NCBI RefSeq assembly: GCF_014041935.1
Contig: NZ_CP059491.1
Location: forward strand, 992,001 to 1,056,000
DNA length: 64,000 nucleotides
Direction of reading: 5' to 3'
DNA from: Gordonia jinghuaiqii
Lineage (GTDB): Bacteria > Actinomycetota > Actinomycetes > Mycobacteriales > Mycobacteriaceae
Part shown: positions 1 to 64,000 of the stretch, one piece after another
Position numbering within the stretch: position 1 is the stretch's first letter
How the letters are laid out: every line of letters starts with the position of its first letter
Made by a program: the position numbers and the translations under genes
Notes under the pieces: model-generated
What the model was told of the DNA's origin: nothing
Database searches by the model: none
The model's input: the letters and a program-made list of their open reading frames with translations, nothing else

Positions 1-1
1 G

Positions 2-550
2 TCCAACGGGGTCGACGAGGAGCCCGACGTCGCCCTGTCGCTCCCGCTCGGCGCCGGTCGCCTCACCCGCGAGTGGATGCCCGACGACCCGCCCGACCGG
101 CGCCGCGTCGGGGTGTTGCGGGACTGGCTCGACGCCGAGCTGCGCGCTCCGGCACGTGAGCTGCTCGCCCCGGGCGCGCCGGACCTGTGCGTCGGGACGT
201 CGAAGACCTTCCGCAGTCTCGCGCGGCTGACCGGCGCGGCGCCGTCGAGCGCCGGACCGCGGGTCCGGCGGGTGCTGACGACGAGTGGGCTGCGACAGCT
301 CATCTCCTTCATCTCGCGGATGACGAGGGACGACCGTGCTGAACTGGAAGGCGTGAGCTCGGATCGGGCGGGACAGCTCGTCGCCGGTGCCCTCGTCGCC
401 GAGGCCACGATGCGGGCGCTTGCTGTCGATACACTGGAAATCTGCCCATGGGCCCTTCGGGAGGGCGTGATCCTGCGCCGACTCGATGCAGAACCGGCCG
501 ACTCGATCGGGCCCTCACAGACGCTCGGCACCCGGGAGGGCGTCGGCTGA
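2..550 (+). CDS. ppx: Exopolyphosphatase / GppA-type phosphatase, 3' end only
   Basis: This is the last 182 codons of a gene that begins before the window; the reading frame is open from base 2. The stretch SLPLGAGRLTREW followed by PDDPP is the conserved block of the Ppx/GppA family that follows the phosphate-binding motif of the actin-like ATPase fold. VCVGTSKTFRSL-type and TSGLRQLI-type blocks then lead into a short C-terminal part (LRREG-like sequence, here LREGVILRRLD). Family members hydrolyse terminal phosphate from polyphosphate or pppGpp in the cytoplasm. Position directly upstream of the membrane-protein, TIM-barrel and proC genes matches ppx1 (Rv0496) of M. tuberculosis. The N-terminal nucleotide-binding half is outside the window, so activity and full length cannot be judged. 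Confidence 0.85.
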   Translation, partial: SNGVDEEPDVALSLPLGAGRLTREWMPDDPPDRRRVGVLRDWLDAELRAPARELLAPGAPDLCVGTSKTFRSLARLTGAAPSSAGPRVRRVLTTSGLRQLISFISRMTRDDRAELEGVSSDRAGQLVAGALVAEATMRALAVDTLEICPWALREGVILRRLDAEPADSIGPSQTLGTREGVG

Positions 551-680
551 GCCGGACTCGTGGCGCCGCGGCGCGACGCCGGGAGAGGTCTGCCGGTCGG
601 CGACGACACAACGCCGAGAAGTACCGCAAGCGGATGCGCTCGACGAAGCATCCGATGACGTTCGAGGACGGAGCCACTTC

Positions 681-2762
681 ATGTCGAAGGATTCGGAACC
701 CGAATCTCGACCCATCTCGGTATCGGAACTGCTCGCCCGGTCACAGGGCGCCGGTGGGGGAAACACCCCGACGCGCGCCCGTGACGGTCGCGGTCGCCGT
801 CGCGCGGGCCGCGACGGGTCGGTCTCGGTATCGGAGCTGACCGGCGAGATCCCGAAGATCACCGACGCCACCACGGCGTCCGGTACCGACACTCCAGGCC
901 CCGAGACGGCGTCGCGGAAAGCAGCACCGGCGGAGGCCGCGGCACCGACGAGGAAACCGACCAGCCGGCGGGCCGCGGAACCGGCCGTCGAGCCGGAAGC
1001 GACCGTCGAGCCCGAGCCGGAATCGAGCGTCGAGCCCGAATCGACGGCCGAGCCCGAGCAGGTCGAGTCCCGGGCCGCCGAGAAGGCCGCGCCGTCCCGG
1101 CCGGCTCCCGACTCGTGGACACAGACCAGGTCCGGGGCACCCAGCGGTCCGTTCCCGAGGTCGACGAACCCGATCCCGCGACGCCCCGCCGACGACCGGC
1201 CGATCGTCGAACGTCCCCGTCCGGGCCGGGCGCAGGCCCACCCGGGCGGCTGGACCGCCAGCGGTATGCCCGCCTTCGGCGAGGCGCCGCCCATGTCGAC
1301 GCGCGACTTCAGCTCGGACGCCGTGGCGCGTCGCCTGGGAAAGAACCCGCCGCGTGACACCGCACCCGTCGACGAGGAGTCGGCCAACGCGGTCACCGGG
1401 ATCATCCCGCTCGTCGACGGACCCGACCACGGTGGTCACACCGAGGGTCTGGCCGTCGTCGACTCCGAAGACGTCGTGACCCACGACCTCGCCGAGGTCG
1501 ACCCCGGCACCCGCGGTCCTCGTGAACGCGGCGACCGCGGTTTCTCCGAGGTCATGGACTTCGACGCCTACCGCAATTTCGCCGATGTCGAGAGCGACAC
1601 CGACAAGCCGGCGACCAAGGGCTGGGCCGCGGCGACGGCCAAGGCCGCAGGGAAGGGCAAGGGCGGCCTGATCCAGCGGCTGTTCGGCCGCAAGAACAAG
1701 GCTGCCCCTACCCACGACGACCCGACCCACGACGACCCGACTCACGGCGACGACCGGGCCCACGGCGCAGCCGCTCGTGACCCGCACGACCCGGCGTCTG
1801 ATGCCCGGGGCGATGGGGGTTCGGACTGGGCGGATTCGGACTGGATGGCCACGGCCGCGGCCGCAGCGACTGCCGGTGGGGCGACTGCGGCTCTGGCGGC
1901 GTCGCGCACCGACGACCACCCGACCGAGGCGATCCAGCCGATCGACGACGCGCCCCGGGACGAGTCGAGCGCAGAAGAGTCGAGCGCAGAAGAGTCGCAC
2001 GCAGAAGAGTCGCACGCAGAAGACTCGAACGCACACGAAGCGAACGCCGACGAGTCGAGCCCGAGAGAAGCGAACGCGGACGGGTCGAGCGCCGACGAGC
2101 CGAACACCGGGGATTCGAGCGCAGGGGATTCGAGCACAGACGAGTCGAGCACAGACGAGTCGAGCGCAGACGCGTCGGATGCGGACGAGTCGGACCGGAC
2201 ACACGCGTGGGCCGCGCCGCGGGCGTGGTCCGATCCCGATCGGTCCGACGCGACCGACCGGGTCGACCTGGTCAAGGACGTCGAATCCGACGACGCCGCG
2301 GGCCGCCCGCCCGGGCCGCACACCCTGCAGGACACCACCGACATCGACGAGACCCCCGGTCCGGGATCGGGTGGGGACGTGGCGCGGGAGGACAGCGCCG
2401 CGACCGCGGACGCCGGTCGGACAGCGTCGGGCCAGGTGGTCACCGAACCCGAGGGATCAGGCCCGGACGGATCAGCCCAGGACACCGACCGCGAGGACGA
2501 CGGCTCGCCGGTGACGGCGTGGCTGCTGTTGTTCGGTCAGGCGATCGCCGGACTGGCGATCGGGGTGGGCCTGTTCTGGGGCTTCACCGAACTGTGGCGC
2601 TGGAACCCCTATTTCGCGCTGGTCCTCGCGGTGCTGGTGATCTTCGGTATCGTCACGCTCTCGCATGTCGTGCGGCGTACCAAGGATCTGCCGACGACGC
2701 TGCTCGCGTTGGGTGTGGGTCTGCTGGTGACCATCGGTCCACTGGTGTTGTTGGCCGCGTGA
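681..2762 (+). CDS. Low-complexity membrane protein, Rv0497-like
   Basis: A 693-residue protein with a very long acidic, Pro/Ala/Ser-rich region and three predicted membrane segments at the C terminus (around nt 2512-2595, 2600-2665 and 2690-2760). The chosen ATG at 681 gives MSKDSEPESRPISVSELLARS, and the ISVSELLAR-type block is typical of the N terminus of this mycobacterial family. Residues about 427-503 are an irregular 5-residue repeat (ES-SAE/HAE/NAD type) encoded by a 15-nt period near nt 1960-2190, so length probably varies between strains. The stop overlaps the next gene's GTG, suggesting coupling. Its function is unknown; synteny with ppx and proC is the main support for it being a core gene. 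The long antisense ORFs in this stretch are composition artefacts. Confidence 0.8.
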   Translation: MSKDSEPESRPISVSELLARSQGAGGGNTPTRARDGRGRRRAGRDGSVSVSELTGEIPKITDATTASGTDTPGPETASRKAAPAEAAAPTRKPTSRRAAEPAVEPEATVEPEPESSVEPESTAEPEQVESRAAEKAAPSRPAPDSWTQTRSGAPSGPFPRSTNPIPRRPADDRPIVERPRPGRAQAHPGGWTASGMPAFGEAPPMSTRDFSSDAVARRLGKNPPRDTAPVDEESANAVTGIIPLVDGPDHGGHTEGLAVVDSEDVVTHDLAEVDPGTRGPRERGDRGFSEVMDFDAYRNFADVESDTDKPATKGWAAATAKAAGKGKGGLIQRLFGRKNKAAPTHDDPTHDDPTHGDDRAHGAAARDPHDPASDARGDGGSDWADSDWMATAAAAATAGGATAALAASRTDDHPTEAIQPIDDAPRDESSAEESSAEESHAEESHAEDSNAHEANADESSPREANADGSSADEPNTGDSSAGDSSTDESSTDESSADASDADESDRTHAWAAPRAWSDPDRSDATDRVDLVKDVESDDAAGRPPGPHTLQDTTDIDETPGPGSGGDVAREDSAATADAGRTASGQVVTEPEGSGPDGSAQDTDREDDGSPVTAWLLLFGQAIAGLAIGVGLFWGFTELWRWNPYFALVLAVLVIFGIVTLSHVVRRTKDLPTTLLALGVGLLVTIGPLVLLAA

Positions 2763-3703
2763 TCCCCCCGGAACCGATGAATTCGCCCGTGCCCGATGCG
2801 GAGTCGCCGGGTGTCCCGTCGCCGACGCCCGAGATCCCCGTCGGGCTCTCGACCGCCTCGGTGTATCCGCAGAACACCGAGGCGGCGTTCGCGTATGCCG
2901 CCGACCTCGGATATGACGGCATCGAGCTGATGGTGTGGGGCGACACCGTCAGCCAGGACATCCGGCGCGTGGAGTATCTGTCGGAGCACTATCAGGTGCC
3001 GGTGCTGTCGATCCACGCACCGTGTCTGCTCATCTCGCAGCGCGTGTGGGGTCGCGATCCGATCGTGAAGCTGGCCCGCTCGGTGGAGGCCGCCGAGGAT
3101 CTCGGTGCCCCGACCGTCGTCGTGCATCCGCCGTTCCGCTGGCAGCGGGGCTACGTCTCCGCCTTCGACGACCTCGTCGCCGAACTCGAGGAGGACAGCG
3201 GCGTCGCGATCGCGGTGGAGAACATGTTCCCCATGCGCGCCGACCGGTTCTTCGGGGCGCGGGAGTCGTCGGTGCGTCGACTCGAGAAGCGCGGCGGCGG
3301 CCCGGGGCTGGCGGCGTCGGCGTTCGGCAAGTCGATCGATCCGACCGACGACGGTTACGCGCATTACACCCTCGACCTGTCGCACACCGCCACGGCCGGA
3401 GTCGATGCCCTCGACCTGCTGGAGCGCATGGGTTCGCAATTGAGTCATCTGCACCTCGCCGACGGCGACGGTGCGTCGACGGACGAACACCTCATCCCCG
3501 GAGACGGTGCGCAGCCCTGCGTCGAGGTGTGTCGCCGCATCGCGTCGAGCGACTTCTCGGGTGCGGTTGTGCTGGAGGTCAGCACGGGCGGCGCACGTAC
3601 CAAACCCGAGCGGAGCGCGCTGCTGGCGCGTTCGCTAGATTTTGCCCGGCGGCATCTCAAACGGGAGCTGCACCCCGAGCCCACCGGCCAGATCAGCAAC
3701 TGA
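2759..3703 (+). CDS. Sugar phosphate isomerase/epimerase-like TIM barrel protein
   Basis: A 314-residue xylose-isomerase-type TIM barrel (AP endonuclease 2 superfamily). Visible blocks are VGLSTASVYP at the start of the barrel, YDGIELMVWGD, LSIHAPCLLISQRVWG, VVVHPPFRWQ, VENMFPMRADRFF, YTLDLSHTATAG, and HLHLADGDG; the His, Glu and Asp residues in these blocks sit where the family binds its metal. The GTG at 2759 overlaps the upstream stop (GTGA); an alternative ATG lies at 2777. It corresponds to Rv0498 in M. tuberculosis. The substrate is unknown. It is co-directional with the thioesterase and proC and probably part of the same transcript. Confidence 0.85.
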   Translation: MIPPEPMNSPVPDAESPGVPSPTPEIPVGLSTASVYPQNTEAAFAYAADLGYDGIELMVWGDTVSQDIRRVEYLSEHYQVPVLSIHAPCLLISQRVWGRDPIVKLARSVEAAEDLGAPTVVVHPPFRWQRGYVSAFDDLVAELEEDSGVAIAVENMFPMRADRFFGARESSVRRLEKRGGGPGLAASAFGKSIDPTDDGYAHYTLDLSHTATAGVDALDLLERMGSQLSHLHLADGDGASTDEHLIPGDGAQPCVEVCRRIASSDFSGAVVLEVSTGGARTKPERSALLARSLDFARRHLKRELHPEPTGQISN

Positions 3704-3754
3704 CTCCTTCGGTCCAGGTGGTGAGTGCGCCGGGGCAACCACGAAGGCGGGACG

Positions 3755-4612
3755 ATGACCAGCAAGATCACCCAGGTTCAGGCGCTGACCGAGGTGGACC
3801 GGGGTGGGCCGGACGCGATCACGCTGCGCGCCTGCATCGACGAGACGTTCACCATCGGGCCCAAGGTGCACGGCGGAACTCTGCAGATGATCGTCGCGAA
3901 GGCGGCGCGGACCGCGCTGACCGCACTGACCCCGGCAGGGGACAAGCTCGCCGAGGCGGCGGCCGCGATGATCCCGGTGGCCATCTCCAGTGATTTCCTG
4001 ACCGCCCCCGACGCGGCCGACGTCGACTTCGTGGTCTCGGTGCGCAAGCGCGGACGTACCGTGACGGTGCTGTCCGTCGACGCCGTCCAGCAGGGCCGAA
4101 CCGTCGTCTCGTCGTCGGTGACCATGGCGCGTCCGGACAGCGGTGCACCCCACCACTCCGGCCCGACGGTGCTCGACGGGACACCGCCCGAGCCGACGCC
4201 GACCGGCATCCCGCTCGACGGGTCGCCGATCTCCGAGGTCAACCATCTCGGCGCGGCGATCGATCTCGTCCTCGACTCCGAGACGTTCCCCATCGTCCGC
4301 GGTGAGACCGGCGAGCCGCTGGTTCGCGGCTGGATACGCCCGAAGGGCATCGAACCCGACGAGTACTTCTCCGTCCTCGTCTGCGACATCTCACCGCCGG
4401 TGGTGATGAATCTCGCGTTGTTCGGCTGGGCGCCGACGGTGCAGCTCACGACTTATGTCCGCCGGCATCCGGCGCCGGGGTGGCTGCGCTTCGCCGCGAC
4501 CAGCTCCGAGGTCGGCCCCGGGATGTTCGAGGAGGATCATCTCGTGGTGGACTCGACCGGGACGGTCGTCGCGCAGTCCCGGCAGCTGGCCCTCATTCCT
4601 TCAGGAAGGTAG
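3755..4612 (+). CDS. Thioesterase-family (double hotdog) protein, Rv0499-like
   Basis: A 285-residue protein with two hotdog-like halves, resembling acyl-CoA thioesterases of the TesB/4HBT_3 kind. The N-terminal half has the pattern GPKVHGGTLQMIVAKAA, equivalent to the G-x-HGG-(x)-N/Q helix block of hotdog thioesterases, and a VSVRKRGRTVTVLSVDAVQ strand block; the C-terminal half has LGAAIDLVLD and LALFGWAPTVQLTTYVRR. The ATG at 3755 follows GAAGGCGGG at a good distance. The gene is followed after 6 nt by proC. The substrate cannot be read from sequence; in mycobacteria the equivalent gene is uncharacterised. Confidence 0.75.
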   Translation: MTSKITQVQALTEVDRGGPDAITLRACIDETFTIGPKVHGGTLQMIVAKAARTALTALTPAGDKLAEAAAAMIPVAISSDFLTAPDAADVDFVVSVRKRGRTVTVLSVDAVQQGRTVVSSSVTMARPDSGAPHHSGPTVLDGTPPEPTPTGIPLDGSPISEVNHLGAAIDLVLDSETFPIVRGETGEPLVRGWIRPKGIEPDEYFSVLVCDISPPVVMNLALFGWAPTVQLTTYVRRHPAPGWLRFAATSSEVGPGMFEEDHLVVDSTGTVVAQSRQLALIPSGR

Positions 4613-4618
4613 ACATTC

Positions 4619-5479
4619 GTGACTCAACGCATCGCCATCGTCGGCGGAGGCAAGATCGGTGAAGCCCTGCTCGCCGGTCTGATCGGTGCAGGCACCCCGA
4701 CCAAGGACCTGGTCGTGGCGGAGAAGATCGAGAGTCGCGCCGCCGAGATCGCCGACGAGTACGGCGTGCTCGTCACCGACGTGAAGTCCGCCGCGGAGTC
4801 CGCTCAGTACGTGTTCCTGGCCATCAAGCCCGACGACGTCGACTCCATCTTGCGTGTCCTGACCTCCGCGGAGGACGACTCGGAGACCGAGCGGGTCACC
4901 GTGACCCTGGTCGCAGGCATCCCGCTGTCGCGCTACGAGTCCGCATTGCAGGCGGGGTCCCCGGTCATCCGCGTCATGCCCAACACCCCGATGCTCGTCA
5001 ACGAGGCGATGTCGGCTGTGTCGGCCGGACGCTACGTCGCCGACGAGCAACTGCAGGCCGTGGTGAAGATCCTCAAGACCGTCGGCAAGGTGGCGGTGGT
5101 ACCCGAGAAGCAGATGGACGCGGTGACCGCGGTGTCGGGCTCGGGACCGGCCTATGTCTTCCTGCTGGCCGAGGCGATGATCGACGCGGGTGTGGGCCTC
5201 GGGCTGACCCGGGCGCAGGCGTCGGAGATGGCCGTCCAGACCATTCGCGGGGCCGGGATCCTGCTCAGCGATTCGGGTCTGTCCGCGGTCGATCTGCGTG
5301 CCGCGGTGACCTCTCCCGGGGGCACGACCGCCGAGGCGATCCGGGAATTCGAGGCGAACGGCTTCCGGCACGCCGTCTATCAGGCAACTCGTGCCTGCGC
5401 GGCGGCCAGCGCGCGTGGCGGACGTCGAGTGGAGGTCGAGGGTTTGGGTCAGGGACACGCGGTCACCGACACACCATGA
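4619..5479 (+). CDS. proC: Pyrroline-5-carboxylate reductase
   Basis: A 286-residue ProC that reduces 1-pyrroline-5-carboxylate to proline with NAD(P)H in the cytoplasm. It begins with the Rossmann dinucleotide loop (IVGGGKIGEALLAGL). It then shows VFLAIKPDDV, the VIRVMPNTPMLVNEAM block, VTAVSGSGPAYVFLLAEAM in the substrate region, and the C-terminal signature LRAAVTSPGGTTAEAI. GTG at 4619 is preceded by AGGAAGG (4603-4609). Length is slightly above the usual 265-275 because of a short C-terminal extension after the TSPGGTT helix. It sits 6 nt after the thioesterase gene and corresponds to Rv0500. Confidence 0.95.
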   Translation: MTQRIAIVGGGKIGEALLAGLIGAGTPTKDLVVAEKIESRAAEIADEYGVLVTDVKSAAESAQYVFLAIKPDDVDSILRVLTSAEDDSETERVTVTLVAGIPLSRYESALQAGSPVIRVMPNTPMLVNEAMSAVSAGRYVADEQLQAVVKILKTVGKVAVVPEKQMDAVTAVSGSGPAYVFLLAEAMIDAGVGLGLTRAQASEMAVQTIRGAGILLSDSGLSAVDLRAAVTSPGGTTAEAIREFEANGFRHAVYQATRACAAASARGGRRVEVEGLGQGHAVTDTP

Positions 5480-5666
5480 GTTGTGGTCGTCGGGCCGATA
5501 AACCCCAGCATGTAGGGGTCGAGTCACAGGAATCTCAGAAATCCTGGTCCCTCACGTCGCTTTTTTCACATCCGCCACGCTAAGCTCCTTTAAGCACGTG
5601 CGTGTCTGATGTCCGCAGGAGGGGAAGCCTGCGGCCGCGACGCGTGCACGGAGGTATGAGTGATTC

Positions 5667-5900
5667 ATGGCACCTGCAGACACTCCTGGTGACAGGACGG
5701 GCGCAGTGAGCAACGCGACTTCAGGGTCGCAGTTTCTCACCGTCGCCGAAGTTGCGTCGCTGATGCGCGTATCGAAGATGACCGTTTACCGTCTCGTTCA
5801 CAGCGGCGAACTGCCCGCGGTCCGGGTCGGACGCTCGTTCCGTGTGCACGCGAAGGCGGTTCACGATTATCTGGAGACGTCGTACTTCGACGCCGGCTGA
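5667..5900 (+). CDS. Small MerR/excisionase-type helix-turn-helix protein
   Basis: A 77-residue DNA-binding protein with one compact winged-helix module. FLTVAEVASLMRVSKMTVYRL is the helix-turn-helix, followed by a wing (GELPAVRVGRSFRV) and a last helix (AVHDYLETSYF). This is the BldC/excisionase-like family and corresponds to Rv0500A between proC and bS22. The ATG at 5667 has GGAGG 11 nt upstream; a GTG at 5706, which would start just before the HTH, is an alternative. The target is unknown. A strong terminator follows at 5944. The gene is conserved in Mycobacteriales, so it is not a phage excisionase despite the family name. Confidence 0.85.
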   Translation: MAPADTPGDRTGAVSNATSGSQFLTVAEVASLMRVSKMTVYRLVHSGELPAVRVGRSFRVHAKAVHDYLETSYFDAG

Positions 5901-5943
5901 TCGCAGCCCGGCTACACGCCTGAAGGCAGTTCGAGACAGTGGT

Positions 5944-5976
5944 CCCCCGTGGCCGGCCAGGTGCCGGCCACGGGGG
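5944..5976 (+). terminator. Strong hairpin terminator after the HTH gene
   Basis: A perfect 14-bp stem (CCCCCGTGGCCGGC at 5944-5957, complement at 5963-5976) closes a 5-nt loop, 43 nt after the HTH stop. There is no long T-tract, which is common for actinobacterial terminators. It likely ends the proC-HTH transcription unit. The rest of 5977-6229, up to bS22, shows no convincing gene. Confidence 0.7.
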
Positions 5977-6229
5977 ATCTCTGCTCTGGGGCGGGCGTGG
6001 AGTGTGCGGCAACCGGGGCTGCGGACAGGTGGCGGAAGGGCCCTATGGGTACCGCGATTTCCTGATCCGATGTGTGGCCGGTAGGCTCGGTGGTCGCGTA
6101 CCTGGATGCGCCGGTGAGCACTCCGCTACCTATTTTTGCGGTCGCTCGCTTCGCTCCCGGCTCCGTCCCGGCCCAGTGCAGACCAGGGTCGATCAAGTTC
6201 ATCAGTGTCAATCGTGAGGAAGCGCCCCG

Positions 6230-6331
6230 ATGGGTTCAGTTATCAAGAAGCGCCGCAAGCGCATGTCGAAGAAGAAGCACCGCAAGCTGCTGCGTAGGAC
6301 CCGCGTGCAGCGCCGCAAACTCGGCAAATAA
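6230..6331 (+). CDS. Small ribosomal protein bS22 (33 aa, AURKAIP1/COX24-like)
   Basis: A 33-residue, extremely basic protein beginning [19 protein letters not shown] and ending RVQRRKLGK. It is too short for routine gene calling. The sequence is the highly conserved actinobacterial small-subunit protein bS22 (Rv0500B in M. tuberculosis), located near the 30S-50S interface in mycobacterial ribosome structures. ATG at 6230 is preceded by GAGGA (6216-6220). It lies between the HTH gene and the epimerase as in mycobacteria, and is followed by three tandem terminators. Confidence 0.93.
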
Positions 6332-6349
6332 GCACTCCGCTTGGCACCA

Positions 6350-6433
6350 GGACCCGCCTCGGCGGGTCCTTTGGTGTGTCGGGACCCGCCTCGGCGGGTC
6401 CTTTGGTGTGTCAGGACCCGCCTCGGCGGGTCC
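6350..6433 (+). terminator. Three tandem copies of one hairpin terminator
   Basis: GGACCCGCCTCGGCGGGTCC followed by TTTGGTGTG occurs three times at 6350, 6382 and 6414, an exact 32-nt period. Each copy is a 9-bp perfect stem with a 2-nt loop. The array starts 18 nt after the bS22 stop and probably gives very efficient termination after this highly expressed ribosomal gene. It arose by local tandem duplication. Confidence 0.85.
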
Positions 6434-6562
6434 TTTGGTGTGACCGGCTCCGGCTGCTGCCGGGAGGCCTTTCGTCCATCGGCGTCGGCTCGGGCGGGGA
6501 CCTTCGTCGTCTCTGGGTCGTCTCGGCGGGCTTAATCAGCTCGGCCCCGATAGCCTCTGGGC

Positions 6563-7615
6563 ATGGCCGAACCCACCTCCGCCCCGCCCCGGGTAGTCCT
6601 GGTCACGGGGGCGTCGACATTCCTCGGTGGCTACCTGGTCGCAAGGCTCGCGGCGAATCCGGAGATCGAGCGCGTGCTGGCCGTCGACTCGCGTGTTCCG
6701 CGCAAGGACCTGCTGCGTCGGATGGGCCGGGCGGAGTTTCTTCGCCTCGACATCCGGCGACCCACGATCGCCAAGGCGCTGGCGTCGTACAAGGTGGACA
6801 CCGTTGTGCACGCGGCGACGTCGATCGCCGACACCGCCCCGCATTCGGCGGCGATCAAGGAGTTCAACGTCGTCGGTGCGATGCAGGTCTGCGCGGCCTG
6901 TCAGCGCACGCCGTCGGTCAAGCGGCTCGTGTTGCGGTCCACGGGCATGGTCTACGGTGCCAGCAGCCACGACCCGTCGCATTTCGCGGAGGAGACGCGC
7001 GCACGCCGTGAACCCACGCGCGGCTACGGTCGCGATCTGCTCGACGTCGAAGGCTATGTGCGTGGCCTGGGACGCCGGCGTCAGGACATCGACATCACGA
7101 TCGTCCGGCCGCAGGCGATGCTCGGTCCGCGGATCACCACCCGGATCAGTTCGTACCTCGCGGCGCCGGTGGTGCCGACCGTCCTCGGCTATCAGCCCCG
7201 GTTGCAGTTCTTGCACGAGGAGGACGCGCTTGCTGCCATGGAGTACGTGACGCTCGCCGGCAAGGTGGGCACCTTCAACATCTCCGGCGAGGGTGTGGTG
7301 ACGCTGACCCAGGCCATCCGCAGGGTCGGACATGTCGAGTTGCCGGTGCCGAGCGGCCTGCTGGCGCCGATCGCGGGGGTGTTCCAAGACCTCCGTTCGG
7401 CCAAGTTGCGGTCGTCGCAGACGGAGTTCCTCACCTACGGTCGTGTGCTGGACACCACCCGGATGCGTACCGAACTCGGCTTCGTCCCGCGGTACACGAC
7501 GCTGGAAACCCTCGACGATTTCGTCGAGCGCAGCGGGGTGACTCCGGTGATCGGTGCGGACGCCTGGCGGTCCCTGGAGCGGCGGGTGGTTTCGGCCGCC
7601 CACCAGTTGCAGTGA
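6563..7615 (+). CDS. NAD-dependent epimerase/dehydratase (extended SDR)
   Basis: A 350-residue extended short-chain dehydrogenase. The N terminus carries a Rossmann loop VLVTGASTFLGGYLVARL (GxxxxxG form), then FLRLDIRRP and VDTVVHAAT, and RSTGMVYGASSHD; RGYGRDLLDVEGYV replaces the usual YxxxK active-site helix with a Tyr-Gly-Arg-Asp arrangement, so classical sugar epimerase chemistry is uncertain. The C-terminal half has VRPQAMLGPRI and the FNISGEGVV substrate-side block. It corresponds to Rv0501 (annotated galE2) directly upstream of the acyltransferase. A small-nucleotide-sugar or lipid substrate is possible; the sequence does not decide. No clear ribosome binding site precedes the ATG. Confidence 0.8.
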   Translation: MAEPTSAPPRVVLVTGASTFLGGYLVARLAANPEIERVLAVDSRVPRKDLLRRMGRAEFLRLDIRRPTIAKALASYKVDTVVHAATSIADTAPHSAAIKEFNVVGAMQVCAACQRTPSVKRLVLRSTGMVYGASSHDPSHFAEETRARREPTRGYGRDLLDVEGYVRGLGRRRQDIDITIVRPQAMLGPRITTRISSYLAAPVVPTVLGYQPRLQFLHEEDALAAMEYVTLAGKVGTFNISGEGVVTLTQAIRRVGHVELPVPSGLLAPIAGVFQDLRSAKLRSSQTEFLTYGRVLDTTRMRTELGFVPRYTTLETLDDFVERSGVTPVIGADAWRSLERRVVSAAHQLQ

Positions 7616-8095
7616 AATTTTGAGTCATGATGGTGACGAAGTCGATCCGAGCGTGCGCAACGTGACCGCAACCTCTAGACTTGGACGCCAGACCCACATC
7701 GCACAAGGCGCGGCGAGAATGATTCGAGAGAGGTATCTGGGCGGGGCCGGACCGCGGTTCCGAGTCGATGCCTGCGATCCGACTGCGACGTCTCCTGTCA
7801 ACGGCGACAGTGCGACGACAGCGTCACCGATGGCAGCACTGTCACCGATGGCAGCAGTGTCACCCATGGCAGTGTCCCCGATGGCAGTGTCACCGATGGC
7901 AGGTCGCGGGCGGTAACGTCGCAGGCAGCACGATCGCCGACGACGATGTGATGGGTAGCAAGTCAAGGTCACCGAAGACCCGACGTCTCGTCGTCAGGCT
8001 CGAAGAGTGTCTGTGGCGGCAGGAAACCAGCAGTGCAGTAGCGATCGGCCACCCGACGTGGATCAGCGATCGTCGACCGAGGACACGGACTAGGG
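7616..8095. other. 480-bp intergenic stretch with a short tandem repeat
   Basis: No gene is supported here. Inside it, 7821-7902 consists of five degenerate units built on GTCACCGATGGCAG (two of 18 nt, three of 15 nt). The frame reading through them (ASPMAALSPMAAV...) stops at 7914-7916 and has no start context. The repeat may lie in the leader of the acyltransferase mRNA. Nothing else recognisable is seen. Confidence 0.5.
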
Positions 8096-9283
8096 GTGAG
8101 CATCTTGGCAGGTAGCGGAGCGACCGACGCGCGAACCGCGAAAGTCATTCAGCTCTACACGTCGGGTCCGGACTCCACCGGCGATCGGCGCGGGGCCCGG
8201 GACTCCGGACGTCGACGCCACCCGAGTCAGCAGACCGGCCCCCAGAGTCGCGCGAAAGGCTCAGTGACGCAACGAGAATCGTCGGAAGCTCCCGGTCATC
8301 CCAACACCGACGGCTTCGGCAGCCCGACCGCGCGGGTGACCCCCATCAGCGATGAGATCGCCCTGCCCGACGCGGCGCTCGGCGTCGAACACCGCGGACC
8401 GTCGAAGTCGAGTCCGCTGTTCAGCCTGGGTGGTCTGCGCGGGGCTGTCGCCGACACCCTGACCTCCACCGCCGGATTCATCCGTGAGCGGATGGCGGGC
8501 GAGTACGAGGTCGACGAGTTCGGCTTCGACCCGCACTTCACCGAGGCCGTCTGGTTCCCGGCGATCCGCCAGATCTACGAGAAGTGGTTCCGCGTCGAGG
8601 TCACCGGCATCGAGAACCTGCCCCTCGAGGGAGGTGCGCTGCTGGTCGCCAACCATGCCGGCACCATCCCCGTCGACGCGATCATCACCTCGCTCGCGGT
8701 GCGCGACAACCATCCCGATGGACGGTACCTGCGGGTTCTCGCCGCGGACATGGTGTTCGACACGCCCGGCATCAGTGAGGTCGCCCGGCGCTTCGGCGCC
8801 ACCCTCGCCTGCACCAACGACGCCGACCGCCTTCTGCGGGCAGGCGAACTGACCGCGGTCTGGCCGGAGGGTTTCAAGGGGATCGGCAAGCTGTACAAGG
8901 ACCGCTACAAGCTGCAGCGATTCGGTCGCGGCGGTTTCGTCACCACCGCGCTGCGCAACGCGGCACCGATCATCCCGGTGTCGATCGTCGGGTCCGAGGA
9001 GATCTATCCGATGGTCGCCGACCTCAAACCGCTCGCCAAGGTCCTCGGCCTGCCGTATTTCCCGGTCACGCCGCTGTTCCCGTTGCTCGGACCGCTCGGC
9101 ATGGTGCCGCTGCCGTCGAAGTGGCACATCCACTTCGGCCGGCCCATCGAGACCGGTTCCTATGACGAGTCGTCCGCCGACGACCCGATGGTGGTCTTCG
9201 ACCTCACCGATCACGTGCGCGAGGAGATCCAGCAGACGCTCTTCCGGATGCTGAGCCGCCGCGGCAGCGTCTACTTCGGCTGA
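8096..9283 (+). CDS. Lysophospholipid acyltransferase family protein
   Basis: A 395-residue protein with a disordered N-terminal 110 residues and a PlsC-type acyltransferase domain. The motif NHAGTIPVDA is this family's variant of the His-x4-Asp catalytic block, ELTAVWPEGFKGIGKLYK is the E-G substrate block, and PIIPVSIVGSEEIYP is the third block. It probably transfers acyl groups to a lipid acceptor at the cytoplasmic face of the membrane. It corresponds to Rv0502. GTG at 8096 overlaps an AGGGGTG purine run; a later in-frame start would remove part of the disordered leader, so the start is uncertain. Confidence 0.85.
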   Translation: MSILAGSGATDARTAKVIQLYTSGPDSTGDRRGARDSGRRRHPSQQTGPQSRAKGSVTQRESSEAPGHPNTDGFGSPTARVTPISDEIALPDAALGVEHRGPSKSSPLFSLGGLRGAVADTLTSTAGFIRERMAGEYEVDEFGFDPHFTEAVWFPAIRQIYEKWFRVEVTGIENLPLEGGALLVANHAGTIPVDAIITSLAVRDNHPDGRYLRVLAADMVFDTPGISEVARRFGATLACTNDADRLLRAGELTAVWPEGFKGIGKLYKDRYKLQRFGRGGFVTTALRNAAPIIPVSIVGSEEIYPMVADLKPLAKVLGLPYFPVTPLFPLLGPLGMVPLPSKWHIHFGRPIETGSYDESSADDPMVVFDLTDHVREEIQQTLFRMLSRRGSVYFG

Positions 9284-9345
9284 TACTCCGACGGGTCCGG
9301 CCGCGTCACACGCCACGCCGGGTCCGCGCCTGCTAACCATTGAGC

Positions 9346-10509
9346 ATGCGTGCAGTCGTGTGTCGAGCCGGTGAGCTGACGGTCGAAGAGGTACCCACCC
9401 CGCAACCGGGCCGGGGCCAGGTGTTGTTACGAGTCCTCCGCTCGGGGATCTGTGGGTCGGATCTCCATGCGCGCGTGCACTGCGACGCCACCGCCCAGGT
9501 GTCCTCCGAGGTCGGCTACGACGCGTTCATGCGGTCCGGGCAGTCGGTGGTCATGGGACACGAATTCGCCGGCGAGGTGGTCTCCTACGGACCCGGATGC
9601 CGCAAGCGGTGGGCGCCGGGGACGCCCGTGGTGTCGCTGCCGATGATCCGCCACGGCGACGAGGCGCACATGACCGGACTGTCGGAGTCGGCGCCGGGCG
9701 GGTACGCACAGTTCGTGCTGGTGTCGGAGGACATGACCTTCGAGATCCCGGAGGGTCTGTCCGTCGAAGAGGCCGCGCTCACCGAACCGATGGCCGTCGC
9801 CCATCACGCGGTCCGGCGGGGCGAGGTGGGGCGCCGCGACGTGGCGGTCGTGATCGGATGCGGCCCGATCGGTCTCGCGGTCATCACGATGCTCAAGGCC
9901 GACGGCGTGCGCACGGTCATCGCCAGCGACCTGTCGGAGGGGAGGCGGGCACTGGCCGCCCGCGTCGGCGCCGACATCGTCGTCGATCCGGCGGAGACCT
10001 CGCCGTTCGACCGCTGCGCGGAGGTCGGCGGGTACGTCACCCAGGCGCAGGACCTGCTGGGTACTGCCTTCGACGCGATGCGGACGCTGCGGCGGATCCC
10101 GCTCGCCCCGTGGTCGTCGCTGTTCCGCATCGCCGACCGTCTCGGTGCGACGCCGAAGGGCCCGGTCGTCTTCGAGTGCGTGGGGGCACCCGGGATGATC
10201 GAACGCATCGTGACCGATGCGCCGTTCCGCTCACGCATCGTCGTGGTCGGGGTGTGCATGGAGCCCGACACCTTCCGGCCGGCGATGGCCCTGAACAAGG
10301 AACACGAGTTGCGGTTCGTGTTCGTCTACGACCCCGCCGAGTTCTACGAGACCCTGCAGATGATCGCCGAGGGGAAGGTCGACGTCGCGCCGATGATCAC
10401 CGCGACCGTCGGCCTCGACGGGGTGGCCGCGGCCTTCGACGCACTGGGTACCGCCGAGCACCACGCGAAGGTGCTCATCGATCCCATGAGCGAGATCGAT
10501 TCGCTCTGA
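9346..10509 (+). CDS. Zinc-dependent alcohol dehydrogenase (MDR family)
   Basis: A 387-residue medium-chain dehydrogenase. The catalytic zinc ligands are visible: C36 and H41 in GICGSDLHARVH, and H72-E73 in MGHEFAGEV. The coenzyme loop is VIGCGPIGLAVITML, followed by VIASDLSEGRR. The four-cysteine structural-zinc lobe of classical ADHs is absent, as in threonine/sorbitol dehydrogenase-like members. ATG at 9346 matches the family start (MRAVVCRAGEL); a TTG two codons earlier is unlikely. The substrate is unknown. It stands alone between the acyltransferase and the convergent HAD gene. Confidence 0.9.
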   Translation: MRAVVCRAGELTVEEVPTPQPGRGQVLLRVLRSGICGSDLHARVHCDATAQVSSEVGYDAFMRSGQSVVMGHEFAGEVVSYGPGCRKRWAPGTPVVSLPMIRHGDEAHMTGLSESAPGGYAQFVLVSEDMTFEIPEGLSVEEAALTEPMAVAHHAVRRGEVGRRDVAVVIGCGPIGLAVITMLKADGVRTVIASDLSEGRRALAARVGADIVVDPAETSPFDRCAEVGGYVTQAQDLLGTAFDAMRTLRRIPLAPWSSLFRIADRLGATPKGPVVFECVGAPGMIERIVTDAPFRSRIVVVGVCMEPDTFRPAMALNKEHELRFVFVYDPAEFYETLQMIAEGKVDVAPMITATVGLDGVAAAFDALGTAEHHAKVLIDPMSEIDSL

Positions 10510-10699
10510 ACGGGTGTGAGCAGTTGCGCCTGGATGAGGCCGTCCCCGAACCGGATTGATGTCGCATGCGACGTCGGTTCGACGGCTGGACTTCGATCGA
10601 GGTCGCGTCGTCGAAGTGAGGTCTCGAGGTCACTTCGGAACCGGCGGAGGCGGATTCGTGGCCTTCGTGCCGGTCCGCAGATCCACCACCGATCGCGAC

Positions 10700-11830
10700 T
10701 CAGCGGTGACGCAGTAACCGCGCGGCCGCCGCGGCGCCGCCCCCTGCCGCACCCAGGACGATCGCGGTGCCCGCGCCGTACTTCGCCGCCTTGCGGGCGG
10801 TGCGGAAGTCGTACATCTCCCAGCCGCGGACCTTCGCGACATCACGCAGGTCGGGGTCGGGGTTGATCGCCACCGCGCGGCCGACCAGCGACAGCATCGG
10901 GACGTCGTTGTGTGAGTCGGAGTACGCGGTGCAGCGCTTGAGGTTCAGTCCCTCCCGGATCGCGAGTGCACGCACGGCGTGCGCCTTGCCGGGCCCGTGG
11001 AGGATGTCGCCGACGAGCCGACCGGTGAACACGCCGTCGACGCTCTCGGCGACGGTGCCGAGCGCACCGGTCAGGCCGAGACGGTCGGCGATGGTCTGCG
11101 CGAGCTCCACCGGGGTCGCGGTGACCAGCCACACCTGCTGTCCGGCGTCGAGGTGACGTTGCGCGAGCGCCCGGGTCCCCGGCCAGATCTTGTCGGCGAT
11201 GTAGTCGTCGAAGATCTCCTCGCCGAGCTCGGCGAGTTCGGAGGTCGGGCGCCCGGCGATGAACGACAGCGCCTTCTCGCGGCCCTCGGCGACGTCGCGG
11301 GCGTTCTCCTTGCCGGTGATCCGGAACTTCGCCTGGGTCCAGGCGAAGTCCATGATGTCGCTGTAGGTGAAGTATTTCCGCGCCGCGAGCCCGCGCGCGA
11401 AGTGCACGATCGACGCGCCCTGGACCAGGGTGTTGTCGACGTCGAAGAAGGCTGCGGCGGTCAGGTCGCGCGCCGGCTCGCCGGGGATCTCGGAGGGTTC
11501 GCGGGACCGCAGCGAGTCGACCGCGGCCTTGGCGCTCGCCTCGCCGGCGAGGGTCTGGCGGAGCTCGTGCGCGGTCTGACGGAACCGGCCCGTCGCGGCG
11601 CTCGCACGCTGGGAGATCCACGTGCTGACGCGCCTGGTCTCGTCCTCGGTGAGGCCGTGGAGTTCGGCGTCCTCGTCGAAGTCGTCGGTGAACTCGACCC
11701 GGGCGGCGTGTGCTTCCCAGTCGTCACCGGTCGGGCCGTCGCCCTGCACGGGGTTGGGCGGGGGAGCGGGTGCAGGGTCACCTGGCGTGTCGTCGGATCG
11801 TCGGTCTTCCGGGCCCGGGGTCTCGCCCAC
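10700..11830 (-). CDS. HAD-IB family hydrolase (SerB1-like) with C-terminal membrane anchor
   Basis: A 376-residue HAD phosphatase. After about 120 disordered and helical residues, motif I is DVDNT at residues 130-134 ([13 protein letters not shown]), motif II is [13 protein letters not shown], and motif III/IV is [15 protein letters not shown]. The last 25 residues ([24 protein letters not shown]) are hydrophobic and probably anchor it in the membrane. It corresponds to Rv0505c (serB1), but DVDNT and the helical cap fit a lipid-phosphate or lysophospholipid phosphatase as well as a phosphoserine phosphatase. It is convergent with the alcohol dehydrogenase and divergent from the glutaredoxin-like gene. 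Confidence 0.88.
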
Positions 11831-11991
11831 CGCCCACCTCCCACGCGTAGCGCCAGCACTGCTTGCGCGGTCCAGCCTAGCGGCCTGCCTCGACGGTCCG
11901 GCGCCCGTCCGGGGTGTCGGGGAACACAGGCAGGACGCGTTCGGCTCACCCGCGCGAGAGGCGGATCGCGACGCTGCGAAAATGGTCTCCC

Positions 11992-12246
11992 ATGACGTTG
12001 GAACTGCTGACCCGTGCGGGATGCCAGGCCTGTGCGGCGGCCCGCCTCGACCTGGCGCGGATCTGCGCCGACCTGGGTGTCGAGTTCACCGAGGTCGACG
12101 TCGACCGTGCCGCCGCAGACGGAAGCCCCGACATCCGCGCCGAGTACGGCGACCGGCTGCCGGTGGTCCTGCTCGACGGCGACGAGCACAGCTACTGGGA
12201 GGTCGACGAACCCCGTCTGCGGGCCGACCTCGCCGCGCGGGCGTGA
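11992..12246 (+). CDS. Glutaredoxin-like (thioredoxin-fold) protein
   Basis: An 84-residue thioredoxin-fold protein beginning [21 protein letters not shown]. The redox motif is C-Q-A-C, the cis-proline block is [12 protein letters not shown], and the C-terminal [13 protein letters not shown] helix follows. This is the DUF836/glutaredoxin 2-like family (Rv0508 in M. tuberculosis), always upstream of hemA in this order. ATG at 11992 starts right at the first strand. The partner and substrate are unknown; proximity to the redox-sensing rex-hem operon suggests a thiol-redox role. Confidence 0.88.
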
Positions 12247-12284
12247 GCGGGCGCTAACACACTCCCGCGAACCTCGTGCCCCCA

Positions 12285-12300
12285 TGTGAACAGATTCACA
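12285..12300 (+). promoter_or_regulatory. Rex operator (ROP) overlapping the rex-hem promoter
   Basis: TGTGAACAGATTCACA is a perfect 6-4-6 palindrome matching the known Rex consensus TTGTGAAnnnnTTCACAA in its core. It lies 62 nt upstream of the probable rex start. The left arm TGTGAA can serve as a -35 element with TATATC at 12309-12314 as -10 (18-nt spacing), so Rex bound here would block RNA polymerase. This predicts NADH/NAD+-responsive autoregulation of rex and of the downstream hem genes, as known for rex-hemACD in Streptomyces. Confidence 0.88.
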
Positions 12301-12361
12301 CGCGGGGTTATATCCTCGAACGATCGCGGTGGAAGCCGGGAGTGAGTCGGGAGACGTGGGG

Positions 12362-13189
12362 GTGAGCGTGGGCGCCGATCGTCCGAAGTCAGCCGATGCA
12401 GACCCTCCCGCGCCCGTCGCGGACGCCGGCACGATCCCCGAACCGACCGTCGCGCGGCTCGCCACCTACCTGTACGTGCTGCGTTCATTCAGCCGCCGCG
12501 GCGTCCTGGTCGCCTCCAGCGGCGAGCTGGCCACCGCCGCCGGGGTCAACCCCGCGATCTTGCGCAAGGATCTCTCGTACGTGGACGCCAAGGGTGTGCG
12601 CGGCGTCGGATACGACGTCGGACGGCTCACCGCCCGCATCTCGATGACCCTGCACACCGACAGCATCCACACCGTCGCCCTCGCCGGCGCGGGTCAGCTC
12701 GGCCGTGCGCTGCTGGCCCACACGGGCTTCGGCCGCGGCTTCCGGGTGGCCGCCATGTTCGACGCCGATCCCGCGCTCGCCGGCACCACCCTGGAACCCG
12801 AAGGTCCCGTGGTCGCGCCCCTGGCCGACATCGCGGCGACCTGTGCCCGGGTGTCGCCCGCGATCGAGATCGCCGTCGTCGCGACCGCCGACGACGACGC
12901 CCAACGGGCCTTCGACGCCTTCGTCGAGGCGGGTGTCCGGCAGGTGCTCAACGTCACGCCGGTGGCGCTGACGACGGAGTCGGATGTTGCCGTCAGACAA
13001 GTTGATCTAGCCTTGGAACTACAGGTACTGGCGTTCCAGGCCTCTCGTGGCACCACACAGGCCCCCACGCAGGCTCGACGGAACGACCTCAAGGACTCCT
13101 CACGCAGCGACATCAAGTCGTCGCGCGGGGTGAAGGCGGCCGACGGACGCCAGGGAAATGCAATGGGTGAAGAAACGGTGACAGCGTGA
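12362..13189 (+). CDS. rex: Redox-sensing transcriptional repressor Rex
   Basis: A 275-residue Rex protein that senses the NADH/NAD+ ratio. The N-terminal winged helix contains [21 protein letters not shown] followed by [16 protein letters not shown]; the Rossmann domain has [14 protein letters not shown] (GxGxxG), MFDADPA and the VLNVTPVAL block. The GTG at 12362 is preferred because GGGAG lies 8 nt upstream; GTG codons at 12329 and 12356 are alternatives. The C-terminal 60 residues after LQVLAFQ are basic and Ser-rich and probably disordered. Its stop overlaps the hemA GTG by 4 nt. A perfect Rex site lies upstream, so it very likely represses its own operon. M. tuberculosis has no rex at this place. 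Confidence 0.93.
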
Positions 13190-14592
13190 GTGTTCTGTTG
13201 TTCGGGGTGTCGCACCGTAGTGCGCCGGTCGAGGTGCTCGAGCGGTTGGCGGTCTCCGACCACGACCGCCCCAAACTGGTCGACGAGTTGCTCTCGTCGC
13301 GGGCGATATCGGAGGCCATGCTGGTCTCGACCTGCAACCGCGTGGAGATATACGCGGTCGTCGATGCCTTCCACCCGGCGCTCGAGGCCGTGGGCGCGGT
13401 CCTCGGCGACCACTCCGGCATGACGGTCAACGACATGACCCGCCACGCCTACGTCCGGTACTCCGAGGCCGCCGTCGAGCATCTCTTCACCGTCGCCGCG
13501 GGCCTCGACTCGCTGGTCGTCGGTGAACAGCAGATCCTGGGCCAGATCCGCAACGCCTACCTCAGTGCCGACACCAACGCGTCGGCCGGGCGCGTCCTGC
13601 ACGAGCTCGCCCAGCAGGCGTTGCGCGTCGGCAAGCGGGTGCACTCCGAGACCGGCATCGACCGCGCGGGGGCCTCCGTCGTGTCCGTCGCACTGCACCG
13701 CGCGAAGACGGTCCTGGCCGACCCGACATCCGATGAGCCGGTCATGCGCCGCGCCGTGGTGGTCGGCGCAGGCGCCATGGGTGGCCTGGCGACCGCTCAG
13801 CTGGCCCGTGAGGGCGTCACCGAGATGGTCGTGGTCAACCGGACCGTCGAGAACGCCGCGCATCTCGCCGAGAACATCAGCGCCAATCACGGCATCAAGG
13901 TCACCGGCGTCGGATTCGACGACCTGCCCGCCGCGATGGCCGCCGCCGATGTCGTCGTCACCTGCACCGGTGCCGTCGGTGCGGTGGTCAGCGTCGGCGA
14001 CGTGCACGAGGCCCTCGCGGCCCGCGCCGGCGCCGGCACGGGGCGGACTCAGGGCCGCCCGATGCCGCTGGTGATCTGCGACCTGGGCCTCCCACGCAAC
14101 GTCGACCCGGCCGCCGGGCGACTGCCCGGCGTGCACGTCGTCGACATCGAGGGTCTGCGCGGCGACTCGGCCACCCAGGCCGCCGAGAACGACACCCTCG
14201 CCGCGCGGTCGATCGTCGCCGCCGAACTCGCCGACTACCTCACCCACCAGCGTCAGGCCGAGGTCACCCCGACCGTCGCCGCACTCCGTCAGCGCGCCGC
14301 CGACGTGGTGGAGGCCGAGATCCTGCGTCTCGAGACCCGGCTGCCCGACCTCGAGGGGACGCAGCGCGACGAGATCACCAAGACCGTCCGTCGCGTCGTC
14401 GACAAGCTCCTGCATGCGCCGACGGTGCGTGTGAAGCAGCTGGCGTCGACCCCTGCCGGCGATCACTACGCCGAGGCGCTGCGCGAGCTGTTCGAACTCA
14501 AACCAGGTGCGGCGGAGGCGGTTTCGGCTCCCGATCACCTCGGTCCGCAATCAGGTCCCACGGACCGCGTCGTCGAGCAGGGTGACCGATGA
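13186..14592 (+). CDS. hemA: Glutamyl-tRNA reductase
   Basis: A 468-residue GluTR that reduces glutamyl-tRNA(Glu) to glutamate-1-semialdehyde, the first step of C5-pathway haem synthesis. The catalytic cysteine is C50 in [25 protein letters not shown] is the family signature, [16 protein letters not shown] is the NADPH loop, and the C-terminal dimerisation helices end in [14 protein letters not shown] at 13186 overlaps the rex stop (GTGA) and the hemA stop overlaps the hemC start (ATGA), giving tight coupling. Together with hemL at the window end, it commits glutamate to tetrapyrroles. Confidence 0.97.
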
Positions 14593-15533
14593 GCACAACT
14601 CCCACCGCGCCGATCCGGGTCGGTACGCGGGGCTCCCTGCTGGCCACGACCCAGGCGCAGACCATCGCCGACGCGCTGACCGCCGCCGGGCACCCGGCCG
14701 AGCTGGTCATCATCAAGACCGCGGGTGACGCCTCGGCGGCACCGGTGGCCGAGATCGGCGTCGGGGTCTTCACCACCGCCATCCGCGTCGCGCTGCACAA
14801 CGACGAGGTCGACGTCGCGGTGCACTCCTACAAGGACCTGCCCACCGCGCCCGAAGAGGGCCTCACGATCGCGGCCGTCCCCACCCGCGAGGATCCCCGG
14901 GATGCCCTGGTCAGCAGGGACGGACTGGTGCTGGGGGAGCTGCCTCCGGGATCGGTCATCGGAACCTCGGCGCCCCGCAGGGCGGCACAGCTTAGGGCAT
15001 TGGGTCTCGGTTTGGAAATCCGCCCCCTAAGAGGCAACCTAGATTCTCGGTTGGGCAAAGTCGCCAGCGGCGAACTCGACGCAGTCGTGGTCGCCCGCGC
15101 CGGACTTGCGCGCATCGGGCGGACCGACAGGGTCACCGAGGCGCTCGATCCGGTGGTCATGCTGCCGGCTCCGGCGCAGGGTGCACTCGCTGTGGAGTGC
15201 CGCTCAGACGATGCCGAACTGGTGAGAATTCTCGCCGAGTTGGACGACGAGTCCACCCGCGCGGCCATCGAGGCCGAACGGGCGGTGCTGTCGGCTCTCG
15301 AAGCCGGTTGCACCGCACCGGTCGGTGCGATCGCCGAGGTGGTCGAGTCGATCGATGAGGATGGGCACATCTTCGCCGAACTGTCGCTTCGCGCGGCAGT
15401 GGCGGCCGAGGACGGATCGGATGTGATCCGCGCCTCGGTGGTGGGTCCGGTCGATCGCGCTGTTCAACTTGGCAAGGGTCTCGCCGCCGAACTGCTGGAG
15501 CTGGGAGCGGGCGAACTCGTCAACTCTCCCTAG
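14589..15533 (+). CDS. hemC: Porphobilinogen deaminase (hydroxymethylbilane synthase)
   Basis: A 314-residue HemC that polymerises four porphobilinogens into hydroxymethylbilane. The start region [17 protein letters not shown], the [14 protein letters not shown] block with its key Asp, [13 protein letters not shown], and the cofactor-carrying cysteine C241 in [11 protein letters not shown] are all present. Length matches the family. ATG at 14589 overlaps hemA by 4 nt. It is part of the rex-hemA-hemC-hemD-hemB operon. Confidence 0.97.
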
Positions 15534-15581
15534 CAGAGAACGAACTGCAGCCCTCTGAGGAGGGCAGGAGAGTGCGAACCC

Positions 15582-17255
15582 ATGAGCCGTACGAAGAAGG
15601 CAAACCCCGGACGGATCCTGTTCGTGGGGTCGGGTCCAGGAGATCCTGACCTGCTCACCGTGCGGGCACGCACCGTGATCATCAACGCGACCACGGCCTA
15701 CATCGACCCCGATGTGCCCGCAGCGGTGGTGTCGCTGATCGGTAGTGCACATCGCGATGAACCAGCCCCAGACACCCGTCGGTCCACCAAGAAGGCCGAC
15801 AAGCCCGCCGACGACGCCGACACCGGTGACGCCGCCGAGGCCAAGGATGTGCCGGCCCCCGAGGCCGACGCCCCGGCCGAGGAGGAGTCGGTGGTGCGCC
15901 CGGCACTCGGCGACCCGGCCGAGGTCGCCAAGACCCTGGTCGCCGCGGCCCGCAACGGCGACGATGTCGTGCGGGTGGTGGCCGGTGACCCGCTGACCAC
16001 CGACTCGGTGCTCGCCGAGGTCAACGCCGTCGCGCGGACCTCGGTGACCTTCGAGGTGCTCCCGGGCCTGCCCGCGGCGTCGGTGGTCCCGAGCTACGCG
16101 GGCATGCCGCTGGGCTCCACGCACACCGAGGCCGATGTGCGCGGCGAGGTCGACTGGGCGGCCCTGGCCGCCGCACCGGGCCCGCTGGTGCTGCACGCGA
16201 CGTCGGGTCACCTGGCCGAGACCGCGAGTGCACTCACCGAGCACGGCATGGCTCCGCAGACCCCCGCCGCGATCACCATCAACGGCACCACCTGCGCCCA
16301 GCGGACCATCGAGGCCACCCTCGCCACCCTCAACGAGCAGGGCAACGCGCTGACCGGTCCGCTGGTCGTCACCATCGGCAAGGTCGTCGGCGCCCGCGGC
16401 AAGCTCTCCTGGTGGGAGTCGCGCGCCCTGTACGGCTGGACCGTGCTGGTGCCGCGCACCAAGGACCAGGCCGGCGACATGAGCGAGCGCCTCGTCAGTC
16501 ACGGCGCGATGCCCAAGGAAGTGCCGACGATCGCCGTCGAACCGCCCCGGAGTCCCGCGCAGATGGAACGCGCGGTCAAGGGTCTGGTGGACGGCCGCTA
16601 CCAGTGGGTCGTGTTCACCTCGACCAACGCGGTCCGCGCGGTGTGGGAGAAGTTCGCCGAGTTCGGTCTCGACGCCCGGGCCTTCTCCGGGGTGAAGATC
16701 GCCTGCGTCGGCGAGGCCACCGCAGAGAAGGTGCGTTCCTTCGGTATCAACCCCGAACTCGTGCCGTCGGGTGAGCAGAGCTCACTCGGGCTGCTCGAGG
16801 AGTTCCCGCCCTACGACGACGTGTTCGATCCGGTCAACCGGATCCTGCTGCCGCGCGCCGACATCGCCACCGAGACCCTCTCCGAGGGTCTGCGGGACCG
16901 CGGCTGGGAGATCGACGACGTCACCGCCTACCGCACCGTGCGGGCGGCACCGCCGCCCGCCGAGACCCGCGAGATGATCAAGACCGGCGGTTTCGACGCG
17001 GTCTGCTTCACCTCGAGCTCCACGGTCCGCAACCTGGTCGGTATCGCCGGAAAGCCGCACGCGCGCACCATCGTTGCCTGCATCGGCCCCAAGACTGCCG
17101 AGACGGCAACGGAATTCGGTCTGCGCGTGGATGTGCAGCCGGAGAACGCGTCGGTGCTCGAACTGGTCGACGCGCTCGCCGAGCATGCCGCCCGACTGCG
17201 TGCCGAGGGTGCACTTCCGCCCCCGCGCAAGAAGTCTCGTCGGTCGCGTTCCTGA
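15582..17255 (+). CDS. hemD: Fused uroporphyrin-III methylase-like / uroporphyrinogen-III synthase
   Basis: A 557-residue two-domain protein. Residues about 8-265 are a SUMT/CobA-type tetrapyrrole methylase fold (GRILFVGSGPGDPDLLTVRA, then ...VVRVVAGDPLTTD and GMPLGSTHTEA) interrupted by an acidic Lys/Asp/Ala-rich linker at about residues 66-105. Residues about 285-530 are the HemD synthase that closes and flips ring D (TVLVPRTKDQAGDMSERL, WVVFTSTNAVRAVWEKF, ACIGPKTAETATEFG). In mycobacteria the same fusion (Rv0511) is the HemD of the pathway; the methylase half lacks several canonical SUMT residues, so methylation activity is doubtful. It lies 48 nt after hemC with GAGGAGGGCAGGAGAG upstream, and 1 nt before hemB. 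Confidence 0.92.
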   Translation: MSRTKKANPGRILFVGSGPGDPDLLTVRARTVIINATTAYIDPDVPAAVVSLIGSAHRDEPAPDTRRSTKKADKPADDADTGDAAEAKDVPAPEADAPAEEESVVRPALGDPAEVAKTLVAAARNGDDVVRVVAGDPLTTDSVLAEVNAVARTSVTFEVLPGLPAASVVPSYAGMPLGSTHTEADVRGEVDWAALAAAPGPLVLHATSGHLAETASALTEHGMAPQTPAAITINGTTCAQRTIEATLATLNEQGNALTGPLVVTIGKVVGARGKLSWWESRALYGWTVLVPRTKDQAGDMSERLVSHGAMPKEVPTIAVEPPRSPAQMERAVKGLVDGRYQWVVFTSTNAVRAVWEKFAEFGLDARAFSGVKIACVGEATAEKVRSFGINPELVPSGEQSSLGLLEEFPPYDDVFDPVNRILLPRADIATETLSEGLRDRGWEIDDVTAYRTVRAAPPPAETREMIKTGGFDAVCFTSSSTVRNLVGIAGKPHARTIVACIGPKTAETATEFGLRVDVQPENASVLELVDALAEHAARLRAEGALPPPRKKSRRSRS

Positions 17256-17256
17256 C

Positions 17257-18234
17257 ATGTCACCCGTGATCCGGCCCCGGCGACTGCGGACCACCCCGGC
17301 GATGCGCCGGCTGGTGGCCGAGACCACGCTGGCACCGAGGCAGCTGGTGTTGCCGATGTTCGTCGCCGACGGCATCGACGCCCCGCGTCCCATCTCCTCG
17401 ATGCCCGGCGTCGTCCAGCACACGATGGACTCGTTGCGGGCCGCCGCCGCGCAGGCGGTGGCGGCCGGCGTCGGCGGGCTGATGTTGTTCGGGGTGCCGC
17501 GCGCGGAGGACAAGGACGCGACCGGCTCGGGGGCCGACGCCGATGACGGCGTCCTCAACCGGGCCCTGCGGATCCTGTCCGACGACCTCGGCGATGCCAC
17601 CGTCCTGATGGCCGACACCTGCCTCGACGAGTTCACTGATCATGGTCACTGCGGGGTCGTCGACGGCCGCGGTCGGGTCGACAACGACGTGACCCTCGAG
17701 AGGTACATCTCGATGTCGCTGGCGCAGGCACGCGCCGGTGCACATCTGCTCGGTCCGAGCGGGATGATGGACGGCCAGGTTGCCGCCATCCGCGCCGCGC
17801 TCGACGCCGAGGGGTTCGCCGACACCGGAATCCTCGCCTATGCGGCCAAATATGCCTCGGCGTTCTACGGTCCGTTCCGCGAGGCCGTCGGGTCGTCGCT
17901 CGAAGGTGACCGGCGCACCTATCAGCAGGACGCCGCCAACCGGATCGAGGCACTGCGCGAGGTGCGGCTCGACCTCGAGGAGGGCGCCGACATGGTGATG
18001 GTGAAACCGGCCATGAGCTACCTCGACATCGTGCGCGACGTCGCCGAGATGAGTGACGTACCCGTGGCGGCCTACCAGATCAGCGGCGAGTACTCGATGA
18101 TCACCGCCGCCGCCGAACGGGGCTGGATCGACCGGGACGCGGCGATCCTGGAGTCGCTGACCTCGATTCGCCGGGCCGGGGCGTCGATCATCCTGACCTA
18201 CTGGGCGGCCGAGGTCGCCGAGCGGCTGTCCTGA
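17257..18234 (+). CDS. hemB: Delta-aminolevulinic acid dehydratase (porphobilinogen synthase)
   Basis: A 325-residue ALAD that condenses two aminolevulinates to porphobilinogen. The two active-site lysines lie in AYAAKYASAFYGPFR and VMVKPAMSYLDIV. The metal region reads ADTCLDEFTDHGHCG: the middle cysteine of the C-x-C zinc signature is aspartate here, as in many actinobacterial enzymes, which predicts Mg-stimulated rather than classical zinc-dependent activity. ATG at 17257 starts 1 nt after the hemD stop. It is the last gene of the hem operon. Confidence 0.96.
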   Translation: MSPVIRPRRLRTTPAMRRLVAETTLAPRQLVLPMFVADGIDAPRPISSMPGVVQHTMDSLRAAAAQAVAAGVGGLMLFGVPRAEDKDATGSGADADDGVLNRALRILSDDLGDATVLMADTCLDEFTDHGHCGVVDGRGRVDNDVTLERYISMSLAQARAGAHLLGPSGMMDGQVAAIRAALDAEGFADTGILAYAAKYASAFYGPFREAVGSSLEGDRRTYQQDAANRIEALREVRLDLEEGADMVMVKPAMSYLDIVRDVAEMSDVPVAAYQISGEYSMITAAAERGWIDRDAAILESLTSIRRAGASIILTYWAAEVAERLS

Positions 18235-18317
18235 CCGCGGTCGTCCTGACCGACGTCGGCCGGCCCGCCGTCGTGCGGCCTGACGCTGTCCCGGGTGGGG
18301 TTCACTAGGCTGGACCC

Positions 18318-19136
18318 ATGTCCGCACCGTTCGACCCGGCCCGCATGCCACCCGATCCGTTCGAGTCGTCGAAACCGAAGATCCCCGACTCCGTCTCCAT
18401 CGCCGTCGAGCTGTGGGTGGCGGTGGTCGTCGGGCAGATCGTGGCGCTGTTCGCGCAGACGGGAACGTTCGTCGACACCGTGCGCGACCAGGTCCGTTCG
18501 GCGCCCCCGGAAGGTGTGACGTCCGACCAGCTCGAGTTCATGACGTCGTCGGGCTTCGTGGTCGGTGTCCTGGTCGCGATGTCGGTCTTCCTGACCGCGA
18601 TCACCGCGCTGATCGTGTGGTTCACCCGCAAGGGGTACAACTGGGCGCGCATCGTGCTGTCGGCGATGGGGGTCTACGTCGCGGTCAGCCTGCTGTTCTC
18701 ACTCTTCGCAGGCAACACCTCGCCGGCGTGGGCGATGGTCCCGCTGGTGATCAGCGGCGTCGCGGCGCTGGGTGCGACCGTGCTGCTGATGCGCGGGGAC
18801 TCGGAGACGTATTGCCGCACGATGGCCGCCGCACGCAAGCCACAGCCGGTCCTCCCGTCGTCGACGCCGTATCCCGGCGCACCCGGCCAGAATCCCTATG
18901 GCCAGAATCCGTACGGCCAGAATCCGTACGGGCAGAACCCCTACGGGCAGAACCCCTATGGCCAGAACCCGTACGGCCAGAATCCGTACGGCCAGAATCC
19001 GTACGGCCGGTCCGGCACCCCGTCCCAGCACGCCGCGCCCCCGGGTGACAGCCCGTATGGTGACAGCGAACATCGTGAGAAGGACGCCTCCGAGCGGCAT
19101 CCCGACAGCCCGAGCGAAGGACCGAAGAACCAGTGA
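18318..19136 (+). CDS. Membrane protein with C-terminal GQNPY repeats
   Basis: A 272-residue protein with about four membrane segments (nt 18400-18465, 18550-18620, 18650-18710, 18720-18790; e.g. VAVVVGQIVALFAQT and ALGATVLLM), followed by a Pro/Gly/Tyr-rich tail. The tail contains eight perfect GQNPY units and ends in an acidic stretch. Family and function are unknown; related small membrane proteins follow hemB in mycobacteria. The stop overlaps the next gene (GTGA), so the three small genes to 20136 form one operon. Confidence 0.8.
   Translation: MSAPFDPARMPPDPFESSKPKIPDSVSIAVELWVAVVVGQIVALFAQTGTFVDTVRDQVRSAPPEGVTSDQLEFMTSSGFVVGVLVAMSVFLTAITALIVWFTRKGYNWARIVLSAMGVYVAVSLLFSLFAGNTSPAWAMVPLVISGVAALGATVLLMRGDSETYCRTMAAARKPQPVLPSSTPYPGAPGQNPYGQNPYGQNPYGQNPYGQNPYGQNPYGQNPYGQNPYGRSGTPSQHAAPPGDSPYGDSEHREKDASERHPDSPSEGPKNQ
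18885..19004 (+). repeat. Eight tandem 15-nt units encoding GQNPY
   Basis: GGCCAGAATCCGTAC-type units repeat eight times within the tail of the preceding membrane protein. Third positions vary between CCG/CCC and TAC/TAT, so this is a real tandem array under protein-level selection rather than one recent expansion. The copy number may vary between strains. Confidence 0.9.
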
Positions 19137-19573
19137 CAAGTCCCGACCCGGAGCAGCGTCCGAAACTCGTCGTCTGGGCCTACCGGTGCTGGCTCGCATC
19201 GGGTGCGCTGCTCGTCCTGCTGGGCGCGCTCGTGGTGATCCTGTCGGCGGTCGCCGACTCGGGCACCGTCGCCTCCGGGGTGCTCGGTGTGATGGTCATC
19301 GTCGTGGGCGTCGCCTATGTCCTGCTCGGCAGCAAGGCCTTCACCGGCGACGTGCGATGGCGGTCGTCGCTGTCGGCGTTGACGCTCGTCGTCGTCGCGA
19401 TGCTCCTGTTCCTCAGCGTCGGTCTCGGATCTCCGCTCTTCGCCCTTGCGTTGATCGCCGCGCTCATCGGCCTCTTCGGGTCGCTGCTGGCCTACCGGCC
19501 GGACCCGGAGACCTGGTACACCGGCAAAGCCCCCGAACCCAAGAAGTCGCGTCCGCGCAAGAAGAACCCGTGA
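19133..19573 (+). CDS. Small four-helix membrane protein
   Basis: A 146-residue protein with four hydrophobic segments (WLASGALLVLLGALVVILSAV, VLGVMVIVVGVAYVLLG, LTLVVVAMLLFLSVGL, ALALIAALIGLFGSLLAY) and a basic C-terminal tail ending KKSRPRKKN. It starts on a GTG overlapping the upstream stop, and its own stop overlaps the next GTG. Function unknown; its place in a coupled three-gene set suggests a shared membrane complex. Confidence 0.82.
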   Translation: MTSPDPEQRPKLVVWAYRCWLASGALLVLLGALVVILSAVADSGTVASGVLGVMVIVVGVAYVLLGSKAFTGDVRWRSSLSALTLVVVAMLLFLSVGLGSPLFALALIAALIGLFGSLLAYRPDPETWYTGKAPEPKKSRPRKKNP

Positions 19574-20136
19574 GCGACGACGAGATCTCCGACGCGGACC
19601 CGGGTGAGGTTCTGTTCCACGAGTCCGGCGGCAGTCGCTGGGTGGTCCTCATCGGACCGCTGCTCGTGGGGGCGGTTCTCCTGATGGAGATCCTGGGTCC
19701 CGGGCAGGTGCACTGGCCGGTGCTGGCGGTGTTCTTCGTGGTCCTGTTCGGGTTCTCGCTCGTGCAGGTCACCGCGGCGCGACGCCACGTCAGCGTCGAA
19801 CTGACCGAGACGGCCCTGCGTCAGGGCACCGTGACCACCCCGCTGGCCGACATCGAGAAGATCTTCCCGCCCAACCACGGCCACGCCCCCGAGGACTGGG
19901 AGAGCAGCTCGGCGCTCGGTGAGCTGCACGGCGTACCGCGCAGGCGCCGGGGCATCGGTGTGGAACTGGCCGACGGCCGGCTCGCACAGGCGTGGGCGCG
20001 CGATGTCGAGCGGCTCCGCAGCGAACTCACCCAGGCCCACGAGGCCGTGCGCCTGGGATTACCTCCCAAGGGAACAACGAAGGCTTCCGGGAAACGCCTC
20101 CCGGACAAGCCGACCGATCAGGACGCCACCGAATGA
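19570..20136 (+). CDS. DUF3093-like or PH-like membrane protein
   Basis: A 188-residue protein with two membrane helices (WVVLIGPLLVGAVLLMEIL, WPVLAVFFVVLFGFSLVQV) followed by a cytoplasmic domain (HVSVELTETALRQGTVTTPLADIEKIFP...GIGVELADGRLAQAWARDVERLRSEL). The strand-turn pattern after the helices resembles DUF3093 and bacterial PH-type membrane proteins. It starts at the GTG of a GTGA overlap. Its 3' end overlaps the convergent catalase-fold gene by 19 nt. The precise family is uncertain. Confidence 0.78.
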   Translation: MSDDEISDADPGEVLFHESGGSRWVVLIGPLLVGAVLLMEILGPGQVHWPVLAVFFVVLFGFSLVQVTAARRHVSVELTETALRQGTVTTPLADIEKIFPPNHGHAPEDWESSSALGELHGVPRRRRGIGVELADGRLAQAWARDVERLRSELTQAHEAVRLGLPPKGTTKASGKRLPDKPTDQDATE

Positions 20137-20828
20137 CGTCCGGCCCGGCTGTCGCGGTAGGCGCGGCGTCGTAGGTCGCCCAGCCACGACGGCGCGAACT
20201 CGACGCCGTCCGGTTTGTGCAGGATCGGATCGAAGTCGACGTCGAGACCGGTCAGGAGATGATCGAGTTCGATGCGCGCGATCGGTACGAAACGTCGGCT
20301 GCCGGCTTCGAGGATGATCACGATCGGCTTGTTCTGCCGCACGAAGGCGGCCAGATCCTCGATCGAGAGTCCCGAGGCGTCGGCGGGCTCGAGAATGCGG
20401 GCGCGAATCCAGTACAGCTCACCGTCGTGGCGGTACGGCGTCAGGCTCGAGACCTCGGTGGCCCAGTGAGTGGTCGGCAGCGGTACCGGGAGCCGTCCGG
20501 ACAGCGGTGCCGGCCCCGCGAGCAGGAGGTCCCACGCACCCGCCGCGGTGGTGCCCGGCGAACGCGCGGCGGTGGCGGTGTCGGTCGCGGGCGACGATGA
20601 GGCGGGAAAACGGATGGCGAGGCCGACGATGTCGGGCAGCCCGCCGGGCGTGCCGATCCCCTTGGACACCCGCACCGACACCGGGCCGCTGCGGAAGGGG
20701 AGCGGATGGTCGCCGGAGACCGCGGCACTACCGCCGCAGAGCAGCCCGTCGGGGTGGAACACCCGCGCGTGGCGGAGCGCGCTGAGCCAGCCGAACGGCG
20801 CGGTGATCAGGTCAGGAAGTGTGTTCAT
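20118..20828 (-). CDS. Catalase-fold protein (often annotated phosphodiesterase)
   Basis: A 236-residue protein related to the catalase core family found across Mycobacteriales (start block LPDLITAPFGWLSALRHARVFHPDGLLCGG). Other blocks are SVRVSKGIGTPGGLPDIVGLAIRFP, reminiscent of the R-x-SK-G-G-DxxGxA(I)R substrate-channel region of catalase-like proteins, and FVPIARIELDHLL. Catalytic His/Asn of true catalase are not evident, so activity is uncertain. ATG at 20828 has CGGAG upstream and a start that fits the fold; a longer start at 20891 is less likely. It is 94 nt downstream of the Mn-catalase gene and likely co-transcribed, which suggests a peroxide-related role. Confidence 0.7.
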   Translation of the reverse strand: MNTLPDLITAPFGWLSALRHARVFHPDGLLCGGSAAVSGDHPLPFRSGPVSVRVSKGIGTPGGLPDIVGLAIRFPASSSPATDTATAARSPGTTAAGAWDLLLAGPAPLSGRLPVPLPTTHWATEVSSLTPYRHDGELYWIRARILEPADASGLSIEDLAAFVRQNKPIVIILEAGSRRFVPIARIELDHLLTGLDVDFDPILHKPDGVEFAPSWLGDLRRRAYRDSRAGRHSVAS

Positions 20829-20922
20829 CGTCAACTCCGGGTGGTCGAGGGAGGACGAGCGCGGCCCGGCCGTGAACCCATGCGGGCTCACGACCGGGCG
20901 CGCACTGCGTCACCGAACTGAC

Positions 20923-21837
20923 TTATCCGCTCGGATCGGGATCGACGACGTCCTTGATCTTGCCCATGAGGCCCTTCTCCGTGCCGAACTTGGGCTTCTG
21001 CGGCGTGCCCATCGACCCGTCGTAGGTGACGTAGAGCTTCGGGTCCGGCGGGGGACCGGACTGGCGGTCGCCGAGCGGCTGCGGATCGGCCAGGAACTTG
21101 AACTCGTGCGCGCCATCGGGGGTGGGGCCGCTGGCCCAGCCGCCCTTGTCCGAGTCCGCACCGTCGGACAGGTGCCACAGGGTGCTGGCGTGCTCGCTGT
21201 ACTCCTCGTCGAAGAGGTCGTTGGGAGCGATGGTGCCCTCCAGGCCGTCGGCCTTCAGCTCCTCGATGCCCTTGAGCCAGAGATTCTGATGGAAGGTGTC
21301 ACGAGCCAGGTTGAAGCGCAGCATGTCCTTGACGCCAGGGTCGTCGGTCATGTGCCAGAGACGTGCGGTCGCCACACGACCCTGGGCTTCGGCGGTCACA
21401 TTGGCGTGGAAGTCCGCGAGCAGGTTGCCACTGTGTGTGATGTAGCCGCTGTTCCACGGCACGCCGTTGCTGTCGGCAAGGCGGGGTCCGCCGCCGGAGA
21501 AGACGGCCTGCGTGGGATCCGAGCCACCCAGCACCGCCGCGACCACCGGATCGCCGAGGGCGTTGGCGGTGGAATCGGTGACCGGAGCACCTTCGAGCAG
21601 GCGGGCGACCATGGTGGCGATCATCTCCACGTGACCGATCTCCTCGGTCGCGATGTCCATGATCATGTCCTTGTACTTGCCCTTCATGCGGCAGTTCCAG
21701 CCCTGCATGAGGTACTGCATGGTGACGGTCATCTCGCCGTAGGCCCCGCCGAGCAGCTCTTGGAGTTTGCGGGCGTAGACGGGGTCCGGCTTCTCCGGCT
21801 TGACGTCGAATTGCATGTAATCGGTGTGGCGGAACAT
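20923..21837 (-). CDS. Manganese catalase (non-haem)
   Basis: A 304-residue ferritin-like dimanganese catalase that converts hydrogen peroxide to water and oxygen. Visible di-metal blocks are GAYGEMTVTMQYLMQGW (first Glu helix), ATEEIGHVEMIATMV (Glu-x-x-His), AEAQGRVATARLW and the RDTFHQNLW block carrying a later His. The C-terminal lid (KLYVTYDGSMGTPQKPKFG) is typical of this family. The divergent spacer to the amidohydrolase gene (21838-22163) should contain its promoter. Confidence 0.95.
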   Translation of the reverse strand: MFRHTDYMQFDVKPEKPDPVYARKLQELLGGAYGEMTVTMQYLMQGWNCRMKGKYKDMIMDIATEEIGHVEMIATMVARLLEGAPVTDSTANALGDPVVAAVLGGSDPTQAVFSGGGPRLADSNGVPWNSGYITHSGNLLADFHANVTAEAQGRVATARLWHMTDDPGVKDMLRFNLARDTFHQNLWLKGIEELKADGLEGTIAPNDLFDEEYSEHASTLWHLSDGADSDKGGWASGPTPDGAHEFKFLADPQPLGDRQSGPPPDPKLYVTYDGSMGTPQKPKFGTEKGLMGKIKDVVDPDPSG

Positions 21838-22163
21838 GAATTCCCCTCACGAAATGGTGTTGTCACCCGAGATGGGTCGTTCGGCGGCATCGGCGAAGTC
21901 GGGGTGGGAGACGGCGGCTCGCCATGTTGCACACCCGACGCGGCGGTTTGCTGCACGACGTCGGTCTCCATGGGATGCCCGATGCGACAGGGTTCAAACA
22001 ATTCGGATCGTGGAACGGGGGATGCCGATCCCGAACCCGGAAAACGCGATCGTGAAGTGCGGGTTGCGGGCACACTGGCAGATGTACGCACACCGTGCCC
22101 GCGGACCTCGCCCGCACGCCGACCAGCCGCCGGGTTCTCCTCCCGGCAGAGTTCGAGGCTCAC
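21838..22163. other. 326-bp divergent intergenic region
   Basis: This spacer separates the Mn-catalase (-) and amidohydrolase (+) genes. It must hold both promoters, but I see no palindromic operator strong enough to name and no coding segment with a start signal. Confidence 0.4.
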
Positions 22164-23441
22164 ATGACGACAACCGGTGCCACCACAATCTCCGACATCG
22201 CCATCGACCCGGGCCTGGTCGATCTGTACAAGGATCTGCACCGGCATCCGGAGCTGGGTTTCACCGAGCACCGGACTTCCGGCATCGTCGCCGAACGGCT
22301 GGGCGCGGCCGGATTCGAGGTGACCACCGGCGTCGGCGGGACCGGCGTGGTCGGGGTGCTGCGCAACGGGACCGGGCCCACGGCGCTGCTGCGCGCCGAC
22401 ATGGATGCGCTGCCCGTACGCGAGGACACCGGTCTCGACTACGCCAGCACCGTCACCTACACCGACGCCGCCGGCAAGACCGTGCCGGTGGCGCACGCGT
22501 GCGGTCACGACCTGCACACCACCTGCCTGCTCGGCGCCGCAGCGATCCTGGCGGGGGACCGGTCGTCGTGGCGGGGCACGCTGCTGACCGTGTTCCAGCC
22601 CGCCGAGGAACTCGGCTCCGGCGCCCAGTCCATGGTCGACGACGGGCTGTTCGACCGGTTCCCGAAGCCCGACGTGGTGCTCGGCCAGCACGTGGCACCG
22701 CTGCCCGCAGGCACCATCGCCGCCCACCCCGGCCCGGCCTATGCCGGTTCGGATTCGCTCCGCGTGCGGTTGGTGGGGCGGGGCGCCCACGGCTCGATGC
22801 CCGAGGCGTCGGTGGATCCGGTGGTGCTCGCCGCGTCGACGGTGATGCGCCTGCAGACCATCGTCTCCCGCGAGATACCCAGTACCGCAACGGCTGTGCT
22901 CACCGTCGGGTCGATCCACGCGGGCGACGCCGCGAACGTGATCCCCAACACCGCCGAGATCCAGCTCAACATCCGCAGCTACGACGCCGCGGTGCGGCAA
23001 CGCATCCTCGACGCGGTCGGCCGCATCGTGGCGGGGGAGGCCGCGACAGCGGGTGCGCCCGACGACCCGACCATCACCGAGATCGAACGGTTTCCCGTCG
23101 TCACCAACGACGCCGCGGCACTGGGCACGACGCTCGGTGCGTTCGCGGAGTGGTTGGGGGAGAACATGATCTTCGACCCGGGTGCCGGGGCCGGCAGCGA
23201 GGACGTGGGCATCCTCGCCACCAGCTCCGGTGCGCCGCTGTCCTATTGGCTGCTGGGCGGCGCCGACCCGACGTTGTTCACGACGCTGGGGACGGGGCCG
23301 GCGCAGTCGATCCTGACCGACCCCGCCCTGCTGAGCATCCCGTCGAATCACTCACCGCACTACGCGCCGGTGATCGACCCGACGCTGACCATCGGGGTGC
23401 GCGCCCTCATCCTCGCGGTGAGGACGTGGCTACCGGGTTGA
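22164..23441 (+). CDS. M20-family amidohydrolase (peptidase/deacylase)
   Basis: A 425-residue M20D-type metallohydrolase. It shows HRHPELGFTEHRTS at the N terminus, LLRADMDALPV with the first metal Asp, AHACGHDLHTTCLLGAA (His-Asp-x-His, with the bridging cysteine typical of M20D), VFQPAEELGSGAQ with the catalytic/bridging Glu pair, and a dimerisation domain starting RLVGRGAHGSMPE. Such enzymes remove acyl or amino-acid groups from N-acyl amino acids or hippurate-like substrates. ATG at 22164 has GAGGC upstream; an in-frame start at 22095 is possible. It converges with the acyl-CoA dehydrogenase gene. Confidence 0.93.
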   Translation: MTTTGATTISDIAIDPGLVDLYKDLHRHPELGFTEHRTSGIVAERLGAAGFEVTTGVGGTGVVGVLRNGTGPTALLRADMDALPVREDTGLDYASTVTYTDAAGKTVPVAHACGHDLHTTCLLGAAAILAGDRSSWRGTLLTVFQPAEELGSGAQSMVDDGLFDRFPKPDVVLGQHVAPLPAGTIAAHPGPAYAGSDSLRVRLVGRGAHGSMPEASVDPVVLAASTVMRLQTIVSREIPSTATAVLTVGSIHAGDAANVIPNTAEIQLNIRSYDAAVRQRILDAVGRIVAGEAATAGAPDDPTITEIERFPVVTNDAAALGTTLGAFAEWLGENMIFDPGAGAGSEDVGILATSSGAPLSYWLLGGADPTLFTTLGTGPAQSILTDPALLSIPSNHSPHYAPVIDPTLTIGVRALILAVRTWLPG

Positions 23442-23451
23442 GCCGTGCGCT

Positions 23452-25509
23452 CTAGCCGTTGACGAGCATCGGTGCGCGCAGCAACTCCTCGGGCACGCCG
23501 AAGGCGTCGACCAGCGACCGCGCGTGCGGGCGCAGTTCCTGGCACAGCTCGTTGACACCGCGTCGGATCGCCTTGGCGCGCTCGACCGAGATGTGCCGGT
23601 GCATCAGGAACCACGACAGGTCGTCCTCGAGTGCGGAGTAGACGAACAGGTCGCAGACCTTGCCCAGAAGTTCAGCGGCCGAACGGGAATCGCAGCTCCC
23701 GATCGCCTCGATGAAGGCTTCGAGTACGACTCGTTCGATGTGTGCCTGGCCGACCTTGAGCAGGTGGTCCTGCGCGTTGTTGAACACCTCGAAATCGTCG
23801 TTCTCGTCGTCGAGCGCCCGGCGCAAGCGCTGGGCGCAGGTGCGCACGAGGTGGTCCTCGCGATCGCGGAACAGCCTGATCTGGGTGCTGCGGTCGGTCA
23901 GTGCCGACTTCTCGGTGTCCTCGTCGGAGCTGTCGAGCAGTGTCTGCACCACCTGGCGCACCGCAGTCTTCTCGACGACCACGTCGCGCGCCATGCCGGC
24001 GATGAACCGCACCCAGCCGCCGGCCGAAAGGCCCTGCACGTCTTCGGAATACGCCGACAGCAGTTCCTTGGCGATCAGCTGCGTCATGATCGTGTTGTCA
24101 CCTTCGAAGGTGGTGAACACGTCGATGTCGCCGCGCATGATCGACAGCTGGTTCTCGTCGAGATAGCCTGCACCGCCACAGGCCTCCCGGCTGACGTTGA
24201 TCGCATGCGAGGCGTGCCAGGTGGCGTAGGCCTTCAGGCCTGCGGCCTGGCCCTCGAGCTGACGCTGCCGGCCGGCGTCGGAGTCGTCGGGTGCGACCGA
24301 CTGGACCTCGTGCAGCTCGGCGACGATCTCGTTCTGGGCGAACGCGATCGCATAGGATTTGGCGATGAGCGGCAACAGCTTTCGCTGATGACCCAGGTAG
24401 TCCAGAACGGTGATCTCGTCGGTGGCGTCGGGCGCCTCGAACTGCTTGCGGATCAGACCGTAGCGGGTGGCGAGGGTGAGGGCCTTGCGGCCCGCGGCAC
24501 CTGCGGTGGCCGCGACGCTCACCCGGCCGCGGATGAGGGTGCCGAGCATCGTGAAGAAGCGGCGGTTGGCGTTCTCGATCGGCGAGCTGTAGCTGCCGTC
24601 GTCGGCGACGTCGCCGTAGCGGTTGAGCAGGTTCTCCGCCGGGACGCGGACGTTGTCGAACATGATGCGACCGTTGTCCACACCGGCGAGCCCGCCCTTG
24701 TAGCCGCAGTCGCTGGTGGTGACACCGGGCAGATCGTTGCCGTCCTCGTCGCGAATGGGCACCACGAGACAGTGCACGCCGCGTCCGGACGGCTCTTCGT
24801 CGGGGCCGCCGGTGATCAGCTGTGCGAACACCGCGGCGTAACGGGCGTGCTCGGCGGCGCCGCCGATGTAGTCCTTGCGCGACGACGGGGTGGGGGAGTT
24901 GATCACGAACTCGCGGGCGGCCGGGTCGTAGGTCGCGGTGGTCTCGATCGCCTGGACGTTGGACCCGTGGCCCGTCTCGGTCATCGCGAAGCAGCCCAGG
25001 ACGTCGAGGTCGATGATGCCGGGCACGTACTTCTGGTGGTGACGTTCGGTGCCGAGGTTCTCCACGGCCCCGCCGAACAGACCCCACTGCACGCCGGCCT
25101 TGACCATCAGTGACAGGTCGGCGTAGCCGAGCATCTCGATGGCGGTGATCGACGCACCGATGTCGCCGGTGCCGCCGTGGTCTGAGGCGAATCCTGCCGC
25201 GGCGAAGCCCTGTGATGCCAGCTCCCGCATCACCTCGAGGGTGTGCGCACGGGCCTGCTCGAGGGTGCGCGAGGGGTCGGGGAGCAGGTCCGCGCGGTTG
25301 GAGTTCTCGCGCACCGTGTCCCTGGTCGAGCGCCAGCGGCCGTCGAGGACGTAGCGCAGGTTGTCGACGAGAAGTGCGCGTTCCTCGGCCGACAGCTCGT
25401 CGTCGGCGGAGACATCGGCCGTGGGCACCGGATCGTCGATGGTGGGTTCTTTCGCGATCGGGGTGGACGGGGTGGTCGTCGGTGAGGGACTCTCGGTGGG
25501 AGTTGCCAT
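23452..25509 (-). CDS. Acyl-CoA dehydrogenase / acyl-CoA oxidase-like flavoprotein
   Basis: A 685-residue member of the ACAD superfamily, longer than the usual 390 residues, with acyl-CoA oxidase-type features: LGCFAMTETGHGSNVQ (FAD-binding loop), SREACGGAGYLDENQLS, and FTTFEGDNTIMTQLIAKELL near residue 465. A C-terminal extra domain of about 200 residues follows, as in peroxisomal-type acyl-CoA oxidases. It should introduce a 2,3-double bond into acyl-CoA. ATG at 25509 is preceded by GGTGG. It is divergent from the acyl-CoA ligase gene over a 220-bp spacer, suggesting a joint fatty- or carboxylic-acid degradation module. Confidence 0.92.
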   Translation of the reverse strand: MATPTESPSPTTTPSTPIAKEPTIDDPVPTADVSADDELSAEERALLVDNLRYVLDGRWRSTRDTVRENSNRADLLPDPSRTLEQARAHTLEVMRELASQGFAAAGFASDHGGTGDIGASITAIEMLGYADLSLMVKAGVQWGLFGGAVENLGTERHHQKYVPGIIDLDVLGCFAMTETGHGSNVQAIETTATYDPAAREFVINSPTPSSRKDYIGGAAEHARYAAVFAQLITGGPDEEPSGRGVHCLVVPIRDEDGNDLPGVTTSDCGYKGGLAGVDNGRIMFDNVRVPAENLLNRYGDVADDGSYSSPIENANRRFFTMLGTLIRGRVSVAATAGAAGRKALTLATRYGLIRKQFEAPDATDEITVLDYLGHQRKLLPLIAKSYAIAFAQNEIVAELHEVQSVAPDDSDAGRQRQLEGQAAGLKAYATWHASHAINVSREACGGAGYLDENQLSIMRGDIDVFTTFEGDNTIMTQLIAKELLSAYSEDVQGLSAGGWVRFIAGMARDVVVEKTAVRQVVQTLLDSSDEDTEKSALTDRSTQIRLFRDREDHLVRTCAQRLRRALDDENDDFEVFNNAQDHLLKVGQAHIERVVLEAFIEAIGSCDSRSAAELLGKVCDLFVYSALEDDLSWFLMHRHISVERAKAIRRGVNELCQELRPHARSLVDAFGVPEELLRAPMLVNG

Positions 25510-25729
25510 GTATCCACCGTACGTAGTGCTCACAGGTCCTCCGCCGGGAAACCCGCTTTTTGGGGTACCCGCTACGGCCTGCGGCCACGCACCAAACCGG
25601 TCACGTTCGCGGCGTCGGACCCCCTCTTCGGGGGGTGTCGGCGTCGTGGTGTGACCGATACCCTTCATGCCCGTCGTAGCAAGGTGCCGTCACATCGGCG
25701 GAACCGGTGACACGAGGCACGGAGGAAAG

Positions 25730-27409
25730 ATGTCGGAGTTCACCCCAGATCCACTCGCGGCCGACGCGGGGCCGGCGACCGCCGACTGGGAGGGCGCGAA
25801 CCGTTCCGAACTGACCCCGCTCCGCTTCCTCGAACGTTCCGCGGCGGTCTTCCCTGACCGCGAGGCCATCGTCTACGGCGAGCGCCGGTACTCCTATGCC
25901 GAGTTCGGCGACCACGTCCAGCGCCTGGCACGGGTGCTGCGCGAGGCGATCACACCGGGAGATCGCGTGGCCTATCTGGCTCCGAACATCCCGGAGATGC
26001 TGATCGCGCACTACGCGGTGCCGCTGGCCGGCGGGATCCTCGTCGCGCTGAACTCGCGGCTCGCCGGTCCCGAGCTGGTCTACATCCTGCAGCATTCCGG
26101 CGCCACGGTCCTCTACTTCGATGCCGAGTTCCGCGACACCGTCGCCGCGATCATCGACGACGTGCCCGCCGTCGGCACCGTCGTGGAGATCGCCGACCCC
26201 GAATTCGGGCAGACACCCGGGCCGGTGGCCGATGCGGGCATACCCGGACTGGTGTCCTACGACGACCACCTCGCAGGCGCGGATGCCCTCGACCCGACGC
26301 CCATCCCGTGGGTCGTCGACGACGAGGACGCGATCATCGCGATCAACTACACCTCGGGGACCACCGGAAAACCCAAGGGCGTCATGTACACCCATCGCGG
26401 TGCCTACCTGAACTCCTTCGGCGAGACCTTCCACAACCAGTTCACCGGGGCGTCGCGGTACCTGTGGACGCTGCCGATGTTCCACTGCAACGGCTGGTGC
26501 ACCCCGTGGGCGGTCACCCATGCCGGCGCGACGCACATCTGCCTGCGTGCCGTGCGCGCCGACGCGATCTGGGATGCCATCGAGCAGCTCGGGGTCACTC
26601 ACATGTGCGGCGCGCCGACGGTGTGTACGACGATCGTCGGCTCGCCGCGCGCCCACCGGCTGGACACCCCGCTGCGCATCACCACCGCGGGCGCGCCGCC
26701 GTCGCCGACCGTGATCGGTGCGCTCGAGGCGATCGGCGTGACCGTGGTGCACGTGTACGGGCTCACCGAGGTGTACGGCCCGTACACGATCTGCGAGTAC
26801 CAAGAGGCCTGGGACGCACTGGAACCCGGCGAACGAGCCACCAAACTCTCCCGTCAGGGGGTTGGCATGGTGCAGGCCGAGACCGCCCGGGTGGTCGTGC
26901 AGGAGCAGCTGCCGCTGACCGATGTGCCCGCCGACGGCGAGACGATGGGCGAGATCGTCCTGCGCGGCAACAACGTGATGGCGGGCTACTTCCGCGATCC
27001 CGACGAGACGCGGAAGGCGTTCGCGGGCGGCTGGTTTCACACCGGCGACCTCGGCGTGATGCATCCCGACGGCTACATTCAGCTGCGTGACCGCGCCAAG
27101 GACATCATCATCTCCGGCGGCGAGAACATCTCGACGATCGAGGTCGAGCAGGCCCTCGTCAGCCACGACGCGGTCGCCGACGTCGCGGTCATCGGTGTGC
27201 CCGACGAGAAGTGGGGCGAACGGCCCCGCGCGTACGTCCTGGTGGTGGCGGGTCAGACGGTGACCTCCGACGACCTCATCGCACACGGCAAGCGGTTGCT
27301 CGCGGGCTACAAGGTGCCCCGCGACATCGTGTTCTCCGAGGATCTGCCGCGCACACCGACGGGCAAGGTCCTCAAGGCGGAACTGCGACAGCAGGCGGCC
27401 GGCTCCTGA
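25730..27409 (+). CDS. Acyl-CoA synthetase (AMP-forming)
   Basis: A 559-residue ANL-superfamily ligase. The P-loop motif is INYTSGTTGKPKGVMYTHRG, followed by LPMFHCNGW, ITTAGAPPSP, VYGLTEVYGPYT (A5), FHTGDLGVMHPDGYI (A7), DIIISGGENIS (A8) and the C-terminal catalytic lysine region LPRTPTGKVLKAELR. It activates a carboxylic acid as acyl-AMP and transfers it to CoA. ATG at 25730 follows GGAGGAAAG, an ideal ribosome binding site. It lies between the divergent oxidase and the co-directional TetR gene, so local control by that regulator is plausible. Chain-length preference cannot be read. Confidence 0.94.
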   Translation: MSEFTPDPLAADAGPATADWEGANRSELTPLRFLERSAAVFPDREAIVYGERRYSYAEFGDHVQRLARVLREAITPGDRVAYLAPNIPEMLIAHYAVPLAGGILVALNSRLAGPELVYILQHSGATVLYFDAEFRDTVAAIIDDVPAVGTVVEIADPEFGQTPGPVADAGIPGLVSYDDHLAGADALDPTPIPWVVDDEDAIIAINYTSGTTGKPKGVMYTHRGAYLNSFGETFHNQFTGASRYLWTLPMFHCNGWCTPWAVTHAGATHICLRAVRADAIWDAIEQLGVTHMCGAPTVCTTIVGSPRAHRLDTPLRITTAGAPPSPTVIGALEAIGVTVVHVYGLTEVYGPYTICEYQEAWDALEPGERATKLSRQGVGMVQAETARVVVQEQLPLTDVPADGETMGEIVLRGNNVMAGYFRDPDETRKAFAGGWFHTGDLGVMHPDGYIQLRDRAKDIIISGGENISTIEVEQALVSHDAVADVAVIGVPDEKWGERPRAYVLVVAGQTVTSDDLIAHGKRLLAGYKVPRDIVFSEDLPRTPTGKVLKAELRQQAAGS

Positions 27410-27465
27410 CACCGATTTCTCGCACGCGTGCCGGCGTCGGCACGCGGTGTGGTGATACTTGACCC

Positions 27466-28176
27466 ATGTCCGTAGCCGATACCGACCCCGCAGGCTTCCG
27501 CATGCTGGTGGTGGCCGAGTCCATCCGGTTGTTCGGCGAGCACGGATACGAGTCGACGACCGTCGAGCAGATCGCGGCCGCGGCGGGGATCTCGCGACGC
27601 ACGTTCTTCCGCCAGTTCGGGTCCAAGGAGGACGTGATCTTCGCCGATCACGAATCGCTGCTCACGCAGGTCGGCGAAACGCTCGACTCCTCGACCGGCG
27701 ACCCCTGGACCGCGGTGTGCCGGGCCGCCGAGGTGGTGTTCGCGCACTTCCGGCGAGACCGCGAACTCGCCGTCCGCCGCGCACAGGTGGTCCAGGAGGT
27801 GCCGGCCCTGCGCGACCGCGAACTGGTCACCACCTACCGCTACCAGGGCGCCTTCGAGGACTTCCTGCGACGACGCCTGCCCGACGAGCCGCCCGTGCAC
27901 ATCGTCGCCTATGTCGCGGCGATCACCGGCACCCACAACTACCTGCTCCGCCAGATGATCAGGGGAGACGCCGCCGCCACCCCGGATCGGCTCCGCGCCG
28001 AGCTGGCGCGGGTGTCCGTGGCACTCGGTGTCGAGAGTCCACGATCGGTGGCGTCGGCTCTGTCGGACGATGCAGGTGAACGAGCCGGGCGCGAGGTCAC
28101 CGTGGTGACCTATCCGGCGGGCACATCGCCCGCGGAGATCGCCCGCCGGGTGGCCGATGAGCTGGGCAATCCCTGA
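27466..28176 (+). CDS. TetR-family transcriptional regulator
   Basis: A 236-residue TetR-like regulator. The HTH is TTVEQIAAAAGISRRTFFRQF followed by GSKEDVIFADHE; the ligand-binding helical domain contains FRRDRELAVRRAQVVQEVPAL, a block common in mycobacterial fatty-acid-linked regulators. It lies 56 nt after the acyl-CoA ligase and 143 nt before the acyl-CoA dehydrogenase, suggesting it controls one or both. A short inverted repeat in the downstream gap is a candidate operator. Confidence 0.9.
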   Translation: MSVADTDPAGFRMLVVAESIRLFGEHGYESTTVEQIAAAAGISRRTFFRQFGSKEDVIFADHESLLTQVGETLDSSTGDPWTAVCRAAEVVFAHFRRDRELAVRRAQVVQEVPALRDRELVTTYRYQGAFEDFLRRRLPDEPPVHIVAYVAAITGTHNYLLRQMIRGDAAATPDRLRAELARVSVALGVESPRSVASALSDDAGERAGREVTVVTYPAGTSPAEIARRVADELGNP

Positions 28177-28204
28177 TCTCGACGAACTCGGGCGGGACAT
28201 TGCC

Positions 28205-28227
28205 CGCCGATTCGAGGACAATCGGCG
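28205..28227 (+). promoter_or_regulatory. Inverted repeat between tetR and acyl-CoA dehydrogenase gene
   Basis: CGCCGATT (28205-28212) and AATCGGCG (28220-28227) form a perfect 8-bp inverted repeat with a 7-nt spacer. It could be the operator of the TetR protein upstream of the dehydrogenase or a weak terminator of the regulator gene; no T-tract follows, which slightly favours an operator. Confidence 0.45.
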
Positions 28228-28319
28228 AGGAGAGGTCCCCCGTGGATTGACATGGCACTGAGTGCCGTGCTGCACTGGTCACCATTCACTATTGGCACGC
28301 GGTGCCGTGAGGAGTTGTC

Positions 28320-29483
28320 ATGGGTTACGGAAATCCCGACTTCAACGTCTTCGAGCTCCCGGAGGAGCACGTCGCGCTGCGCGAAGCGATCCGCGCGCTC
28401 TCCGAGAAGGAGATCGAACCCCATGCCGCCGACGTCGACGAGAACTCGCGGTTCCCGCAAGAAGCTCTCGACGCGCTCGTCGCGTCGGGCTTCAACGCCA
28501 TCCACGTGCCCGAGGAGTACGGCGGCCAGGGTGGCGACTCCATCGCGGCGTGCATCGTCATCGAAGAGGTCGCCCGCGTCGACGCGTCGTCGTCGCTGAT
28601 CCCCGCGGTCAACAAGCTCGGCACCATGGGCCTGATCCTCAACGGCTCCGAGGAACTCAAGCAGCAGGTGCTGCCCGGTATCGCCTCCGGCGAGGCCATG
28701 GCGTCCTACGCGCTGAGTGAGCGCGAGGCCGGTTCCGACGCCGCGGGCATGAAGACCCGTGCGCGCAAGGACGGCAACAACTGGGTGCTCAACGGCTCCA
28801 AGTGCTGGATCACCAACGGCGGCAAGTCGACCTGGTACACCGTGATGGCCGTGACCGACCCGGAGAAGAAGGCCAACGGCATCTCCGCGTTCATGGTCCA
28901 CAAGGACGACCCCGGCTTCACCGTCGGACCGCTGGAGAAGAAGCTCGGCATCAAGGGTTCGCCGACCGCGGAACTGTACTTCGAGGACTGCACCATCCCG
29001 CTGGACCGCATCATCGGCGACGAGGGCACCGGTTTCAAGACCGCGCTGCAGACCCTCGACCACACCCGCCCGACCATCGGCGCGCAGGCCGTGGGCATCG
29101 CCCAGGGCGCGCTCGACCAGGCGATCGCATACGTCAAGGACCGCAAGCAGTTCGGCAAGCCGATCAGCTCGTTCCAGGGCGTGGAGTTCATGATCGCCGA
29201 CATGGCGATGAAGGTCGAGGCCGCCCGCCTCATGGTCTACACCTCGGCTGCCCGCGCGGAGCGCGGCGAGAAGAACCTCGGTTTCATCTCCTCGGCGTCG
29301 AAGTGCTTCGCCTCCGACGTCGCCATGGAGGTCACCACCGACGCCGTACAGCTCTTCGGCGGCGCAGGCTACACCCGCGACTTCCCGGTCGAGCGCATGA
29401 TGCGCGACGCCAAGATCACCCAGATCTACGAGGGCACCAACCAGATCCAGCGCGTCGTCATGAGCCGCGCGCTGCTGCGCTGA
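28320..29483 (+). CDS. Acyl-CoA dehydrogenase
   Basis: A 387-residue ACAD of standard length and close to mycobacterial FadE25-type enzymes. Blocks include MASYALSEREAGSDAAGMKT (flavin side), NGSKCWITNGG, QFGKPISSFQGVEFMIADMA, QLFGGAGYTRDFPVERMMRDAKI (with the NAD/FAD adenine-binding loop) and the end IYEGTNQIQRVVMSRALLR. The catalytic base position is in the YTRDFPVERM region or the earlier helix depending on subfamily. ATG at 28320 follows GAGGAG. It is the last core gene before the island and is followed by a strong terminator. Confidence 0.95.
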   Translation: MGYGNPDFNVFELPEEHVALREAIRALSEKEIEPHAADVDENSRFPQEALDALVASGFNAIHVPEEYGGQGGDSIAACIVIEEVARVDASSSLIPAVNKLGTMGLILNGSEELKQQVLPGIASGEAMASYALSEREAGSDAAGMKTRARKDGNNWVLNGSKCWITNGGKSTWYTVMAVTDPEKKANGISAFMVHKDDPGFTVGPLEKKLGIKGSPTAELYFEDCTIPLDRIIGDEGTGFKTALQTLDHTRPTIGAQAVGIAQGALDQAIAYVKDRKQFGKPISSFQGVEFMIADMAMKVEAARLMVYTSAARAERGEKNLGFISSASKCFASDVAMEVTTDAVQLFGGAGYTRDFPVERMMRDAKITQIYEGTNQIQRVVMSRALLR

Positions 29484-29549
29484 TCGCCCACCCCGCTGGT
29501 TGAGCCGGTGACGAGCGCAGCGAGGAGCCGCGTCGAAACCAACAAGATT

Positions 29550-29582
29550 CGCCCCGCCGGTTTCGACCGGCGGGGCGTTTTC
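29550..29582 (+). terminator. Intrinsic terminator after the acyl-CoA dehydrogenase gene
   Basis: CGCCCCGCCGG (29550-29560) pairs with CCGGCGGGGCG (29567-29577) around TTTCGA, followed by TTTTCG. It is a canonical 11-bp G+C stem with a short T-run and marks the last core transcription unit on the left side. The preceding segment 29498-29540 (GTTGAGCCGGTGACGAGCGC...) resembles short dispersed repeats of this genus, but only one copy is present here. Confidence 0.85.
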
Positions 29583-29594
29583 GTTCCCTCTCAA

Positions 29595-29640
29595 CCGTTT
29601 CCTTCACGCTCGGCAGATCTGCTGAGCGGGAAGGAAACGG
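29595..29640 (+). repeat. Left flanking imperfect palindrome of the island
   Basis: CCGTTTCCTT (29595-29604) pairs with AAGGAAACGG (29631-29640), with a further CGCTC...GAGCG pairing inside, around AGATCT. The sequence continues GACACCGCGGGA. The reverse complement of the element at 59466-59537 aligns with it over about 55 nt, including the shared GACACCGCGGGA-type flank, so the two are homologous copies in opposite orientation at the two edges of the accessory island. Confidence 0.75.
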
Positions 29641-29666
29641 ACACCGCGGGAGGGCCCGAAAGAGTT

Positions 29667-30287
29667 TCAGCGCCCGCGGGTCTGGCGTAAGCCGCCGCGT
29701 GCCACCTTGATGAGCCCGATCCGTCCGCCTCCACTGGAAGAAGTCTTCCGCGAAGGGGTGTTGTCGACGACAAACTTCTTTGGCTTCGCCTTCTTCGCTG
29801 GCGTTGACTCTAGCTGGCGCTTCAACGATTTCAGTTTGCGCAATCGGCTTTGTTGGCCCGCGGTTAGGCCGGTCCGAATATTAGCTGTCTGGAGAAGCTT
29901 GATTTCGCGATGCACTTCCTCAAGCAGTCGGGCTCTATATTCCTTGGTTGCTTTCGTCGTCGCAGCGGAATGGGCTTCGGATTCCTTCTTTGAGCCATCT
30001 GATCTCTGGCTCACCTTGGCCTTTGGTTTGGCAGGGCGCGTCTTTACCGCTGATGTGGGCCGGGGCGGTTCTGCGTTCGCGTCGCGGATCCGGATGGTGC
30101 GCTTCGGCTGCTCGCGACCGAAGGCGACGTCGGGGAACTGCTCGCGCAACTGGGCGCGCTCCTTCTCCCACCGGTCGACGTGTGACACTTCTGAAGGAGT
30201 CAGGGTGCGTGTCAGGCCTTCTCGACGCGTCGCGAGAAGCAGTTGGCTGAGCTGCTCGAAGCGGGCAAGAGCGTGGTCGCGGCTCAC
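29667..30287 (-). CDS. Basic, Lys/Arg-rich protein of unknown function
   Basis: A 206-residue basic protein. The first 65 residues are helical (ARFEQLSQLLLATRREGLTRT, then VDRWEKERAQLREQFPDV). The middle is Lys/Pro/Ser-rich and probably disordered; a second helical segment (EYRARLLEEVHREIKLLQTA) and a basic tail ending RGGLRQTRGR follow. GTG at 30287 has GAGGAG 8 nt upstream. No family is recognised. High charge suggests nucleic-acid binding (inference only). It is the first gene inside the island, downstream of the 111-aa gene on the same strand and probably co-transcribed with it. Confidence 0.65.
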   Translation of the reverse strand: MSRDHALARFEQLSQLLLATRREGLTRTLTPSEVSHVDRWEKERAQLREQFPDVAFGREQPKRTIRIRDANAEPPRPTSAVKTRPAKPKAKVSQRSDGSKKESEAHSAATTKATKEYRARLLEEVHREIKLLQTANIRTGLTAGQQSRLRKLKSLKRQLESTPAKKAKPKKFVVDNTPSRKTSSSGGGRIGLIKVARGGLRQTRGR

Positions 30288-30353
30288 GCGGCGTCTCCTC
30301 TATCGACGTACTTCACCAGGGTGTCGGTGAACCATCGGGCTGATGGTGTCTTC

Positions 30354-30689
30354 TCACGGCCTCGGTGTGAACTCGATCGTGCTCACCGCAGGTGCGAACC
30401 CGTAGGTGTTGACGCCAGACCAGTCGGTGTCGACGCGCAAAACGATGCCGCCGTCAACGTTGAGTCGTGCCTCGAGGTCCTCCGGTTCGAGTTCCAGACC
30501 GTCTTCGTCTGTTCCTAGAATTTCCCTCAGCTTTGGGTTGAGGTATCCCCAGTGGGTGGCCTCACCGTAGTAGACGAAAAGGGCAGTAGGGTCCTCATTG
30601 TCGGGGTCGAAGTCGCCCTCTGCGGGACGACCGCTGAATGGCGAGTAGATGACGTCGAGGTAATGCACGTCAATACTTGGCAGAGGCAC
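30354..30689 (-). CDS. Small acidic protein of unknown function (111 aa)
   Basis: A 111-residue acidic protein (IDVHYLDVIYSPFSGRPAEGD, ALFVYYGEATHWGYLNPKL, GIVLRVDTDWSGVNTYGF). Alternating strands suggest a small alpha/beta fold. The GTG at 30689 is preceded by AAGGAA. No family is recognised. It is co-directional with the basic 206-aa gene 66 nt downstream; opposite charge of the two products hints at a pair, but that is inference. It is divergent from the hsdR remnant. Confidence 0.62.
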   Translation of the reverse strand: MPLPSIDVHYLDVIYSPFSGRPAEGDFDPDNEDPTALFVYYGEATHWGYLNPKLREILGTDEDGLELEPEDLEARLNVDGGIVLRVDTDWSGVNTYGFAPAVSTIEFTPRP

Positions 30690-30779
30690 TGGAAATTCCT
30701 TCGGAGCCGCTTCTTCGGGTTGGACGACACCAGTCTTGCAGACAGTCCCGACATCCAGGGGAGCTGTGGTGGGTTAATG

Positions 30780-31479
30780 GGGATAAGCGGTATCGAGCAG
30801 CACCGATTCCGTGATCGTGAACGCGAGGCTGTCGACAAGGGTGACACGGTCGCAGCCGACGAGCTCGACCTGTTCCGCAAGGACGTGGGCACGTTCCTTC
30901 GTCAGTACGACTTTCTGTCTCAGCTGTTCGACTATGAAGACCCCGACCTGGAAAAGCTGTCGATCTACCTGCGCTACCTGGCCCCGGTCATCCGACGTGA
31001 AAACGTGCAGCACGCCATCGACCTCTCCGGCGTGGACTTCGAGTATCTGCGGCAAAACCAACAAGCCACAAGCAGTGCAACCCTTGCCGGGGGGTGCGCA
31101 GCTGCAGCCGGCGGGAGAAGGTGGTGGCAGCGGTATCGTGCGTGACCCTGACCTTGTCGAGCTCGACGAGGTCATCGCCACCATCAACGACCTCTTCGAA
31201 GGCGATCACACGGATGCCGACGTGCGGGGCGTCATTTCGCATCTGCGTAACAAGCTTGAGGAGAGCGAGAACTTGAAGATGCAGGCCCGCAACAACTCCC
31301 AATCCCAGTTCGAGGCGAGCCCCGACATCGACGTCGAGTTCAACGGAGCCGTGATCGAGGCTATGGATGCGCACGCCGACCTCTCCACCCAGATTCTGAA
31401 CAACGCAGTGATCCGAGACAAGTTGGTGTCGGAGCTTGTCCCGGCCATCTACCGACGTCTGCGGGCTGAACCGGCGTAA
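30780..31479 (+). pseudogene. hsdR: C-terminal remnant of a type I restriction HsdR subunit, frameshifted
   Basis: Only the C-terminal helical part of HsdR remains. One frame gives ADELDLFRKDVGTFLRQYDF, LSQLFDYEDPDLEKLSIYLRY and IDLSGVDFEYLRQ; a second frame continues LQPAGEGGGSGIVRDPDLVE, INDLFEGDHTDADVRG and ends VPAIYRRLRAEPA. The frames switch at the A-run near 31053-31057, so one indel separates them. The ATPase and nuclease domains, hsdM and hsdS are absent. It is a dead fragment of a lost type I system, directly upstream of the DUF262 gene. Confidence 0.85.
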
Positions 31480-31528
31480 CCGAACCGGCGCCAATCGAGG
31501 TGTACTGGAGCGAAAGGAACATCTACTT

Positions 31529-33374
31529 ATGGGGTTTCAGACACCGCTGTATGAGCTCAGCGAGTATTTGAAGTGGGCACAGTCCGGAAAGATTCAGTTG
31601 CCCGACTTCCAACGTGGTTACAAGTGGGAAGACGAGCGGATTCGCCAGTTGCTCGTGACCGTCCTCCGCAGGCACCCGCTGGGTGTAGTGATGTTGCTCA
31701 ACACAAGCAACGACCAAATTCGATTCAAACCTCGCCCGATCGAGGGAGCAAGTGTGCCGGCCGGCACGAAGGCTGAGCTGTTGTTGCTCGACGGTCAGCA
31801 GCGGTTGACGTCGCTCACCCAGGCACTTACCGGCGACGGTGTCGTGCACACGATGGACAGTCGAGGCAAACGCATAGACCGCCGCTACTTCATTGACATG
31901 CGTCTGGCGGTGGAAGGTGACGACCGGATCGATGAGGCGGTGTTGTCGCTGCCCGGTGACGGTATAGAGCGAACCAATTTTGGGAAAGACATCGTTCTCG
32001 ATGTTTCGACACCCGAGAAGCAGCGAGCAGCAGGCCTGTTTCCAGTGAACCTGATCTTCGGGGATTCGATGACATGGCTCTTGACCGACATGAATGACCT
32101 CGGCCTCATCAAGGCGTTCAACGACGAAGTTATCAAACCGACTGGTACCTACACCATTCCGGCGATCGAACTCGACAAGGACACCAGCAAGGGTGCCGTT
32201 GCCACAGTGTTTGAGAAAGTCAATGTCGGTGGCCTCCCTCTCAATGTTTTCGAGTTGTTGACTGCGACGTTCGCCGGAGACCCCGCCTACTACGAGTCCC
32301 ATGGCACCGACTTTCGGCTCAACGATGACTGGAAGGAGACACAGGCGAAGTTCGCCGCCTATCCGGTACTCGCGGGCATCGAGAATACCGACTTCTTGCA
32401 GGCTGTAACGCTCCTCACCACTCGTAAGCGCAACCTTGCGCACATCGGCCCTCGCCCGCCTGCCGTATCTGCGAAGCGCGAAGACGTACGTATTGAAGTT
32501 GACGCTCGACGACTACTTGGAGTGGGTCGGTCCGTTACGGGAAGCTTTCGTCTGGGCGTCGGATTTTCTGGCTGACCGCCATGTGTTCGACACCAAGTTT
32601 CTACCGTATCCGAAGCAGCTCGTACCCCTCGCTGCCATCCGAGTGGTTATGGGTCACGACGCCGATCTTCTCGGACCCTGCGGGAAGCTGGTGCGGTGGT
32701 TCTGGTGTGGCATCTTGGGTGAGCTATACGGCGGTGCGATCGAGACACGGTTCGTTCGCGACCTTGAGCAAGTGCCGGAATGGGCGACCGGCGAGGCCGG
32801 ATCAGTCACGCCCAATACTGTCAACGACGCCACGTTCGTCGAGTCGAGGCTCCACTCCCTTAGGACGCGTAACGCGGCCGCCTACAAGGGAATTTATGCT
32901 CTACTGCTCGGCAACGGTGCTCGGGACTGGATGGAGGACAAGGCTCTCGACAAAGTGCAGTACGTGAGCCTTGCGGTCGACATACATCACATCTTCCCGA
33001 AGAAATGGTGCGAGAGCCAGTCGATTGATGACGAACGTCGGGAGAGCATCGTAAACAAGACGGCGATTTCTGCGGTGACCAACCGCACGATCGGCGGCGC
33101 GGCGCCATCCAGCTACCTGTCCAAGATCGAGCAGAAGGCGCAGATCGACGCAAGTAAGGTCGATGGTCTGCTCGAGGCGCACCTCGTTCCCTCTCAGGCA
33201 CTCCGGACCGATGACTTCGATACGTTCTTCGTCGAGCGGCGGAAACGTCTGTGCGACCTGGTTGAGGAAGCGATGGGTAAGGCGGTTCCACGAGACGTAG
33301 GTCATGGCGCTTCAGAAGACTCGACCCAGTTTGAGATTGCCGAGATCGAAGAACTTCCTGACGAGGCCGACTAG
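31529..33374 (+). pseudogene. DUF262/HNH (GmrSD-like) gene split by a frameshift
   Basis: The N-terminal part (nt 31529 to about 32490) has LPDFQRGYKWEDERIRQLLV and the ParB-like nucleotide-cleavage motif LLLDGQQRLTSLTQAL, typical of DUF262. The C-terminal part, in another frame, has the HNH/DUF1524 nuclease core VDIHHIFPKKWCES and SAVTNRTIGG. Frame one reads PPAVSAKREDVR and frame two resumes at LKLTLDDYLEWV; removing the single A at 32492 restores one 614-codon reading frame. Such proteins resemble type IV modification-dependent restriction enzymes. RBS GAAAGG precedes the ATG at 31529. Unless the indel is a sequencing error or is bypassed, the protein is inactive. Confidence 0.82.
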
Positions 33375-33681
33375 ATCAAGTCCAGCCGTAGATGCGTTAG
33401 CCGCGTTGCAGGGTGATCTGCCTCTACCCGCTGCGCTGTCGGAGGCGGCGCAGCGTTAGGGGGTTGAGCCGGTGGTCCGACAGGAAGCCGTGCGTAGGGG
33501 CCAGCTGCGATCCACGCGGGTTCGAGCCGCATTTGCGGTACCCGGTGCTGTTGTCAGACCTCTGGTGCATTCTGTGTGGGAGGCTCGTGACGGGCTCGGT
33601 GGAAGGAAGCGGGGGCGAGGTGTCGGCGACAATGCCGGAGGGTGGGGGAACCGCCTTTGGAGTCGGAAAACGGGTTGGTGA
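33375..33681. other. 307-bp segment without a recognisable gene
   Basis: Open frames exist on both strands but none has start signals or recognisable sequence. A short T-arm-like hairpin (GCGGGTTCGAGCCGC, 33516-33530) is visible, but no full tRNA can be folded around it. The promoter of the GTPase operon should lie here. Confidence 0.4.
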
Positions 33682-36600
33682 ATGACTTCCGAACCGACGT
33701 CCCTGCAAGACGCCGTCAGCGGTGCGATTGAACGAGGTCGCGCGGAACTGTCCCTGTTGGATGACGTCGTAGACCGCCTGGTGGCCGCGTTCGCTAAGAC
33801 CGTGGACGAAAGCGCGGATAACGCGGGCGAGCAGCCTCCGTTGATCCGAGAGCTCGAAGACATCGTTCGGGGGATACCCCGTGAGCTGCGAACACACCTC
33901 GACCGCGAACGGGACGCGCTCGGAACGTTCAACATCGCGTTCTTCGGCCGCACCGGAGTGGGCAAGAGCACTCTCCTGTCGGCATTCGGCGAACTCGACG
34001 GCAGTTATGTATCGCCCGGAGCGAGTGACTGGACGACCGACGTCCGGCATATCGAGTGGCGCGGTTGCCGGCTCTACGACACTCCCGGGATCAACGGTTG
34101 GGGCAGGACCGAAAGCCGTGATGACCTCGAGATGAGGGCACGTAGAGCGGTGGAAATCGCTGACATCGTGCTCCTGTGCTTCGACAACCAGAGCCAGCAA
34201 GCCATGGAGTTCTCGAAGATCGCCGACTGGGTCCGCGACTACGGGAAGCCGGTTGCGGTAGTGCTCAACGTTCGCAATCCGCGATGGCGGGACCCGATCA
34301 AGGTTCCGAGGAGACGGCGGAAGAACCTGTCTGAATCGGTTCGCCAGCATGCTGACAACATTCGGACCGAGCTCGCGAACATCGGGCTGCCGGACACCCC
34401 CGTCGTCGCGGTGCATAGTCGGCGTGCCCTTTTCGCACGGGCGGCCACGCCTTTTCACGGACCGGGCCGAGAGGACTTCCTTCATGAACGAGAGGAATTC
34501 GGGACCGAGACGCTTACGCGCTGGTCGAACTTCGAGACTCTGGAACGGTTGATCACCGCGGCGATCGTAGAGGGCGCCGCGGACCTGCGTCTCAACGCGC
34601 TGCGCGAGGATGTCCGGGCGCGCTGCAAGCGGTCGGCCGAAGAATTGAGCCGGCTGGCAGGTGCGATAGAGAAACAAGCGGGTGCACTCGATCGCGAGAT
34701 CGAATCCCTGTTCGCGATCCTCGGGTATCCGGAGGGTGAGGAACGGGAAAAATGGCTGCAGCCCGCGGAAGTGGATCTCGTCGCAGCTGCGGAAGCGACC
34801 AGGGGCCGCCCGTACACGTCCCCGGCCAAGGGCTCGTTGGATCGCTACGTCCGGTACCTCAGCGCCTCTCATCTGGCGCAGTGTCGCCGGAAGGCGCGAA
34901 CCGCAGCAGATGAGCTGATTGAGAATGCGTTTAACGACCATCGAACCATCGATGAAGCGGAGTTCACGAAGGCCGTGTTCGACGAAACTGCGATCCGAAC
35001 GGCCATCGACACAGTGTGGACCGACCGGCAGACGTTCCTCGAGCGTGAACTCGACATGGCGGCAGGGCAACAGTCTGTGCTGGACCATTCTGCGACCGCG
35101 CGTGCCGCTGCCATCCGAGGTTCGGACGGCAGCGGGGCGGCGGGCAAGTTCGTCCAAGGTGGGGGCATTGCCGTCGGTCTCGGTGCGCTCGCGGTGCCGG
35201 TTGCGATCGCGAACTTCTGGAATCCCGCTGGCTGGGTCGCCGGTGTGGCTGTCGCTGGCGTCGGAGTCGCAGGTCAGCTTCAGCAGCGTTTCGGTAAACG
35301 TCTGAGTGAACGGTCTGAAGAGGCCGCGCGCAAAGCGCGAGTCGAGGCAATCGCGAATAGCCATCGCGCGGTGAACCAGACCTTCGATGACTACGAGAAT
35401 CTCGTTGTCCGTGGGAGTCGTGAAGCGGCGTGGGTACTCGTGTCGGAGTCGGCCATCGAACTGCTCACACAAACAGTCCTTCTCCGAAGGGCACGTGGCC
35501 GGGTCGAAAAGTTGGTTGACGCGCTGAACGTCGGCGCTAACTCGATCGGGGCTTCTCGTGCGCCGCAAAACGTCCTCATTCGCGCGCAGGAGCAACTCGC
35601 CGATACACGCACCGACTTGACTCGAGTTCTGTTGGGAGAGGACTGGCTCGACAGTGCTGATTCCTCAGGGCACGTCCCACAAGTGGACCCCGGCACACGA
35701 GTCATGTATGCGGAGCGGCACGAATCAGACAAACGCAGGTTGTGCGACGCGATCATCGAACTGTGGGCGGCACCGCCGACCGTGAGCATCAGAGCTTGGC
35801 GGGATGAGGTCGAAGCGGAGGCGCTGAGAGACCCTGGCCTTCTTGAAGTGACACAGTCATTTTCGGGTGTGGCACGCGCGAAACCCGTCCTGTCTGTCTT
35901 CGGTGACTACAACTCAGGTAAATCGTCATTGATCCGCCGCATACTTCTCGAGAACGACGTGCGTGCGACCGAATCGATCGACATCCGCGCGGTCCCCGCA
36001 ACCGAAGCATCCGACCGATACGAGCTGCCCCGATTCGACCTCGTCGACACGCCTGGATTGCAGGGCGGAGATCCCGGGCATGCGCAGCACGCGGTCCAGT
36101 CGGCTGTCGAGTCGGCACTCGTCTTCGTTGTCGTCCATATCAACCTCCTCGTCGGCGACACCGCGCTCTTGGAGCAACTTGCGCGTGGTTCGTCAGAACA
36201 CGCTGCCAAAGGAGACCGGATGATCTTTCTCATCAACCGCTGTGACGAGCTGGGTGCGGACCCGCTGACGACGCCCGACACCTTTCTCAATCTGGCGCAG
36301 CGGAAACGCGAGGAGCTGTGCGCGGCTCTCGCGCGGCGCTCCATCGACGTCGGGGTCGACCGGGTACATGTCCTGTCGGGAGATCCTTATGGACTTGCGG
36401 GCGGAGACCACGAACTCGACAAGCATGATTTCGACGGGAACAGAGCTTGGGACGGTGTCGGTGCACTGATCGAGGCAATTGCGGAGCTGCCTGACGACGT
36501 GGTGTCTTCGGCCAGTGTCGCCGCTGCATTCGATAGCGCTGTCACGGCGCTGAAGCGCAGGATGCGAGACCTTCATCTTCAGCAGGACGAAGTCCGTGCC

Positions 36601-37470
36601 GATATTCATCGACTCGAACCACTGATGGGTGCTGTGCGGGCGGCCCATACGGATGCGTCGATCATTTCGGATTCTCTCCGCGAGCGAGCTCACAGGATCA
36701 TCCAGCGTCTTGCATCGGACGCGAAGTCAAGAGTCCACGGGATCGACCGCAAGGATAACGCCAAACTGAGGGACCTCGTCGAAACTTGGTGGCGGGAGCC
36801 ACAAGTCGAAACGGACTTGCAGCGGTTCCTCGATGAGGCGGCGAAGACGATCGACGAATGGCGTAGTGAACACGAGTCGGCCATCGGACGCGAGAGCCGT
36901 TCAGCCCAGTTCGAGGTGATGACCGGTGACGGCGTCGGCTTCCAGACCGCCGACCGCGACTGGCTCGACGACGTGGCCGAGGGTGTGGGCGAGACAGCCG
37001 GAAACCTCGCGCCGCTGGTGAAAGCCTTTGGTAGCCGCGACGCGGTCTACCAGATCGGTAAGCAACTCGGCCACAAGTTCAAACCCTGGGGCGCGGTGAA
37101 AGGCGGAGCGAAGGTGGCGAAGGCTGGTGCGGTCCTGGCAGTCGTCGCCGCCGCGGCCGACGCTGCGGCGATGGCGAATGACGCGCGCAAGGCTAACGAG
37201 CATCAAGACCAGCAGGCTCGTGCCGCCGAGGCGATCGACAGGCGCGCTGAGGAACTACTGGTCGGCATCGTGGACGGTGACGAGGAACCCGGTCCCGTCC
37301 GCTTCCTCGTCGAGCGAATGGCAGAGCTCGAAGCGCTGCTTGACGAGCACTCCCAGCGCACCAGGGTGTTTCAGGACCTTGTGGGTTCTGCGTCCGCCCG
37401 AGCGCGCAGAGTCGAGGCGTTACTGGACTCCGCGGATGAACTGACCGGCACAGAAAGTGGGCGGGCGTGA
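33682..37470 (+). CDS. Giant GTPase with two G domains and two Gly/Ala-rich hydrophobic segments
   Basis: A 1262-residue protein. G domain 1: P-loop GRTGVGKS (residues 89-96), DTPG at 133-136, and NVRN at 196-199 in the place of NKxD. G domain 2: P-loop GDYNSGKSSLI with GKS at 746-748, DTPG at 789-792 and a proper NRCD at 852-855; the GDYNSGKSSLI form resembles dynamin-like proteins. Between and after them lie long helical regions and two Gly/Ala-rich hydrophobic segments (about 492-532 and 1139-1170) that could insert into or deform membranes. The gene overlaps the next GTPase gene by 4 nt. There is no close family that I can name; membrane-acting defence GTPase is the favoured inference. 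Ribosome binding site is weak (GGTTGGTGA). Confidence 0.9.
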   Translation: MTSEPTSLQDAVSGAIERGRAELSLLDDVVDRLVAAFAKTVDESADNAGEQPPLIRELEDIVRGIPRELRTHLDRERDALGTFNIAFFGRTGVGKSTLLSAFGELDGSYVSPGASDWTTDVRHIEWRGCRLYDTPGINGWGRTESRDDLEMRARRAVEIADIVLLCFDNQSQQAMEFSKIADWVRDYGKPVAVVLNVRNPRWRDPIKVPRRRRKNLSESVRQHADNIRTELANIGLPDTPVVAVHSRRALFARAATPFHGPGREDFLHEREEFGTETLTRWSNFETLERLITAAIVEGAADLRLNALREDVRARCKRSAEELSRLAGAIEKQAGALDREIESLFAILGYPEGEEREKWLQPAEVDLVAAAEATRGRPYTSPAKGSLDRYVRYLSASHLAQCRRKARTAADELIENAFNDHRTIDEAEFTKAVFDETAIRTAIDTVWTDRQTFLERELDMAAGQQSVLDHSATARAAAIRGSDGSGAAGKFVQGGGIAVGLGALAVPVAIANFWNPAGWVAGVAVAGVGVAGQLQQRFGKRLSERSEEAARKARVEAIANSHRAVNQTFDDYENLVVRGSREAAWVLVSESAIELLTQTVLLRRARGRVEKLVDALNVGANSIGASRAPQNVLIRAQEQLADTRTDLTRVLLGEDWLDSADSSGHVPQVDPGTRVMYAERHESDKRRLCDAIIELWAAPPTVSIRAWRDEVEAEALRDPGLLEVTQSFSGVARAKPVLSVFGDYNSGKSSLIRRILLENDVRATESIDIRAVPATEASDRYELPRFDLVDTPGLQGGDPGHAQHAVQSAVESALVFVVVHINLLVGDTALLEQLARGSSEHAAKGDRMIFLINRCDELGADPLTTPDTFLNLAQRKREELCAALARRSIDVGVDRVHVLSGDPYGLAGGDHELDKHDFDGNRAWDGVGALIEAIAELPDDVVSSASVAAAFDSAVTALKRRMRDLHLQQDEVRADIHRLEPLMGAVRAAHTDASIISDSLRERAHRIIQRLASDAKSRVHGIDRKDNAKLRDLVETWWREPQVETDLQRFLDEAAKTIDEWRSEHESAIGRESRSAQFEVMTGDGVGFQTADRDWLDDVAEGVGETAGNLAPLVKAFGSRDAVYQIGKQLGHKFKPWGAVKGGAKVAKAGAVLAVVAAAADAAAMANDARKANEHQDQQARAAEAIDRRAEELLVGIVDGDEEPGPVRFLVERMAELEALLDEHSQRTRVFQDLVGSASARARRVEALLDSADELTGTESGRA

Positions 37471-39017
37471 ACCAGATCGACATCACCGCAGTACGAAAGT
37501 GGCTAGAGCACATCCCTGGCGGCTCGCTGGCCGAGCGGTATGAGACAGAGTGGACCGCGTTCGAGCGGCTGGATCGTCCTGTGGTGACTCTTTTCGGCGC
37601 GTATGACACGGGTAAGAGTTCGCTCCTGCGTCGTCTGCTCATCGATGCGGGAGCCCAGGTTCCCGAATGGCTGACGATCAGCGCGCGCCACGAGACCTTC
37701 GAAGTGAACGAGGTGGAACTCGCCGGCTGCATCGCACGAGACACACCGGGCTTCGTGGTCGGCGCATCCGATATTCGCGCCCAGAACAACTCCGAACGTG
37801 CGCTGGCAGCAGTCGGATTGACCGACATCGGGGTTGCGGTTCTGACACCGCAACTCGCCACCGCTGAGCGCGATGTACTTCGGGAGGTCGCTTGCGCTGG
37901 ATGGCCAGAGGGTGCCTTGTGGTTCGTCATCTCGCGTTTCGACGAGGCCGGCGCGAATCCTGAGTACGACGCGGATGGCTACCGTGAACTGGGCGACCGC
38001 AAGGTGCGGGAGCTTCTCGACGTGTTCGATCAGGTGGATCGCGAACGAGTGTATGTCGTGGCTCAAGACCCTTTCCAGACGGCAGGTCCCGACCTCGACG
38101 TGGATCGCGAGGAATGGGATGCCTATCGAGACTGGGACGGCATGCGCGAACTGGCCGACGCTATCGAGCAGATCTCGACGGCGTCGCTATCGGGACTCCG
38201 ACGCGCAGCAGGTCAGCGGTACTGGAAAGCGGTTGTCTCTGAGGTTCTTCGGGAATTGCACGATCGGCTGGCCGAGTTCACGGCCAGTGCCGAAGTCGCG
38301 TCGCACGGCGTGGCACGACGCAACAGTTGGTTGAGTGAGCTCGAAGTCCTGGACCGAGCAGCGCGCGCGGACTTGAACGGTCTGGTCGAAGAGGTCTTCG
38401 ACCAATCGTGGACCGCGCAAGACAATTCAGCCCGAGATCTACAGCGCGAGATCGAGATCGCACTTGATCGTTGGTTCACCAAGCATGAAGCACGCCTCCA
38501 GAGACTGAAAACATCGATCGGCAAGGCGGGCGACCGGGACCGTGCCAGGCCTTCGTGGGATGGCTTCGTCTCGCTTGTCGCTTCGGTTGACTCGGCGCCG
38601 ACAGTCGATCCGAACAGTGGATACTCGCGTCACGTGGAGGACCTGGGGCCGATGTTGATCGCCTTGCTGAAGGCGACGCAGGGTGTCCAAGAGAAAGCCT
38701 CTTCTGCAAAGGGTTCCAACCACACTGTGCGAGGTGTTGCCATCGCGGAAGCGGCCTTTCCCGTCGCACTGTACATCGCGAAGATCGTGGATGACCGGAA
38801 TGCCGCCATGGCGGGTGGTCAGGGTGCGGCTGCCTACAGCCTGACGGAAGCGGTGAGTGAATGTACGCGTCAGGCGAACGATGCGTGGGCCCCGTTCGTC
38901 GAAGACGTACGGGCATTGATCGACGCCGAGTCGGGTGAGCAGGCGGCGCTCGACGAGAGTCTACGAAGGATAGTCCAAGACTTGGAGACGGCGGTACAGG
39001 AGGGAAGTAACCTCTGA
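37467..39017 (+). CDS. Partner dynamin-like GTPase (516 aa)
   Basis: A 516-residue GTPase related to the second G domain of its neighbour: FGAYDTGKSSLLRRLL with GKS at 49-51, DTPG at 92-95, and SRFD at 156-159 where NKxD is expected, so the guanine-specifying Asn is Ser. A helical C-terminal half follows with an Ala/Gly-rich segment (IAEAAFPVALYIAKIV, AMAGGQGAAAYS). GTG at 37467 lies inside the stop of the upstream gene (GTGA), giving strict coupling and suggesting a stoichiometric complex. Three G domains from two genes is reminiscent of hetero-oligomeric dynamin-like pairs. It converges on the metallopeptidase-RelE gene over 68 nt. Confidence 0.9.
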   Translation: MNQIDITAVRKWLEHIPGGSLAERYETEWTAFERLDRPVVTLFGAYDTGKSSLLRRLLIDAGAQVPEWLTISARHETFEVNEVELAGCIARDTPGFVVGASDIRAQNNSERALAAVGLTDIGVAVLTPQLATAERDVLREVACAGWPEGALWFVISRFDEAGANPEYDADGYRELGDRKVRELLDVFDQVDRERVYVVAQDPFQTAGPDLDVDREEWDAYRDWDGMRELADAIEQISTASLSGLRRAAGQRYWKAVVSEVLRELHDRLAEFTASAEVASHGVARRNSWLSELEVLDRAARADLNGLVEEVFDQSWTAQDNSARDLQREIEIALDRWFTKHEARLQRLKTSIGKAGDRDRARPSWDGFVSLVASVDSAPTVDPNSGYSRHVEDLGPMLIALLKATQGVQEKASSAKGSNHTVRGVAIAEAAFPVALYIAKIVDDRNAAMAGGQGAAAYSLTEAVSECTRQANDAWAPFVEDVRALIDAESGEQAALDESLRRIVQDLETAVQEGSNL

Positions 39018-39085
39018 TCGTCCCGCCGGTGGGCGCGGACTCCAGAGCAAACATGGCGCCGCGCGGACTCGTCGAGAAGGTGTCC

Positions 39086-40312
39086 TCAGCCGTGCCCCAT
39101 GGCTTTATGGTTGCCGATGTCCTCTGCGGCCCAGACTGTCTCATCCGGATTATAGCGAAGGTGGGCTCGGAAGTTGCTGTCCACCCGCACCGAGTAGTAG
39201 TTCGGGCCACCCGGTTTCCAGCGTTTGAAATCAAGACTCTTAAGTGCGGTCGACCTCTTCAAGTCGGCCTTCCGTATTTGCCATTGCTTCTGCAAGCGTT
39301 TGTCGAGTTTGCGCAGTGATCGTGTGAAACCTGACGTTTCCGTAATCTCCAGGATCGTGCGAAACGCCGAAATCCCGATCCCGAGCGTCATCAGCAGATC
39401 GTCGCGATCGTGGACGATGATCGGGCAGCGGGTCCAGTCGACGCGCACCAGCCCCGGGTAGAAGATCAGGGGGTCCAGAGCGTCGGGTGCACGCCAAGTC
39501 GGCGCGGAGGACTTGTGGTGATCGCGCGAGAGCTGGCGACAGTGGTCGAGGTAATGGCTGCGGGACCGCGCGTAATCCGGACCGTCGCAGTACCCGGCGG
39601 GTTGCTGCTTGCAGAACTCCTTAAGTGCGCCGTAGGCGCCACCCGAGTTGGACAGGACCTGGCTCGGGTGGCGGAAGCCGCGCAACATGTAGGCGTTGGC
39701 GAGGGCTTCTTCCAATTCGTCGTACCCGTTCGAATTGCGAAGCTCCGCCGCCGCAGGCCAGAACACGCTCACTCCGGTGGCAAGCTCCCAGTTCGCCGCC
39801 ATACAGTCCACCGAGAAGTGAAACAGCTCGTGTCGTGCGATTGCGTGGAAGGCGAGTTCCACCTTTCGTGACGTCGGTAGTGGGAGGGTACTGAAAGCTC
39901 GGATGGCCAGGTAGACAACACCGTCGAACGGAATGTGAACGCCGTGCTGATAGGAGCGCTGGTGGAATGTGACGTACCATCCGAGAGCGTCTAAGCCGTG
40001 GATCTGTTCGAGACGCTGCAATTGCTCCAGGCGCTCTTTTCCGAGCGCGTTCCGGAGGTCGTCGTCGGTGATCTCCGGTGGAACCTCGAAGAACACCATG
40101 GGGTCGTCGGCGAACGTCTGGTCCTCGATCTCAAAGTCCTCGGTGTCGACACCCACGACCGATAGGTCGGTGGAGTTCGGTACCTCGAGCGCCGGATCGC
40201 CGCCGATCTCGACGAACTCGGGGAGAGGCACGTCTTCCCGCATGGCCCCTGGGATGTCCTGCAGTGCAGACCGAATGCTGCTGACACTCGGAACCTCGAG
40301 CGATGAACCCAT
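39086..40312 (-). CDS. HExxH metallopeptidase-like protein with C-terminal RelE-like domain
   Basis: A 408-residue protein. Residues 161-165 are HELFH in AFHAIARHELFHFSVDCMA, and 36-41 residues downstream lies ELEEALANAYMLR. HExxH plus a distal Glu in an EALANAY-type helix is the gluzincin metal and catalytic signature. The last ~65 residues (KRSTALKSLDFKRWKPGG, YYSVRVDSNFRAHLRY and DIGNHKAMGHG) match the strand pattern and IGxH end of RelE/HigB/ParE-type mRNA interferases. ATG at 40312 has GAAGGA 8 nt upstream. No antitoxin is adjacent on its strand. It is convergent with the GTPase pair and divergent from the addB-like gene. A protease-activated or self-regulated toxin is the inference. Confidence 0.85.
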   Translation of the reverse strand: MGSSLEVPSVSSIRSALQDIPGAMREDVPLPEFVEIGGDPALEVPNSTDLSVVGVDTEDFEIEDQTFADDPMVFFEVPPEITDDDLRNALGKERLEQLQRLEQIHGLDALGWYVTFHQRSYQHGVHIPFDGVVYLAIRAFSTLPLPTSRKVELAFHAIARHELFHFSVDCMAANWELATGVSVFWPAAAELRNSNGYDELEEALANAYMLRGFRHPSQVLSNSGGAYGALKEFCKQQPAGYCDGPDYARSRSHYLDHCRQLSRDHHKSSAPTWRAPDALDPLIFYPGLVRVDWTRCPIIVHDRDDLLMTLGIGISAFRTILEITETSGFTRSLRKLDKRLQKQWQIRKADLKRSTALKSLDFKRWKPGGPNYYSVRVDSNFRAHLRYNPDETVWAAEDIGNHKAMGHG

Positions 40313-40537
40313 GCATGTATTCCTTCGGAACCCGGTACGAGAACGACTGCCGTCAAACGAATCTATAACTCTGTTGGCACCGGAATCGCAACGGGGGCGT
40401 CGAGCGGGGAATAGCGTTCCCGCGACGCTAAACGAGTCTGCTGCCCAGACGTGTCGTGCACTTTGTTCGCTCGATGGGGCTGGAGAGGATTTCGCAGGTT
40501 CGGTCACCATGTCACACCCACCAGGCATGATGACCCC

Positions 40538-43348
40538 ATGCCCACCGTGATGGACCAGTTGACGGAGGCGGTGTCCCGCGCCAAGTCCGGCTCACCGCTG
40601 ACCCAGGTCACCGTCATCGTGCCGAGCCACGGCTCCGGCCGGGACGTCCTGCATCACCTGGCGCGGACGCAGGGAGTGGCCAACACCAGCGTCCTCACGC
40701 TTGCGCAGGTGGTGGACAAGCTTGCCGCACCCGCTCTCGCGCCTCGCCAACCGTTGCAGTATCCGCTCCTGGAGGCGGCGGTCCAGCGGGTCCTCGCCGA
40801 CGCGCCGGGCGTCTTCGCCGACGTTGCCGACGAGCCCATCACGTCACAGGCGCTCGCGAGCGCAGCCTGGGAACTCACCGGTATCGCCGAGCCGGCGATG
40901 CAGTCGCCGACGCCCCTCGTCGCCGATCTGCTGCGTATCCATCGCGCCACCACGGAGCGTTTGACCGGCTCGTATTACCCTCAGCAGGAGGCGTATTCGG
41001 TCGCCGCCGAACGACTAGACGAGCTCGGGTCGGTGATCGTCCATCACCCGGCCGCTCACACGCCCGCCGAGCAAGCCCTTCTCCGTGAGCTCCGGCGCTG
41101 CGGCGAGACCATCGACGCGAACACCCACGTCTCACCCACCCAGGTCATCCACACCTCCGACGCCGACGACGAGATCCGCGCTGTCGTCCGGCTGGTCCGC
41201 AAACACCTCGCCAGCGGGGTGCCCGGCCACCGCATCGGCATCTTCTACGGCACCGACGACCCCTACCTGCCGCTGCTCCACGAGCACCTCACCGCCGGCC
41301 ACATCGCGTTCACCGGACCCGAATGCCACACCCTCGTCGACCGTCCCACCGGTCGCGCACTACTCGGTCTGCTGGCACTCGACCACGACGCGATGCCCCG
41401 ACGGGAACTGTTCACCCTCCTCGCCGAAGGCTCACTCCGACGCCCCGAACTCGACGACACGCCGATCACGCAGCCTCAAATCGAACGCCTCACGCGCAGC
41501 GACGAACCCATCGTCGGCGGTGACGACTGGGAGCGCCTCACCCGCGTCGCCGCGCACGAGAAGCACCACGCCAGGGCCGCTGCCGTCCACTCCTACGTCC
41601 GTCGCCTGCAGGCCGACCTGCGCGCTCTCGTCGACGCGCCGGACTGGGCCACCGTCGCCGGACATCTGAACACCTTGCTCGCCACCTACTTTCGCACGCC
41701 GAAACGCGAGACCGCGGTCGCAGACCTCGCCGCGATCCGCGCCGACTGCGCGGGAATCGCCCTGATGGACGGCATCGCACCGCAACCCACCGCGGCTCGG
41801 GTGCTCGACGCGGTCTCGATCCGGCTGAACGCGCACCGAGGCATGCACGGGACGTCGGGTGCAGGCGTCACGGTCGCACCGATTTCATCGGGAGTCGGCC
41901 GCGACCTCGACGTCTGCGTCGTCGTCGGTGCTGCCGAAGGCATCGTGCCCACACCCCGCCGCGACGACCCGCTTCTCCCGCCGGAACTGATCGGCATCAC
42001 CGCCCGCGATCACATGGAACGCCAACGCCTCGCCTTCGCCGGTGCTGTGAGCGCCGGCCGCGCCGAACGGGTCGTCACGTTCCCGCGCGGTAACCTGCGC
42101 GGCGGCGCCGAGAAGGTACCGTCCCGCTGGCTACTCCCGGCGCTGGCCGATCTCGCCGGGCGCGACGTCGACGTCGTCAACTGGCAACGCGCGACGGAGA
42201 ATTCGCCGCAGATCGTTGCAGTCGACTCCTTCGACGTCGCGGCCCAACGCGCCGACGAGCGCATCGGCGCCTCCGCGGCCTCCGACACCGAATGGCGCCT
42301 CCGCGAACTCGCCGCCGTCCCAGCAGACAGTCGTCGCGGCGCGCTCGACGATCCGATCATCAACCGTGGCATGCACATGCGCAGCGACCGCCTCAACGGC
42401 CGCTTCACCCGGTTCAACGGCAACCTGTCGTCGGTCAGCGGACTCATCACCACCTTCGATCAGCCGGTGTCGCCGACCGGCCTCGAACTGTGGGTGCAGA
42501 GCCCCTACCAGTACTTCCTCGAACACATCCTGCGCCTGCGTGCCCTCGACGACCCCGACGAGATCGCCCAGATCGACGCATTGACGCGGGGGACCCTGAT
42601 CCACACCATTCTCGAGCGGTACGTCCGCGCGACCATGGACGGCGCAGAGCTCGATCTCGCCCGCCTGCGGATTGTTGCTGAAAAAGTTCTCGACGAGGCG
42701 CAGGCCAACAGTCCGGGCTGGCTCGAACAGCTGTGGGCCAAGGACCGCGGCACCATCATGCGCGACCTGGACGAATGGTTCACCCACGACCACACCGACG
42801 CCGCCGACGGTTGGCGGCCGACTCACGCGGAGGCGGACTTCGGCCTCGACGCGCCCGGCACTCACGAGGTCTCGCTGGCACTGGGCGAGAACAAGATTCG
42901 CTTCTGCGGGCAGATCGACCGCATCGATCGCCACCATGGCGGCCGCATCCGCGTCACCGACTACAAGACCGGCAAGGCCGACAAGTACAAGGACCTCGCC
43001 GAGAGCACACCCACCAACTCGGGTCTGCAATTCCAGCTTCCCGTCTACGGACTGTTCGCCCGCACCTTCGGCGCCGACGTCGAAGCTCGGTACTGGTTCA
43101 TCACCAGCAAAGGCAAGTTCGCCTCGGTCGGCTACCCCGTCACCGCCGATGTCGTCGCCACCCTCATCGACGACATGACGCTCGTGCACAAGTCGATCCG
43201 GGCCGGCTACTTCCCGCCCAAGATCGAAGACACCCACTGGGACCTGCCCGTCATCGACCTCCTCGGACGTGCCGGGCTGCGACGCGCCTGGGCCGCACTG
43301 GAACACGTCGACGAACTGTCCGACTACGTGCAGAAGTACGGAGGCTGA
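40538..43348 (+). CDS. AddB/RecC-like PD-(D/E)XK nuclease subunit
   Basis: A 936-residue protein related to AddB-type subunits. The N terminus (VTVIVPSHGSGRDVLHHLAR) keeps the position of an AddB Walker A but without GKT, so the helicase half is probably inactive. The C-terminal PD-(D/E)XK nuclease shows CGQIDRIDRHHGGRIRVTDYKTGK with D808-Y-K810, and FQLPVYGLFAR for the last motif. The cysteine ahead of the nuclease domain that helps hold the AddB iron-sulfur cluster is Ser here (QSPYQYFLEHIL). ATG at 40538 is used; its upstream 40 nt are duplicated at 58930. The stop is 1 nt before the addA-like ATG. It is not part of the housekeeping AdnAB type. Confidence 0.88.
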   Translation: MPTVMDQLTEAVSRAKSGSPLTQVTVIVPSHGSGRDVLHHLARTQGVANTSVLTLAQVVDKLAAPALAPRQPLQYPLLEAAVQRVLADAPGVFADVADEPITSQALASAAWELTGIAEPAMQSPTPLVADLLRIHRATTERLTGSYYPQQEAYSVAAERLDELGSVIVHHPAAHTPAEQALLRELRRCGETIDANTHVSPTQVIHTSDADDEIRAVVRLVRKHLASGVPGHRIGIFYGTDDPYLPLLHEHLTAGHIAFTGPECHTLVDRPTGRALLGLLALDHDAMPRRELFTLLAEGSLRRPELDDTPITQPQIERLTRSDEPIVGGDDWERLTRVAAHEKHHARAAAVHSYVRRLQADLRALVDAPDWATVAGHLNTLLATYFRTPKRETAVADLAAIRADCAGIALMDGIAPQPTAARVLDAVSIRLNAHRGMHGTSGAGVTVAPISSGVGRDLDVCVVVGAAEGIVPTPRRDDPLLPPELIGITARDHMERQRLAFAGAVSAGRAERVVTFPRGNLRGGAEKVPSRWLLPALADLAGRDVDVVNWQRATENSPQIVAVDSFDVAAQRADERIGASAASDTEWRLRELAAVPADSRRGALDDPIINRGMHMRSDRLNGRFTRFNGNLSSVSGLITTFDQPVSPTGLELWVQSPYQYFLEHILRLRALDDPDEIAQIDALTRGTLIHTILERYVRATMDGAELDLARLRIVAEKVLDEAQANSPGWLEQLWAKDRGTIMRDLDEWFTHDHTDAADGWRPTHAEADFGLDAPGTHEVSLALGENKIRFCGQIDRIDRHHGGRIRVTDYKTGKADKYKDLAESTPTNSGLQFQLPVYGLFARTFGADVEARYWFITSKGKFASVGYPVTADVVATLIDDMTLVHKSIRAGYFPPKIEDTHWDLPVIDLLGRAGLRRAWAALEHVDELSDYVQKYGG

Positions 43349-43349
43349 G

Positions 43350-46300
43350 ATGACCGCAGCACAACTCGCCGACCAGGCTGCGCGCGATCGCATCACCACC
43401 GACACCGGCGCCACCCTGTTCGTCGAAGCCGGCGCCGGCAGCGGCAAGACCCATTCGCTGGTCGGCCGCATCTGTCACCTCGTGCTGCACGACCGCATCG
43501 AACTCGACGCCGTCGCCGCCATCACCTTCACCGAGAAAGCCGCAGCCGAACTCCGCGAACGCGTGCGTGTCGAACTCGCCAGACACGACACCGACCGTGC
43601 GCGAGCCGCTCTCGAACAGATCGACACCGCAGCCATCGGGACGCTGCACGCGTTCGCGGCCTGCATCATCGGCGAGCATCCCCTCGAAGCCGGTGTGCCA
43701 CCACACATCGCGGTCGTCGACGCCATGGGCTCCCAGCTGTCCTTCGAACGCCGCTGGCGTCGCATGCGCACCCGACTGTTCACCGACGACGCCCCACCCA
43801 TGCTGGTCGACGCCATGGGCATCGTGATGGCCGCCGGAGCATCGCTCGACCAGATGCGCACACTCGCCGACGCGCTGGACCGCAACTGGGATCGCCTGAC
43901 TCTCGACGACGACCCGCAGGGCATCGCACCCGCCGACATCGACCGCATCTTGTGGGAGACCGACGCCATCATCGACAAGCTCGACGATTGTCTCGATCCG
44001 GAGGACAAGCTCGCGGTCAAACTCGAGGAACTCCGTGAATGGCGGATCCTGGTTGCCGCGGAACGCGATTCCTTCGGGTGGGTTCCGATGGTGGACCTGT
44101 GCCCGAAGCTCGGCAACGTGGGTCGGGGGTCCGCGTGGCGCGGTGGTGTGGCGCAATGCAAAGAGATCAAGGCCGCCGCCAAGGCGCTGCGCGAGGAGAT
44201 CTGCTCCGACGTGGTCGGCACCTACGTCGACGGCGCGGTGCGCGTCGTGGTCCGCCACCTGTCGGAGATCGTCCTCGAGGAGGCGCGCGAGCGGCAGCGC
44301 AGCGGCCAGCTCGAATTCCACGACCTGCTCGTCCTGGCCCGCGACGTACTCGGAAAGCCGGAGGTCGCCGCGACCGCCCATCAGCGCTACCAGCGCGTCC
44401 TCCTCGACGAGTTCCAGGACACCGATCCGCTGCAACTCACACTGGCACAACGCATCGTCGCCGGTCGAGACGAAGCCGGCCGGCTCTTCACCGTCGGCGA
44501 CCCAAAACAGTCCATTTACCGCTTCCGGCGCGCCGACATCGCGGCGTACATGTCCGCGCGGGATGGCACCCCGCCCGCTGATGTCGTACAGCTGACCACC
44601 AACTTCCGGTCCACGCGGCCCGTTCTCGACTGGGTCAACGCTGTTTTCGGCCGGCTCATCGTCGCTGAGCATCACGTGCAGCCCGACTACACGCCGCTCG
44701 ACCCGGCCCCGGGCCGACCCCGCTGGGACCTCTCCTGGGGGCCCAAGCCGTTCGTCTTCCCCGACACCGAGGAACCCGTCGATGACGAGGACGCACTCTC
44801 TCCCGCCGAAGCCCTCCGCGCACGCGAGTCGCGCGACGTCGCGAAGATCATCGCCACCGCCATCGAGAACGGCTGGTGCAAGGAGACATTCGACGGGGAT
44901 GCGTACCAGCATGTCCCGTTGCGCTGGAAGGACATCTGCATCCTCATCCCGTCGCGCGCGGTACTGCCGTTCCTGGAGAAGAGCCTCGACGCCGCGGGCA
45001 TCGAGTTCCGTTCGGAGGCATCGAGTCTGGTGTACTCGACGCAAGAGGTGCACGACCTCCTCGTCACCTGTCGCGCGTTGGCGAACACGGCAGACGAGGC
45101 CGCACTCGTCGCCGCCCTGCGTACCCCACTGTTCGGCTGCGGTGACGACGACCTGCTCCGCTGGAAAGCCGCCGACGGCCGATGGAGCATCTACGCCGAC
45201 GCGCCCACCACAGAGTTGGCCGGGTCGCCGGTGGCGGCCGCATGTGCATACCTGAGGGCGCTGTCTTTGGAACTGGGGGGCCTGAACCCGGGCGCACTGC
45301 TGAGCCGCCAGGCGACGGATCGTCGGGTGTTCGAGGTGTCCATGGACTCGCCCCGTCACCGCGACGTCTGGCGGCGTCTCCGCTTCGTCATCGACCAGGC
45401 CCGCGCCTGGTACGCCGAAGACCGCGGCTCGCTGCGCGACTACATCGACTGGGCCGCCACCCAGGCCGACGAGAACGCGCGCGTCGCCGAGACCGTCCTC
45501 CCCGAGATCGGTGTCGACGCCGTGCGCATCATGACCATCCATGCCGCCAAGGGCTTACAGTTCCCGATGGTCGTCGTCGCCGGCATGAGCGGCGGATTCC
45601 GCAGCCAGCCCGAACCGCTGCTGTGGGATTATGACGAGCAGCTGCAGGCATGCGCGTCGAAGAACGTGACGTCGAAAGGCTATGAGGCAGCGGCAAAGAC
45701 CGAGAAGGCGCACGCCGAGGCGGAGAAGAAGCGCCTGTTGTACGTCGCGTGCACGCGCGCCGAGAGTCACCTCGCGGTCTCCGGATACGTCGGGAAGAAC
45801 GCATCCTGGGGAGCCGCGCTCGCACCCGCACTGGAGGGTTTGCCCAACGACGTCCCCGAGCTCGTCGAACCGGTCAGGCGCGACGACGAAGCGATCGCCC
45901 AGCACGAACGACAGGACTGGGTCGACTGGGCGGCAGAGACCGCTGCGATCGAGACGGCTTCGTCGCTCCGGGCCTCCTACTCGGCGACGCGGATCGTCCA
46001 CGGCGTCGATGACGCCGAAGCCTCTGTTCTGCAGGGGTACCGAGATTCCGGACGGCTGACGGCGCCGGTAGCCGAACAGGTCCCGGTCGGCACCGCGAGC
46101 CCTGACAGCGGCGCGACGCTGGGTACCGCCCTGCACGCGCTGCTCGAACAGGTCGGGTTGGGTACTGCTGTCGATGACGAATTCGACGAGACTGCCCGGC
46201 GCGCGGCCGCACTCGCGGGCGTCGTCGACGCGGATCAGTTCGTGGCGCTGGCTCGGTCGGCGTTGCAGTCGGCACCGGTTCAGCGGGCTGCCGTCCGCGA

Positions 46301-46592
46301 GTACTGGCAGGAGATGCAGCTCGCCGGTCCCGGGCCCGACGGTGTCACCGTGGTCGAGGGCATCGCGGACCTGGTGTACCGCGACGACGACGGTTCGTTG
46401 GTCATCGTCGACTACAAGACCGACGTCGGAGTGTCCGCTGACACCCTCGAGGCGTACTGGGCGCAACTCGCGATCTACGCCGATCTGCTGCGAAATGCAA
46501 CCGGGGAGAGAGTGTCTCGGCTGGAGTTGGTGTTCTGCCGGCCAGGGCAGGCGACCGTCGTCGAACGTGATGTGCGGAGTACGAAGAGGTAG
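43350..46592 (+). CDS. AddA/RecB-like UvrD helicase-nuclease
   Basis: A 1080-residue superfamily 1A helicase with C-terminal nuclease. Walker A is EAGAGSGKTHSLV (K33), TEKAAAELRERV is motif Ia, LLDEFQDTDPLQL (D353-E354) is Walker B, TVGDPKQSIYRFRRAD is motif III, RIMTIHAAKGLQFPMVVVA is motif V and LLYVACTRAESHL is motif VI. The nuclease is GIADLVYRDDDGSLVIVDYKTD (D1021, K1023). RBS GGAGGC precedes ATG at 43350, immediately after the addB-like gene. Together they should form an ATP-driven DNA-end-processing machine, plausibly directed at invading DNA. The last ~55 nt are copied at 48562. Confidence 0.93.
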   Translation: MTAAQLADQAARDRITTDTGATLFVEAGAGSGKTHSLVGRICHLVLHDRIELDAVAAITFTEKAAAELRERVRVELARHDTDRARAALEQIDTAAIGTLHAFAACIIGEHPLEAGVPPHIAVVDAMGSQLSFERRWRRMRTRLFTDDAPPMLVDAMGIVMAAGASLDQMRTLADALDRNWDRLTLDDDPQGIAPADIDRILWETDAIIDKLDDCLDPEDKLAVKLEELREWRILVAAERDSFGWVPMVDLCPKLGNVGRGSAWRGGVAQCKEIKAAAKALREEICSDVVGTYVDGAVRVVVRHLSEIVLEEARERQRSGQLEFHDLLVLARDVLGKPEVAATAHQRYQRVLLDEFQDTDPLQLTLAQRIVAGRDEAGRLFTVGDPKQSIYRFRRADIAAYMSARDGTPPADVVQLTTNFRSTRPVLDWVNAVFGRLIVAEHHVQPDYTPLDPAPGRPRWDLSWGPKPFVFPDTEEPVDDEDALSPAEALRARESRDVAKIIATAIENGWCKETFDGDAYQHVPLRWKDICILIPSRAVLPFLEKSLDAAGIEFRSEASSLVYSTQEVHDLLVTCRALANTADEAALVAALRTPLFGCGDDDLLRWKAADGRWSIYADAPTTELAGSPVAAACAYLRALSLELGGLNPGALLSRQATDRRVFEVSMDSPRHRDVWRRLRFVIDQARAWYAEDRGSLRDYIDWAATQADENARVAETVLPEIGVDAVRIMTIHAAKGLQFPMVVVAGMSGGFRSQPEPLLWDYDEQLQACASKNVTSKGYEAAAKTEKAHAEAEKKRLLYVACTRAESHLAVSGYVGKNASWGAALAPALEGLPNDVPELVEPVRRDDEAIAQHERQDWVDWAAETAAIETASSLRASYSATRIVHGVDDAEASVLQGYRDSGRLTAPVAEQVPVGTASPDSGATLGTALHALLEQVGLGTAVDDEFDETARRAAALAGVVDADQFVALARSALQSAPVQRAAVREYWQEMQLAGPGPDGVTVVEGIADLVYRDDDGSLVIVDYKTDVGVSADTLEAYWAQLAIYADLLRNATGERVSRLELVFCRPGQATVVERDVRSTKR

Positions 46593-46630
46593 AGGACGAG
46601 GACGAGGCAAGTCCGAAGCAAGGAGACCTA

Positions 46631-48205
46631 ATGGAGAACGACGACTGGGACGCACTTCGAGAGAGTGCGTCAAGTCTGGTCGGCGAGGTGTTGGGCGCGG
46701 CCGGATGCGCAGGGAGCGCTTCGGTCGAATGGTTCCAGATCGGCTCGGAAAATGAGGCCGCCGGTCCGTACCGAATCGACCAGTCCACGAGGACAATTGG
46801 CCTCAACCGCGACATGGTGATGGAATGGCTCCGCGGCCTGTCCTGGAAGGAGGCTGAAGAACGCTTCGCGGCACTCGCACTGCGCGCGGCCGCTGCCTTG
46901 CAGTTCGGCCCGCCGGCATACGAGTGGCGGGAAGCTGCCGAGTTGCACGTCCGTTCCGAACAGGAGCAGGGGCTCGACGAGGATTACGCTCGGGCCTTCG
47001 CTGCGGCAAACCAGATCCTCGAAAACCACCGGTTGGATCAGCGTGTCCGCGATCTGATTCCCGGCGCCGGTACTCGACTGGCGGAACTTGTCCAGTTTGA
47101 CCTCGAATCGCATCCGACATTCGACCTGTACCCGCGCGCCGCGATCGTCATTGGCCGACCGGACCTTCCGAACGAACTTTCCCAGCCTGCGATCGACGAG
47201 TTCGTCGACCGATTCGGCGTTGACGAGGCCAATCGGTTGACGTCGATTCTAGCCGAGTATGTCGCGCTCGAACCCGATGCAGTGGACGAGATGGTGGACA
47301 CAACGGCGAGCCTGGTGTTTCAGGCGTTCCCTGAAGCGATGGGCCTCACGATGGCTGACGCGGACGTGGAGTCCGATGACCTCTGGCCTCTTCAAGGCAC
47401 GCTTTCAGAGGGCGGCGGGATCGACTGGAACGACCTCGAAATGTTCGTTGTTTTGTCACTCGCACGATTCAGCGGCGAAGCCGGACTCGACTACGGGGAC
47501 GCTCTCCTGATCGGGTTGGACGGGAACCCCTTGATCGGCCGACGCATCGGCGCATGGGCTCGATCCGGTGAGATCAACCTCGACTTCACCCAGTCGGGCT
47601 TCGATGATGACTCTGTTCGAAAACTCTTGGCACGCGGCTGGGAACAATTCGAGAACGCGCCCGAGAGCTTCCACAAGACCGTCACAGTTGGCGACGCGGC
47701 AAAGGTTGCCGCTGAGTTCAACTGGCTGCTCCGTGATCTTGTCGGGTTTCCAAGTACGAGCGGACTGACATTGTGGGGACGCGGGTCCGCGTCCGCCGCC
47801 GCCGCTACGTTTGGCTGGACGTCCGACACTGTCGATCCCGCCCCGGCCCCTGCGTCTCCTGTTGAGCAACGCGACGCGAGCCGGAGCGTGACCCTCCTGA
47901 ACGAGCGCCGCGCGGACGGGAGTTGCCTTAAACTCGACGCCCGCATTAAACGCGACGGCTCGCTTCTGATCAGCGGACAAGACCTCGGCCCGGTAACGGC
48001 GAGCATGAGTGACGATGGCGAATACGAATACTTCTATTCGATCAACGCGGAGGACGTGCCGGCGCTAGTGGTTGCACTCGGCGGGGAACCCGACGCCGAT
48101 GTCATCGATCTGCTCGAACAGCGCTGGTCCGGCGACAACGCCTACCGACTCGACGAAGCCATCCGTGCCTGCGGTGTCGAATACCGCTTCGAGAATTACC
48201 CCTGA
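46631..48205 (+). CDS. Unknown 524-aa protein downstream of the AddAB-like pair
   Basis: A 524-residue acidic, mostly helical protein. Residues about 1-110 (DDWDALRESASSLVGEVLGAAG...) and 110-400 have no recognised motif. The last ~110 residues (SCLKLDARIKRDGSLLISGQ, then EYEYFYSINAEDVPALVVAL and YRLDEAIRACGVEYRFENYP) look like a compact alpha/beta domain that also occurs in small actinobacterial proteins of unknown function. ATG at 46631 has AAGGAG at good spacing, 38 nt after the addA-like stop, so it is the third gene of that operon. No catalytic motif is visible; a sensor or regulatory subunit is possible. Confidence 0.8.
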   Translation: MENDDWDALRESASSLVGEVLGAAGCAGSASVEWFQIGSENEAAGPYRIDQSTRTIGLNRDMVMEWLRGLSWKEAEERFAALALRAAAALQFGPPAYEWREAAELHVRSEQEQGLDEDYARAFAAANQILENHRLDQRVRDLIPGAGTRLAELVQFDLESHPTFDLYPRAAIVIGRPDLPNELSQPAIDEFVDRFGVDEANRLTSILAEYVALEPDAVDEMVDTTASLVFQAFPEAMGLTMADADVESDDLWPLQGTLSEGGGIDWNDLEMFVVLSLARFSGEAGLDYGDALLIGLDGNPLIGRRIGAWARSGEINLDFTQSGFDDDSVRKLLARGWEQFENAPESFHKTVTVGDAAKVAAEFNWLLRDLVGFPSTSGLTLWGRGSASAAAATFGWTSDTVDPAPAPASPVEQRDASRSVTLLNERRADGSCLKLDARIKRDGSLLISGQDLGPVTASMSDDGEYEYFYSINAEDVPALVVALGGEPDADVIDLLEQRWSGDNAYRLDEAIRACGVEYRFENYP

Positions 48206-48214
48206 GCGGATTCA

Positions 48215-48555
48215 TTACTTCGGCGGATCGACGTCGGCCTTCAGCCGCCCGCGCACTTGTTCTGTGTCAGAACGGTGGCGGGTTGTTTCGGTCCCACGCG
48301 TCTTGCTGTCGACGATGGGTGTCGGTGCGGTGGTCGCGTCGTCGGTAAGTCTCTGCCGCGCCGGGTGATCGGGTGGCTGGGTCTTCAACGACGCGAACAG
48401 GTCTCGCCGGAGTATGGGTTGCCCAGGTACGTATGGCCGGTGGGAGCTTCGAACCACACGGCGAGGTACTCGTCCTGGGAGTCGCGCCACCTGCCGAAGG
48501 TTTCGATGCGGTGGTGAAACCGGCACAGTGGTTTGAGGTTGCGCTGGAGGGTTTT
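48215..48555 (-). pseudogene. 3' remnant of a 13E12/DUF222 HNH endonuclease gene
   Basis: On the minus strand, RNLKPLCRFHHRIETFGRWR then EAPTGHTYLGNPYSGET is the C-terminal HNH zinc-type module of 13E12-repeat (DUF222) proteins; after a one-base frameshift near 48400 the typical tail LFASLKTQPPDHPARQR ... RGRLKADVDPPK continues to a stop at 48215. The N-terminal DUF222 part is missing and the 5' side is fused abruptly at about 48555-48562 to a copy of the addA-like 3' end. Such genes are multicopy in Mycobacteriales and often undergo recombination. Confidence 0.8.
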
Positions 48556-48561
48556 TCCGCG

Positions 48562-48617
48562 TCTCGGCTGGAGCTGGTGTTCTGTCGGCCCGGGTAAGCG
48601 GCGGTCGGCGAACGTGC
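48562..48617 (+). repeat. Degenerate copy of the addA-like 3' end
   Basis: TCTCGGCTGGAGCTGGTGTT and the following ~35 nt match the 3' end of the addA-like gene (46515-46572, encoding SRLELVFCRPGQATVVER) with a handful of substitutions; here the frame stops after CRPG. It is in direct orientation and joined to the HNH remnant. From 48618 to 49016 no intact gene is seen; 48859-48987 has a short, frame-broken coding-like stretch (LDAIDAAGNG, then ISADTLAELMKAAVGYLNQ). Confidence 0.75.
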
Positions 48618-49016
48618 TCTGCGCGCGGCCGAGCGATGAGGATCTACGTGTCGTCAGTCCACGGCTGCCGGGTCTCCCACGTGTGTGGGGCTCGGGCACG
48701 ACATCGGGTAGGCGTCGCCCGGACAGTTGAACGGGGCGCGCTCCTCCGGCGAATGTCAGCGTCGTCGACTACGGTAACCCCACCGTGTGTGCTCCGGCGC
48801 CCCACGCTGAATTGACACGGACACCCACGGTGCGTCCGGGGGCTGACGCGAAGGAGCGAATGTTGCAGATGTGGCTCGACGCTATCGATGCAGCCGGTAA
48901 CGGTCCCGGATCTCGGCCGACACGCTGGCCGAGCTGATGAAGGCGGCTGTCGGCTACCTCAACCAAGTAGCGATTGCGAGCGGGACAAATTAACAGGACA
49001 GAGGTTAACGTGCGCG

Positions 49017-50198
49017 ATGTACAACATTAATCGCTTGCTCGCCGCACTTCCCGCGATTTGCGAAGCAGATCGATCGATGTCAGCGAAACTTTCGCGGTTC
49101 AGCCCAGAGCAGGCTGGTACTTATCTCGGATGGCGATTCATTCGGGATCACGGAGAGGGTAAAGTCCGGTATCCAGACGATCCCACAGAGCAGCTGCGTC
49201 TCATTGCTGACACTGTCAATCGAGAACGCGAGAGGGTCTGCGCGCTACGCGATGATGTTGGCTGGCATGGGCCGCTTTCGAATCCTGAATTGACTCTTGG
49301 AAGCCTCGTGAACCAAATCAAGTCCGCCGACGAACAACACGTTGATCAAGCGCACGAACTGCTTGACTCGTTGGTCGCCGTTGCGATGACGTCTGATGAT
49401 ACGTGGATAGACAATGCAACCCGGGCTGTGGAGTCCGCTGCCGACCGGGTGTCGCGATTAGAGGGTAAAGGGTCTGGCACGCCACTATCTGCCAACGCTC
49501 GCGAAGCCTATCGTTATGTCACTCGAGAACTTGGTCAGTTCGAAGACCGAAGGTGGCAGACAATCGTCGATACTGACCAAATCTTGTCCGGAGAGTTCGA
49601 CGAGCTCGCGAGCCTCGCGCGACAACTCGGTCCACCCAAACCGCCCGCCGAGTACCTGGATCGGCAAATACTCCCCCCGGGCACCCGGTCGGCGTTTCAG
49701 CAGATCAAGGCTGACGAGGAGACGCGCCGGCTACGTCGGCCTCGGCCGGTGGCCTACGACGAGGACAGATTGAGTGTGCTCGAAATGGTTCAGTCAAAGA
49801 TGACTGGGGTTGTAGGCCTCCAGTTTCGGCTCATTCGCCCTGACCCGTCACTGAAAGCGCGCGATACCCTGAGCGGTGCGTTATCCGACTACCACGTCCT
49901 GGTCATCATGTCTGGCGGCTCCGAGCACGCGGTGGCTGTGAGCCCCATGGCGGGTCAGGACGCGATCTATATCGTCCGAGCCGACGTGTCGAAGGAGTCG
50001 TGGCAGGACGTCCTGACAGGAACGAAACAACGAGCGCGTGCCCTGAAAGCGAAATCCCTTCGGGTCACGGGAGAACAGGGGTGGAAACACGAACAGGCGG
50101 CGGCGAAAGTTGTGGCCTATCTGACGTGTGATGCCTACAGTTTCCGCACTTCGTCGCCGGTTTACCATGAAGGGCGCTGGTCCGTCGGATTTTACTGA
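49017..50198 (+). CDS. Unknown 393-aa protein, first gene of the GIY-YIG/ADPRG operon
   Basis: A 393-residue protein. The N-terminal half is helical (NINRLLAALPAICEADRSMS, VNRERERVCALRDDVGWHG, DQAHELLDSLVAVAMTSDD); the C-terminal ~150 residues look like an alpha/beta domain (GLQFRLIRPDPSLKARD, DYHVLVIMSGGSEHAVAV, DAIYIVRADVSKESWQDVL) ending GRWSVGFY. No family or catalytic motif is recognised. ATG at 49017 has GAGG (49001-49004) upstream. Its last 32 nt overlap a 57-codon ORF that itself overlaps the nuclease-ADPRG gene, so the three are translated as a unit. Base composition is lower in G+C than the flanking core. Confidence 0.8.
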   Translation: MYNINRLLAALPAICEADRSMSAKLSRFSPEQAGTYLGWRFIRDHGEGKVRYPDDPTEQLRLIADTVNRERERVCALRDDVGWHGPLSNPELTLGSLVNQIKSADEQHVDQAHELLDSLVAVAMTSDDTWIDNATRAVESAADRVSRLEGKGSGTPLSANAREAYRYVTRELGQFEDRRWQTIVDTDQILSGEFDELASLARQLGPPKPPAEYLDRQILPPGTRSAFQQIKADEETRRLRRPRPVAYDEDRLSVLEMVQSKMTGVVGLQFRLIRPDPSLKARDTLSGALSDYHVLVIMSGGSEHAVAVSPMAGQDAIYIVRADVSKESWQDVLTGTKQRARALKAKSLRVTGEQGWKHEQAAAKVVAYLTCDAYSFRTSSPVYHEGRWSVGFY

Positions 50199-50340
50199 CG
50201 CCGTGGCCGACGAATTAGAGGTTGGGGCTCTGCACTCGAGATTGCGGCGAGGGATCATGCCGAGTATCGCGAGGGTCGTCGCGCGCGAGGTTGGCAGCGG
50301 ACAGAAGCCACCACTGATGGACACGAAGGAGAACCGATGA
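50167..50340 (+). CDS. Small 57-aa protein overlapping both neighbours
   Basis: A 57-residue ORF starting ATG at 50167 inside the end of the 393-aa gene and ending TGA at 50338-50340 inside the next gene's start (ATGA). Product: MKGAGPSDFTDAVADELEVG ... IMPSIARVVAREVG ... MDTKENR, with helical middle. Double overlap is typical of coupled operons and supports a real gene; no family is recognised. It may be a small accessory or antitoxin-like subunit, but this is inference. Confidence 0.55.
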   Translation: MKGAGPSDFTDAVADELEVGALHSRLRRGIMPSIARVVAREVGSGQKPPLMDTKENR

Positions 50341-52535
50341 CGGGAATCGCAGTCGTGGAACTGCCGGCTGACGCAGTCAGCGAGTTCACTAAGACTCTTG
50401 CTATGGAAGGTGGGCAGGCCACCACGGGTGCCGAGAACGTCCTCGAAACCGCCGCGTGGATGGCCCGATCTTCGGGACGACGCTTCCGCGATTCCAGTAG
50501 TGCGGTCGCCTCGCTCAGGGCGGGAATTGCTGGAGAAGGCGATGGCATCGGGACTCTCAGTGATCTGATGGTGTCACTACTGCGCCCTGCGCATGCTCCC
50601 GCAGCTGTTGTTCCGGACAGTGTTCCGGTCGAGGTGCGGACCAAACTGGGTGTCTACGTATACGCGCTCGTCGACTCACGAAACGGTGAGGTCTTCTATG
50701 TCGGCAAAGGCAAGGGTAATCGGGTCTATCAGCACGTCCAAGCGGCGATCGGCAATGCGAAACCAGACCGGTCTGAACTGGTCGGCTCCGAGGATTCGGA
50801 GACCACCCGCTCAGCCAAGGAGGGCCGTATTCGTGAGATCTTCCAAGAGGGCTTCGGCGTCGAACACTGGATTTTGCGGCACGCGATAGGAGGCAATTCG
50901 ACCCCGGACAGTGAGGCGTTTGCAATCGAGCAAGCCATGATTGATCTGATGACCGTGGCAGGGACGACCCTCACCAACGTCCAGGGTGGCCATGTGTCGG
51001 CTGAGTTCGGTCTTCGTCGCGCCGAAGAACTTGTGACTTTGTATTCGGCCGAGCCGGTACCTGACCTTCCGCGTACGTGCGCGCTTATAAAGGTGAACGC
51101 GGCATCGCGCCCCGATGCGACACCGGACGAAATCTACGCCTGGGCGCGCGGTGACTGGAGGGCTGGAGCGATAAGAGACGTCCCTGATCTGCCGGTGTTT
51201 GTATTCGCCGACGACATCGTCCGTGCAGTTCATCGCGCGGAAAGCTGGGATCACACGCGCGACGACCGGGGTCGCCCGATTCCGAAACTATGGCGATACA
51301 CCGGCGCGCCAGACGCCGAGCTGGAAGCCAAGTACGTCGGCAAGAGTCTGCGAGAGGTCAAGGCGCGTCGGCCAAGTGGGCGTTGGCGCCAGCACGGATG
51401 GCATCCGTACATCTCGAGCACACACTCGTCGGAACTTACTCCAGCAGTAGATACTCGGACCCGATACCTCGGCTGCCTGCTCGGCGGAGCGGCCGGTGAT
51501 GCACTGGGTGCGCCAGTCGAGTTCATGTCCCGAACCCAGATTCTCAGTGCGTTCGGTCCGGACGGAATCAGGCAGTTTGAGCCCGCATTCGGCGGGACCG
51601 GCACGGTCACCGACGATACGCAGATGACGCTGTTCACCGCGGAGGGACTGCTGCGAAGCTGGGTTCGGGGGTGTCTGAAAGGAGTCACTTCTGAAGTGGG
51701 TGTCACCGCGCACGCCTACCTGAGGTGGTTACAGACACAGGGTGAGGAGTCGCCGAGGGATTTGATGATCGACGGGGATCCGGGATGGCTGGTCGCACAC
51801 CCTGAACTGCATCACAGGCGGGAGCCTGGTAACACCTGCCTGTCCGCCCTGCGTGAAATGAGCCATCTCGGGCAGTCGGCTCGCAACGACAGCAAAGGAT
51901 GCGGGGGAGTGATGCGCGTAGCTCCTGCGGGTCTGTTTACCGCGACCCTCGGTGACGGATATCCGGAGTCTTCTTCCGTCAGAGCATTCGAGCTTGGCGA
52001 CGGGTTGGCGGCACTAACTCACGGACACCCGACTGGCAGGCTGACTGCGGGTGTGTTTGCTGCGGTTATTTGTTCGCTGGTTCACGGCGTCGGCTTGCGC
52101 GAAGCCGTTGACGCCGCGACAGCCGTACTCATTGAACAATCGGACCACGAGGAAACGCTCGGCGCGATTACCGCAGCGCTAGCACTTGCAGATTCCGGTG
52201 CACCACATGCGGAAGCGATCGCCAGAATTGGCCAGGGATGGGTTGCTGAAGAGGCGCTCGCCATCGCGATCTACGCTGCCTTGGTTTCGGACAGCCTTGA
52301 GCAAGGGGTGGTGATCGCCGTCAACCACGACGGCGACTCCGACTCCACCGGCGCGATCGCAGGAAGCCTCCTGGGTGCGCAGTACGGTGTCAATGCGATT
52401 CCGGCCGCGTGGTTGGAACAACTGGAACTTCGCGACGTCATCACAGAAGTTGCCACAGACCTACTCGACTTCACCCACTGGGATCTCGACGGTCGAGATG
52501 GCGGGACGATTTGGCGAAAGTACCCGGGATTCTGA
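50337..52535 (+). CDS. GIY-YIG nuclease fused to ADP-ribosylglycohydrolase
   Basis: A 732-residue fusion. After about 100 helical residues, a LEM-3-type GIY-YIG nuclease starts at YVYALVDS (107-114), with FYVGKGKGNRVYQH (120-133; Y121, G123, R129) and the Glu helix SEAFAIEQAMI. A linking domain (VFVFADDIVRAVHRAESWDH, LEAKYVGKSLREVK) matches the C-terminal part of LEM-3-like proteins. From about residue 375 an ADP-ribosylglycohydrolase follows: GCLLGGAAGDALGAPVEF, TDDTQMT (425-431) and HDGDSDSTGAIAG (664-676), which carry the Mg-binding Asp/Ser/Thr residues. ATG overlaps the 57-aa gene by ATGA. The pairing of DNA cleavage with removal of ADP-ribose suggests action on ADP-ribosylated DNA or self-control of a modification system. 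Confidence 0.92.
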   Translation: MTGIAVVELPADAVSEFTKTLAMEGGQATTGAENVLETAAWMARSSGRRFRDSSSAVASLRAGIAGEGDGIGTLSDLMVSLLRPAHAPAAVVPDSVPVEVRTKLGVYVYALVDSRNGEVFYVGKGKGNRVYQHVQAAIGNAKPDRSELVGSEDSETTRSAKEGRIREIFQEGFGVEHWILRHAIGGNSTPDSEAFAIEQAMIDLMTVAGTTLTNVQGGHVSAEFGLRRAEELVTLYSAEPVPDLPRTCALIKVNAASRPDATPDEIYAWARGDWRAGAIRDVPDLPVFVFADDIVRAVHRAESWDHTRDDRGRPIPKLWRYTGAPDAELEAKYVGKSLREVKARRPSGRWRQHGWHPYISSTHSSELTPAVDTRTRYLGCLLGGAAGDALGAPVEFMSRTQILSAFGPDGIRQFEPAFGGTGTVTDDTQMTLFTAEGLLRSWVRGCLKGVTSEVGVTAHAYLRWLQTQGEESPRDLMIDGDPGWLVAHPELHHRREPGNTCLSALREMSHLGQSARNDSKGCGGVMRVAPAGLFTATLGDGYPESSSVRAFELGDGLAALTHGHPTGRLTAGVFAAVICSLVHGVGLREAVDAATAVLIEQSDHEETLGAITAALALADSGAPHAEAIARIGQGWVAEEALAIAIYAALVSDSLEQGVVIAVNHDGDSDSTGAIAGSLLGAQYGVNAIPAAWLEQLELRDVITEVATDLLDFTHWDLDGRDGGTIWRKYPGF

Positions 52536-52648
52536 TGCTTCGAGTGCTTTGTGGTCGAGCGAGAGGGGTCGTTTCGCTCCTGCCGCCGCGTGCGTCGCCG
52601 ACGGGAAGGTGGCCGTCGAAGTGGCGCGCGCTCGACCGCGTCGGTTGA

Positions 52649-55600
52649 CTAGAACGGGTGGCTGCCCTTAACCCAGCTCTTGTTCCAGTCGACGCGAACC
52701 CCGGTGCTCTCGAAGTCGCCGAGATTCGTGTGCTCAAAAGGATTCTCGACGTATCGGATCTCGTCGCGTCCGAGATGGTCCGGATGGACAAGCACGAGGG
52801 CCAAGCGATAGTCGGGGCCGACGTTCTTACCGACCATGACTTCGCTGTGGGAGACGAAGATGTCGGTGGTGCCGTACACCGCGGCCTTCACCGAGATCCG
52901 GTAGGTGGTGCCGCTGGAGTCGATGGAGAGAATGTCGTAGCCAGAGCTCTGGATACCTTGCACGACGGGGTTGCGTCCGAGCGCACGCTCAGCGGCGATC
53001 ACGCGTTCGACGCCGCGCCGGTCGACCGCGCTGCCGTCCCTGGCTTGCAGGAGAGCAGTCGGAGGTAGATCGTTCTCGACCATCCGCAGGGGGAGGACCA
53101 GCGCTGCGGTGAGCAGTCGCGGAGGCTTGGTCTTCATGTGCTCTTGCTGGTCGAGGAGCGAAAGACGTTCGCGCAGACGGCGATCGATCTCGACAGCCTT
53201 CCGCTTGAGGCTCTCTGAGGTTTCCCTGGGCAGCTCTCCTGCGCGTTCCTTCGACGCGGCGGCCGTCGCGTCGAGGAGTAGACGCTCGGATTCGGCGGAC
53301 AGCCGCTCGGTGACAAGGGTCCTGGTCCTGGCGAGCTCAGCCGCGCGGCGTGGGCGAACTTCGGCTAGATACTCCGGTAGACGGTTGGAGACGATCCAGC
53401 TGGTCGCCTTGTCTTCGGCTTCCCCGAGCCACGGCAGCGCCCGCGCGTGATCGACCGAGGGAACATTAGGTGCCGCAGCACAATCCAAGTAGGGAGCCGG
53501 GCCAGCGGGGGTAACCGTGCCTTGGCTGTCGACATACGCGTAGCCGAAGCGACGCGCCACGGAGGTCTCGGTCCCATCGACCACCTCCTCGATCACTCCG
53601 ACAAGCAGGTGGGGTTGTTCGAGATCGCGGGAGACGAGAACGGTTCCGGTGTTTAGGGCCCGACCAAGTTGATGGATGGCGCTCTCCATCATGGCGTCGT
53701 GAAGAGGATGACCCGGAGCGAGGAGATCTGCGTGGGCGAGGTTGTCGGGCTTCACCCGGGAGAGGTCGAAGCACACACGCTGATAGTGACTGGCGATCGG
53801 ACCGTGTTTTCCTGCCCGGATATGTTGGGGCACAACGGGAATTTCGTACCGACCCTGCTCGCGCCGGACGGTGCGTCCACCGACACGGGCGAACGCGGTC
53901 TTGAACGCTAGCTCGATGTAATGAGGCTGCAACCGCCGCGAGTGCGCGTCGCCCATGGCTGTGCGCAACGTCGCCAAGTCCGCATCTGTCAGATGCTCGG
54001 CAGCGAGGGCGCCCTCGTCGAGAAGTTCGGTCAGGCCTTCGCCCACCGTTTGATCGATGATCTCGTCCATCTTTGACCGAACTTCTGGCAGGTCGCCGTA
54101 TCTGATTGCCTCTTTCAGCAGTTCACGAAGCGGTGTTCCGGTGAACGCTTCACCGAGAACGTCGAAGACCTTGCCGCCGTAAGCCTTCCGCTGCTCGTCG
54201 ATCTTGTCCAGGAGCCGCGTGAACACCTCGCCCTCACGTGTGTTGTGCGCGACGATGTTCCACAGGCGGCACACCTCCTCCTGTCCGATGCGATGGATTC
54301 GCCCGAAGCGCTGTTCGATGCGGTTGGGGTTCCAGGGCAGGTCATAGTTGACCATCAGATGTGCAGCCTGGAGGTTGAGGCCTTCGCCGGCAGCATCGGT
54401 GGCGATCAGGATCCGGCAACTGGGGTCTTTGGTGAACTCATCGGTGATCCGCCGTCGATCTGCACGACGGACACCGCCGTGAATTGCCCGAACCGCTCCG
54501 GCATGGCCGAAGAGTGCGCCGATCTTGCGCTGGAGGTACTCGAGAGTGTCGCGGTGCTCGGTGAAGACGATCAACTTTCGAGGAACGCCGTTGCTGTCAA
54601 CGATGAGTGCGTGGTCCTGCAGGATCGTCGACAGCTCTGCCCACTTGCGGTCCGTCCCCGAATCGCGCACCTGCCGGGCGACCCCGGTCAGCTCGGCGAG
54701 CTCGGCGAGCTCGGCGTTCAGTTCCGCCAGGGTTTGCGACGCGGTGGCGGAGTCGAGCAACAATTCTTCGAGGTTTTCGAGTTCCTCTGAGTTGAGGTCG
54801 TCGGCGTAGATGCTGTCCTCGTTGATGAGCGGGGCCGCCTCGCGAAACGTACCGTTCTGAATTTCGATCTTGCGCCGTTCGAGGCGGGCGGTGCGCCGTC
54901 GCAAGCTCTGGTAGATGGCTTCGGGACTCGATGCGAGTCGCCGTTGGAGCACGGTCATCGCGAACCCGACTGTGTTCTTGCGCTTGCCATCGAGCCGGTC
55001 GGCTCGGTTCATGCCCTCTCGGACATAGGCGGTGACCTTTTCATACAGTCGTACTCGCGTTCGGTGAGTTCCTACGGAACGGTCTGGGCGATGCGTTCGG
55101 GGAAGAGTTTCCTGCCCTCGAATGTCAGCAGGTCTTCCTTGACCATGCGGCGCATGATGCCGTCCGTGTTCGCGGTTTTGCTGTTCTTGCCTGCGAAGCG
55201 GTCGCGGTCGATCAGGCTCAGGAAGAGCTGGAAGTCCTCCTCCTTGCCGGAATGGGGAGTGGCGGTCATCAGGAGGAAGTGGCGGGTGATGGTGCCGAGC
55301 ATCTCTCCGAGCAGGAAACGCTTGGTCTTCTCGACCTTGTTGCCGAAGTAGTGGGCACCCATCCGGTGCGCCTCGTCGACGATGATCAGGTCCCATTCGG
55401 TTTCTCTGAGTTGCTTCTGGAGCTGCTCGTTGCGAGAGAGCTGATCCATTCGCGCGATGAGCAGCGGATGGCTATCGAAGGCATTGACGTCGACGGGGCT
55501 GTCGAAGACTTGCGTGGTCAACTGCTCGAACCGCAACCCGAACTTGAAGTACAGCTCGTCCTGCCATTGCTCAACCAGGCCGCCAGGCGCGACGATCAGG

Positions 55601-56065
55601 CACCGGTGCACGTCGTCACGAAGGACCAACTCTTTGATGTACAGGCCTGCCATGATCGTCTTGCCTGCACCCGGATCGTCCGCGAGAAGGAAACGCAAGG
55701 GGGTGCGAGGCAGGAGTGCACCGTAGACAGCACGGATCTGATGCGGCAGGGGACGGACATCACTGGTCGCGACGGCGAGCATGGGGTCGAAGAGTCCCGC
55801 CAGCTGGATTCGCTGAACTTCCGCGACGAGCTTGAAGTCCGCCGCCGGCGCGTCGAACGCCCGACTGCCGCTGGTTGCGACCGACAGGGCAGCCTCCGTC
55901 CTTGCGGAAGACGACCTGCTGTCCCAGCCCGCCGGAGGTGGTCTTGTAGGTGAGCTCGACAGCGTCGGCGCCGTGGGCCTGGGCGGCGAGGACTGTGACA
56001 ACCTGGCCGGGAATCACACCTTGTATCCGCAGGCCGGCCTTCAGATCTTCGAGCAGCAACTTCAT
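52649..56065 (-). pseudogene. DEAH/SNF2-type helicase with C-terminal DUF3883, broken by three lesions
   Basis: Intact, this would be about 1138 residues: N terminus [20 protein letters not shown], helicase core ([78 protein letters not shown]) and a C-terminal DUF3883-type domain (GYDILSIDSSGTTYRISVKA). Lesions seen: an extra G (minus strand) near 55895-55897, an in-frame TAG at 55072-55074 where TAY is expected (VPYELTE), and a missing C near 55048-55051 (EYD-LYEKV). The rest is clean. It is convergent with the ADPRG gene and divergent from the SNF2 gene. Confidence 0.88.
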
Positions 56066-56130
56066 CCTCCACGTCGACGGCCAAGCCTAGCCGCGTTGGT
56101 TAGGCCCTACGGCGGTCAGGGAGCTTCAGA

Positions 56131-58851
56131 GTGGTCAGGGCGCTTGGATATCCTCACCTCGACGTAGAGCGAGGTAGTAGCGAATTGAGACGAGTCGAAC
56201 GCGATCGCATCCGGGCAATGTCCGATGCGGTCCGGCACACGATCCAGCAGGCCGAGACGGTTACCGCGGTTCGAGGGCAGGTTGCCGACGAGGGCGCCGC
56301 AGCGCTAGACGCACTCTTTGCACGCGTCGTCGCCCCGAGCGGCCACTCCGGCGTGGTACGGGTTCTACCCCTCTTCGCGCAGGACACTGCCGCGCTGACT
56401 GCGATCGCGCGGCGTACGCAGCTACCTCCGCTGGCCGCCGACGCCGAACAGGCGATCGCTGCACTCACCGGTGACGCGGCCGCTGCCCTTCGTGATGCGC
56501 AGGTCCTTCTCGGTGCGCGCCGATTCTTCGCCGGCCCGACACGCCGCGCAACCGCTGTCACAGCCAGCGGGGCGCTGGAAAGCTTTAACACGTGGATCGA
56601 GGAGTCACGGATTGCGGACCAGCTGAGCGAGCTGTCCAACCCGGTCGGCGACGTGGAGGTCCACGACCTCGATCTCGCCACAAGTGACTTGGTGGGCCTG
56701 ACCGCTCGTTGGCCCAGCCTCAGTGCGGCTGGTCTCATCAGCGCCGCCGTGACGAAGGAACTACCTGCGGCGATTGCTTCGGTCACCCAGGCTGCTGAGC
56801 TTGAGGCTGCTGCCCGAAAGGCAGCTCTCGATGCAGGGACGGGTGTTCGACGGGCCGAGACCGAAAAACTCATTCGCGAAATGCCGGTCGAGCGACTCCG
56901 AGAAGCGACGCGGGACCGGTTGCGGGTGTCTGCGTTGACCGACGCCGGTATCACGACGGTGCGAGAGGTGCTGCGACAGACGAATTCCCTCGAGTCGCTG
57001 CCGGGCATCGGTAAGACCAGCGCACAGCACATCCGGGGTGCCGCCCAGACCCTCTGGCAGACCGTCTACGACGACATGCCGGTCCGTATCGACATCAAGA
57101 GTCGTGAGCAGCACACCACGTCACTGCTGTCGGCGCTCGCGCGCTGGGATGTCTATCGAAAGACGAAGCCCACCGAGGGGCAGATCGCGGCGGCGCGGTC
57201 GCTGGCCCCGCTGATCCCGAAGCTGGGGGCGAGGCCCGAGTGCTTCGTTGTGTTCGGCGAGGGGCGGGGTACCTCGCGTGCGTTCGTCGACGAGGCAGTC
57301 TCGGTGTGCGCTTACCAGCAGCAGGTCGAGGAAGCCGGCGGTTCCGCGCGGGATCCATGGGACGACTTCCTTGCCCGACCGGCCGACTACTTCGCCATGC
57401 TCTCCGAACTCGGACTGGTCGTCGAAGACGAAACCAAGATCCACGGAGATCTGTCCGAGGAAATCATCGCTGCGGTGCGCAAGCAGGAGCTCGACACGGA
57501 GTACCTACAGGCGTCGTTGCGCGGCTACCAGAGCTTCGGGGCGCGCTTCGCGATCACCCAGAAGAAGGTCATCCTCGGTGACGAGATGGGCCTCGGCAAG
57601 ACAGTCGAGGCCCTCGCGGTGCTCGCACACCTACGGGCAAAAGGGTTTCATCATTCACTCGTGATCTGCCCGGCTGCTGTCGTGACGAACTGGATGCGCG
57701 AGGTCTCGGCGAAATCGACGTTGCACCCTCACCGACTTCACGGTCCTCTGCGGGGTTCCGCACTGCGACAGTGGGTTCGGGACGGTGGAGTTGCGGTCAC
57801 GACCTTCGAGACCCTGGCCTGGTTGAACGAGCAAACGTTCCGCACTCGCGACATCGCCTGCGTCGTTGTTGATGAAGCGCATTACATCAAGAACCCGAGC
57901 GCGCAACGATCGCGGAGGGTGGCTGCGCTCATCGACGCCGTTCCACGGACCATTCTCCTCACCGGTACGCCACTGGAGAATCGCATCGGCGAGTTCCGAA
58001 GCCTCGTCGAATATCTCCGCCCGGATCTAACGGTCGATGACTCTGAACTCTCTCCCCGCAGGTTCCGTCAGCAGGTTGCGCCGGCATATCTTCGTCGCAA
58101 CCAGGAAGACGTCCTCACCGAGTTACCCGACCTGGTGGAAGTGAACGAGTGGCTCCCGATGTCACCCGCAGACCTCGCCGCCTATCGATCTGCAGTGAGC
58201 GAGGGCAACTTCATGGCCATGCGGCAGGCCGCGATGGCCCGGGGTGCCAAGTCGATCAAGATCTCGCGTCTGCTGGACCTAGTGTCCGAAGCGAAAGCGA
58301 ACGAACGGCGGGTCATCGTATTCTCCCACTTCCGTCAGGTGCTCGAGGATGTCACCGCAGCGCTCCCCGGCCAGGTGTTCGGTCCGTTGACCGGTTCGGT
58401 GCCGGCAGCTCGTCGTCAGGCGATGGTCGACGAATTCTCGGCTGCAGGACACGGCGCGGTTCTTGTCGCACAGATTGTGGCCGGTGGCGTGGGGCTCAAC
58501 ATCCAGGCGGCGTCGATGGTCGTGATTTGCGAACCGCAACTCAAACCCACCACCGAGTGGCAGGCGATCGCTCGCGCCCGCCGTATGGGACAGCTGGAAA
58601 GCGTTCAAGTGCATCGCCTCCTCAGCGAGGAAGGAGTCGATCGGCGGATCACCGAGATCCTGGAAACCAAAAGCGCCTTGTTCCAGGACTTCGCGCGCGA
58701 AAGCGACATAGCGAAGATCGCGCCCGAGGCCGTCGACATCTCCGAGGCCGAGCTGGCACGTGAGGTGGTGGCGAAGGAACGGGAGAGGTTGTTGTCCCAA
58801 CCCTCGGGAATGGGCGGCGACTCGAATCAGCTGGCCGAGTCCGACGCGTAG
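56131..58851 (+). CDS. SNF2-family helicase with helix-hairpin-helix insert
   Basis: A 906-residue protein. Residues about 30-260 are helical, Ala-rich and of unknown fold; about 269-307 contain a helix-hairpin-helix DNA-binding motif (LTDAGITTVREVLRQ ... SLPGIGKTSAQHI). The SNF2 ATPase follows: VILGDEMGLGKTVEALAVLA (K490), VVVDEAHYIKNPSA (D581-E-A-H584), ILLTGTPLENRIGE, VIVFSHFRQVLEDV, VGLNIQAASMVVICEPQLKP and IARARRMGQLESVQVHRLL (arginine finger motif VI). GTG at 56131 has CAGGGAG upstream; ATG at 56218 is an alternative start. It is divergent from the DUF3883 helicase pseudogene over 65 bp, so the two may once have been a pair. Confidence 0.9.
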   Translation: MVRALGYPHLDVERGSSELRRVERDRIRAMSDAVRHTIQQAETVTAVRGQVADEGAAALDALFARVVAPSGHSGVVRVLPLFAQDTAALTAIARRTQLPPLAADAEQAIAALTGDAAAALRDAQVLLGARRFFAGPTRRATAVTASGALESFNTWIEESRIADQLSELSNPVGDVEVHDLDLATSDLVGLTARWPSLSAAGLISAAVTKELPAAIASVTQAAELEAAARKAALDAGTGVRRAETEKLIREMPVERLREATRDRLRVSALTDAGITTVREVLRQTNSLESLPGIGKTSAQHIRGAAQTLWQTVYDDMPVRIDIKSREQHTTSLLSALARWDVYRKTKPTEGQIAAARSLAPLIPKLGARPECFVVFGEGRGTSRAFVDEAVSVCAYQQQVEEAGGSARDPWDDFLARPADYFAMLSELGLVVEDETKIHGDLSEEIIAAVRKQELDTEYLQASLRGYQSFGARFAITQKKVILGDEMGLGKTVEALAVLAHLRAKGFHHSLVICPAAVVTNWMREVSAKSTLHPHRLHGPLRGSALRQWVRDGGVAVTTFETLAWLNEQTFRTRDIACVVVDEAHYIKNPSAQRSRRVAALIDAVPRTILLTGTPLENRIGEFRSLVEYLRPDLTVDDSELSPRRFRQQVAPAYLRRNQEDVLTELPDLVEVNEWLPMSPADLAAYRSAVSEGNFMAMRQAAMARGAKSIKISRLLDLVSEAKANERRVIVFSHFRQVLEDVTAALPGQVFGPLTGSVPAARRQAMVDEFSAAGHGAVLVAQIVAGGVGLNIQAASMVVICEPQLKPTTEWQAIARARRMGQLESVQVHRLLSEEGVDRRITEILETKSALFQDFARESDIAKIAPEAVDISEAELAREVVAKERERLLSQPSGMGGDSNQLAESDA

Positions 58852-58929
58852 TGGCGGTCGGCCGAGTATGACCGCCATGGCATCAGCGGAGAGGATGTCG
58901 CACTAGTTCGATGGGACTCTGACGCGCGG

Positions 58930-59122
58930 GTTCGCATCGCCGTGTCACAACCACCCGGCATGATGTCGCCATGACTCCCGTGATGAACCGCCTGACGGCG
59001 CCGGTGCGCGCATGGCGAGCGCACCGATCGATCTGGTGACCGTGATCGTGCCCAATCACGTCGGGCGCCGAGATGCTCTGCGCATCCTCGCGCGGAACCG
59101 GGCGGTCGCGATTTCTGGTTGA
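58930..59122 (+). pseudogene. Degenerate copy of the addB-like promoter and 5' end
   Basis: GTTCG...GTGTCACAACCACCCGGCATGATG...CCATG aligns with the 40 nt upstream of the addB-like gene (40498-40537), and the following codons give MTPVMNRLTAPVRA and, after a frameshift near 59005-59012, LVTVIVPNHVGRRDALRILARN, homologous to MPTVMDQLTEAVSRA...QVTVIVPSHGSGRDVLHHLART. It stops at 59120-59122. The copy is in direct orientation, 18.4 kb from its parent, and marks a duplication scar near the right edge of the island. Confidence 0.85.
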
Positions 59123-59249
59123 CGATGGGTGGAGATTCTTAGTTCCGCGTCCCGTGGTCCCGGGCTGGTATTCGGGGAGTCGCGGATACAGTGAAGAACC
59201 GATTCCGGTGGTTTGTCTGCGAAGGCGCGGGCCCTCACGCGTCCGCCGG

Positions 59250-59453
59250 ATGGAGATGGTTCTCGACGCGGTCGCTGCTTTCGCGGCAACCGATGCGCAC
59301 TGGCTGTTGGACGAGCGCGTCGACGGTCTACTCGTCGACCGCGATCGTGACGTCGTCCGCGGTGTTCGCGACCTCGCCGCCGACATGGACGGCGAGTCGG
59401 GCCTGCTGGGCCCGCTCAAACGAGCTCTGGGCTCGCTCGGCGCCACATCCTGA
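59250..59453 (+). other. Possible short coding remnant (67 codons)
   Basis: An ATG-started frame gives MEMVLDAVAAFAATDAHWLL ... GLLGPLKRALGSLGATS with actinobacterial codon usage but no ribosome binding site and no recognised family. It may be the 3' end of a lost gene. The area 59123-59249 shows nothing recognisable. Confidence 0.25.
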
Positions 59454-59465
59454 GAATGCCGAAAA

Positions 59466-59537
59466 CGTTCCCGCGGTGTCGCTTCCCTCCCGCTGATTGG
59501 ATCCAATGGGCGGGAGGGAAGCGATCCGGCGGGAACG
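59466..59537 (+). repeat. Right flanking imperfect palindrome of the island
   Basis: CGTTCCCGC (59466-59474) pairs with GCGGGAACG (59529-59537), and GCTTCCCTCCCGC (59481-59493) with GCGGGAGGGAAGC (59510-59522) around TTGGATCCAA. The whole forms a long nested hairpin and may also terminate transcription from both sides. Read as reverse complement it is homologous to the palindrome at 29595-29640. Confidence 0.8.
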
Positions 59538-59559
59538 AAACCCTTACGCGGGGAATCGG

Positions 59560-60162
59560 TTACGCGTAGGCCGGACGGAAGGTGATCCGTGCGCCCTGCT
59601 TCTTGGCGGCGTCGCGGAAGTTCTTCATGGCGCGTTCCATGTGGAAGCCGTTGGTGACGATGACCGCGCCGGAGGCGCCCATCGCTTTCATCATGCCGAC
59701 GGTGTACTGCGCATTCTGCACGGTCGAGGTCGAGCGGCCCTCGTTGACCATCTGCCACATGGGGATTCCGCGTCGGATCAGGCCGAGGTTCATGAACTGT
59801 GCTTCGGAGACGGGCAGCCAGTGGGTGTCGCCGCCGGAGACGATCATGCGGTTGAAGGGATGCTTCTTCGCGAGATTCGCGGCGACATTGAGTCGCTGGG
59901 TCAGGATCTGCGGGGTCTGGCCCAGCGTGCCGAACTTCGCGCCCAGCACGACGATGTAGCGCGCACCCGGGTTCTCCCACAGGAAGACGCTGTTGGGCGT
60001 TCCCAGTTCGGAACTGCCCAGGTCGACGCTGCCGAAATCGGTACTGATCGCGGTTTTCTCGATGCTCCGAACGGGCTCGTTCGGTGCGGATGTGATGGCG
60101 ACCGAGGCCGTCGCGGCGACCGCGGCCGCGGCCACCGTGGACATGAGGGTTCTTCGGCGCAT
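59560..60162 (-). CDS. YdcF/DUF218-family protein with signal peptide
   Basis: A 200-residue exported or membrane-associated protein. It begins MRRRTLMSTVAAAAVAATAS, a typical Sec signal, followed by a DUF218 domain: YIVVLGAKFG, FNRMIVSGGDTHWLPVSEAQ, NEGRSTSTVQNAQYTVGMMK and IVTNGFHMERAMKNF. The conserved Glu-Ser-Thr-T-x-N motif (EGRSTSTVQN) is intact. Family members are implicated in envelope or vancomycin-sensitivity functions without known chemistry. The ATG at 60162 is preferred over an upstream frame extension because the signal peptide starts there. It lies 123 nt downstream of the aldehyde dehydrogenase gene on the same strand. Confidence 0.85.
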   Translation of the reverse strand: MRRRTLMSTVAAAAVAATASVAITSAPNEPVRSIEKTAISTDFGSVDLGSSELGTPNSVFLWENPGARYIVVLGAKFGTLGQTPQILTQRLNVAANLAKKHPFNRMIVSGGDTHWLPVSEAQFMNLGLIRRGIPMWQMVNEGRSTSTVQNAQYTVGMMKAMGASGAVIVTNGFHMERAMKNFRDAAKKQGARITFRPAYA

Positions 60163-60285
60163 GGTGTCCGAGTCTAGGGATGAGTACGTCCACACAGGTA
60201 TCGGATCGATAACACCTGCATCACCAGTCACATACGTAACAACGTCAAATCGTCGTCGAACGACCGTCAATCGGGCCGTTACGCC

Positions 60286-61791
60286 TCAGGTCAGGGCGAT
60301 GTACTTCACCGACAGATACTCGTCGATGCCCTCGCTGCCGCCCTCGCGGCCGATGCCCGACTGCTTGATGCCACCGAACGGTGCTGCGGCATCGGAGATC
60401 ACGCCACGGTTGACCCCGACCATGCCCGAATCCAGTCGATCCGCGACGCGCATACAGCGCTCGAGATCGCGGCTGTAGAAGTACGACGCCAATCCGTACT
60501 CGGTCGAGTTGGCGGCCGCGATGCCGTCGGCCTCGTCGTCGAAGGTGCTGATCACCGCGACCGGACCGAAGATCTCCTCGCGCGTCACCGCGGCGTAGGG
60601 GTCGACGTTGTCGAGAACCGTTGCGGGATAGAAGAATCCGCGTCCCTCCGGACGCTCACCCCCCAGGCGAACCCGGGCGCCGTCGCTGACAGCCTGCTCG
60701 ACGGCCGCGGCGACCTTGTCGCGCTGGTCGGCGTTCACCAGTGGGCCGAGCGTCACGTCCTGCTCGTAGCCGGGCCCCATCCGTACCGCCGCCATCTTCT
60801 CCACGAGCTTGCCGGTGAACTCCTCTACGACGCCGGACTGCACCAGGAACCGGTTGGCCGCGGTGCACGCCTCGCCGCCGTTGCGCATCTTGGCCGCGAA
60901 CGCGCCCTCGACCGCGGCATCGACATCGGCGTCGTCGAACACCAGGAACGGTGCGTTGCCGCCGAGTTCCATCGAGGTGCGCTGGATACGCTCGGCGGCC
61001 TGGCCGAGGAGGTTGCGTCCCACCGGCGTCGAACCGGTGAAGCTGATCTTGCGAATCCGATCGTCGGTGATCAGCGCCGACGAGACCTCGCCGCTCGAAC
61101 TCGTCGGCAGCACCGACAGCACACCGGGCGGCAGACCGGCCTCGGCGAACGCCTCGGCCAGCGCGAGCATGGTCAGCGGTGTCTCGCGCGCAGGCTTCAC
61201 GATCATCACGTTGCCTGCCGCCAGCGCCGGCCCGATCTTGCGTGTGCCCATGGCGAGCGGGAAGTTCCACGGTGTGATCGCCAGGCACGGCCCGACGGGC
61301 TGGTGGGCGACGAGGATTCGCCCGTTGCCCGCCGGAGCCCGGGAGAACCGGCCGTCGATGCGGACCGCCTCCTCGGCGAACCAGCGCAGGAACTCGGTGC
61401 CGTACTTGGTCTCGGCACAACTGTCGGGTAGGGCGCGGCCGAGTTCGAGGGTCATCAGCATGGCGATCTCGTCGGCCCGGTCGGTGAGCAGGTCGAAGGT
61501 CCGACGCAGGATCTCGCCGCGTTCGCGAGGTGCGGTGGCCGCCCAGTCGGCGGATGCGGCGACCGCGTGATCGAGAGCGGCACGCGCGTCGTCCACCCCG
61601 GCGTCGGCCACCGACACCAGCGATTCCTCGGTCGCCGCGTCGTAGACCTCGAAGGTGGCGCCGTCGGCGGCGGGTGTAGACCGTCCGTTGATCCACAGGC
61701 CGGTGGGCACCCCGGTGAGAACTGCCTGCGGGTCCAGAACTGCTGTCTGGGCGGGAACTGCTGCCCGGCCGGGAACTGGGCGGTCGCTCAT
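60286..61791 (-). CDS. NAD(P)-dependent succinate-semialdehyde-type dehydrogenase
   Basis: A 501-residue aldehyde dehydrogenase. It shows ITPWNFPLAMGTRKIGPALA (cofactor cleft), KPARETPLTMLALAE, ISFTGSTPVGRNLLGQAAE, the catalytic Glu block MELGGNAPFLVFDDADVD, the catalytic Cys block NGGEACTAANRFLV and EIFGPVAVISTFDDE. The Asn-Phe-Pro and GST-x-x-GR blocks are of the GabD/SSADH type. It oxidises succinate semialdehyde or a similar aldehyde to the acid. ATG at 61791 is followed by a 25-residue Ala/Pro-rich leader. It is divergent from the SGNH lipoprotein gene. Confidence 0.93.
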   Translation of the reverse strand: MSDRPVPGRAAVPAQTAVLDPQAVLTGVPTGLWINGRSTPAADGATFEVYDAATEESLVSVADAGVDDARAALDHAVAASADWAATAPRERGEILRRTFDLLTDRADEIAMLMTLELGRALPDSCAETKYGTEFLRWFAEEAVRIDGRFSRAPAGNGRILVAHQPVGPCLAITPWNFPLAMGTRKIGPALAAGNVMIVKPARETPLTMLALAEAFAEAGLPPGVLSVLPTSSSGEVSSALITDDRIRKISFTGSTPVGRNLLGQAAERIQRTSMELGGNAPFLVFDDADVDAAVEGAFAAKMRNGGEACTAANRFLVQSGVVEEFTGKLVEKMAAVRMGPGYEQDVTLGPLVNADQRDKVAAAVEQAVSDGARVRLGGERPEGRGFFYPATVLDNVDPYAAVTREEIFGPVAVISTFDDEADGIAAANSTEYGLASYFYSRDLERCMRVADRLDSGMVGVNRGVISDAAAPFGGIKQSGIGREGGSEGIDEYLSVKYIALT

Positions 61792-61913
61792 GCGGATTCA
61801 CATCCTCACTGCTCGGCTGTGGGCCCCGCGGCGGCGGGTCACCCCTGCCGGGTTCACGCTACTCGGACAGGTGGTGGTTGCCGACCGACTCGGATCGGAC
61901 GCACGATGGCGGG

Positions 61914-62879
61914 ATGGACGCACGCAGGAGCAGTGGTCGCCGCCGATCGCCCATGTCGACGCGAGGGGTGGTCGTCGCGATCGCGGTCGTCGCCCTCGCG
62001 GCAGCGGGCTGCTCGAGCGACGGGACATCGGGGGAGGCCGCGACACCGTCCCCGGCGAAGGTCACCTCGGCGCAGGGCCCGCCCGGGAGTTCGGCGGTGA
62101 GCGAGCAGAACCGGGTGCGCCTGGTCAACCTCGGCGACAGCTTCGCCTCGGGTACCGGAACCGGTCCCCTGGTGGAGGATTCCCCGATCTACTGTCAGCG
62201 GTCGTCGAAGAACTTCGCGCACATCGTCGCCGCGGAGGAGGGATACGACCTCACCGACGTCAGTTGCGCCGGCGCCGACACCGCCGACTTCCGCGGTTCC
62301 CAGCAGGAGGGGATCCCGCCGCAACTCGACGCCCTCGACGAGAACGTCGACGTGGTCACTCTGATGATCGGCGGCAACGACAAGAAGACCTACGGCCGGG
62401 CCATCGAACTGTGCGGCGAGGTCGCGGCCACCGACCTGACGGGTTCGCCCTGCACCGACAAGTACGGGAAGTCGCTGATCGATCCGGTGGAGAAAGACAT
62501 CTATCCCGCGGTGCGTCAGGCCCTGCGCGACGTGAAGGCCGAGGCGCCGAACGCGGAGATCCTGCTCGCCGGCTATCCGTGGCTTCTGCCGCCGACCATC
62601 GGCTGCTACCCGGAGATGCGCATCGCCGACGGCGACGTCGCGATGATCCGCGACCTCCAGACGGCACTCACCACCTACGGCCGACGCGCCGCGCAGGAGA
62701 CCGGAGCACGCTTCGTCGACATGTCGCAGGAGTCCGAGGGCCACGACGCGTGCGCGGGCGACCAGCGCTGGATCGAGCCGATGACCACCCCGGGCCCGGG
62801 TGCCGTCCATCCCAACGAGCGCGGCCAGGAGGCCATCGCCGAACAGGTGCGCAAGGCCTTGGCGATGACGCCGAACTGA
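61914..62879 (+). CDS. SGNH-family lipase/esterase, lipoprotein
   Basis: A 321-residue secreted esterase. The N terminus is a lipoprotein signal (VVVAIAVVALAAAGCSSDG, lipobox AAGC). Block I is LVNLGDSFASGTGTG with the nucleophilic Ser, VTLMIGGNDKKTY is the GxND block, and AVHPNERGQEAIAEQV carries the catalytic His (D/x-x-H). The Cys pairs (YCQRSS/VSCAG, ELCGEV/PCTDK, GCYPE/DACAG) suggest disulfide bonds as in extracellular SGNH lipases. It should hydrolyse an ester or lipid at the cell surface. ATG at 61914 is used; one further upstream in frame is less likely. Confidence 0.9.
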   Translation: MDARRSSGRRRSPMSTRGVVVAIAVVALAAAGCSSDGTSGEAATPSPAKVTSAQGPPGSSAVSEQNRVRLVNLGDSFASGTGTGPLVEDSPIYCQRSSKNFAHIVAAEEGYDLTDVSCAGADTADFRGSQQEGIPPQLDALDENVDVVTLMIGGNDKKTYGRAIELCGEVAATDLTGSPCTDKYGKSLIDPVEKDIYPAVRQALRDVKAEAPNAEILLAGYPWLLPPTIGCYPEMRIADGDVAMIRDLQTALTTYGRRAAQETGARFVDMSQESEGHDACAGDQRWIEPMTTPGPGAVHPNERGQEAIAEQVRKALAMTPN

Positions 62880-62955
62880 CGCCCCCGTCACGCTCAAGAC
62901 CGCTCCGACCAGCGGCGATTTGGGTCACCGGGTGCCGTTTGGAACACTGTAGGCC

Positions 62956-64000
62956 GTGACCCCTTCCGCTGATGCCCCCTCCGCCGCCGGCGCCGACGCC
63001 TCGGCCGCGCTTTTCGCCCGCGCGTCGCAGGCCATCCCGGGTGGCGTCAACTCCCCGGTCCGTGCCTTCTCGGCGGTCGGCGGGACGCCGCGCTTCATCT
63101 CGAGCGCCGCGGGCTGTCGCCTGACCGACGCCGACGGGCGCACCTACGTCGACCTCGTGAACTCCTGGGGTCCGATGATCCTGGGTCACGCGCACCCCGC
63201 CGTCGTCGAAGCCGTTCAGAAGGCCGCGGCGGGCGGACTGTCGTTCGGTGCGCCGACCGAGGCCGAGATCGAACTCGCCGAGGAGATCATCGGCCGCGTC
63301 GACCCCGTCGAGCGGGTGCGCCTGGTGAACTCGGGTACCGAGGCCACGATGTCGGCGATCCGCCTGGCCCGCGGCTACACCGGCCGCTCCAAGATCATCA
63401 AGTTCGCCGGCTGCTACCACGGCCACGTCGACGCGCTGCTCGCCGCCGCCGGGTCCGGCGTCGCCACGCTGGGCCTGCCGACGACCCCCGGGGTCACCGG
63501 TGCATCCGCGCACGACACGATCGTCCTGCCCTACAACGACCTCACCGCGGTCGCCGAGGCGTTCGAGAAGTTCGGCGACGACATCGCCGCGGTCATCACC
63601 GAGGCCGCCGCCGGCAACATGGGTGCCGTCGCCCCGGTGGAGGGTTTCAACGCCGGCCTGCGTGAGATCACGCGCCGCCACGGGGCGCTGCTCATCATGG
63701 ACGAGGTGATGACCGGGTTCCGGGTGAGCCCGAGCGGCTGGTACGGCCTCGAAGGCGTCGCGGGCGACCTGTACACCTTCGGCAAGGTCATGAGCGGAGG
63801 CCTGCCGGCCGCCGCGTTCGGCGGGCGGGCCGACGTCATGGAACGTCTCGCCCCGACCGGGCCGGTCTACCAGGCGGGCACGCTGTCGGGTAATCCCGTC
63901 GCCGTCGCCGCCGGGCTCGCGACCCTGCGCCACGCCGACGTCGAGGTCTACCGCAGGCTCGACGCCAACGCCGACCGCCTCGCGACGCTGCTCACCGACT
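62956..64000 (+). CDS. hemL: Glutamate-1-semialdehyde 2,1-aminomutase, 5' part
   Basis: The gene starts at GTG 62956 and runs out of the window after 348 codons; roughly 430 are expected. The PLP enzyme converts glutamate-1-semialdehyde to 5-aminolevulinate, supplying HemB. Visible blocks are [84 protein letters not shown] (cofactor Asp) and [16 protein letters not shown] (Schiff-base Lys). Its position after hemB in the same region follows mycobacterial gene order. Confidence 0.95.

Follow-up and report, generated by a model that had tools for sequence, protein, structure and literature searches.

The locus analyzed here, part of a 64-kb window of the Gordonia jinghuaiqii genome (64,000 nucleotides, the whole stretch of DNA examined), raises the question of what a two-gene operon encoding three GTPase domains is doing within a defense island. 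A sequence-only reading had called its architecture unusual and suggested a dynamin-like defense role. We found that the family is already known: the first protein (P1) is a LeoBC fused to a LeoA, the second (P2) is a second, diverged LeoA, and together they make up a variant form of Eleos/LeoABC.

Gene pair and protein fold

The operon features are listed in Table 1. The predicted two-gene organization with three P-loop GTPase domains was recovered together with all three G4 motifs, and the partner gene indeed starts inside the stop codon of P1, with GTG and TGA sharing the letters GTGA. This exact 4-bp overlap is repeated in 14 of 22 loci, which together with the conservation of the G motifs among relatives points to more than a chance arrangement. 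The dynamin-type P-loop is present in P1 as described, but not at residue 740, since it starts one residue further. P1 also contains the two expected Gly/Ala-rich hydrophobic stretches (residues ~490-512 and 1145-1163), and its most hydrophobic stretch (residues ~805-831) falls within G domain 2. A scan of positions 33300-39200 revealed no sigma-70 promoters and no more terminators than expected by chance, and no tRNA was found in the window.

Table 1. Features of the operon and its island, in window positions.
Feature	Position	Strand	Support
Defense island with operon, between acyl-CoA dehydrogenase and aldehyde dehydrogenase genes	29484..60285	.	gap sizes in related genomes; GC
P1, LeoBC-LeoA fusion GTPase, 1262 aa, ATG start	33682..37470	+	ORF; PADLOC LeoBC and LeoA
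LeoBC unit (P1 residues 2-661), with G domain and paddle-bearing helical stalk	33685..35664	+	own profile; model m2742214d1afe (begins at residue 63)
G1 of domain 1, GRTGVGKS, P1 89-96	33946..33969	+	
G3 of domain 1, DTPG, P1 133-136	34078..34089	+	
G4 of domain 1, NVRN, P1 196-199	34267..34278	+	N-x-R/K-N in 50/50 rows
LeoBC paddle-tip motif WNPAGW, P1 513-518	35218..35235	+	
LeoA unit of P1, residues 668-1260	35683..37461	+	own profile; PDB 4AUR
G1 of domain 2, GDYNSGKS, P1 741-748	35902..35925	+	
G3 of domain 2, DTPG, P1 789-792	36046..36057	+	
G4 of domain 2, NRCD, P1 852-855	36235..36246	+	[NG]R-x-D in 50/50 rows
LeoA paddle motif FKPW, P1 1133-1136	37078..37089	+	
Stop/start overlap GTGA, 4 bp	37467..37470	+	
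P2, second LeoA-type dynamin-like protein without paddle motifs, 516 aa, GTG start	37467..39017	+	PADLOC LeoA; Foldseek 4AUR
G1 of domain 3, GAYDTGKS, P2 44-51	37596..37619	+	
G3 of domain 3, DTPG, P2 92-95	37740..37751	+	
G4 of domain 3, SRFD, P2 156-159	37932..37943	+	SRFD in 53/56 rows of closer relatives

Both proteins are dynamin-like. P1 matches Pfam Dynamin_N (and DLP_helical, barely over the cut-off), and the structural models of both proteins match LeoA, BDLP and Cj-DLP in Foldseek. The top match is LeoA (4AUR) for either model (E 9.3e-10 for P2), followed by a range of GTPases that includes bacterial dynamins, mitofusins, Mx proteins and IRG proteins. The P1 model consists of two units, each with a G domain and long helices, with a low-confidence or unordered stretch at each paddle motif. 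The P2 model has a G domain and a stalk with a low-confidence tip region. The stalk tips are predicted to bind membrane.

Assignment to Eleos and comparison with known dynamins

The two halves of P1 match different PADLOC profiles: residues 2-640 match LeoBC (PDLC03841; E 5.2e-160, 532 bits, compared with 336 and 369 bits for the canonical LeoBC proteins of loci L021 and L023) and residues 725-1228 match LeoA (PDLC03839; E 8.3e-84, 281 bits). P2 matches the same LeoA profile (E 9.5e-96, 320 bits). In sequence searches of the PDB, the LeoA unit of P1 matches 4AUR (E 1.8e-19, alignment A1), but P2 does not.

The definition of Eleos asks for LeoA and LeoBC only. Proteins of both families are present here, encoded by genes that lie side by side, travel together and sit among defense genes in a variable island. 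The canonical layout consists of two genes and two separate dynamin units with the LeoBC gene first, as in three of our loci (L021-L023). Since there are three units, two of them fused, we filed the operon as an Eleos variant rather than as the canonical form. It thus represents a little-described version, with a fusion of two units and an added third.

Family matches, gene adjacency and the leading position of LeoBC are shared with the closest known system, anti-phage Eleos (LeoA and LeoBC), with which LeoA, LeoB and LeoC of ETEC are grouped (PMC4159319). The paddle motifs are also shared with canonical Eleos: WNP-x-GW occurs in 17 of 20 P1 loci and in all three canonical LeoBC proteins; for FK[PA]W the counts are 18 of the 20 P1 loci and two of the three canonical LeoA proteins. 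In the alignment of 50 P1 relatives, [WST]NP-x-GW is found in the 49 rows listed of 50 and FKPWG in 47 of 50. Neither FK[PA]W nor WNP-x-GW occurs in any of 21 P2 proteins. The canonical pair is replaced here by one LeoBC-LeoA chain followed by a third LeoA-type unit lacking paddle motifs. In addition, both LeoA-type units keep the G4 Asp (NRCD, SRFD), whereas the canonical LeoA proteins of L021-L023 read NKTS, NKMS and NKFE by eye, where the automated pattern found none.

Among better-studied proteins, DynA of Bacillus subtilis likewise combines two fused dynamin units in a phage-protective membrane dynamin (PMC8844932), but the likeness concerns architecture and phage protection, and the consulted part of that source describes no third, separate unit. 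Campylobacter Cj-DLP1/DLP2 is also a heterotypic dynamin pair from one operon, forming a heterotetramer (PMC6104087; Foldseek matches 5oxf and 5owv); its two G domains are on separate chains, and the likeness is at the level of the fold. Mycobacterial IniA, Nostoc BDLP and mitofusin/Fzo1 are matched by fold but are not among the matches listed in the PDB sequence searches; the VIA-align output lists mostly G domains of other GTPases, and absence from it excluded no family.

Single LeoBC/LeoA-like proteins of 576-591 aa at three further loci (L054, L055, L056; PADLOC 66-93 bits) branch separately from the P1 and P2 domains in the tree and were therefore not counted as unpaired members. The ORF at L057, whose frame may be wrong, gave no match. 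In the phylum sample, L030 is a frame of 292 aa lying at the end of a contig (E 1.2e-47).

Proposed membrane response and the three nucleotide sites

We consider that the operon is probably an Eleos-type anti-phage system in which three dynamin-like units form a membrane-bound hetero-oligomer that answers phage-caused membrane damage, by analogy with DynA. The computed results establish the family, fold, fusion, constant pairing, co-divergence and island setting, and the mechanism built on them is an inference. The three units would assemble through G-domain contacts, with P1 contacting the inner membrane through its paddles (WNPAGW on the stalk of LeoBC, FKPW on that of LeoA) and P2 serving as activating or capping partner. 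Assembly may be triggered by the membrane disturbance caused by the phage, and the resulting lattice would tether or seal the membrane and slow lysis or genome entry, similar to what is reported for DynA, itself a fused double dynamin. DynA delays lysis, and the mutant in both of its P-loop lysines matches the deletion in sensitivity (PMC8844932). In ETEC, LeoA by itself is reported to be inactive and a need for LeoBC was proposed (PMC4159319). A published mechanism of Eleos did not come up in the literature searched.

The same family could also act by abortive infection, with a complex that kills or permeabilizes the infected cell instead of protecting its membrane. The glycine-rich paddles could disrupt a membrane, and the island setting resembles that of many abortive systems, but it fits both modes equally. 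Against this reading, the phage-protective dynamin with a studied mode of action, DynA, is described as stabilizing membranes and delaying lysis (PMC8844932), and we regard the abortive mode as somewhat unlikely.

The three nucleotide sites differ in a conserved manner. G1 and G3 are present in all three units and conserved among their relatives (alignments of 50 P1 and 56 P2 relatives), and each domain has its own form of G4 (NVRN, NRCD and SRFD, against N/T-K-x-D in dynamins). Across the 22 P2 loci, SRFD occurs in 16 and SRAD in four. Because these differences are conserved, the earlier suggestion that the sites bind nucleotides unequally is plausible. In the LeoBC domain, all 50 aligned relatives have Asn in place of the guanine-selecting Asp of N-K-x-D, and its base preference is therefore in question and can be tested. 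It is unlikely, though, that the assembly is a mixed-nucleotide dynamin, with LeoBC binding a non-guanine base (xanthine or adenine nucleotides) or being a structural pseudo-site while LeoA and P2 use GTP. Assembly would in that case respond to two pools of nucleotides or to one altered by the phage.

ETEC LeoB and LeoC are reported not to have been obtained in biochemically usable amounts (PMC4159319). Here, with LeoBC fused to LeoA and constantly accompanied by the third unit, the P1-P2 complex might be purifiable as a defined two-chain assembly. Site-by-site mutants, informative because the three sites carry different, conserved G4 motifs, would directly test heterotypic G-domain dimer action in bacterial dynamins.

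Distribution and genomic setting

The pairing proposed earlier is constant: P2 lies directly 3' of P1 in all 23 loci with a continuing contig. Homologues occurring singly, which the earlier reading had named as grounds for refutation, were looked for as well, but P1 and P2 are found in the same nine of 348 genomes of the order, always adjacent. The pair has diverged together (P1-P2 distance correlation r 0.973, matched by none of 2000 permutations). P1 is sporadic, with a presence in seven of 59 genomes of the genus. The sample tallies, including the nine genomes of the order, are lower bounds since few candidates were scored per genome (three in the phylum sample, two or four in the order samples). 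Searches for homologous proteins scored 8000 candidates each and retained the best 120 of 161 and the best 120 of 283; the P1 search returns only proteins of at least 0.55 of the P1 length. One of 72,556 plasmid records contains a relative, a distant pair on a mobilizable Nostoc plasmid. Phage-borne spread was considered and rejected: a scan of viral contigs with the P2 alignment, using patterns from two conserved stretches only, revealed no relative, and a tblastn search of 50,697 phage records with P1 gave no match.

The surroundings are indeed a defense-type island, with defense genes around the operon in a variable hotspot. The island spans 30.8 kb, the same hotspot holds at most 3 kb in 20 of 29 related genomes, and GC is 0.631 compared to 0.688 and 0.703 on the flanks. 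Defense genes or variable islands are present at nine of ten scanned loci, which were picked for large neighboring ORFs and have no background control.

Membrane remodeling for housekeeping or vesicle release, comparable to DynAB in Streptomyces or the leo genes in ETEC, is quite unlikely as the role of the operon. Deletion of leoA/leoB in ETEC is reported to have lowered vesicle release by ~50% (PMC4159319), but we set this role aside because of the sporadic distribution and the hotspot beside defense genes, and the plasmid-borne Nostoc pair argues in the same direction.

Very improbable is a larger composite in which the operon is one module, joined by the AddAB-like helicase-nuclease pair immediately downstream or by BREX or GmrSD-type genes upstream. 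Such an AddAB-like pair follows the operon in four of 23 loci (the window, L047/L048, L012 and L016), which prompted us to consider a four-gene system; the spacing between the P2 and AddB ORFs is 84 bp in L047, and BREX genes lie immediately upstream in L016 and L053. Within the genus, three genomes contain both P1 and AddB where ~1.3 are expected (seven and 11 of 59). However, none of the 16 other AddAB loci retrieved (9-20 kb each) showed a nearby Leo gene (G015 and G033, two of the genomes concerned, have Eleos elsewhere), and in the order sample P1 and AddB (nine and 13 of 348) coincide only in the window's own genome. For these two reasons the four-gene system was dropped as the main reading. 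The AddA copies adjacent to Eleos are also split between two positions in the tree, and GC3 differs between the operon and the AddAB-like pair (0.69-0.71 against 0.84-0.85).

Finally, it is extremely improbable that this Eleos variant is in decay, as the genes upstream of it are. In the window, the GmrSD-type gene is broken into two frames and the type I restriction gene has suffered truncation, and P1 of L020 is split into two frames. However, P1 and P2 of the window are open over their full length with all G motifs kept, and the 93% identical copy from the same genus (L047) is likewise open throughout.

A fused LeoBC-LeoA dynamin and its constant partner

The 1262-aa GTPase P1 and the adjoining 516-aa protein P2 almost certainly belong to the Eleos family, the anti-phage dynamin system of LeoA and LeoBC. 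The window covers bases 992001-1056000 of one contig, 5.18 Mb long. The sequence-only reading placed both open reading frames correctly and was right about their overlap (GTGA) and about all three G domains, except that the second P-loop starts at residue 741, not 740. The LeoBC unit of P1 contains W-N-P-x-G-W at its hydrophobic tip in 17 of 20 P1 loci, a motif common to all three canonical LeoBC proteins (Clostridium, Capnocytophaga, Arsukibacterium). The LeoA unit of P1 contains FK[PA]W in 18 of 20 loci (FKPWG in 47/50 aligned rows), as do two of three canonical LeoA proteins, and neither motif was found in any of 21 P2 proteins. In a G-domain tree, the P1 LeoBC domains cluster with canonical LeoBC (support 100/98). 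The LeoA domains of P1 cluster with the P2 domains (100/99) on a long joint branch, for which the program warned of long branches meeting, and canonical LeoA is placed without resolution. The P1 LeoA domains alone form no supported clade (39/35), with the distant L100 sequence being unsteady. Since the P1 LeoA and P2 G domains cluster, P2 is most simply read as a duplicate of LeoA.

P1-P2 is a variant of Eleos, composed of a LeoBC-LeoA fusion plus a third unit. We found no description of this arrangement in the literature searched, and the original Eleos paper may contain one. Eleos has been annotated in actinobacteria, with an enrichment in Rhodococcus (PMC10482375), and a two-gene Eleos is listed for R. 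erythropolis (PMC12915292). The two-gene system probably has the same form as P1-P2.

P2 lies immediately 3' of P1 in all 23 loci with a continuing contig (window, L006-L017, L019, L020, L047, L053, L095-L098, L100, L101), including a distant partner in L100 (145 bits) and a 91-bp gap in L101; in L018 the contig ends within P1. The exact 4-bp overlap recurs in 14 of 22 loci (the distance-test set, without L020). Across these 22 loci, P1 and P2 distances correlate with r 0.973, a value inflated by shared ancestry and matched by 0/2000 permutations. In agreement with this, an order survey scoring only two (P1) and four (P2) candidates per genome found P1 in nine of 348 genomes and P2 in the identical nine. 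Given the adjacency, the correlated distances and the shared genomes, the homologues are not the single, never-adjacent genes that the sequence-only reading had named as contrary evidence. In Gordonia amicalis (L020:2002-5800), the P1 homologue consists of two overlapping frames, reflecting a natural break or a sequencing error.

G4 motifs and a putative mode of action

The base-selecting G4 motif differs between the three G domains: N-x-R/K-N in LeoBC (50/50 aligned rows), [NG]R-x-D in the LeoA unit of P1 (50/50) and SRFD in P2 (53/56 rows, an alignment of its closer relatives). The 22 locus-derived P2 proteins comprise 16 with SRFD, four with SRAD, one with SRFN (L100) and one (L053) that gave no pattern match; such blanks are not losses, as the pattern also missed G4 in some P1 proteins. 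The G4 aspartate seems absent from canonical LeoBC too, since NVKQ, NIKE and NMKK stand at this position in L021-L023 (by eye). Ras with an Asp to Asn change in G4 selects xanthine instead of guanine, and ATP is hydrolyzed by SpoIVA, which descends from GTPases and has a modified G4 (both PMC7952092).

Family, fold, fused chain, constant partner and island were computed. P1 and P2 are best read as a putative hetero-oligomeric membrane dynamin, whose units would assemble through heterotypic G-domain contacts, as proposed for LeoA/LeoBC (PMC4159319) and demonstrated for Cj-DLP1/2 (PMC6104087). Two paddles would insert into the membrane, with the paddle-less P2 having a presumed regulatory role. 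Lysis may be delayed or lesions sealed, as with DynA, which loses protection when both P-loop lysines are mutated (PMC8844932). An anti-phage function of P1-P2 is likely; for membrane protection as its mode of action, we see an even chance.

Hotspot and neighboring genes

Coordinates of the operon, the island boundaries and surrounding genes in the window
Feature	Position	Strand	Remark
Acyl-CoA dehydrogenase gene	28320-29483		left island boundary
Chromosomal hotspot	29484-60285		between both dehydrogenase genes
Type I restriction subunit remnant	30552-31479		truncated
GmrSD-type restriction gene	31436-33374		two frames
P1	33682-37470	+	LeoBC-LeoA fusion
P2	37467-39017	+	LeoA-type partner
480-aa protein	39086-40528	-	HExxH motif (by eye); between P2 and AddB-like gene
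AddB-like and AddA-like genes	40451-46592
PD-T4-3 match	50337-52535		GIY-YIG (LEM-3 type) and ADP-ribosylglycohydrolase domains in one protein
HmaA model match	52649-55396
DpdE/DrmD model match	56131-58851
Aldehyde dehydrogenase gene	60286-61791		right island boundary

Both boundary genes lie on one contig in 29 of 59 genus genomes and on different contigs in three more (aldehyde dehydrogenase matches accepted at >=77% identity, genomes tallied by hand). The gap between them is <=3 kb in 20 of the 29 and enlarged (4.8-43.3 kb) in nine, seven with 4.8-9.3 kb and two exceeding 30 kb (window, 30.8 kb; G015, a genome of the same genus, 43.3 kb). P1 occurs in 7/59 genus genomes, and at the hotspot only in the window's genome and G015, as far as contigs tell. 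The island has a GC content of 0.631 vs 0.688 and 0.703 in the flanks. GC3 of the Leo genes (0.69-0.71) is below that of two measured left-flank genes (0.89-0.93) and the AddAB-like genes (0.84-0.85), and the Leo genes are therefore probably of separate origin.

The AddB-like and AddA-like genes look like an independent helicase-nuclease module; they are paired in 16/16 other loci fetched, and AddB occurs in 11/59 genus genomes. The 480-aa protein had no match in Pfam, NCBIfam or PADLOC, and in G015 just 84 bp separate P2 from the AddB-like gene. The GmrSD-type gene is split in the window, whereas G015 has a single open 613-aa frame (L047:10344-12185). The type I remnant is 95% identical to part of L047:7895-10096, a gene matching REase_I models.

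Ten of the 23 loci (window, L008, L010, L014-L017, L047, L053, L101), picked for large adjoining ORFs and scanned without a background rate, include nine with strong defense-family matches beside the pair; L010 has weak matches only. BREX genes lie directly upstream of the pair in L016:1819-9980 and L053:3478-9761, and PglX/PglW (BREX) adjoin it divergently in L017:1989-9619. The mobilizable Nostoc plasmid pn6 (L101) carries a distant pair (29% identity) between an AAA protein matching MkoC (5') and a protelomerase-family gene (3'). Lone proteins of 576-591 aa give weak matches to the LeoBC as well as the LeoA models (L054:9279-11054, L055:7971-9737, L056:9383-11113); 15 of the 18 matching phylum-sample genomes come from one family (f18).
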